The position numbers and the translations under genes were made by a program. Positions 1 to 28,600 of a stretch of DNA of 28,600 nt are shown in pieces (position 1 is the stretch's first letter; each line of letters starts with the position of its first letter). This DNA comes from a virus. The notes below the pieces were generated by a model. It had not been told where the DNA came from. It saw nothing but the letters and a program-made list of their open reading frames with translations, and searched no databases. The stretch is taken from the IMG/VR virus record IMGVR_UViG_3300023178_000201, positions 1 through 28,600 of that record; one strand, 5' to 3'.

Positions 1-3000
1 GGATCTATTTCGGCTCTAGGTTTTCCAGATTGAGACAGTTGCTTTGCTTGTTCCAGTTTACCTTGCCACATCTTTAAAAGTCTTGGTCGATCAGACTGCA
101 TGTCTACAGGTTTAATAAAATTAGGAACTACTCCTTCAGAATAAAAGCCTGCCTTTTCATCTCTATTAAAATTCTTGTCCCCCTTTTTTAATATTTTCGT
201 ATATGCATCCATGGCAAAATATTCGCCAGATGCAGTTCCACTTAAAATTGAATTTTTTGTATTAAACCCTAAATTCGCTTCTGACCAACTATTAAATGCC
301 TCTATACCATTTTCTTTAACCCATTTATTAACTTTAGTTTTTAAAGATTTAATATTTTTAAATTCGATTGCATCAGTGCCAATCTGAAAAGTTCCCGAGG
401 TTGACATTCCTGGCTTGATTCTTTGTTTTAATTGTGGAAATGCATTGATTATGGTTTCCCAAGGAGTTTTGCCTGAAGAAGCACGAATTTGGTCAAAGGT
501 ACTGTGAATCTCTTTATTTTTCCATCTTCTTTTTCCTGTAAAGTCTGCGATTTTATCAAAATTTCTATTAGCTCCCCCCTTCATAGAAGGATCGTTTACA
601 TCTGCGCCTTTAGCTCTTTCTGAATATAAAATATCAGTCTTATTCTCGTAATCGTACTCTCCCTTGCCATAAGTAAATCTAGTTGTTGTCCCAGTTTTCT
701 TATCAGTTACTTGTATAATGGGTAATTGACCATTCCATTCATTAGTAGTCTTCATGCCTTCAAACCCTTTAATATCTTTTTGGGCTCTTGCAAGATTTTT
801 CTCTCTAATTTTTTTAAGTAATTCTGGCTTGCCCCAAGTAGACACAAAATTTGGTATACTTTTAGCAGCATTTGGAATTATTCCTTGTGCAGCCCTCTTT
901 TTGCCACCAGCAGCAATAGCTTTACCTCGTCCAGCTACTGTTCCAGCGGCAGCCTTCTTTTGTCTTTCATAGTCTTTGTATTGTTTTAATTTTTGATAAC
1001 CTCCTCTAGAATCAATAATTTTTTTAATTCCACTACCAATGTTTTTCTTACTTGATGAAACTTTAGCGTCTACATTTTTACCTTTTCTTGAATCTAAATT
1101 AAATGCAGTTGTTAAGTTTTTTTGAAACTGAGGCCCAGGAAAATCCCAAGAACCAGTGCCAGAATCGTTTTTTACAACTGAATTTTTAATATAATTTAAA
1201 GTTGCTTCAAATACTCTTCCTGTAAACTGAGGTCCTGCAGACTTATCTAAGTAATCGCTTAATGGTCCAGAACCCTTAACTTGTCCTCTTGGTACTATAT
1301 CTCTTGCCACATTATCCAATGCAGAAGTCATATGTTTATCAACAATAGCATGGAAGCTAGAACCTTTTGATTGGGCTAGTCTGCCTATAGTGAAATTTCT
1401 CGCTTCAAATTTTGTACCTTTAAAAGCTGGAGGAACTGTCCCATCAAAAACTGAAGATGCAGCGACGGTTTGGTTTTTACCTGTTTCTGATTTGCCAGCT
1501 TCTGCAGTTATAATGCCCTGTCCAGCAGCATTTAATTTAATTACCTGGTTATTAGTTGCTTTAAAATTTGGTACATAACCAGCGGAGTAAAAACTCTTGG
1601 TGCCATAATCAGCGGCAGAATAAAATTTTTCAATGCCATTGTCATAATTAAATCTTTGCATCATGTCTTGATTTAAGATTGCAGATGCACCTGAACCCAT
1701 AAAGTTTTCAATAATTACTTCGTCTGTATTTGCAACAATGTCTTGTTTTTGGGTTTTTGTTTTTTGAAAGTTTTTAATTAAAACTGGAGAAGCGGATTTT
1801 GAAGCTCCACCAACTCCACGATTTATATCTCTTTGCTCCGCAGCAAAAGAGGGAATAAATTTTGAATCAGTATTTGCAGGAACATAACCTTTAGACATAC
1901 CCAAGTCTCTTCGGCCTGCTGCAGCTCTCTGTCCTCTGCCTGCAGGAACTACAGTGCCTTGGCTTGAAATTGCAATGTTGGCTAACGTAGACGACGAAGC
2001 GATTTTTTTTAAGAGCGCATCTTGCGCTATTCGTTCGGTCGTTTGTTTTTTTAAGACGTTGAGTATTGCCTGCTCTTTTGCCACTTGGGTTGTAGAGTCG
2101 CTTAGAATTTTCTGTCGAACCCCCTCTTCGCTCATTAAAATTTGAAGAATTGCAGCTTGCAAACCCTCTTGACGTTTAGTTTCACTGTTGATTGAAAAGA
2201 TTGACTTCAATGCGCTCGCACCTTGTTGAGCGACAAATGCAAATAATTTAATAAATGCCCCGCCGATAAGCACCATGCCTGGACCACTAACAAAGCTTCC
2301 AATGCCTTTAAGTAAAGTTTTACCAATATTAGTACCTGTATCTTCGCCAACTAAGTTATTAAGTCCATCTGCTAAACTTTTAACTGTTTCTAAAACTTTT
2401 TCAATACCTGGACCAAGAGTCATTTCCCCAAGATTCGAAGCAAGTTCTTTAATCGAAAGACCTGTTTGAGTCATTAGTGCAGACATAGTCTTATTAAGCT
2501 CTGCGTTTCTTTGAGTTGCTTCGTTAGTGCTGCCATTTGCTGTTTTTAAAGCCTGGTCATATATACTAAATTCGCTATTTAAATCTTTAATTAAAGCTTT
2601 TAAATTATTAACCTGAAATACTCCAGCAATTAATTCGTCTGTGGCAGCTTTTTGAGCGTCGCTTAATGTATCATAACCTTTAGCGTAATCTTGCAGAACT
2701 GCCATACCTGAACGGAATGCGCCCGTAGCATCTTGAGTAGCAATGCCAATTTCTTCTAATGCTTCCCTGACACTAGATCTTTGAAGTCTTGTAAAAATAC
2801 TCTTAAAAGAGTTCCCTATAACTGCTCCCCCTCGAGCAGTTTGTTGCTGTACACTCGTTACAGCCGCTAATAATTCGTTAAATTCAACTTTTGCAGCTTG
2901 TGCAGTTGCACCTGCACGGGCAAGTCCATCAGCTAAATCTTTTGATGAAACAGCAAAAGCAGCGTCAACATTAGCAAGTCTATTGACTATATCAGAAGAA

Positions 3001-3563
3001 TTTATTGCAGCATCATTAAATCCATTAATTGCAGCAGTTAAAGCGTTAACAGCTTCAACAGAATCCATTCCAGACAACCTTGTTAATGTCATAGCATCTG
3101 CAATTCTTTGTAATGTTTCATCTGCGCTCAAGCCTTGCCTAGCAAATTCTGTAGCTGCGGCAGCAATATCATTAAACGAAGAAGCGGTATCTCTAGCAAC
3201 ATCGAACAATGCTCCGCCAAAGCTTTGTAGGGCAGATTCAGACATATTCATAATAACATTAATATCTTTTAGAGCCTTTTCAACTTCCATTGCGGATTGT
3301 GCCATTGCCTTTAAGGCGTCAGATACTCCGTTAATTACTGAAACAGCAGCTCCAAAAGCAAAAACACGAGCAACGGCAGCGTCCATTGATTTTTCAAATT
3401 CTCCCATTTGGCCAGTAATCCTGCCAAGGGGCTGAACGAGACCTTTTTCATTTAGTTGCAACTTAATGGGCTGAATTTTCTTTTCGCCCATTTTTGCCTG
3501 ATTAGCAATATCCTGATCTAATCCAACAGCCTTAACTCTTACTCTAATATTTTCTTGCGCCAT
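1..3563 (-). CDS. Tail tape-measure protein (TP901-like core), C-terminus cut by window edge
   Basis: Open reading frame of at least 1187 codons from ATG at 3563 to the left edge. Tape-measure proteins set tail length and line the tail tube. Residues about 45-400 look like the TP901-type core: Ala-rich amphipathic helices with stretches such as GITGQMGEFEKSM-like and EFARQGLSADETLQRIADA. A hydrophobic segment lies near 421-450. The rest is modular: a short motif of the form G-[YIV]-[IV]-P-[NA]-[FAN] recurs about four times (near nt 1865-1900, 1563-1590, 846-890, 115-145) between unique segments, two of which resemble PD-(D/E)XK nuclease cores. The gene follows two chaperone candidates, the classical order. 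A GTGTAAA element lies 11 nt before the ATG. Function is confident; the embedded domains are inference. Confidence 0.9.
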   Translation of the reverse strand, partial: MAQENIRVRVKAVGLDQDIANQAKMGEKKIQPIKLQLNEKGLVQPLGRITGQMGEFEKSMDAAVARVFAFGAAVSVINGVSDALKAMAQSAMEVEKALKDINVIMNMSESALQSFGGALFDVARDTASSFNDIAAAATEFARQGLSADETLQRIADAMTLTRLSGMDSVEAVNALTAAINGFNDAAINSSDIVNRLANVDAAFAVSSKDLADGLARAGATAQAAKVEFNELLAAVTSVQQQTARGGAVIGNSFKSIFTRLQRSSVREALEEIGIATQDATGAFRSGMAVLQDYAKGYDTLSDAQKAATDELIAGVFQVNNLKALIKDLNSEFSIYDQALKTANGSTNEATQRNAELNKTMSALMTQTGLSIKELASNLGEMTLGPGIEKVLETVKSLADGLNNLVGEDTGTNIGKTLLKGIGSFVSGPGMVLIGGAFIKLFAFVAQQGASALKSIFSINSETKRQEGLQAAILQILMSEEGVRQKILSDSTTQVAKEQAILNVLKKQTTERIAQDALLKKIASSSTLANIAISSQGTVVPAGRGQRAAAGRRDLGMSKGYVPANTDSKFIPSFAAEQRDINRGVGGASKSASPVLIKNFQKTKTQKQDIVANTDEVIIENFMGSGASAILNQDMMQRFNYDNGIEKFYSAADYGTKSFYSAGYVPNFKATNNQVIKLNAAGQGIITAEAGKSETGKNQTVAASSVFDGTVPPAFKGTKFEARNFTIGRLAQSKGSSFHAIVDKHMTSALDNVARDIVPRGQVKGSGPLSDYLDKSAGPQFTGRVFEATLNYIKNSVVKNDSGTGSWDFPGPQFQKNLTTAFNLDSRKGKNVDAKVSSSKKNIGSGIKKIIDSRGGYQKLKQYKDYERQKKAAAGTVAGRGKAIAAGGKKRAAQGIIPNAAKSIPNFVSTWGKPELLKKIREKNLARAQKDIKGFEGMKTTNEWNGQLPIIQVTDKKTGTTTRFTYGKGEYDYENKTDILYSERAKGADVNDPSMKGGANRNFDKIADFTGKRRWKNKEIHSTFDQIRASSGKTPWETIINAFPQLKQRIKPGMSTSGTFQIGTDAIEFKNIKSLKTKVNKWVKENGIEAFNSWSEANLGFNTKNSILSGTASGEYFAMDAYTKILKKGDKNFNRDEKAGFYSEGVVPNFIKPVDMQSDRPRLLKMWQGKLEQAKQLSQSGKPRAEID

Positions 3564-3600
3564 GTTAAATATAATTTACACTAAACTAACCCTTTTATCT

Positions 3601-4686
3601 TTAAGATTCGTCTAAGAAATCCATAATTGATAAGGTTCCTTTCTTTTTGCCATCTTTTTGTTTGGCGAGATCAAAGATATCCTTACCTTTTCTTTCGACC
3701 CCCATATTATCATAATCTTCTTTTTTCGCCCCAACCATTGAAAAGGCTTTTTCGCTATCATTACCTTTTTCCATAAGTTTCCTCGCCTTTTCTCCTTTTT
3801 CTGCCCACTCTAGTAATTTGTCGGGGTCTCTATGGTATTGTTTTGGAGGTGCAGTGTTTTTAATTATAGACCTTAAAACCCTAGCATAGCTTAGCAAATT
3901 TAATTGATAAAAACTTAACTCGTGAACGGGTCTTCCAAAAAACTCAGCTGGAGCTTCTTCTATTAAAGAAAAATAAGAAGTAAAAAACGGGCTAACCGAT
4001 AAATCTTTAATTGCCGTAATATCAAGAACTTTCATGCCCTCATTGTAAGATTGAACAATTAATGCGATATCTTCGTGGGAAAGATAATCTTGATCGTCTT
4101 TAGAGAACAAAGGTTTTTCGCACTTGCTATCTTCATATAAAGCATATATCATTGTATAACTATTCATTTGTACATTTGCATAAGCCTCGCAAGTAGTACC
4201 AATATGTTTTTGTCTTTTCGCTTCTTTTTCTCTAAGTTTTCCCTCAACCTGATCAATACTATTCTGAACTGTTTTAATTTGTTTTTCTATGTTTAACTTA
4301 GACTTTGTTTCTTCTAAATTTTTAAGAAATTCTTTTTGAGAAGCAACCCATTTTTCATCTTCTTCTGTCCACAGCCCACTATCATACATGCGCTGCAACG
4401 CTTCTTTCTTTGTTGGAATTCCGCTGTCCTTAGCTTTATTAAAAAATTCTTCGTATTTATCGTCAAGATGTATTTGATCTTGTAATGCAAAATGTTTGGC
4501 AAAACACTTTATTTCCGAGCGCTCCGCATTATACATTGCGCTATCTTTTGAAGGTTTTATAAAAATAACAGAAGAGCCTTTTATTAAGGCGTCTAGAGCT
4601 TTTCTGAGCCTGATTTCTTTAAGCTCTGCTATTTCATCAGGTCTTTTACTTTCTTCAGTTTTTTTTTGACTTTTACTTTCAGCCAT
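3601..4686 (-). CDS. Putative tail assembly chaperone 2 / virion assembly protein
   Basis: 361-aa soluble, Lys/Glu-rich protein between the tail-tube genes and the tape-measure gene, where siphophages encode tail assembly chaperones. Residues about 105-160 are charged and helical and probably form a coiled coil. A compact region follows (about 165-290, including SPFFTSYFSLIEEAPAEFF and LSFYQLNLLSYARVLRS), then a Lys-rich tail. It starts 11 nt after the preceding gene, so the two are probably co-transcribed. I found no obvious slippery heptamer that would fuse it to the upstream gene by frameshift, unlike lambda G/GT. The name rests mainly on synteny and size; no catalytic motif is visible. 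Confidence 0.5.
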   Translation of the reverse strand: MAESKSQKKTEESKRPDEIAELKEIRLRKALDALIKGSSVIFIKPSKDSAMYNAERSEIKCFAKHFALQDQIHLDDKYEEFFNKAKDSGIPTKKEALQRMYDSGLWTEEDEKWVASQKEFLKNLEETKSKLNIEKQIKTVQNSIDQVEGKLREKEAKRQKHIGTTCEAYANVQMNSYTMIYALYEDSKCEKPLFSKDDQDYLSHEDIALIVQSYNEGMKVLDITAIKDLSVSPFFTSYFSLIEEAPAEFFGRPVHELSFYQLNLLSYARVLRSIIKNTAPPKQYHRDPDKLLEWAEKGEKARKLMEKGNDSEKAFSMVGAKKEDYDNMGVERKGKDIFDLAKQKDGKKKGTLSIMDFLDES

Positions 4687-4697
4687 TTTTCATGGCC

Positions 4698-5567
4698 TTA
4701 TTCGGTATCTATTTCTTCAAGAAGTCGATCAAAGTCGTCCTGATTTGAAACTCCACTCATATACCAAATTGTAGTTAGCGAGCTTAGTTTGTCAATAGAA
4801 CGGAGGTATACTTCATCATTTTGCTCGTCAAGCTCGAGATAAGACTGATATTTATCATCATATGTTTCTCCAGGAAATAAAGGAATGACTTCGGCGTCAT
4901 CTTGATCGCCATAAGAAACATGTGCAAGATTAAGCAAATACCAAGTAATGGTTTTATTTCTTGCTTTAATATCTGCAGTATGGTCAAACATACTAGCCTG
5001 AACAGCCTCAAAATCAGTCAACTCTTTTCTAATAATCCCTAATTCTTCTACAGCCGTACGAAGCCTTTCGTTTTCATCATTGCTCCGCTCATCTTCGGTT
5101 TTTAAACTAAAGCGCTGGACAGCCTGCTGTTTTTCATACAAGCGGACATAAAGCTGGGAATACCTGGATTTTTCTTCTTCGGTGAGAGACCCACCAACGT
5201 CTAAATGCTGCTTTGCAAGCATTGCTCTAGTAAGTAGTCCCATTTTAATGTATTTATTCAACCAAATACTATAAAACATATCTCCGTCCTCCAGCTGAGT
5301 TCGGGTAGGTTTTCTTAAAACAACCCTCACTGGTTGTTCTTCGACAACGTCTCGCATTTCGGTAACAATTTTCTTTTCTTTTACCTTGCGAGTTTCTGTA
5401 ACAAGAACTTTTTCCATCTTGCCAGTTTCTTTATTCTTTTTTCTTTTTTCTACTTCAACTTCTTTCTCAACCTCGATTTCTTTTTCAACTTCAACTTCTT
5501 TTTGTGAATTAACTTCAAGAGAAACTGAGAAAGAATATAATTGCTTATTAATTGCGGTGACAGCCAT
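4698..5567 (-). CDS. Putative tail assembly chaperone 1 with EVEKE repeat
   Basis: 289-aa protein. After a beta-like N-terminus (residues 1-20) comes a low-complexity repeat (about 23-41) alternating Glu-Val and Glu-Lys, then a basic stretch (42-68). A helical region with LEDGDMFYSIWLNKYIKMGLLT and SLTEEEKSRYSQLYVRLYEKQ follows. That kind of segment occurs in phage proteins encoded between tube and tape-measure genes, which I take to be tail assembly chaperones; this is family memory plus synteny, not a search. The repeat is also visible in the DNA (about 5440-5510). A near-perfect inverted repeat lies just upstream (5579-5604) and may be a weak terminator or operator. Confidence 0.5.
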   Translation of the reverse strand: MAVTAINKQLYSFSVSLEVNSQKEVEVEKEIEVEKEVEVEKRKKNKETGKMEKVLVTETRKVKEKKIVTEMRDVVEEQPVRVVLRKPTRTQLEDGDMFYSIWLNKYIKMGLLTRAMLAKQHLDVGGSLTEEEKSRYSQLYVRLYEKQQAVQRFSLKTEDERSNDENERLRTAVEELGIIRKELTDFEAVQASMFDHTADIKARNKTITWYLLNLAHVSYGDQDDAEVIPLFPGETYDDKYQSYLELDEQNDEVYLRSIDKLSSLTTIWYMSGVSNQDDFDRLLEEIDTE

Positions 5568-5578
5568 GATAAATAGTT

Positions 5579-5604
5579 TAAACTAGAATATTATATCTAG
5601 TTTA
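5579..5604. repeat. AT-rich inverted repeat upstream of chaperone gene
   Basis: TAAACTAGA and TCTAGTTTA form a perfect 9-bp inverted repeat around an 8-nt AT-only loop. A second 12-bp palindrome, TAGTTTAAACTA (5574-5585), overlaps one arm. It lies between the end of the tail-tube-like gene and the chaperone start at 5567. No clean T-tract follows on the minus strand, so it may be an operator, an RNA processing site or only a weak terminator. Confidence 0.4.
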
Positions 5605-5624
5605 TTTAAAAATTAAATTTTTTT

Positions 5625-6398
5625 TTAGCTAAAATCTGTAACAGTCATTGTTCCAGTTAACACTCCACCCTCACTTACAGTTACGCCTTGCGAAGTGATA
5701 AAGCCATTCACCTGACGCTTCCATTGTCCTCCGCATAAACCTCCAAGGGTTAGCACCAAAGAAGTTAATTCTGGACATTTATATCCGCAATCCCCAATTG
5801 TACCACTAAGATTATCGCCTTCCATTGTCAACTCTTCTGTTCCGTCCGTGCGATATTTAAAAATTGGACAAAAATCTCCAAGTCCATAAATTGCATCAAA
5901 GCCTTGAGATAGACTATATGAAGCTCTAAATGAATCTAACCCAACACTTGTTCCATTGCCCGCTCCATGAAGCAAATCTCCCCCTACAGTAGCTTTATTA
6001 GATACTTCAACGCCTCCCCCTTTTGGAGTAGTGTTTGGATCTAAACTTGGTGGAGCAAAAAATTGAAAACTTGCAGACGACGTAACAACTTGATTCGGCT
6101 CGACATCAACCGAAAGATCTGTAAGCAACCCATCTTGGCCTGAACTACCGCCGACTTGGATATTTTCTCCGTCAACTTCAGGATTAAGCATTTCAAAAAA
6201 TTCAGGATCTAAAGCGCTACCAACAAATTCAAAATTTGCATCGCCTCCAGAAGGTCCCGACGGGACAACTCCAATAGTACCTTTATAACCTACACTACGA
6301 ATTCCTTCGTACCCTTTTTGAGCATTCATACTTGCGCTGGACGCAAAAAAGTTATACTCACCAATCTTAACTAAAACATCTGAATAAAATATCGCCAT
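5625..6398 (-). CDS. Tail-tube-like protein 3 (probable paralogue)
   Basis: 257 aa from ATG at 6398. An upstream ATG at 6422 overlaps the previous stop codon, but 6398 is preferred because a GTGTATT element sits exactly 7 nt before it, as at other late gene starts here. The sequence is Gly/Ser-rich and beta-like. Two stretches, DSFRASYSLSQGFDAIYGLG and VTSSASFQFFAPP, occupy the same relative places as similar stretches in the two upstream tube proteins. CG-spaced cysteines near the C-terminus (CGYKCPEL, GGLCGG) are unusual. Probable role: a second tube, tube-initiator or tail-decorating protein. It is the weakest member of the three-gene tube-like set. Confidence 0.5.
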   Translation of the reverse strand: MAIFYSDVLVKIGEYNFFASSASMNAQKGYEGIRSVGYKGTIGVVPSGPSGGDANFEFVGSALDPEFFEMLNPEVDGENIQVGGSSGQDGLLTDLSVDVEPNQVVTSSASFQFFAPPSLDPNTTPKGGGVEVSNKATVGGDLLHGAGNGTSVGLDSFRASYSLSQGFDAIYGLGDFCPIFKYRTDGTEELTMEGDNLSGTIGDCGYKCPELTSLVLTLGGLCGGQWKRQVNGFITSQGVTVSEGGVLTGTMTVTDFS

Positions 6399-6412
6399 AC
6401 ATATTAATACAC
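6399..6412 (-). promoter_or_regulatory. Late promoter-like element GTGTATT-N7-ATG
   Basis: GTGTATT (6406-6412), then 7 nt, then the ATG at 6398. It matches the spacing at the portal, 64-aa, tube-2 and 26169 genes, and it decides the start. If it acts as a -10 element the transcript would begin at or beside the ATG. Confidence 0.5.
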
Positions 6413-6418
6413 TAAAAA

Positions 6419-7270
6419 TCAATAAGAAAGACCATTTAATATTTTTCTTAAATGATTTATGTTTGTAATATAAGATTTGTAAGAAAATGTTGCTTCAAGA
6501 AATTCATGTATAGAACCAACTTGATTATAATCCATTAACTTAGCATCCTTCATGAAAAAACTCCGAATAGCATCTCCACTTAGACAATCCTTAAAAACAA
6601 TATTTAAATCTTGTGTCTCTGGAGAACAAATGAAATCAAACAAATTCTTTGATTCGTAATCGTCTACATGCAATACAAATTGACAGTCAACTTGTATAGG
6701 GAATTCTACTCTAAATTCAAGAGGCTCAAGAGATCCAAGTTTAAAAATTGGCTCTCTTTCAATATCAATTTGAAAATTAAAAGATTGTATCCTATTCGTT
6801 TGATGGCCTTTGACATTTAAAATTATACTCTCGGGGGTAGCAATCATAATTGTCGGATCTCGTTCTGGCCTTTGATTTAAAAATATATCTGTGTCTCCTC
6901 CTGAATTACCATAACATAACAAAGAAAAATTTAAAGTGGGTATGCTTCCAACACTGCATTCGCAATTATAACTTGTTACTTGGGCTCTTGAAAAAATATA
7001 ATTTTGACCATTATTGTATCGAGTTTCCCCATATATTTCAGTACTATCCAGCATTTCTATTATTGGGTCAGTGGGAGACACCATAAATCTTTCAATATCA
7101 CAAGTCGATGTTAATGGCTGCTCAACTACTCCGCCTAAAAAACCTCCATCTCTACCAATAGCATTTACATAGGTTTCTTCTGCGGCCCAACCAACCGCAC
7201 AAGATTGCACTCCCCTTATTCTTTCTCCATTTATATATAAATCTTGAGTATCGTGTTTATGCCCTCTCAT
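6419..7270 (-). CDS. Tail-tube-like protein 2 (paralogue of major tail protein)
   Basis: 283-aa protein directly after the major tail-tube gene and clearly related to it. SYNCECSVGSIPTLNFSLL (residues about 100-118) corresponds to SYSLEAAVGDIATCSVSVE in the major tube (about 149-167), and IQSFNFQIDIEREPIFKLGS (161-180) to IQSFTLDVPMSRTPLNRIGS (273-292). Probable role: a tube-like protein at one tail end, or part of a hetero-oligomeric tube. The gene is separated from the major tube gene by a strong terminator and has its own GTGTATA element 7 nt before the ATG, so it is expressed independently. Arg codons are mostly AGA, unlike the highly expressed major tube gene. Confidence 0.65.
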   Translation of the reverse strand: MRGHKHDTQDLYINGERIRGVQSCAVGWAAEETYVNAIGRDGGFLGGVVEQPLTSTCDIERFMVSPTDPIIEMLDSTEIYGETRYNNGQNYIFSRAQVTSYNCECSVGSIPTLNFSLLCYGNSGGDTDIFLNQRPERDPTIMIATPESIILNVKGHQTNRIQSFNFQIDIEREPIFKLGSLEPLEFRVEFPIQVDCQFVLHVDDYESKNLFDFICSPETQDLNIVFKDCLSGDAIRSFFMKDAKLMDYNQVGSIHEFLEATFSYKSYITNINHLRKILNGLSY

Positions 7271-7284
7271 TTTTATATATACAC
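7271..7284 (-). promoter_or_regulatory. Late promoter-like element GTGTATA-N7-ATG
   Basis: GTGTATA (7278-7284) lies 7 nt from the ATG at 7270 and directly abuts the T-tract of the preceding terminator. The leader would be zero to a few bases and no Shine-Dalgarno is present. Confidence 0.55.
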
Positions 7285-7312
7285 AAAAAAACCCCCGCCT
7301 TTTGGGCGGGGG
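7285..7312 (-). terminator. Strong rho-independent terminator after major tail-tube gene
   Basis: On the minus strand CCCCCGCC, a 5-nt loop and GGCGGGGG form a perfect 8-bp G/C stem followed by seven T (7285-7291). It ends the transcript of the major tail-tube gene. Confidence 0.92.
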
Positions 7313-7362
7313 CTTAGTTTGTTAGAATTTCTTAACTTAAATCAAGTTACACGGATCTGCTC

Positions 7363-8643
7363 TTATAGCGGGTTAGAAGCGTCCTGTCCGTAGACCTTAG
7401 GATCGGTTCCAATTTCGTAGTCCAAGGTGTCAGTCTTCCACATGTAAAGACCATTTCCAGTACCATTAGCACCACCTTGTTGTGTGCTGAATACGAGATC
7501 AACGGTCTTATTGTCTCCGATAGAGGAGGAGAAGTTTTGACTGTCAAGAGATAAACCTTTGATAAGGTACTCTTGAACAATTTCTCCAGTATCTCCAGAG
7601 TCATCGTCAGAAGCACATGGTTGACGAAGAGTGATACGAACGTTACGTTGTTCTGCATCAGAACAAAGAAGGTTCGCAAGAGCACCGTCAGCCAAGTCAG
7701 ACATCAATGCGCTTACGCTCAAGGTAAGAGTCATTGGAGTGTCAAGCTCACGACCATATGGAAATACACTTCCGATACGATTAAGAGGAGTACGTGACAT
7801 TGGAACGTCCAAAGTAAAGCTTTGGATATGGCAAGCGCTATCGCTTTCCATATAAGCTCCACCCATTGCAACAGCATTTCCGCTAACACTGGTGGAGTCT
7901 GCTGCGCCAGCATTACCAGCGTCATTGAAGTTGATGATGATGTCACCAGGACGTACACAAGCAACATCGTAATCACCAGCTTTTTGTCCAGCAAGTGAAC
8001 CAGCAGGGAAGGATGCAAGGTTACCAGCGTCTGTAGCTAAGACGCCTGCATCATCATATTGAGGATATAATGTTGCGCCAGTTCCAGAATTAAGGGATGG
8101 GTTGGCGATGTTTGTACCCGAAGATTGGAAGCTAATGTTGCTAGCTTCAACGCTTACGGAACAAGTAGCAATATCGCCAACTGCAGCCTCAAGGCTGTAG
8201 CTAGTAACAGAACCGTTTCCGATTCCGATAACGCCTTCTTGAGTACCGTCAACAAGCTCATTGTTGTCGTCTCCATAAGAAGCAACACTGATGTAATAAT
8301 TCTTATCATCAGAAGCTGCAGTCATGAATCCAGACAATGCTTGCTTCAATTGTGAAGCGTCAGTTACGCTACGGTCTGTAGTAAATTGAAAACCAAGATT
8401 TTTTTCGTTGTGTCCACCATGAGCATAGTAGCTGAAGTCAAGATTGACTGTGGGTGGCTCAACAACTTTTCTCTCGATGGCGGTCAACTGACCGAATTCA
8501 TTGATGTCGGTACGGTTGATTTCTACACCGTGAGATATGTCTTGTACACGAAGAAGCTGATCGTCGGAGCTAAGCTCGTGATGCTTATCTTTCTCTTTTA
8601 CGAATAAAGCTTCTGATTGATAGATTACTCTGTTTCTAGCCAT
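7363..8643 (-). CDS. Major tail tube protein
   Basis: 426-aa protein made of alternating beta-like segments, with an N-terminal DNQLLRVQDISHGVEINR-type region and a C-terminal region holding IQSFTLDVPMSRTPLNRIGS (273-292). It polymerises to form the tail tube. Evidence: position between the neck genes and the chaperone/tape-measure genes; a strong terminator directly after it; and a codon bias shared with the capsid gene (CGT/CGC arginine, higher GC), expected of a very abundant virion protein. Two shorter paralogues follow. Long for a siphophage tube subunit, so an extra surface domain around residues 170-270 (Gly/Ala/Asp-rich) is likely. No sheath-like neighbour is present. Confidence 0.8.
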   Translation of the reverse strand: MARNRVIYQSEALFVKEKDKHHELSSDDQLLRVQDISHGVEINRTDINEFGQLTAIERKVVEPPTVNLDFSYYAHGGHNEKNLGFQFTTDRSVTDASQLKQALSGFMTAASDDKNYYISVASYGDDNNELVDGTQEGVIGIGNGSVTSYSLEAAVGDIATCSVSVEASNISFQSSGTNIANPSLNSGTGATLYPQYDDAGVLATDAGNLASFPAGSLAGQKAGDYDVACVRPGDIIINFNDAGNAGAADSTSVSGNAVAMGGAYMESDSACHIQSFTLDVPMSRTPLNRIGSVFPYGRELDTPMTLTLSVSALMSDLADGALANLLCSDAEQRNVRITLRQPCASDDDSGDTGEIVQEYLIKGLSLDSQNFSSSIGDNKTVDLVFSTQQGGANGTGNGLYMWKTDTLDYEIGTDPKVYGQDASNPL

Positions 8644-8729
8644 AATTTTTTAATTTTTGATTGTAAGATTAAGGGTTACTGTATATTACATAGTCAAAAC
8701 CCAAATGAGAACTTTTTTTTTAAAAAAAA
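8644..8729. other. Intergenic region before tail-tube gene
   Basis: 86 bases, very AT-rich. It contains minus-strand TTGACT (8692-8697) with a possible CTTAAT about 18 bp downstream, which would give a leader of about 40 nt. A GGGTT/AACCC inverted repeat brackets part of it. It is the only clear non-coding gap inside this unit, so a dedicated tube promoter is plausible but not proven. Confidence 0.35.
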
Positions 8730-9641
8730 TTAATAACTATCGCTTCTTGGCTTGCGAATACTCGAGATCTCAAAGTCCATAAAGCCAATTCTCAGCCCTT
8801 GAGGGATTTGCGTACCAGATCGATCAAATAATTTAGACACCAAGACTCTCTCAATGAAAGCAGGAAATCTATTTTTTGTTTTATTTTTAATAAACTCTGG
8901 ATAACTATAAGGAAATTCTTTAACTCTAAAAAATTCCCCAAATGGAAAGTCTTCAAATTCTACAAGTTCAAATTTAGTTTTTTGAGCATCTCTAAAAAGC
9001 GACAATACAGCATCTAAGCTATAATTACTATCTGTAATCACTACTACCCTAATAACAGTTCGAGTGTCATCTACTCCGCCTATAGCCCAAGGTTCATTTG
9101 ATGAAGAGTTTAAGCTTATAAAAGCTGCAGGCAAAGAATATTTTTTATCTCCTAGTTCTGCCTGTTGTTGCAAATATGTAGGCTCTCCTGCAATATCACT
9201 CAATATAAAATCATTTTGAAGTAATAATTGCTCTTCAGTTTCATTTGTTATGTAAACATTAATTTCTTTTCTTTTAAAGTGACCACTAATAGTTTTCGTT
9301 GATAAATCTTGTCCTCCTTGAGAAACTGCTGGAGCTAGAAGCCTACCTTCATTGTGGTCGATAATTAAATTGTAAGGACTAGTCGCTTGCTCTTGAAAAA
9401 CTGAATCAACATAAACTCCGCTCGGTTCAGATATACCATTTGCAACCAATTGTCGGTCAGCACAATAATAAGCGTCATAATTTACTGGTAAATCCAAACC
9501 TCCGCCATCTTCACCTCTAACAACCACATCAAAAGATTGCCCATCTGCAGGCTGAGTATAAGCTTGAGCTGTTCTAGTTAGTCTATCGTCAAACCACAGA
9601 TAAAAACTTGATTGTAAAAGATGATCAAATTGCTCTTTCAT
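8730..9641 (-). CDS. Putative tail terminator / neck structural protein
   Basis: 303-aa protein encoded between the neck protein and the major tail tube, the slot of the tail terminator (tail completion) protein. It starts with MKEQFDHLLQSSFYLWFDD, and its ATG overlaps the previous stop (ATGA). It is longer than common terminators (usually about 130-200 aa), so it may be a fusion or a different virion component. No enzyme motif is seen; the sequence is mixed alpha/beta and rich in aromatic residues at the C-terminal half (FPFGEFFRVKEFPYSYPEF). Assignment is by synteny. Confidence 0.45.
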   Translation of the reverse strand: MKEQFDHLLQSSFYLWFDDRLTRTAQAYTQPADGQSFDVVVRGEDGGGLDLPVNYDAYYCADRQLVANGISEPSGVYVDSVFQEQATSPYNLIIDHNEGRLLAPAVSQGGQDLSTKTISGHFKRKEINVYITNETEEQLLLQNDFILSDIAGEPTYLQQQAELGDKKYSLPAAFISLNSSSNEPWAIGGVDDTRTVIRVVVITDSNYSLDAVLSLFRDAQKTKFELVEFEDFPFGEFFRVKEFPYSYPEFIKNKTKNRFPAFIERVLVSKLFDRSGTQIPQGLRIGFMDFEISSIRKPRSDSY

Positions 9642-10222
9642 TTGGAAATTGTTTTAGTTAGGTCTGCGATAAATGTAGATAATATTTTAGTCATGTAAGA
9701 CTTTGCGCCGAACTGACCACTACGAATTACACTTTTTACTTGAATAGCTTTGCCCGATCTACTAGCAGAAGAATCCGTGACTAAATATTGCCCCAATCCA
9801 GGAATACCCATTTCAATTTCTCTAGCCCAACTTCTACCAGGTGCCCAAGGCATGGGAGTTAATTCTTCAATTTGTTCTTTGGTAGGGATATCAATTTTAA
9901 AAGTCGCTTCAATATCATTTTTTAGAGAACTAATAAATTGAACCTTAATTCCTCTAGTTAATAATGCCCTTAAAGCATTTGTTGGTCGATCTCCAGACTC
10001 AAAACCAATAAAAGAAAATAAGTCGCCACCTCCAGGCAAAGATGAACCTGAAGGTCCTCGATCAAGATCTCTTGTTACATCATGCGACTCAAAAGCAAGC
10101 AACATTTTTGCTTGGGCTTCTTTAACATCTTGTCTAATTTTGCGCTCCATTTGTTTTCTGAAGCCCATCGAATACTGCTTAGAAATTTCCTTTTGCAAGC
10201 CCTTCATATTAATCCAAGCCAT
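9638..10222 (-). CDS. Putative neck / tail completion protein (gp10-like)
   Basis: 194-aa protein with a basic amphipathic N-terminal helix (about residues 5-45: KEISKQYSMGFRKQMERKIRQ), a Gly-rich loop near 57-70, and a beta-like core with MPWAPGRSWAREIEMGIPGLG. Small neck proteins of siphophages have this helix-then-barrel plan and this place, after the stopper and before the terminator. It starts 2 nt after the preceding stop and overlaps the next gene by 4 nt, so it sits in a tightly coupled operon. Confidence 0.5.
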   Translation of the reverse strand: MAWINMKGLQKEISKQYSMGFRKQMERKIRQDVKEAQAKMLLAFESHDVTRDLDRGPSGSSLPGGGDLFSFIGFESGDRPTNALRALLTRGIKVQFISSLKNDIEATFKIDIPTKEQIEELTPMPWAPGRSWAREIEMGIPGLGQYLVTDSSASRSGKAIQVKSVIRSGQFGAKSYMTKILSTFIADLTKTISK

Positions 10223-10224
10223 GA

Positions 10225-10677
10225 TTAATCCTTTCTCTTGAAATATAAAACGTGATATTTTGTTACAAAAGGTCCCGTAAAACCAGAGTCGCTAACTAGT
10301 TCATAGAGCTTGCCATCAATTTCTACTTTTGAAGCTCTTTTAATTTTAGTATAACCTGCTTCATCAATTTTTAATCTGACTGACCCATCGGGTAAAGTTA
10401 AGTTTGTCTGAGCGCTAGTTCCAGATAGCCTAGAATCTTCAGTAGTATTAACATATTCAATTCTTGCTTTTGCAGCAATTTCAGTAACCTTACCTAATGT
10501 TTTTTGTTCGTTTTTTAATCTATTATATAAAGCATTATATGTACTTGTAGAAGTTGAAACAAACGTTTCTGTTTTTCTTTGAAAAATTTTAATTTCTTGG
10601 GCAAAAGTTTCGTGAACGTCGTCGAGAGCCTCTTCAATTTGACTACGCATGTCCGCATCTATTAAATTTTTCGCCAT
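10225..10677 (-). CDS. Putative head-closure (stopper) protein
   Basis: 150 aa: an N-terminal helical half (residues 5-75, DADMRSQIEEALDDVHETFA) followed by a beta-rich half (about 90-150, including RLKIDEAGYTKIKRASKVEI and GPFVTKYHVLYFKRKD). Short proteins of this kind directly follow the connector gene in many siphophages and plug the portal channel after packaging. Its ATG shares a base with the previous stop (TAATG), implying translational coupling. Product is inferred from order and size. Confidence 0.5.
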   Translation of the reverse strand: MAKNLIDADMRSQIEEALDDVHETFAQEIKIFQRKTETFVSTSTSTYNALYNRLKNEQKTLGKVTEIAAKARIEYVNTTEDSRLSGTSAQTNLTLPDGSVRLKIDEAGYTKIKRASKVEIDGKLYELVSDSGFTGPFVTKYHVLYFKRKD

Positions 10678-11255
10678 TAGGTTTGCCTAGGTTTTGCGCC
10701 GTGCATATTATAAGCAATAATTAATTGCTCCATATGACTTTTTGCATCGTTCATAAGTTCTCTATATTCTTTTGCCATTGCGTCTATATCTACAGTAGAA
10801 GAAGCTGAAGTAACTGTAGCTCCAGACGAGGTAGTATATAAAGGCTGTCTTTCTATCGTTGTATCACCCTCCGATATTTTCGTCCACTCACTCATTCCCA
10901 AATATACTTGAGAGCTTGTACTTGAATTACTTCCAGTGGTTCCTGTAGGGATTTCAATGGTTTGCCCTAGCAATGTTTTTCTTGCAGACTTCTGGTAATA
11001 ATTTGCCATATGCATCTGAGTCAAGATAGATGCTTCTTCATAACCAAATGAATACCCAAGTTCTTCAGGCGCAGCAAAAAACCCGCTGACATCAGCAAAT
11101 TCTGTGTGAATTCTATTATTGAGTTTGCCTACGTTTGCAGACAACCAGCCAGAGATCCTAATTGTGTTTGAGAGGGTTAAATCCCCATCAAATTCATTAT
11201 CAAATATTTCTTGGGCTAATTCCCCAACTTTATAGGTTCCATCTAAGTTGTACAT
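10677..11255 (-). CDS. Putative head-tail adaptor / connector protein
   Basis: 192-aa mostly helical protein containing LTLSNTIRISGWLSANVGKLN and GYEEASILTQMHMANYYQKSARKTLLG, a Ser/Thr-rich central linker (about 100-155) and a C-terminal helix (DIDAMAKEYRELMNDAKSHM). All-helical adaptors of about this length follow the capsid gene and bind the portal ring. It lies two genes after the capsid gene and is coupled to the next gene by TAATG overlap. Confidence 0.5.
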   Translation of the reverse strand: MYNLDGTYKVGELAQEIFDNEFDGDLTLSNTIRISGWLSANVGKLNNRIHTEFADVSGFFAAPEELGYSFGYEEASILTQMHMANYYQKSARKTLLGQTIEIPTGTTGSNSSTSSQVYLGMSEWTKISEGDTTIERQPLYTTSSGATVTSASSTVDIDAMAKEYRELMNDAKSHMEQLIIAYNMHGAKPRQT

Positions 11256-11267
11256 TATTTTTAAGCA

Positions 11268-11657
11268 TTACTTTCTTGACCAAATGGCATCAATTTCTTT
11301 TTGTAAATCTGAATTCGGGGCCCTAACATTATTATTGATTGGAATATTTTTAATTTCTTCAGAACCTCCCCGCATATATTCTGAAAATCCTTTTTCTAGC
11401 TTTTTCTTTAAAACCGTCCTGTTTCCGTTTGGAAAAATTCCTGCAGCAACAGCCATCTCTCTCATGTCTGAGAGATTCATCGATGATAAAGTTTCTTCTA
11501 GTTCTTTAGCGGAATTCACTTTATACGGGTTATTTCTCTTTATACCCATAATTTCATTAATATCTTTTTGCAGTTGAACCTTAGCTTGTAGCTCGCTTGT
11601 TATAGATTCGTCTTTTCCGTGAATTGTGTCAGTGATTTTTTTCTTTGATTTAGCCAT
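11268..11657 (-). CDS. Small SAP-like domain protein
   Basis: 129 aa. Residues 57-92 (MNLSDMREMAVAAGIFPNGN then RTVLKKKLEKGF) resemble a SAP/HeH-type helix-extended-helix nucleic-acid-binding fold: L-x2-M-R-E-x-A, a Gly/Pro turn, then a Lys-rich helix. The N-terminus is highly basic (KSKKK). It is the first gene after the capsid terminator and is led by a GTGTATG element 28 nt upstream plus an AAGGG Shine-Dalgarno, unlike other late heads. It could bind DNA at the head vertex or be a head-associated protein; the SAP call is pattern-based. Confidence 0.5.
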   Translation of the reverse strand: MAKSKKKITDTIHGKDESITSELQAKVQLQKDINEIMGIKRNNPYKVNSAKELEETLSSMNLSDMREMAVAAGIFPNGNRTVLKKKLEKGFSEYMRGGSEEIKNIPINNNVRAPNSDLQKEIDAIWSRK

Positions 11658-11685
11658 ATTTACCCTTTTGTATATTATACAATAT

Positions 11686-11692
11686 CATACAC
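11686..11692 (-). promoter_or_regulatory. Late promoter-like element GTGTATG, longer leader
   Basis: GTGTATG lies 28 nt before the ATG at 11657. Here a Shine-Dalgarno-like AAAAGGG precedes the ATG, the contrast expected if close-set elements give leaderless mRNAs and this one does not. Confidence 0.4.
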
Positions 11693-11716
11693 AAAAGTCT
11701 ATTTCTTGTGAAAAAC

Positions 11717-11749
11717 AAAAGGGCCTGCGCGCGAGGCACAGACCCTTTT
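11717..11749 (-). terminator. Rho-independent terminator after capsid gene
   Basis: Minus strand: AAAAGGGTCTGTGC, a CTCGC loop, then GCGCAGGCCCTTTT, a 14-bp stem with two G-T wobbles, followed by GTTTTTC. It ends the major capsid transcript. Confidence 0.92.
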
Positions 11750-11772
11750 GAGGAGTGGGGGGGAACAAAGAA

Positions 11773-12906
11773 TTAGATCTTGATACCGTAGAGGGCCCGA
11801 TTGTCAAGAATAACTCGACCTTCTTCCAGGCTTCCGTAATATCCGATCTTGCCTTGACGAACGCTGTATTGATCATCAACAGCCAACGAGAACTCAGAAC
11901 CAGTGTCTGAATCAGTTGCAACGGCTCTCCAAAGAGAACTAACTGAAGAATCAAGACCGATGATGATTTCATTTCCGTCGTCAGTAGCGTCAAAGCTGTC
12001 CACAGCTTTTTTGTTGCCTGCAGCAGTAATCATCGATCCAAATACGTCATTAAAACGCTGACCTTTACCGAGTTCAGAGAACTCTTGAAGGCGAATTCCA
12101 AAGAATTCAGGAATTCCAGCGTTACGCCAGAGACCTTCACGCATAGAATCGGTTGCAGCGATTGAAGAATCAGCTGTACCACTAGCATCGCCAACCCGAA
12201 CACCAGCAGAGGTATTAACAGGATTGTAAGCGAGCGAGCGAAGGTTTTCGATAACCTCAGGAGATACCAACAAGTCAGTTACTCCACGGCGAGCGCCGTC
12301 AGCAGGAGTTCCACCATACCAGGACTTATGAATTCTCTTGGAGAGAGTAATAAGCTTATTGAAATCTTCTAACATGAGCTTGCCATGATCAGATGAGTGG
12401 ATATGAGAGACGCCATCGGTTTTAGCTTCCGCAAGAGCGCCAAGAAGAAGATTAGCAGAAGTAGTTTCTTGCTTGATCATGATTTCTTGGGCGATACGGG
12501 TCATGCTTTTTCCAATAACGTCCATGCGGGACTTTGCAGCATAGCGTTTTTCGAAGCTGATAGCACTATCAAGACGATAAGTGGTAAACTTCATTTCGCT
12601 ATGGGTGGGTTGTACCTGATTGGTTGGTAAACCACCAGCAAGAGATTGACTCCAGGTGTAAATGTAATCTTCGTCAGTTACATCGTAGTAGAGGTCAAGA
12701 GGAAAGCTGGGGTTATCTTCAGAATTAAAGGTAAAACTTTGAAATTTGTTGGCAAGCGTAGGAGCTTGATTAACAACTTCTGCGAGTACGGGAGCGATGA
12801 ACTTTGCCAAAGCGGCTTGTGCTTCATAAGCAATATCACGATTGCTGGAAGCCATTGCTTTTACAAGTTCTACTTGCTCGTCAGTGCGTTTGAGTGTAAT
12901 TTCCAT
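11773..12906 (-). CDS. Major capsid protein (HK97-fold)
   Basis: 377 aa. It forms the icosahedral shell. Evidence: position after protease/scaffold and decoration genes; N-terminal helix region (1-40), a central region with FTTYRLDSAISFEKRYAAKS (E-loop/N-arm-like, about 108-127), and C-terminal domain with RVILDNRALYGIKI at the end. Arg codons are CGT/CGC, GC is above the neighbours, an AGGAG lies 12 nt before the ATG, and a strong terminator follows: all signs of very high expression. The first residues look unprocessed, so whether the N-terminus is trimmed by the phage protease cannot be judged here. Confidence 0.88.
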   Translation of the reverse strand: MEITLKRTDEQVELVKAMASSNRDIAYEAQAALAKFIAPVLAEVVNQAPTLANKFQSFTFNSEDNPSFPLDLYYDVTDEDYIYTWSQSLAGGLPTNQVQPTHSEMKFTTYRLDSAISFEKRYAAKSRMDVIGKSMTRIAQEIMIKQETTSANLLLGALAEAKTDGVSHIHSSDHGKLMLEDFNKLITLSKRIHKSWYGGTPADGARRGVTDLLVSPEVIENLRSLAYNPVNTSAGVRVGDASGTADSSIAATDSMREGLWRNAGIPEFFGIRLQEFSELGKGQRFNDVFGSMITAAGNKKAVDSFDATDDGNEIIIGLDSSVSSLWRAVATDSDTGSEFSLAVDDQYSVRQGKIGYYGSLEEGRVILDNRALYGIKI

Positions 12907-12929
12907 AATTATTTTTTTCTCCTAATTGA

Positions 12930-13538
12930 TTAAAGGTCTAATTTAATTACCGCGTATTTACCCTCAAACTGATCATCATTACCGTTCTTTGAAGAACGGG
13001 AACCTACTCCAAGAATTGTACCAATCGCTCCAGAAGCGGTTGTGTTAGGAGTAAGCTTTCCAGCAGCAGCTGCGTGAACATGAGTATGAGTCTCCAAAGG
13101 ATCTGCTGTAAACGCTGCTGAGCTCAAAGTAAAAATTCCTTTGGTGGCAACAGGAACTGCTTCTCCAGAAGTTACTGCATACAATTCAGCTTTCTTTTGA
13201 GGATAACGAAGAAGATTTTCATCGTTTTCGTCATGCGTAAGAGTCTGAGCAAGAGTAAGTCCCAAAGGAGTAGTTACGCCATCGCATGGTGTGACCTTGA
13301 GGGGAACGGATGGGTAATAGTTACGAGCAACGTAAGGATAATTTCTCTCACCGAGCAGCCCGCCGTCAGAGGCGTTAAGCTCAACAGGATCTTTATCCAT
13401 GTCTTTCGCACTCACGGAAACGAGCATGCCAGCGTCTGCGTTTGTGTCCGATGGTTTGGAGTTAACCACATCCATCGAAAACAAATTAACAACGTCGTTC
13501 TCGTCGTACTGTCGGAATGGTAATATTCGAATAGCCAT
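12930..13538 (-). CDS. Putative capsid decoration / head stabilisation protein
   Basis: 202-aa protein between the protease/scaffold gene and the capsid gene, the lambda gpD slot. It is beta-rich with a His-containing THTHVHAAAAGKLTPNT stretch (about 149-165) and ends with GKYAVIKLDL. It shares the capsid gene's codon style (CGT arginine, higher GC), suggesting a product made in similar amounts. No catalytic motif is visible. A decoration or stabilising role is inferred from position, composition and codon bias. Confidence 0.5.
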   Translation of the reverse strand: MAIRILPFRQYDENDVVNLFSMDVVNSKPSDTNADAGMLVSVSAKDMDKDPVELNASDGGLLGERNYPYVARNYYPSVPLKVTPCDGVTTPLGLTLAQTLTHDENDENLLRYPQKKAELYAVTSGEAVPVATKGIFTLSSAAFTADPLETHTHVHAAAAGKLTPNTTASGAIGTILGVGSRSSKNGNDDQFEGKYAVIKLDL

Positions 13539-13559
13539 GTTATTTCTTTGTTTTAAAAA

Positions 13560-15107
13560 TTAATATTTGATTGAAATGTTTTCTTGGGAAAAAGCTTTTT
13601 CAAATCTGTCAGACAAAGATTCTTCTTCTAATGATTCAGAATTATTGTTTGGAATTGATTCTTCTCCTGTTTCTACGTTCTCAAGGGCTGCGTCAACAAC
13701 TTCAGCAGGCTCTTCCTGATCGTTCTTAGAAAGTCTTTTTTCTACTTCTGCAGCAATTTTAGCTTCAAGCTCTTCAGCTTTAGCCTTGATTGCTTCTTTG
13801 TTTTTGTGAGACCAAATTTTAGAAAATTTTTCTTTATAAGAAGAAAAAGCTTCTTCACCAGACTCTAAACTTTTAACTTCAGAAGCGATAATTTCTAAAT
13901 CTTCTTCAGACAAATCATATTCGTTAGACAATGATTCCATTCTCAGATTAAAAGCTTCTTGAGAGTCTCGAGCAGCATTTTCATCTTTAATAATTTGTAG
14001 GTTTTCGTTAGCAGTCTTCAACTCTTCTTGCAACGCATTATATTTTTCAGCGATCTCAGCCTGGGATTTTTCAAGTTCTGCTGCCTTTGATTCAGCTTCT
14101 TCAACTTGAGATTTCCACTCCGAAGACTTCTCTATAATTACGTCGTTAACGAGTTTAGAAATGCTAGCCACGGCTTCCTCGGAGAAATCGTTTGAACGAC
14201 GTTTCTCGTCAAGAAGTGCTTCTAAGCTATTGATTAGTTTTTCTGTTTCCATAGTATTATGTAAATTTGGTTCCTTTGGTTGAATTACAGTCTTTTTATC
14301 TAGATGTGAACTTTTTTCTTTAATTTTATTTAAAAATTGATTATTTGCTTTTGTAGATTGTTCTCGATTTTCTTGCGTCTCTGCGACCAAAACTCCGTTT
14401 ACGTCCGCAGCAGGTTTAGTTGTAAATGCCACTCCTAATGGATAAACTTCTCCAGTAACAAGTCGATGAACAGATCGCCCATCTTCTAATTTTCCGCTTC
14501 CCCCAAAAGCAGTCAAATGCTCTTTATATTCTTCAGCTTTTTCTCCATAGACGACTTCATTATCTTTCAAATCTTCACTTCCAATTGCTACGGCAAATTC
14601 ATTAAATCCTAGCTCCCAACTTGTAGAAATGATTGTAGAAAAATCTCCATTTTCGTCTGCAGAAGATTCTAATAAATCAGAAAATTGCGGACTTGCATTT
14701 TTATAAACAACTGCTGCGAGAGAAATATTAAAAGCTTCTTTTTTTTCTTTTATCTCTTCATCCGAAAGGATAGTACTGTCTTCATAAGACGAAAATCCAG
14801 ATGAAACAATATGTCCTACAACTTGATCCCGATTGTGTTCAATATTAGTGGGCTTATGAACAAAATAATCTTTTATAGATAATGCGATATCAGAATCAAT
14901 CCCATCTCCGTTTTTATTAAATTTATTTACCACTGCCGCATTAAATGCAACTCCGAGCAAATCAATATTTCTTTCAAGATTGATATTTTCAGGAATTAAA
15001 GATTCAAGGTTTCTAATAGATGCTTGAGAAATTTGTGTTTCTGATATTGGAGCTGCAGAAGCCTCCGTTTCAAACTCAAAAGAGGCGGAATACTTAAAGT
15101 CTTTCAT
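13560..15107 (-). CDS. Prohead protease fused to scaffolding domain
   Basis: 515 aa. Residues about 35-250 look like a phage prohead protease: NIEHNRDQVVGHIVSSGFSS holds a candidate catalytic His, FSTIISTSWELGFNEFAVAI a beta core with candidate Ser, and SVHRLVTGEVYPLGVAFTTK ends the domain. Residues 286-515 are a long acidic coiled coil (ELEKSQAEIAEKYNALQEEL and similar), the scaffold type. An in-frame Met at residue 286 (nt 14252) could start a scaffold-only product as in lambda C/Nu3, but its only Shine-Dalgarno-like AAAGGA lies about 20 nt away. The start at 15107 shares a base with the previous stop (TAATG). Catalytic residues are not certain. Confidence 0.75.
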   Translation of the reverse strand: MKDFKYSASFEFETEASAAPISETQISQASIRNLESLIPENINLERNIDLLGVAFNAAVVNKFNKNGDGIDSDIALSIKDYFVHKPTNIEHNRDQVVGHIVSSGFSSYEDSTILSDEEIKEKKEAFNISLAAVVYKNASPQFSDLLESSADENGDFSTIISTSWELGFNEFAVAIGSEDLKDNEVVYGEKAEEYKEHLTAFGGSGKLEDGRSVHRLVTGEVYPLGVAFTTKPAADVNGVLVAETQENREQSTKANNQFLNKIKEKSSHLDKKTVIQPKEPNLHNTMETEKLINSLEALLDEKRRSNDFSEEAVASISKLVNDVIIEKSSEWKSQVEEAESKAAELEKSQAEIAEKYNALQEELKTANENLQIIKDENAARDSQEAFNLRMESLSNEYDLSEEDLEIIASEVKSLESGEEAFSSYKEKFSKIWSHKNKEAIKAKAEELEAKIAAEVEKRLSKNDQEEPAEVVDAALENVETGEESIPNNNSESLEEESLSDRFEKAFSQENISIKY

Positions 15108-15301
15108 TATTTGTTTAGATTATCGTAATCAGCTTTGCTGCAAAATTTTGTCATTTTTGTTCCGTCATCATCCACAGCCGTAAATGCGTATCTTTCACTC
15201 ACTTTACCAGTTTTAGTTGTTTTCGCATAAACTTTTTTCTCAACTTGGGAAGAGTCGATCTGGACTTTTTCTTTTTTTCTTACGTTATAAAATTGAATCA
15301 T
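15107..15301 (-). CDS. Small basic protein, first gene of capsid unit
   Basis: 64 aa, Lys-rich, with KTGKVSERYAFTAVDDDGTK and KFCSKADYDN. Small proteins of this style, lying between portal and protease genes, occur in other marine phages, but I know no function. It is the first gene after the best-conserved late element (GTGTGTATAAAT, 7 nt before ATG) and is translationally coupled to the protease gene. Confidence 0.6.
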   Translation of the reverse strand: MIQFYNVRKKEKVQIDSSQVEKKVYAKTTKTGKVSERYAFTAVDDDGTKMTKFCSKADYDNLNK

Positions 15302-15317
15302 AAAAATTTATACACAC
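15302..15317 (-). promoter_or_regulatory. Late promoter-like element GTGTATA-N7-ATG
   Basis: GTGTATA (15309-15315, preceded by GT) lies 7 nt before ATG at 15301. No Shine-Dalgarno fits in between. It probably drives the protease, decoration and capsid genes down to the terminator at 11717. It contains TATAAAT, close to the T4 late motif. Confidence 0.55.
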
Positions 15318-15320
15318 ATT

Positions 15321-17384
15321 TTAGTCTTTTTTCTTGCTGTGAAATAAAATTGCAGCGGGATACTCGCTTAATTCATGAACAGAAGAAATTTCAGATATCT
15401 CTTCAATGATTCCTAAATTAGATATTTTATTAAAATCTTCTATGCATGCCATACCTACATCAACCCATTTTTCTTGAGTTGACGACAGGACAACCGACTG
15501 CACAAGTTGATCTATAGATTTGCCTTGTTCTTCGGACAGCTTTCTTTTTTTGATTTTCTTTTTCATGCTTTTATTTAATTCAGACCTTAAATCCTCAATT
15601 GCATAAACAGTTTCCTGTATTGATTTTTGGCTATAGCTTGCAGTTGCTCCAGTAGGTCTACCGACCTCTTGAGGAACTTTATTTTGAGGTTGACCAGGTT
15701 GCTGGCCAGGCTGCTGACCTTGCTTAATCATTTCGCTTTTATTTTTCGCGTCCTGTTTAATCTTTTCTTTTGACAGTTTTTCGTCAACTTTTCTTTGCTC
15801 TTCTGCCCCAGGAGGCTCTATAGAAGGCACTCCTCCGACTAAAGGGTTATACATACCTTGCTCTCTCTGCCTTACATATTCTTCTTGATTTTTTTCCAAC
15901 TGTTCAATAGATGGGTATACTCCTGTTTGTATAGTTCTAAGGCCATCTTCTGGAGTCAATATACCCAATTCAATTAATCGGGTAGCAATTCTTTGTAATT
16001 GAACTTCGTCCTTAATGTCAATATCTTCAAATTTTGCTTCAGGAAATTGCCGAAAGCCCATATTCCTGCAAACCATCTTAATCTGAGGCTGCAAGAAATC
16101 TTGAATAAACGCGTTCCTAGCTTCTTTTAATCTTTCTAAAAATATTTGAGCCTTGACTTGGGTATTTGAGAACTTTTCTTGACCAACAATAACATTTTGT
16201 AAAGCATCTCTAATATCCGCGTTTACTATTTCATACTTTTCGGGACCAAGAATTTTATTGATTTCGGGAATAACAAAATTAGCTTTGGTTGTATAGTCGC
16301 TCACTAATACCCTCCCAACGCTTTCATTTAAAAATAAAGATTGCATTGCGTTTAAATTGGTTGGGTTTATACCTCCTTTATCTGGTTCTGCACCCATGGT
16401 AATTAATAGAATTACATTTTCAACAGTTCTACTAATTGCTTGATCCACTTTCTTTAATTCGATTTTCCAGTTTAAGTCATCTAATACTGGAAAGCCAAAA
16501 GGAATTGCAAATGGCTCGTAATCTTGTTTTTTATAAAAGCTATAATTTAATTTAGTTGGATCAAGTTGAACATAAATGCCTTCTCTAGAAAATCTTTTTT
16601 CTTTTATTTCTTTTTTAGTTTTTTCTGGTAAAGCATCATAAAATTCTTTATCTTCCTTGGTTTTTGGATTGCGCAACCTATCTAATTCATACTCTGACAA
16701 AACCTTTTTATAGTCTCCTTCTTCAAATGCTGTAGTTTTAGTAATAACGATATCATATGGATTTAAAAGTATATACTTTATGGGAACCTGACCAAGAGGC
16801 AAGGAAGAAGAAGCTTTTGATTCAGCGTAAATAGTAGAAATCTTCTTTAAATCTTCTTTATCAAATTTTCCATCTACTCTATACAAAAATACATTACCAG
16901 ACCTATAGTATTCCCTAAAATATTGATCTTTTAAATTCCACACTTTAATTTTATTTAACCAGCGATCAATAAATTGTCTAGCAGGCTCAGTACCCCCTTC
17001 TAAATGTATTTCTGAGTTAGCAAATTCGGCCATTATATCTATAGCGTTTCTAAAAATCGCAATATTGGCATAAGCCTTTTGGCATAATTCTATTGCATCT
17101 TGTATTGAAACTCCTGAAGAGCCTGACTCAAAAGGTAATATTCCTTCTCTAATATTTGCGTATTTATTTTGCTTGCGTCCTTTATATGTAGAATTGCTTT
17201 TTTTAACTCCGCCCCTGCCTGACGAAGGTTGGCTTCTAGATATCGTTGAAGATTGAGAATAATAACTTTCGCCGCAAAACTTAGGCTCAGTAGGATCTTG
17301 ATTTTGTATTAAATCAGATAGGTTATTATTTGGTTGCTCAAATTTATTCCAATAATCTGAACGTTTAGTATATTTTCTTGCCAT
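15321..17384 (-). CDS. Portal protein
   Basis: 687 aa. It forms the dodecameric ring at the packaging vertex. Residues about 90-420 carry the portal pattern: SGVSIQDAIELCQKAYANIA, then FRNAIDIMAEFANSEIHLEG, VWNLKDQYFREYYRSGNVFL and IKYILLNPYDIVI. The C-terminus (about 540-640) is Gln/Pro/Lys-rich and low-complexity (GQQPGQQPGQPQ) and ends KKKD, longer than a minimal portal. It directly follows large terminase and has its own GTGTACT element 7 nt before the ATG. An upstream AT-only hairpin separates it from terminase. Confidence 0.88.
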   Translation of the reverse strand: MARKYTKRSDYWNKFEQPNNNLSDLIQNQDPTEPKFCGESYYSQSSTISRSQPSSGRGGVKKSNSTYKGRKQNKYANIREGILPFESGSSGVSIQDAIELCQKAYANIAIFRNAIDIMAEFANSEIHLEGGTEPARQFIDRWLNKIKVWNLKDQYFREYYRSGNVFLYRVDGKFDKEDLKKISTIYAESKASSSLPLGQVPIKYILLNPYDIVITKTTAFEEGDYKKVLSEYELDRLRNPKTKEDKEFYDALPEKTKKEIKEKRFSREGIYVQLDPTKLNYSFYKKQDYEPFAIPFGFPVLDDLNWKIELKKVDQAISRTVENVILLITMGAEPDKGGINPTNLNAMQSLFLNESVGRVLVSDYTTKANFVIPEINKILGPEKYEIVNADIRDALQNVIVGQEKFSNTQVKAQIFLERLKEARNAFIQDFLQPQIKMVCRNMGFRQFPEAKFEDIDIKDEVQLQRIATRLIELGILTPEDGLRTIQTGVYPSIEQLEKNQEEYVRQREQGMYNPLVGGVPSIEPPGAEEQRKVDEKLSKEKIKQDAKNKSEMIKQGQQPGQQPGQPQNKVPQEVGRPTGATASYSQKSIQETVYAIEDLRSELNKSMKKKIKKRKLSEEQGKSIDQLVQSVVLSSTQEKWVDVGMACIEDFNKISNLGIIEEISEISSVHELSEYPAAILFHSKKKD

Positions 17385-17398
17385 AGATTATAGTACAC
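17385..17398 (-). promoter_or_regulatory. Late promoter-like element GTGTACT-N7-ATG
   Basis: GTGTACT (17392-17398) lies 7 nt from ATG at 17384, and TATAAT overlaps it. No -35 hexamer is recognisable at 16-18 bp, which separates it from the sigma70-like sites. Confidence 0.5.
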
Positions 17399-17413
17399 AC
17401 AAAAGTATAAAAG

Positions 17414-17440
17414 TAAAGTTAAAGTTAACTTTTAACTTTA
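17414..17440 (-). terminator. AT-only hairpin after large terminase
   Basis: TAAAGTTAAA and TTTAACTTTA form a perfect 10-bp stem around a 7-nt loop; the terminase stop codon lies in one arm. CTTTTATACTTTTG follows on the minus strand. It is a weak terminator or an RNA processing site, not as strong as those at 7285 and 11717. Confidence 0.45.
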
Positions 17441-19303
17441 GCGTATAAACATTGGAGTAAAGGTATATACCGTATTGTCTTTAGAATCGATAAAATCATA
17501 ATAAGTCTTTATCATCCAATTGCCCAAAACCAAGGCAGAGTAACTATCCTTTCTCGCCTTCTCTGGGCCAGTTTGTCTTTTTAAAGATGGGGGCAAATCA
17601 AACGTTTGCGTTCCCTGCGGAGAGGTTGTAATTTGAATAAGAGAGCACTCTCCTCGTGTTGCATGAATCATAGCTTCTTGATGCTCAACAAAATCAATCA
17701 TTTTTGCAGCGTCAGATTGATTGTCTTTATCAATGATATTCGAGAATTTTAAATCATTAATAGGTATTTTCTTTTTTCTCTGCTCTTCATAAAAATCATC
17801 AATCGCAGGAGACGCAAAGTATATTCTTTTGTGATCAAAGTTAGATTGCAACAATTCATTTGCTCTGCGAATCCATGCGCTTGTAGGTTTTCTCAAGATA
17901 CATATTTTTTTGCTTTTCAAATCATATTGAGACTTTGCATCCAATAAAGCTTTTTGATATTCTTCTATATTGTCAAAATCTGCATCAAGCATTTTTATAT
18001 TAATATTACTATTTTTAAAAATAGAGCTTTCATTTGCTGCGCTCAAAAACTGAACTCCTCCATTATAGTCTCCAACGATTCCCACAATATTAAAATGGGT
18101 CAATAAATAATGCATGTATAATATATGTGATTTCATAGGCGCTCCAGCCAAAGCGTAACTATGCACAAGAGTACCTAATTTTTTTTGATCGCTTAGCTTA
18201 AAAACTTGAATTGCGAAATTATCACTGCTTTCACTTTCTGCCCAACTAGGGTCAAACGCCATTATATATTTTGCGCCAACCTCTCCAGAAACTTCTACGC
18301 TTGGAGAAACACCTTCAGGCAACACGCATTCAGCCATTTTGGACGTTTTAAAGTATCCAGAACTATCATCTGTAAAGACTGCGCCAAATTCCCTATCAAA
18401 TTGAGATTGACTCATAGAACTTTTAGCTTGGTCAATGAGGTTTTGATCATATAACTGTAAAGGAGCACAATCATAACTAAAGTGCATAATAACACGATTA
18501 GCTTCAGAAGGGTTTTTATTCCCAGTTTTAATTAATTCTTCAAATTGGCTATATACTTTGTACATATATTCAAACTTGTAGCTTGCAGAAGATAGCATAA
18601 TGAGCTTATTGTTCGGCCATACATACCTATCCTCCTCTTTCATCTTGCCTTGGTTTATAAGCCCTGTTTCGAGCTTATAGAGGTCATCTCGTTGAGTTGG
18701 GTTTTCAACGACACTCAAAAAAGGGATAATAACCTCATTATAAATTCTTTCAGGCATCAGCAAAAACTCATCAATAATAATTCTATGAAACCTAAATCCC
18801 CGAAGCTTTTCACCATCACCCAAAGGAAGAGCGTGAATTTGACTTTCTCCAATGTGCATACTCCATTGATCATTAGTTTTTGAGGTTTTAGTTATACATT
18901 GGGCAAGCAAAGCGGCTTCAGGTTTATTTGCAATATCTTCTATTTTTTTAAAGATCATTTTAGACTGCCTAAAAGATTTTGAAATTATTCCAATTTGAAC
19001 CCCTTGATTTAATATGGCATCTAAAAATGCAAAAACTCCTGTTGTCCACGATTTAGACATTCCTCGGCTCCATACCCCGAGAAAATAATCTGTTTGAAAC
19101 ATAGATTTAATCCCGATATGTTGAAACGGAAAAAGCTTTACCCCTGCGAGCAGATCCGCAGCAAACGTAATATTATTTCTTAAAAATTTATATAATAATA
19201 ATTTTGCCTCTTTTTCTTCTAAAAATCCTTTTTTTGAAAGTATCAAATCATTAATATCTTTGAACGATTCTCGAGTTAATTGCTTTCCTGTTTCCCAAGT
19301 CAT
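17438..19303 (-). CDS. terL: Terminase large subunit
   Basis: 621-aa DNA packaging motor: N-terminal ATPase and C-terminal RuvC-like nuclease. Walker A-like loop WSRGMSKSWT (residues 78-87), Walker B with catalytic Glu in RIIIDEF (174-180), coupling motif LSSA near 237. Nuclease acidic residues are candidates at D351 (MAFDPSWAES), D412 (GIVGDYNGG) and D586 (RKDSYSAL). Its ATG overlaps the preceding nuclease stop (ATGA). It follows, in order, small-terminase candidate, SNase and ERCC4-type nuclease, so the packaging block holds two extra nucleases. Length is normal for the family. Confidence 0.92.
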   Translation of the reverse strand: MTWETGKQLTRESFKDINDLILSKKGFLEEKEAKLLLYKFLRNNITFAADLLAGVKLFPFQHIGIKSMFQTDYFLGVWSRGMSKSWTTGVFAFLDAILNQGVQIGIISKSFRQSKMIFKKIEDIANKPEAALLAQCITKTSKTNDQWSMHIGESQIHALPLGDGEKLRGFRFHRIIIDEFLLMPERIYNEVIIPFLSVVENPTQRDDLYKLETGLINQGKMKEEDRYVWPNNKLIMLSSASYKFEYMYKVYSQFEELIKTGNKNPSEANRVIMHFSYDCAPLQLYDQNLIDQAKSSMSQSQFDREFGAVFTDDSSGYFKTSKMAECVLPEGVSPSVEVSGEVGAKYIMAFDPSWAESESSDNFAIQVFKLSDQKKLGTLVHSYALAGAPMKSHILYMHYLLTHFNIVGIVGDYNGGVQFLSAANESSIFKNSNINIKMLDADFDNIEEYQKALLDAKSQYDLKSKKICILRKPTSAWIRRANELLQSNFDHKRIYFASPAIDDFYEEQRKKKIPINDLKFSNIIDKDNQSDAAKMIDFVEHQEAMIHATRGECSLIQITTSPQGTQTFDLPPSLKRQTGPEKARKDSYSALVLGNWMIKTYYDFIDSKDNTVYTFTPMFIR

Positions 19304-20268
19304 TTCTTTTTTTCTCTAATTCTTTTGTCTATATGAAACTGCATATCACAATTCCATAGTTTTTTTCCCTCTATTAGTAACCTTGGAATCAAAAACTCAG
19401 ATGCTGCTCGACCACCAGAGAATATAAATTGACAATTTTTTGGGTACTGATTAATTAACTTTCTTGTATTATGCCAGATGTATGCAAGATTAGCCTTATG
19501 CGCAGAAAAACTATTGTTTTTTTTAATTAAATTAATACTTGAGTCAACGACGATATATAAAAAGCTATCGAATTCTACAGCTCGTTCAATTTCTTTAATA
19601 AATCTACTAAATCCAACAGATAGAGTTGATTTAAAATCAGCTTCACTTTTTCGATCAATATAAGTATAAGAATACTGATCTCCGCCCGTGGTATAGTCCC
19701 CGAAATCTAATTTTAAGGTTCTAGATTTTTTGAATTGCAATGGCTGCTGTTCTCTTGTGTCAATTAAAATTTCTATATCTTTATATTTTTTATTATCTTC
19801 AAAAAAACCATCAATTATATTTTTTTTATATAAAGGCTGAATGCCTCTTAATTCTTGAGAGGCTAATTCTTTACATGCATGAGTATAGCTGCCAAATATT
19901 TTTTTATAAAATTCTATAGGCGGCAATTGGCATAATTGTAGCTCAATATGGCAAGGAGCATGATTTAAACTTTTATGCTTAATTCTGGCAGCAAGTTTAT
20001 CAATTACATATTTTCTAATTTTTGGGTCTTGTGAGGACTGCAAACTCAACCACTTAATAAGACGATTCCTTGAAAGAAAATCTCTATCAAAATAATCTTG
20101 TTTATTTTTAAATGGCAAACTTTCCCCAGTTAAAAGATCTTTTTTTGGGTAATATTTTGTATAATATTCTGCAACGGTTAAGTTATGTTTTTTTAAATGA
20201 GCGTGAAGACTCCGCTCGCTTTCGAAAGATTCGTCACAAGCTTGACATTTATTCATATTTTTTTGCAT
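19300..20268 (-). CDS. Zinc-finger plus ERCC4-type nuclease
   Basis: 322 aa. A C2H2 zinc finger at the N-terminus (C8, C11, H24, H28) is followed by TVAEYYTKYYP-type and helical segments. An ERCC4/XPF-like nuclease core follows: LIDTREQQP (168-176), GDYTTGG (190-196), then DRK at 205-207 and D211, fitting GD-Xn-(E/D)RK-X3-D. It should be a metal-dependent structure-specific or site-recognising endonuclease. Two starts are possible, 20268 (overlap of 20 nt with the previous gene) and 20256. Position between SNase and large terminase suggests a role in packaging or genome trimming, or a homing-like insertion; the sequence does not decide. Confidence 0.75.
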   Translation of the reverse strand: MQKNMNKCQACDESFESERSLHAHLKKHNLTVAEYYTKYYPKKDLLTGESLPFKNKQDYFDRDFLSRNRLIKWLSLQSSQDPKIRKYVIDKLAARIKHKSLNHAPCHIELQLCQLPPIEFYKKIFGSYTHACKELASQELRGIQPLYKKNIIDGFFEDNKKYKDIEILIDTREQQPLQFKKSRTLKLDFGDYTTGGDQYSYTYIDRKSEADFKSTLSVGFSRFIKEIERAVEFDSFLYIVVDSSINLIKKNNSFSAHKANLAYIWHNTRKLINQYPKNCQFIFSGGRAASEFLIPRLLIEGKKLWNCDMQFHIDKRIREKKK

Positions 20269-20593
20269 GGCCTTCGGCGACCATAATATTGTTAATACTT
20301 GCTCCAGATTTCCATATTTCTCCTAATACTCTACCATATTTTCCTATACCGTGAGAGGAGAGAACGAGTTCTCCTTGGCACAATTCTTCGAGTTTTGATT
20401 TTGCTGCGAGTCCAAGCTTTTTTTCGTCTAAATTACGAGTTCTTGATTCGGGAGCATCAATCCCGCTTAAACGTACTCTAACTTTAATATGAATATTAAA
20501 TCCCAAATCGACTAAAACGTCTACTGTATCTCCATCAATCACCTTGATAACTTTAGAGATTTTATAACAAAATAAATTTTCAGAATTGATCAT
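20249..20593 (-). CDS. Staphylococcal-nuclease-like (thermonuclease) protein
   Basis: 114-aa SNase-fold nuclease with the whole active-site set: KVIDGDTVDV (D20, D22, T23), VRVRLSGIDAPES (R41, D46, E49) and GKYGRVLGEI (R88). It cleaves DNA or RNA phosphodiester bonds with Ca2+. No signal peptide, so it acts in the cytoplasm, unlike secreted homologues. Its ATG overlaps the previous stop (ATGA) and its tail overlaps the next gene, so it is co-translated with small-terminase and ERCC4-nuclease genes. Possible roles are host DNA breakdown or processing of packaging intermediates. Confidence 0.85.
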   Translation of the reverse strand: MINSENLFCYKISKVIKVIDGDTVDVLVDLGFNIHIKVRVRLSGIDAPESRTRNLDEKKLGLAAKSKLEELCQGELVLSSHGIGKYGRVLGEIWKSGASINNIMVAEGHAKKYE

Positions 20594-21651
20594 ATCGCTT
20601 CATCTCTTTCTATACCCAAAACTCTCGCTTTCCACTGAGGCATACCCTCTATCCTTTCTGCCTCTTCCTTAATAATTTCCTTTTGCATTTCTGCCATCTT
20701 AACCATAATATTTCTTTCCTCTTCTTCTTGAAATAGCTTAACTAAAGAAAGCATACTGGCAGTATTTTGCTGCTTAGATTGCAGTCTTTTTGAGCGGTCT
20801 CCCTGAAGTTTTGTAATAGCTCTATCAATTCGAGTCACGCATTGATTATACTCTTCGCTTTTAGTTTTTAAAATTTCAGTCAGGCGCATAGTCAGATCAG
20901 TTTCTTCTTCGGCAGCATTAAACATATCGTTTAGTTTAAGTTTTTGACCTTCGATTTGTTTTAAATTAATGTAATCCATGCAAACATTAATATACATATT
21001 AATTTCGTCTGGAGTTAAATCAGGCTTGTCCCAACACGCCCTAGTAAACTCTGCCTCAAAAAGCAATCTATCTTCATAACAGGTATAATTATTAATCTGA
21101 GAAGTAAACCTTGGAGACGATAAAATGTTTATTAAATTTTCTGCGCAGACTCTTTCTTGTCGAGTTAATTTTTCTTCGCTAAGATTTTTCCCTACGGCCT
21201 CATTAATTTTTTTAACCGCAGATACAACTGAGCAAGGAGGGTTATATTTAACACCTCTAGCAGTATCTTCTTCAGCGATTCCTTCTGGCGCATTATCTCG
21301 AATAAAATCTGCAATGACTAACGTTTCTTTGCTTAAAGGGGTTACGCCTTGATCAGGGAAAATAATTTTAGAGATCTGAAAAGCATTCATTCCATCTTTT
21401 GCATATGCTTTTATAAAACTTTCTTGCTCTGAATTAAGATTTATATTTTTTGCTGGAGCAGCTTTAGTAGTATCAAAAGACTGACCAATTTCAATCAGAT
21501 ATTCCCTCACTAACCTACCTTGCATTGTTCTTCCGTCAAGCTTTTCATCCATAAATACAGAACGGGTCATTTGTCCCAAATCTGAAATTTTATCTTTATT
21601 ATTTTCAATAAAGTTTTTTTGGTCCGAGGAGAGTTCTATTTTTTTTGTCAT
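20590..21651 (-). CDS. Putative terminase small subunit with duplicated N-terminal helical repeat
   Basis: 353 aa. The first 120 residues hold two related units: LSSDQKNFIENNKDKISDLG (7-26) and LNSEQESFIKAYAKDGMNAF (72-91). Each is followed by a helix-turn-helix-like part (MTRSVFMDEKL / ISKIIFPDQGV) and a closing helix. The C-terminal half is a charged coiled coil (ITKLQGDRSKRLQSK, FQEEEERNIMVKMAEMQKEI). DNA-binding repeats plus an oligomerising helical region fit a small terminase, as does the place upstream of large terminase, but two nuclease genes intervene and it is long for the family. The name is inference. Confidence 0.5.
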   Translation of the reverse strand: MTKKIELSSDQKNFIENNKDKISDLGQMTRSVFMDEKLDGRTMQGRLVREYLIEIGQSFDTTKAAPAKNINLNSEQESFIKAYAKDGMNAFQISKIIFPDQGVTPLSKETLVIADFIRDNAPEGIAEEDTARGVKYNPPCSVVSAVKKINEAVGKNLSEEKLTRQERVCAENLINILSSPRFTSQINNYTCYEDRLLFEAEFTRACWDKPDLTPDEINMYINVCMDYINLKQIEGQKLKLNDMFNAAEEETDLTMRLTEILKTKSEEYNQCVTRIDRAITKLQGDRSKRLQSKQQNTASMLSLVKLFQEEEERNIMVKMAEMQKEIIKEEAERIEGMPQWKARVLGIERDEAI

Positions 21652-22358
21652 TGCAGGAATATATCTTTAGTAGCGATAATATGGCGGGCCTTTTCTTTAA
21701 ATTGTTTTTTAAGATTTTTAATTTGATTATAACCAGCTTTTCTGCCAGTCTCTGAAGTTTTATACCCCATTTTGATTGCAACTTCTTCCTCGGACTGATG
21801 CAGGATGAATAGCATTTCATATATGATAAACTGCCTTTCTGGAAGAATTTTTTTCATTTCTTGATGAAGTCTTTTTTCTGGAGTTTGAATTTCTGTATGA
21901 ACATCTTGAAGTTCGCGGTACTGAACTTCTTCTGCGTCAATTGAGAGGGGAAGTTTTATGTCATAAGCGCTTTTTTTTGTTTTTTCCCATTTTAAAAATA
22001 AAGGGCAAGAAGAATCTTGTGCGCCAGATTTAGTGAATGAACAGGCCCCGTCTTCTCCGCCTGAGCCAGATAAATTAAAAGGGCAGCTCATGCAAGGCCT
22101 AACAAAGTTAGAATAATTATTTCTTAATATGTTTTTTAATTGATTAGATATTGTTTTGTTTAGCCAAGGCTTTAAAGGTTTAGATTGGTCAAACTTATCC
22201 CATTTTACATAAACATGTGATGATATAATTTGTATAACATCGTCGAAATCCATCCATGATATAGACGTTAAAAACCATTTGTGCCTACGTTTTGAAATCT
22301 CTTCAATAATGATTTCATGACAGTCTTCGTATGTAAGTTTCTTTTTTTTATCCGTCAA
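21648..22358 (-). CDS. Phage sigma factor (sigma70-family/ECF-like) with Cys-rich insert
   Basis: 236 aa. Residues about 33-80 look like sigma region 2: WMDFDDVIQIISSHVYVKWD then KPLKPWLNKTISNQLKNILR. Residues 168-222 look like region 4: PERQFIIYEMLFILHQSEEE and VAIKMGYKTSETGRKAGYNQ, a helix-turn-helix. Between them sits an insert with four cysteines (C89, C92, C106, C118) that could bind zinc. It should redirect host RNA polymerase to phage promoters. It overlaps the zinc-ribbon gene by 11 nt and the next gene by ATGA. Its operon has a sigma70-like promoter, whereas the structural genes have a different GTGTATA motif. Confidence 0.75.
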   Translation of the reverse strand: MTDKKKKLTYEDCHEIIIEEISKRRHKWFLTSISWMDFDDVIQIISSHVYVKWDKFDQSKPLKPWLNKTISNQLKNILRNNYSNFVRPCMSCPFNLSGSGGEDGACSFTKSGAQDSSCPLFLKWEKTKKSAYDIKLPLSIDAEEVQYRELQDVHTEIQTPEKRLHQEMKKILPERQFIIYEMLFILHQSEEEVAIKMGYKTSETGRKAGYNQIKNLKKQFKEKARHIIATKDIFLQ

Positions 22359-22704
22359 TATCTACCGTTCCCTTTACAGGCTTGCATTCTTCGACGCAGT
22401 CTTTTATTGCGTCGCCAGTTAAGCTTTTGCGCCTTTTCCTAGGGATTGATGATCCTAATTTTTCTTCTTTAATTACAGACCCTAAGGTCGTTTCAACGTA
22501 ATCATTATTAATTATTTCATAATCCAATTTTTGCAAGTGAGAAAAAGATATTTTAGGTTGTTCGGTTGGGTTTTGTTCTGTTTCTTCTTTTGGTTGAGAG
22601 ACTTGGACCCCAGCAAAAGATGTTCCGCAATTTGTACAAAAATTGGGTCTTGCAGAAGAGTATTCGTGCTTGGTTCCACAGTGCTGACAAAAAGTAAAGG
22701 CCAT
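22348..22704 (-). CDS. Zinc-ribbon protein coupled to sigma factor
   Basis: 118 aa. The N-terminus carries a C-x2-C...C-x2-C ribbon (C6, C9, C23, C26: FCQHCG...FCTNCG). A disordered Gln/Pro/Glu linker (36-50) follows, then a mixed region with a basic PRKRRKS patch (about 88-94). It overlaps the sigma gene by 11 nt, so the two products are probably made together, and a partnership in transcription (co-activator or RNA polymerase adaptor, like T4 gp33 with gp55 by analogy only) is plausible. The function is not shown by the sequence. Confidence 0.65.
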   Translation of the reverse strand: MAFTFCQHCGTKHEYSSARPNFCTNCGTSFAGVQVSQPKEETEQNPTEQPKISFSHLQKLDYEIINNDYVETTLGSVIKEEKLGSSIPRKRRKSLTGDAIKDCVEECKPVKGTVDIDG

Positions 22705-22712
22705 TACATATA

Positions 22713-22741
22713 ATAGTAAATAAGAATAAAAATTCTAGCAA
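22713..22741 (-). promoter_or_regulatory. sigma70-like promoter of zinc-ribbon/sigma operon
   Basis: TTGCTA (22736-22741), 17 bp, TACTAT (22713-22718), then 8 nt to the ATG at 22704. No late GTGTATA motif is present, which fits expression before the late genes. Confidence 0.55.
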
Positions 22742-22744
22742 ATA

Positions 22745-23377
22745 TTAAATTATTGAATCAATTTTTAAGTAGCCTCCAAGAACGTGCGCAGACTGTTCAG
22801 CAGAATGAATTTGGCGAGAGGTAAGTTTTTTCTTGGTTTTGACAAAATCTAATCCCAAAAAACCGACAACTCTGCCATGTATATCCCTGATGGGGAAATT
22901 ATACACACTTTTCACACCTTTTTTTACTAATAATTCTTTTAATAAAGGCTTCGGACACAAATCAATATCTTCTAGAGCATATATTTGTCCATCAATTAAA
23001 GTTTTAATATAATCATTAAAGTTGGAAACCCTATATTCTCCAGGGTTATTGCATTCAAATGTGATCCCTTCGGATACAGTTTCATAAGTGCAAGTAAACT
23101 TAGTAATCGGTAACCCAGAGGAGAAATAACTACCATTACTAAACTCGAATACATAGCTTCTATCTGCCTGAAATACTTTTCTGAAGTCAGCGAGAAAATC
23201 ATTTATTTCTTGATTTGTTTGGGTAAGCACTTCCATTTGTTTTTGTGCTTTTTCTGCGGGAGATAGTTTTTCCCGATTATAATTCAGCTGAATTTTGCTC
23301 TTAATCCAAAAACCTACCAATGTAGTTATTAAGGTAATAATAGAAACAATTAAACTTTCATATTGTAAAATATTCAT
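22745..23377 (-). CDS. Membrane-anchored GAF-like domain protein
   Basis: 210 aa. One N-terminal membrane helix (residues about 9-27: IVSIITLITTLVGFWIKSK), a helical linker (30-75), then a GAF-like sensor domain (about 50-205): FRKVFQADRSYVFEFSNGSY, later VKSVYNFPIRDIHGRVVGFL and GLDF, and a final helix SRQIHSAEQSAHVLGGYL. No output domain follows. It starts inside the spanin-candidate stop (ATGA), so it belongs to the lysis-like cassette. It may bind a small ligand or measure a membrane state to time lysis; that is inference. Cytoplasmic side for the GAF domain fits the Lys-rich flank after the helix. Confidence 0.65.
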   Translation of the reverse strand: MNILQYESLIVSIITLITTLVGFWIKSKIQLNYNREKLSPAEKAQKQMEVLTQTNQEINDFLADFRKVFQADRSYVFEFSNGSYFSSGLPITKFTCTYETVSEGITFECNNPGEYRVSNFNDYIKTLIDGQIYALEDIDLCPKPLLKELLVKKGVKSVYNFPIRDIHGRVVGFLGLDFVKTKKKLTSRQIHSAEQSAHVLGGYLKIDSII

Positions 23378-23658
23378 TTTTTAAACGCACCACTAATTAT
23401 ACATGAAAGCAATGTAACCGCGCAGATAATAAGTGTGATAATAACAGGTTCCCTATATACATAGATTTTATTATTTAATGGTTGTTCACATTTTTCAAAT
23501 TCCTTTTGTGATATTTTTCCATCTAAATTAACGTCAAACTCTTGAAATTGAGTGTTAACAATTGGGTCTTTTGGCTTGGGGATAAAAGAATTCTTTTTTA
23601 CCAAAGCTGTAGAGCAACCTATCAAAAACAAGCTAAATACTATAAATGTAATTTTCAT
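23374..23658 (-). CDS. Unimolecular-spanin-like lipoprotein with EF-hand
   Basis: 94 aa. A lipobox LIGC with Cys15 ends a signal peptide (residue 16 is Ser, favouring the outer membrane). A single C-terminal membrane helix (about 71-90) ends AFKK. This N-lipid/C-TM architecture is that of u-spanins (T1 gp11), which bridge and fuse the outer and inner membranes in lysis. Between them is a canonical 12-residue EF-hand loop D42-x-N44-x-D46-G-K-I-S50-x-x-E53. It overlaps both neighbours by ATGA, directly after the holin candidate. At 94 aa it is short for a u-spanin, with only about 55 residues to span the periplasm. Alternative: another Ca-binding membrane lipoprotein. Confidence 0.6.
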   Translation of the reverse strand: MKITFIVFSLFLIGCSTALVKKNSFIPKPKDPIVNTQFQEFDVNLDGKISQKEFEKCEQPLNNKIYVYREPVIITLIICAVTLLSCIISGAFKK

Positions 23659-24086
23659 CTTGCTCGACTAGGTATAGCATAAAAACCAATAACCATAAAA
23701 CATAAATCCATAAATGAAGTTAAAAGCAGGCCTCCTGTTAACTGAACTTTTTCCCAAGATTTATCTCCACCAAATAAAAAAGAGAAAAAACCTCCGCTAG
23801 TAGGTTTATCAACAATAACATCATATTGTATATTTGGGTTCATTGCGTAATATATCATTAAAAAACACATAGTAAATGTAATTGCTAAAAAGAGCATTCT
23901 ACGAGTAACCTTAACGAATGGGTCTGAAGCTTGCTTATTTTGATTATCAATTAGAGCACTAAGCATCTGACTATCTCTTGCAGCAAGAATCATCTGGTCT
24001 TGTCTTTTTTGTTCAATCCAGTAATTTAAAAGGTTAGCGCCTACTTTAATGCCTGCGCCGATGATCGTATTCAAAATGGGGCCCAT
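23655..24086 (-). CDS. Putative holin
   Basis: 143 aa from ATG at 24086. A GTG at 24101 in the same frame is disfavoured because a GTGTACA element ends 8 nt before 24086 and overlaps that GTG. The protein has an amphipathic N-terminus, an internal Lys/Arg-Gln stretch (EQKRQDQM), then two membrane helices (about 66-84 and 118-137). It ends in Arg and Ser. Small multi-helix proteins next to spanins are usually holins, which permeabilise the inner membrane at a set time. No endolysin gene lies beside it in this window. Confidence 0.55.
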   Translation of the reverse strand: MGPILNTIIGAGIKVGANLLNYWIEQKRQDQMILAARDSQMLSALIDNQNKQASDPFVKVTRRMLFLAITFTMCFLMIYYAMNPNIQYDVIVDKPTSGGFFSFLFGGDKSWEKVQLTGGLLLTSFMDLCFMVIGFYAIPSRAR

Positions 24087-24101
24087 ATAAATTATGTACA
24101 C
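24087..24101 (-). promoter_or_regulatory. Late promoter-like element GTGTACA-N8-ATG
   Basis: GTGTACA (24095-24101) is 8 nt from the ATG at 24086. It places the lysis-like cassette under the same signal as the structural genes. Confidence 0.5.
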
Positions 24102-24107
24102 ATTTAT

Positions 24108-24135
24108 TTGTTTTTTTTGCTTTTAATAATATTAT
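24108..24135 (+). promoter_or_regulatory. Weak sigma70-like promoter for plus-strand accessory operon
   Basis: TTGTTT (24108-24113), 16 bp, TATTAT (24130-24135), 5 nt before ATG at 24141. It is back to back with the late element of the minus-strand cassette. The -35 match is poor. Confidence 0.35.
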
Positions 24136-24140
24136 AGTTA

Positions 24141-24359
24141 ATGAAATTCCGAATAAACCCTGCGCACATTAAAATTATGGAAACGTTAGCAAAACATATG
24201 AATTCTTATGAATCCGTAACATGGCTAGGAACGCCTAGGAAAGAGCTTGACAACAGAAGTCCGTACGACATGATGAAAAGGGTTAACTTGGCAAGAGTGC
24301 AAGCCTTACTGCATGAGGATATAAAAGCTCTTAAACTCAAAAAGAAAAAAAGGAGCTGA
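24141..24359 (+). CDS. DUF2384/MbcA-ParS-like small protein
   Basis: 72 aa. TWLGTPRKELDNRSPYDMM (27-45) followed by VNLARVQALLHEDI fits the pattern of the ParS/MbcA/Xre antitoxin toxin-binding domain: W-L-x-T-P...L...S-P-x-D...V-x-x-L-L. A basic tail KLKKKKRS ends it. No partner toxin of the RES type is recognisable nearby. It begins the plus-strand operon with the CGRGKCCP protein and the sulfotransferase. The stop codon lies inside a perfect hairpin. It may be an orphan antitoxin that neutralises a host toxin, or an unrelated phage family with a similar fold. Confidence 0.5.
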   Translation: MKFRINPAHIKIMETLAKHMNSYESVTWLGTPRKELDNRSPYDMMKRVNLARVQALLHEDIKALKLKKKKRS

Positions 24360-24371
24360 TCACAGCTCCTT
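24350..24371 (-). terminator. Minus-strand terminator overlapping a plus-strand stop
   Basis: AAGGAGCTG, loop ATCA, CAGCTCCTT: perfect 9-bp stem. On the minus strand it is followed by a T-rich run (TTTTTTTCTTTTT), whereas on plus the following GTGTTACTTT is weaker. It would stop minus transcripts from the GT29 gene after they cross the sulfotransferase gene. Confidence 0.7.
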
Positions 24372-24381
24372 GTGTTACTTT

Positions 24382-24570
24382 ATGAAAAACAAACAATCAC
24401 ATTTAGAAAATAAAATTATATTAAGTTGCGGAAGGGGAAAATGTTGCCCAGAAATAATTAAAAAAAATAATAATGAATTTATCATTAAAGACGATTACAA
24501 TGGAGAGGTAAAATTAAATTTATCTCAAATCAATTTATTAGAAAAAGCGATTAAAAAAATAAAAAAATGA
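24382..24570 (+). CDS. Small Cys-rich CGRGKCCP-motif protein
   Basis: 62 aa from ATG at 24382; a TTG 12 nt upstream is less likely. ILSCGRGKCCPEI (residues 18-30) holds three cysteines near a beta strand, then FIIKDDYNGEVKLNLSQINL and a Lys-rich helix. I associate this CGxGxCCP arrangement with small phage proteins of unknown function. A metal-binding or redox role is possible. The stop overlaps the sulfotransferase start (ATGA), so the two are co-translated. Confidence 0.6.
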   Translation: MKNKQSHLENKIILSCGRGKCCPEIIKKNNNEFIIKDDYNGEVKLNLSQINLLEKAIKKIKK

Positions 24571-25277
24571 ATATTCTCGAACCTCTTGAAATGGTTCTTA
24601 TTACTCCTCCCAGAATGGGAACGAGGGCAATATCAGACTTGCTTATGAGAAAAGGGCGGATTATTGACCATGCAAAAATAGACAATCCTCATCACGAAGG
24701 AAAAATAACAAGAGGAACATTATTCCATACCTTTCCAGCATGCTTAAGAAATGCTCCAAATATGTTTAACCTTGTTGAAGAAGGAGTAAAAAAAGAACTC
24801 GCTCCTTTATTTAGAGAACGTTATTCTTATTACACTTGGGCAGCAACCATGAGGCATCCTGTTGCGAGATATGCGAGCATGGTAAGCTGGCACTTAGAAT
24901 TAGAAGACGAAGGATCAAAAAAATTAGCAAAAGGATGGATTGATAAACCTCAAACATGTTTTCATATGCGCGAGTATGAGAGCTTGCTTAATATTGATAA
25001 GCTCATACATATGGATTACTGGATTAGGACAGAACATATGGCAGAAGATATTATGAACATACCCTGCCTTAAAGAAAAAATTCTAGATGAAAATAATCCT
25101 CTTCCAGCTAAAGCTTTTGCAGAAACAATCCAGAATAATACTTATTCTTCTTCTTACTATAAAAATTATTTTAGCGTAAATGATGTTCCGAGAAAAACTT
25201 GGAATTATTTTTATTTTGCATACAAAGAAATCTATGATAAGTTTGGATATGAAGAATATCGAATCAAAGAACGTTAA
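24567..25277 (+). CDS. Sulfotransferase-family protein
   Basis: 236 aa. A 5'-PSB-like loop TPPRMGTRAI (13-22, PAPS-binding) and a 3'-phosphate motif RHPVARYASM (96-105; R96 and S104 are the key residues) are visible, and the C-terminus has the frequent YKEIYDKFGYEEY ending. It would transfer sulfate from PAPS to a glycan or other hydroxyl. It is cytoplasmic, with no signal peptide. The gene converges on, and overlaps by 14 nt at the 3' end, a sialyltransferase-like GT29 gene, suggesting linked modification of a surface glycan or of virion glycans. Confidence 0.7.
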   Translation: MNILEPLEMVLITPPRMGTRAISDLLMRKGRIIDHAKIDNPHHEGKITRGTLFHTFPACLRNAPNMFNLVEEGVKKELAPLFRERYSYYTWAATMRHPVARYASMVSWHLELEDEGSKKLAKGWIDKPQTCFHMREYESLLNIDKLIHMDYWIRTEHMAEDIMNIPCLKEKILDENNPLPAKAFAETIQNNTYSSSYYKNYFSVNDVPRKTWNYFYFAYKEIYDKFGYEEYRIKER

Positions 25278-26094
25278 TTAATCCTTTTTCAGCCCAAGAA
25301 TCAAAAACAATCGCTTCTTCTTCATAGTTAATTTGCTCATGCAGGGGAGATTTGTCTTGTCTTGTTACTAACTCACAAATATTATTATCCTGAAAATCTA
25401 AACCTATAACAGAAACATCATAATTTAAAACATTTTTAAAATAATATATTGTTGAGATACCCACCGATGGGTATCCAACTGTTTTTGTCGCGATTTCATT
25501 AGATACATATGAAGGAACCATTGTAAAATCTTGATTTGTATCATATAAGTCTGAACTTTTTAAGTCTTTCCATATTTTTTGTTCTTCTATATTTTCAATT
25601 CCCAATCTTTCTAAAAGTAATAATTTTATAAATCTAACAGAGTCAAATAAGTATCCATTTTTTTCACAAAAGTAATATAACCATGCTTGCATGCTTGTAA
25701 ACTGATCTGATGGAAGAAGGATAATCTTATTCTCCACGTTCGGAAACATTCTTCCTTTTGCCCAACTAATAAGCAGAGGGCTTGCGCTATATACAACATG
25801 GGTAGTTTTCGAGCCAAGAATTTTCTTATTCTTCTCGGAGGGAGTCATAAAATCATCCATCCTACAGACATAATCAAAACTATCAATTAGCTCTCCTGCA
25901 TTTTTATGCTTTAATGAATGATTATTTCCTACTATGCAAATTTTTTTCTTTTCTGTGAATATTGGACTATTTTTCTCTATCCACATTAGTTCCGAGCCAG
26001 CCTGTTTAAAATAATTAAAATAATTACCATATTTTGTTTTAGCTTCAGCGTTAATTCTGTCTTGATCGGTTTTATAATTCTCGAACATATTCAT
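25264..26094 (-). CDS. Glycosyltransferase family 29 (sialyltransferase-like)
   Basis: 276 aa from ATG at 26094. Earlier starts (TTG 26130, ATG 26106) lie inside the promoter. An L-like sialylmotif is seen in ICIVGNNHSLKHKNAGELID then SFDYVCRMDDF (52-82). An S-like motif is in VGYPSVGISTIYY (206-218) with SVIGLDF (228-234), and a VS-like H-x-x-x-x-Y-E is at H252 (LHEQINYEEE). GT29 enzymes transfer sialic acid from CMP-sialic acid; phage members might use related sugars. There is no signal anchor, so it works in the cytoplasm. It faces the sulfotransferase gene tail to tail. Confidence 0.75.
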   Translation of the reverse strand: MNMFENYKTDQDRINAEAKTKYGNYFNYFKQAGSELMWIEKNSPIFTEKKKICIVGNNHSLKHKNAGELIDSFDYVCRMDDFMTPSEKNKKILGSKTTHVVYSASPLLISWAKGRMFPNVENKIILLPSDQFTSMQAWLYYFCEKNGYLFDSVRFIKLLLLERLGIENIEEQKIWKDLKSSDLYDTNQDFTMVPSYVSNEIATKTVGYPSVGISTIYYFKNVLNYDVSVIGLDFQDNNICELVTRQDKSPLHEQINYEEEAIVFDSWAEKGLINVL

Positions 26095-26101
26095 TGTTTC
26101 T

Positions 26102-26130
26102 ATCATATTACTTATATAAATAAAAGTCAA
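26102..26130 (-). promoter_or_regulatory. sigma70-like promoter TTGACT-N17-TATGAT
   Basis: TTGACT (26125-26130), 17 bp, TATGAT (26102-26107), then 7 nt to ATG 26094. It decides the GT29 start and predicts a leaderless mRNA. Confidence 0.7.
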
Positions 26131-26154
26131 TCAAATTCATTAAATTATTTTGCT

Positions 26155-26168
26155 GTGTATATACTTAT
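26155..26168 (+). promoter_or_regulatory. Late promoter-like element GTGTATA-N7-ATG (plus strand)
   Basis: GTGTATA (26155-26161), 7 nt, ATG 26169. It is the only plus-strand copy found and matches the minus-strand ones exactly in spacing. Confidence 0.5.
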
Positions 26169-26456
26169 ATGAGGTTTTTATTGATAATATTATTTTTTTG
26201 TAATTGTTCATTAAAAGAACCTAACTTAAAACCAGAAGACACTAAATTTTCTGAAGAAGAAAAGAATTGGGAGCAGATTTACGCTCTTGAGCTTGCTGCA
26301 GCCCTAAAAAACCAAGATGATTTAGCTTTTCACTTTTTCTGGCCTTACTATATGTGGGAAAGATATAAAAATAAATGTAAGAAATATAATCCGAGTCATT
26401 ATGACTCATGCATATGTCAACAGAAAACTCCTTTTGAGTCAGATAGTCGCAACTAA
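26169..26456 (+). CDS. Small exported, possibly lipid-anchored protein
   Basis: 95 aa. A short signal-like hydrophobic N-terminus (residues 3-12) runs into Cys11 and Cys13; the residues before them (FFC, CNC) do not make a canonical lipobox. The mature part is charged, with FHFFWPYYMWERYKNKCKKY and two more Cys near the C-terminus (CICQQK). It carries a late-type element, so it should be made with virion or lysis proteins. Candidate roles include a lysis accessory or superinfection-exclusion protein; nothing in the sequence decides. Confidence 0.5.
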   Translation: MRFLLIILFFCNCSLKEPNLKPEDTKFSEEEKNWEQIYALELAAALKNQDDLAFHFFWPYYMWERYKNKCKKYNPSHYDSCICQQKTPFESDSRN

Positions 26457-26517
26457 CTAGATTTTACCGCGATTTTACGCCATTTTTAGTTGGCATGGCT
26501 TATGCAATATATATTGT

Positions 26518-26898
26518 ATGAAATATTCACTTATAAATTCTGGTTTTGACACCTCTTGGTTGTCAGATTTTTTTAATGTTAACGAACCCACTCTTAATAA
26601 CAGAGTTTGCAGTTTTAGTTCTGGGACAGATATTGAAGAACTAGATGATGGATATGTTATTCGGGTAGCGGTTCCTGGGATGTCTAAAGAAGATTTAAAA
26701 ATATCTTTGGATGATGGTTTGGTTAAAGTTTCGGGAGAAAAGAAAATTAGTAAGGGTATGACCTCAAAAGTTAACCGCGAATTCTCCACGAAGATCAAAA
26801 TTGACGCAAAAAACTCAAAAGCAACTGTAAACAACGGAATTCTCGAAATTCAATTAAAACAAGAGAAAGGCGCGCGAAACACCATAGAGATAACCTAA
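26518..26898 (+). CDS. Hsp20/alpha-crystallin small heat shock protein
   Basis: 126 aa. A short N-terminus (1-33) precedes an alpha-crystallin domain with YVIRVAVPGMSKEDLKISL (46-64), VSGEK (71-75), NREFSTKIKID (86-96) and the conserved A-x3-NGIL (102-109) in KATVNNGILEIQL. It is an ATP-independent holdase that binds unfolding proteins. Cyanophages and other marine phages carry such genes, perhaps to help virion folding or host proteostasis. It is followed by a strong terminator. No clear promoter class is found upstream; a GG-N10-GC resemblance to sigma54 at 26491-26506 was rejected. Confidence 0.88.
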   Translation: MKYSLINSGFDTSWLSDFFNVNEPTLNNRVCSFSSGTDIEELDDGYVIRVAVPGMSKEDLKISLDDGLVKVSGEKKISKGMTSKVNREFSTKIKIDAKNSKATVNNGILEIQLKQEKGARNTIEIT

Positions 26899-26978
26899 TG
26901 TATTCGAATAAGGCCCGATTATTTTTTTGGTCGAGCGTTTTTCCAAATAACGGGATTCTGTTTCTATACTGAAAACTA

Positions 26979-27043
26979 CCACCCCCGCCCATTCCTCAGA
27001 GAGTCGCTTTTGCGAAATTCCAAAAAATGGGGGGGGTTTTTTT
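26979..27043 (+). terminator. Terminator after hsp20
   Basis: ACCCCCGCCCATT pairs with AATGGGGGGGGT (one bulged G), closing a loop with its own small TCGC/GCGA hairpin, and is followed by a T7 tract (27037-27043). The 26899-27048 gap contains nothing else that I can support. Confidence 0.8.
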
Positions 27044-27048
27044 GTAGC

Positions 27049-27351
27049 CTAAAAACTTTTTTCAGGCTCAAACCTGACTGCATACCAATCATGCGGGTTC
27101 ACAACTTGGTTATTCATCATGGGTTCACCACCTTTGATGCTAAAATCTGCGTCAGCGATGTTTCTTAATCGCTCTCTGGTTGTGGCTGTTGGCCAACCCG
27201 CCCAACTGGCTTGAATTAATCCGTCAGGAGTACGCTTAATAATCTTATGTCCATAAAGCCAAACATTGTTTCCGTCTGTTATCGTGTTGTCAACCTTTTT
27301 TGCTTTGCCCGCAAGAAATGCTTCTTTAATCTGTTGTGAAATTTTAGTCAT
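27049..27351 (-). CDS. Small phage protein with WAGWPTATTRERLR motif
   Basis: 100 aa. WLYGHKIIKRTPDGLIQASW is followed by AGWPTATTRERLRNIADADF and a C-terminal Trp/Tyr motif (HDWYAVRF). I associate this kind of GWPT-TTRERL segment with small proteins of unknown function scattered in phage genomes. It starts just after the stop of the 60-aa gene at 27353 (same unit), driven by the promoter before 27535. No enzyme motif is visible. Confidence 0.6.
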   Translation of the reverse strand: MTKISQQIKEAFLAGKAKKVDNTITDGNNVWLYGHKIIKRTPDGLIQASWAGWPTATTRERLRNIADADFSIKGGEPMMNNQVVNPHDWYAVRFEPEKSF

Positions 27352-27352
27352 T

Positions 27353-27535
27353 TTAGTTGCTTTCTTCTACATTGTTAACGATAGAAACTCTATCACCATT
27401 TTCTCTCAATTCTTGTTGAATATTCTTAGCAATCTTAAGAGCCTGAACTTCACACTTAGCATTATCAATTAGCTTTCCGAATAATGAAATGTTGAGCCAC
27501 TCGGAAAGGTTTGGGTTTACTTCAATTTTAATCAT
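27353..27535 (-). CDS. Small protein, paralogue of the 27805 gene
   Basis: 60 aa starting MIKIEVNPNLSEWLNISLFG. It shares MIKI, PN, W, NI, F, KL and AL-x2-AK at the same positions with the 63-aa protein at 27805-27996, so the two are duplicates. The C-terminal part (about 40-60) diverges. No function is recognised. It has a well-placed sigma70-like promoter (ATG 6 nt from the -10) and is co-directional with the next gene at 27049. Confidence 0.55.
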   Translation of the reverse strand: MIKIEVNPNLSEWLNISLFGKLIDNAKCEVQALKIAKNIQQELRENGDRVSIVNNVEESN

Positions 27536-27541
27536 ATAAAG

Positions 27542-27570
27542 AATCTAATGCTTTTAACTGATAAAGTCAA
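27542..27570 (-). promoter_or_regulatory. sigma70-like promoter TTGACT-N17-TAGATT
   Basis: TTGACT (27565-27570), 17 bp, TAGATT (27542-27547), 6 nt to ATG 27535. Upstream, two A7 tracts 11 bp apart (27583-27589, 27594-27600) sit where an UP element would be. Confidence 0.7.
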
Positions 27571-27623
27571 GCCCATAGAGCATTTTTTTCGCATTTTTTT
27601 CGGCCCGCGATTTTCGTGCCAGT

Positions 27624-27815
27624 TTAACTCTTTAACTCGAAAATACCTTCCTGGATCTCTACTAGCCTGTCGGAATTCGCAAGTACACAATCAACCGATA
27701 AAATTCTATCATTCAGCTTGGGCTTATAGTAAGGACTATCTTTCCTTAAAATAATAAGTCTTCTATCTATGGCAGTAAGTACGAATGGATTTTTTGCTTG
27801 AAGTTCAGCGAGCAT
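27624..27815 (-). CDS. Small unknown phage protein
   Basis: 63 aa (MLAELQAKNPFVLTAIDRRL at the N-terminus), mixed charge, beta-like, no recognised motif. The start overlaps the 27805 gene by 11 nt, so coupling with that gene is likely. It is the third gene of the unit that starts at 28100. Confidence 0.5.
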   Translation of the reverse strand: MLAELQAKNPFVLTAIDRRLIILRKDSPYYKPKLNDRILSVDCVLANSDRLVEIQEGIFELKS

Positions 27816-27996
27816 CTTCTACAACTATAACACGCCTTACGCCATTGTCAAAGTAAAATTGTTGCTCGTTGTTTCGGGCGAGTTCTTTAGCTTTTCTTAA
27901 AGCCTCTGACCTTGTATGCACTTGCTCAACTAACTTGTTGAAAGCAAAAATGTTGAACCAATTACAGAAGTTAGGGTGTGTTTTTATCTTAATCAT
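27805..27996 (-). CDS. Small protein, paralogue of the 27353 gene
   Basis: 63 aa starting MIKIKTHPNFCNWFNIFAFN. It aligns from end to end with the 60-aa protein at 27353 (MIKI, PN, W, NI, F, KL, AL-x2-AK), with a different C-terminus (RRVIVVEDAR). Its ATG lies within the stop of the 35-aa membrane peptide (ATGA). Unknown function; tandem duplication with divergence is typical of early phage genes. Confidence 0.55.
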   Translation of the reverse strand: MIKIKTHPNFCNWFNIFAFNKLVEQVHTRSEALRKAKELARNNEQQFYFDNGVRRVIVVEDAR

Positions 27997-28100
27997 GATG
28001 GGTTTATGAGGTTAGCAATGAAAGCACATCCAAAAATCAAGATTGTGCCAATAACAAATGGGACGAACACAATAGTAAACATATCAAATAATTTTCGCAT
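27993..28100 (-). CDS. 35-aa single-pass membrane peptide
   Basis: MRKLFDMFTIVFVPFVIGTI then LIFGCAFIANLINPS. A short basic start and one hydrophobic helix of about 22 residues. Its stop overlaps the following start (ATGA) and a TTGACT-N17-TAGATT promoter ends 6 nt before its ATG. Both support it being a real gene despite its length. The role is unknown; it may act on the host inner membrane early in infection. Confidence 0.6.
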   Translation of the reverse strand: MRKLFDMFTIVFVPFVIGTILIFGCAFIANLINPS

Positions 28101-28106
28101 AATAAT

Positions 28107-28135
28107 AATCTATAAGGTTTTAAGAAAAAAGTCAA
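28107..28135 (-). promoter_or_regulatory. sigma70-like promoter TTGACT-N17-TAGATT
   Basis: TTGACT (28130-28135), 17 bp, TAGATT (28107-28112), 6 nt to ATG 28100. The -35 contains the stop codon of the upstream gene. Confidence 0.7.
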
Positions 28136-28317
28136 GCAAAAACCTTGAGACTTTGCTCTCTTTTTCCTGTAAGTTCAAGCAATTTCGCCTCAATATCCAT
28201 CTGAACGGATGCCAAAGCATTGGCAGAAGTCATGTTTCCCGCTCGAATTTCTTTGACCTTTTGTTCGTTTAACTTTTTAAGCATTTCTGTGAGGTTATCT
28301 ATCTTTGTTGTAATCAT
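28132..28317 (-). CDS. Small helical phage protein
   Basis: 61 aa, almost wholly helical and charged (NLTEMLKKLNEQKVKEIRAG, then ASVQMDIEAKLLELTGK). No known motif. Its stop codon is inside the -35 of the next promoter, and its own promoter (TTGACT-N16-TACTAT) lies 6 nt before the ATG, so it should be an early, leaderless gene. Function unknown. Confidence 0.55.
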   Translation of the reverse strand: MITTKIDNLTEMLKKLNEQKVKEIRAGNMTSANALASVQMDIEAKLLELTGKREQSLKVFA

Positions 28318-28323
28318 GGTTTT

Positions 28324-28351
28324 ATAGTATAGTAATGTTAAAAAAAGTCAA
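28324..28351 (-). promoter_or_regulatory. sigma70-like promoter TTGACT-N16-TACTAT
   Basis: TTGACT (28346-28351), 16 bp, TACTAT (28324-28329), 6 nt to ATG 28317. It again overlaps the stop of the gene upstream. TATACT at 28326-28331 is an alternative -10 with a 14-bp spacer. Confidence 0.6.
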
Positions 28352-28600
28352 GCCACAAGTGCAGTATAATCAGAAAAGTTCATATACGCTTGCAAGTTTC
28401 TTTGTCTGCCTAATGCACGAAGTCCAATCACGCCTGTTCTGTTTCGGTTAACTTCACCCGTTTCTGTTTCAAATTCTTCTCTTGAGTAATCATCTCTTGA
28501 CACGCCTTTGGGATCAATTCGGGCAATTACTTCTTTTGTGATGTTGCCCCAATATCCTTCATCGGGCGGAACAATCTCGATTGAAAAATGTTCAAGAACT
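28348..28600 (-). CDS. C-terminal part of an unrecognised phage protein
   Basis: 83 codons plus stop, open to the right edge. The visible part includes IEIVPPDEGYWGNITKEVIA, IDPKGVSRDDYSREEFETET and GVIGLRALGRQRNLQAYMNF, ending FSDYTALVA. It is charged and conserved-looking, but I do not recognise the family. The stop TGA lies in the -35 of the next promoter. Confidence 0.6.
   Translation of the reverse strand, partial: VLEHFSIEIVPPDEGYWGNITKEVIARIDPKGVSRDDYSREEFETETGEVNRNRTGVIGLRALGRQRNLQAYMNFSDYTALVA

Follow-up and report, generated by a model that had tools for sequence, protein, structure and literature searches.

Sequence comparison across a family of uncultured phages supports well a model in which many transcription units begin with a leaderless mRNA. 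Two classes of motif very probably represent real promoters that give such mRNAs at first genes: they lie so close to the gene that the mRNA should start on the start codon, and the first gene is therefore probably without a ribosome-binding leader. The initial annotation of this DNA had proposed leaderless initiation, in early and late units alike, as a rule at unit heads. The geometry of the sites, the onset of coding conservation at the ATG, the lack of Shine–Dalgarno words and the recurrence of the arrangement in a diverged family, where two unrelated promoter classes show it, uphold the core of that proposal; "as a rule" is too strong, at most half of the apparent heads showing the arrangement. 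The DNA analyzed, a phage fragment of 28,600 nt (the window; approximately 65% A+T, no tRNA genes within it), has at least 596 relatives in IMG/VR, and no close cultured relative was found by megablast and tblastn in a phage collection. For motif counts we used a family sample of 85 related records (1.88 Mb). The pattern would provide a sequence rule for transcript starts in a common group of uncultured phages, and with it start-codon and promoter annotation can be corrected.

Early promoters and their distance from the start codon

Four TTGACT sites with spacers of 16–17 nt and a −10 hexamer 6–7 nt before an ATG had been listed in the window, and exact coordinates confirm them all, each on the minus strand. 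The outermost (28318..28351) combines TTGACT at 28346-28351, a 16-nt spacer, TACTAT at 28324-28329 and a gap of 6 nt to ATG 28317, the start of a 61-aa gene (28132..28317, minus). Downstream, the site at 28101..28135 (TTGACT 28130-28135, spacer 17, TAGATT 28107-28112, gap 6, ATG 28100) precedes an ORF (27993..28100, minus) that is weak as a gene because it spans only 35 aa; its promoter and ATG are also present in the related record G010. The site at 27536..27570 (TTGACT 27565-27570, spacer 17, TAGATT 27542-27547, gap 6, ATG 27535) heads a 60-aa gene (27353..27535, minus), and promoter, gap, and start codon are all kept in the orthologs of three relatives (L008, L009, and L010). The last (26095..26130; TTGACT 26125-26130, spacer 17, TATGAT 26102-26107, gap 7, ATG 26094) lies before a 276-aa protein matching glycosyltransferase family 29 (25264..26094, minus). 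An in-frame ATG, at 26106, falls within the −10 of this site. As had been noticed, two of the −35 elements are built from the stop codon of the gene upstream, genes 28348-28599 and 28132-28317 ending in the TGA of TTGACT. A sixth site, overlooked initially, occupies 27816..27851 on the minus strand (TTGACA-16-TATAGT, gap 8, ATG 27815); it sits within the upstream gene and is also found in L008.

The fifth site of the original list (22705..22741, minus) reads TTGCTA at 22736-22741, a 17-nt spacer and TACTAT at 22713-22718, 8 nt from ATG 22704. Here only part of the promoter proposed withstands comparison: the −10 is conserved in orthologs, and the TTGCTA −35 is weak and unconserved. Among 24 orthologs, 22 have TANNNT at 5–8 nt, none has the late motif described below and none a Shine–Dalgarno sequence. 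TATTAT, 5 nt from the same ATG and overlapping TACTAT, is an alternative −10. The features of a sigma70-type promoter (TTGACA-like −35, TATAAT-like −10, spacer near 17) are found at four window sites and, given its weak −35, only partly at the fifth. Gaps of 6–8 nt at all five put the first T of the −10 roughly 12 bp ahead of the start codon, as in TA-led genes. The claim that nothing resembling a Shine–Dalgarno fits also holds: at all five ATGs the adjacent 25 nt contain no such word.

Tabulating −10-to-ATG distances, as the initial annotation had proposed, gave a spike at exactly 6 nt (51 of 388 non-redundant TTGAC/TANNNT sites in the 85 records), absent when the motif was reversed. The spacer measured 17 nt in 87 of the 99 family sites lying 4–8 nt from ATG. 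Over the same records the full early motif occurred at 5–8 nt in 97 non-redundant gene upstreams, against about 2 in shuffled sequence and 6 when the distance range was moved by 10 nt; in eight long records the pattern appeared 104 times at 5–7 nt and 17 times at 20–22 nt. T4, under the same procedure, yielded none among 40 heads. When all heads were pooled without aligning them on a motif, the resulting information profile was diluted beyond usefulness.

Shine–Dalgarno sequences follow the position of the gene: divergent first genes have them no more often than expected by chance, and downstream genes are enriched in them. An example of the latter is a capsid-region gene inside a unit (11773..12906, minus), Shine–Dalgarno led in 24 of 26 orthologs. 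Only 1 of 245 strict-promoter genes has one, an exclusion that is partly mechanical because the −10 fills those positions.

The late class and a candidate sigma factor

The second class consists of GTGTA followed by A/T-rich bases, lacks a −35, and is apparently a late promoter motif undescribed so far. Its distance from the gene is likewise fixed: of 157 non-redundant sites, 117 lie at 9–10 nt, with a −10-like hexamer ending 5–6 nt before ATG. The portal gene and others of the structural region are headed by it. On the minus strand of the window, putative late promoters adjoin ATG 24086 (GTGTACATAATTTAT, 24087..24101), ATG 17384 of the 687-aa gene at the portal position, 15321-17384 (GTGTACTATAATCT, 17385..17398), ATG 15301 (GTGTATAAATTTTT, 15302..15315) and ATG 7270 (GTGTATATATAAAA, 7271..7284), the last directly preceded by a terminator-like hairpin (7289-7315). 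A single, weak case, GTGTATTAATATGT (6399..6412, minus), adjoins ATG 6398 within the end of the upstream gene; on the plus strand, GTGTATATACTTAT (26155..26168) adjoins ATG 26169.

The operon headed by the fifth site comprises a 118-aa gene (22348..22704, minus) and a gene for a sigma-factor-like protein (21648..22358, minus), in which Pfam and fold comparison point to region 2 and a weak region 4. Sigma-70 region 2 (PF04542) scores above the Pfam cut-off, with 28 of 29 members matching; region 4 is matched in only 3 of 29. The top Foldseek matches are sigma factors (best E 3.1e-3, with a low TM-score), the closest folds being ECF-type, for a predicted structure of only moderate confidence. 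The gene occurs in most relatives whose records cover the region, and its product is a candidate, and the probable, reader of the late promoters.

In the model we propose, the −10 is kept some 6 nt ahead of the ATG, RNA polymerase would start at, or a few nucleotides from, its A, and the first gene of a unit would be translated from a leaderless mRNA. For early units the promoters would be of the host sigma70 type (TTGAC, 17 nt, TANNNT); for late units they would be GTGTANNNN without a −35, read by the host polymerase with the phage sigma-like protein 21648-22358, whose own operon would be transcribed from the sigma70-like promoter at 22704. Genes further down a unit cannot be leaderless, and many have Shine–Dalgarno sites. 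The geometry, its conservation, the coding start at the ATG and the contrast between gene positions are observed. The actual 5′ ends, the assignment of sigma factors to motifs, and the names "early" and "late" are what we infer within this model.

Extent of the pattern and alternative explanations

Among divergent heads, about 30% have a strict promoter, early or late, placed for leaderless initiation, and about 50% have some −10 at that position, against 14.5% in shuffled sequence; where a head follows a same-strand gap of more than 40 nt, the signature is less frequent than at divergent ones. The gene caller used takes the first ATG and so misplaces genes starting with GTG or TTG, including the sigma-like gene in many relatives, which adds noise to the head class. 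At least one counter-example exists, at 11658..11717 (minus), where GTGTA stands about 30 nt before ATG 11657 and is followed by AAAAGGG. In orthologs the late promoter is mostly 20–41 nt upstream, and about half of them have a word resembling a ribosome-binding site; gene 11657 is, on this comparison, a conserved head having a late promoter and a predicted leader, against the rule.

Could the −10-like words be chance products of A/T-rich intergenic DNA, with true promoters further upstream and leaders devoid of Shine–Dalgarno sequences? Base composition would favor this, as would a generic promoter scan of the window, which was near shuffle background; yet the spike is missing from shuffled, shifted and reversed controls alike and selection favors a 17-nt spacer, so that the idea is largely refuted and has next to no probability left. 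It is also very improbable, if slightly less so, that RNA starts a few nucleotides inside the gene and a later in-frame codon is used, the listed ATG being idle and the leaders short but ordinary. The exact +1 is not readable from sequence, gaps of 7–10 nt exist and some genes have internal Met codons. In ortholog pairs, however, codons 2–9 after the ATG are strongly third-position biased and the 24 nt upstream are unbiased, substitutions turn codon-periodic exactly past the ATG, and the start codon at the fixed distance is almost exclusively ATG.

As to who reads the late class, host sigma70 might recognize GTGTA sites as −10-only promoters after modification by another phage factor. There is a precedent: Sevostyanova, in 2007, reportedly described phiYS40 middle and late promoters as a single −10-like element for which no phage sigma is needed. 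The wide presence of the sigma-like gene among relatives and the lack of the GTGTA motif at its own operon make this unlikely here, at perhaps one chance in a few. A different matter is origin. Leaderless initiation may be a habit of the host that the phage merely follows, which is compatible with the two-class promoter model and which we hold as a serious, if less than even, possibility. A Verrucomicrobiales bin carries a relative, and several genomes of its phylum are rich in TTGAC/TANNNT/ATG compared with the reversed motif (52 vs. 6, 42 vs. 0, and 36 vs. 0); a modest signal also came from the regions sampled in two of four such genomes; against this, four bins with relatives disagree on the host, contigs of the Halobacteriovorax bin use Shine–Dalgarno sequences at heads and one high-count genome has ordinary Shine–Dalgarno usage in the sample. 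Nearly evenly balanced, though leaning slightly to the negative, is the proposal that the phage family itself fixed a leaderless first-gene interface for early and late units alike: promoters for host sigma70 and those for the phage sigma, unrelated in sequence, would have converged on one −10-to-ATG distance, and the −35 would often include the stop codon of the gene upstream. If so, the phage would gain from leaderless translation itself, for example by altering host translation initiation.

Assignment of a host from the genome bins (Halobacteriovorax, an unnamed one, Flavobacteriaceae, and Verrucomicrobiales) was rejected given their disagreement. Another contig of the Halobacteriovorax bin carries early promoters but is phage as well, and in 291 genomes of that bin's phylum spacer-like matches were weak and chance-like only, apart from the phage contig itself. 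Bacteroidota were rejected too, the early pattern not being over-represented there.

Relation to known systems

The late class recalls T4 late promoters and gp55 in joining a −10-type element alone to a phage-coded sigma-like protein. The motif differs, GTGTA plus A/T-rich bases not matching the T4-type TATAAATA, and T4 genes have Shine–Dalgarno leaders. Placement finds its parallel in cells: in TA-led leaderless genes of Actinobacteria and Deinococcus-Thermus TANNNT has its first T some 12 bp ahead of the start codon (PMC3160421), and in Deinococcus a −10 motif 6–7 bp before ORFs, read as leaderless, was experimentally tested (PMC12340547). Here, by contrast, the genes belong to a phage, early sites mostly have a clear −35, and a second, phage-specific motif is equally placed. 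In the Sulfolobus work, as cited in PMC3160421, proximal genes are leaderless and distal ones have Shine–Dalgarno sequences. As far as that citation describes it, the same split by gene position recurs here, its direction clear and significant; it is incomplete, involving a minority to half of heads with 11657 leadered, and the promoters are of bacterial sigma type, not TATA/BRE.

Leaderless phage mRNAs are already known from phiYS40, a Thermus thermophilus phage in which most middle and late mRNAs are leaderless (PMC3594737). The present family may be a second phage system where leaderless translation serves many transcription units, and adds a late motif together with the sigma factor that may read it. 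Megablast and tblastn found no sequence kinship between the two. The late motif of the window, GTGTANNNN, also lacks a −35, and its placement would make the mRNA leaderless; unlike in phiYS40, a TTGAC early class is leaderless-placed too and a sigma-like protein is encoded. Within 1–100 kb of phiYS40, part of the heads carry TANNNT at 5–7 nt.

Placement of the early promoters

The window, a 28.6-kb viral record, carries on its minus strand a tailed-phage structural block with a terminase (phrog_2), and small genes at its high-coordinate end. All five sigma70-like promoters of the initial annotation, TTGACT sites before ATGs 28317, 28100, 27535 and 26094 and a TTGCTA site before ATG 22704 (all minus strand), were confirmed, with 6, 6, 6, 7 and 8 nt between the -10 hexamer and the ATG, no Shine-Dalgarno-like word within 25 nt of the ATG and, at two sites, the upstream gene's stop codon inside the -35. 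In E. coli numbering, the -10 covers positions -12 to -7, and a gap of 6 nt places +1 on the A of the ATG. Since scanning the window for promoters in a generic way returned roughly background, the test had to be promoter geometry across the family. Scanning IMG/VR with the window terminase gave at least 596 stretches encoding a relative, from which 80 loci were retained; eight long related records (60-195 kb) and four loci from genome bins were added, and the family set used for counts comprised 85 records (1.88 Mb). No close cultured relative was found.

Tabulated family-wide, the distance from -10 to ATG spikes at 6 nt: among 388 non-redundant TTGAC/TANNNT sites, 51 lie exactly there relative to an ORF's first ATG and 99 lie at 4-8 nt, 87 of the latter with the 17-nt spacer that is a hallmark of sigma70 promoters. 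With the motif reversed, the spike was absent. The complete early motif occurs 97 times at 5-8 nt upstream of called genes, against about 2 after shuffling and 6 with a 10-nt shift; the eight long records hold 104 occurrences at 5-7 nt versus 17 at 20-22 nt. The overlap with stop codons also recurs, an upstream TGA forming part of TTGAC in 21 of the 110 early promoters that have a neighbour on the same strand (orthologs included), and the overlapping promoters peak at a neighbour gap of exactly 31 nt. Many early promoters of the relatives G005, G008 and G001:C4 and C12 share spacer words between -35 and -10, such as AAAACTA, possibly a regulator site or a product of recent duplication.

Start codons and Shine-Dalgarno words

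Between ortholog pairs, substitutions in codons 2-9 fall mainly at the third position (early.128/.075/.457; late.177/.098/.518), and the 24 nt upstream of the ATG display no periodicity. Upstream frames are mostly closed by a stop without a further start codon, and ATG predominates at both early (61 ATG, 2 GTG) and late sites (227 ATG, 21 GTG, 4 TTG). Codon periodicity, closed frames and ATG preference thus indicate that translation begins at or very near the promoter-adjoining ATGs. Scored at 4-12 nt upstream of the start, Shine-Dalgarno words precede 3.8% of divergent heads (first genes of transcription units), which is chance level; they precede 19.0% of genes 16-40 nt behind a neighbour and 15.7% of those at 15 nt or less (shuffles, about 5.5% and 7.5%), and were found in 24 of 26 orthologs of the capsid-region gene 11773-12906. 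Of the 245 genes that follow a strict promoter of either class, only 1 has such a word versus 162 of 869 other short-gap genes, an exclusion that is partly mechanical, as the -10 occupies the same positions. With a similar caller, T4 (1-50 kb) gave TANNNT at 5-7 nt in 0 of 40 heads and Shine-Dalgarno in 20 of 40, and phiYS40 (1-50 kb) gave 5 of 21 for each.

The late class and a candidate sigma factor

The second class, GTGTA followed by A/T-rich bases, lies 9 nt before the ATG at 73 and 10 nt at 44 of 157 non-redundant family sites. Read as TANNNN preceded by GTG, its hexamer ends 5-6 nt before the ATG, which is the early geometry without a conserved -35. In the window, the motif stands 9-11 nt before ATGs 24086, 17384 (portal position), 15301, 7270 and 6398 (-) and 26169 (+). 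We infer the name "late" from the structural genes downstream. Strong terminator-like hairpins (11716-11750 and 7289-7315, minus strand) directly precede late promoters, so that terminator-promoter pairs seem to divide one late unit from the next.

Gene 21648-22358 (-) encodes a candidate sigma factor, with a Pfam sigma-70 region 2 match above cut-off in 28 of 29 family members and a weak region 4 match in three. Its predicted model is of moderate confidence (pLDDT 70), and the structural neighbours are nearly all sigma factors, with SigH, an ECF factor from M. tuberculosis, the best (E 3.1e-3, probability 1.00, low TM-score). An insert bears conserved cysteines (C89, C92, C106 and C118 invariant), which may form a zinc site between regions 2 and 4. 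The operon is headed by ATG 22704, and 22 of 24 orthologs of this head place a -10-like hexamer 5-8 nt before the start, with the late motif in 0 of 24. Such a head is consistent with a cascade: host sigma70 would yield the phage sigma-like protein, which would in turn read the GTGTA promoters.

Generality, precedents and host leads

The initial observation is correct and generalises far past the window; its extension to leaderless initiation as the rule at unit heads is probably right in kind for many of them, but overstated as a rule. A strict promoter stands at leaderless distance before 30% of the divergent heads, 15% of same-strand heads whose gap exceeds 40 nt and 27% of the genes that follow a neighbour by 16-40 nt; for any TANNNT at 5-7 nt the corresponding values are 50%, 29% and 45% (shuffles, 10-15%). 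These percentages are probably underestimates, because the caller picks the first ATG and counts long gaps as heads. Leaderless placement is nonetheless not universal. Gene 11657 is the exception: GTGTA occurs upstream in 27 of 28 orthologs, mostly 20-41 nt off, with a ribosome-binding-like word in about half; in the related records L088 and L089 it lies at 9 nt. The same late class may therefore also yield leadered mRNA, so that the leaderless distance elsewhere looks selected, not forced.

Across bacteria, leaderless genes are described whose TANNNT lies about 12 bp ahead of the start (PMC3160421), and for Sulfolobus the same source describes proximal genes as leaderless and distal genes as using Shine-Dalgarno (PMC3160421). 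In Deinococcus, experiments have established a -10 motif lying 6-7 bp upstream of ORFs (PMC12340547), and most middle and late mRNAs of phiYS40 have no leader (PMC3594737). Given the bacterial and phiYS40 precedents, the kind is already known; what differs here is that, within one phage family, the early and the late promoters both stand at leaderless distance, with a late motif, apparently previously undescribed, and a candidate phage sigma. No papers on these phages were found in the open-access literature, most subscription journals lying outside that scope.

Genome bins carrying relatives disagree on the host, and searching one phylum for spacer-like matches produced no convincing hit. Heads on the Halobacteriovorax-bin contigs use Shine-Dalgarno. 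In several genomes (G312, G357, G443, G375 and others) from the phylum of G004, which includes the Verrucomicrobiales bin, the early pattern with ATG (TTGAC-18-TANNNT-5..7-ATG) exceeds its reversed control (e.g. 52 versus 6 and 42 versus 0); the over-representation was absent in a Bacteroidota sample. Across sampled regions of four such genomes the outcome varied, the signal being modest at best and one genome ordinary; this phylum is a lead only. The phage also encodes a glycosyltransferase family 29 (sialyltransferase-type) match at 25264-26094 (-) and an Hsp20-like protein at 26518-26898 (+).
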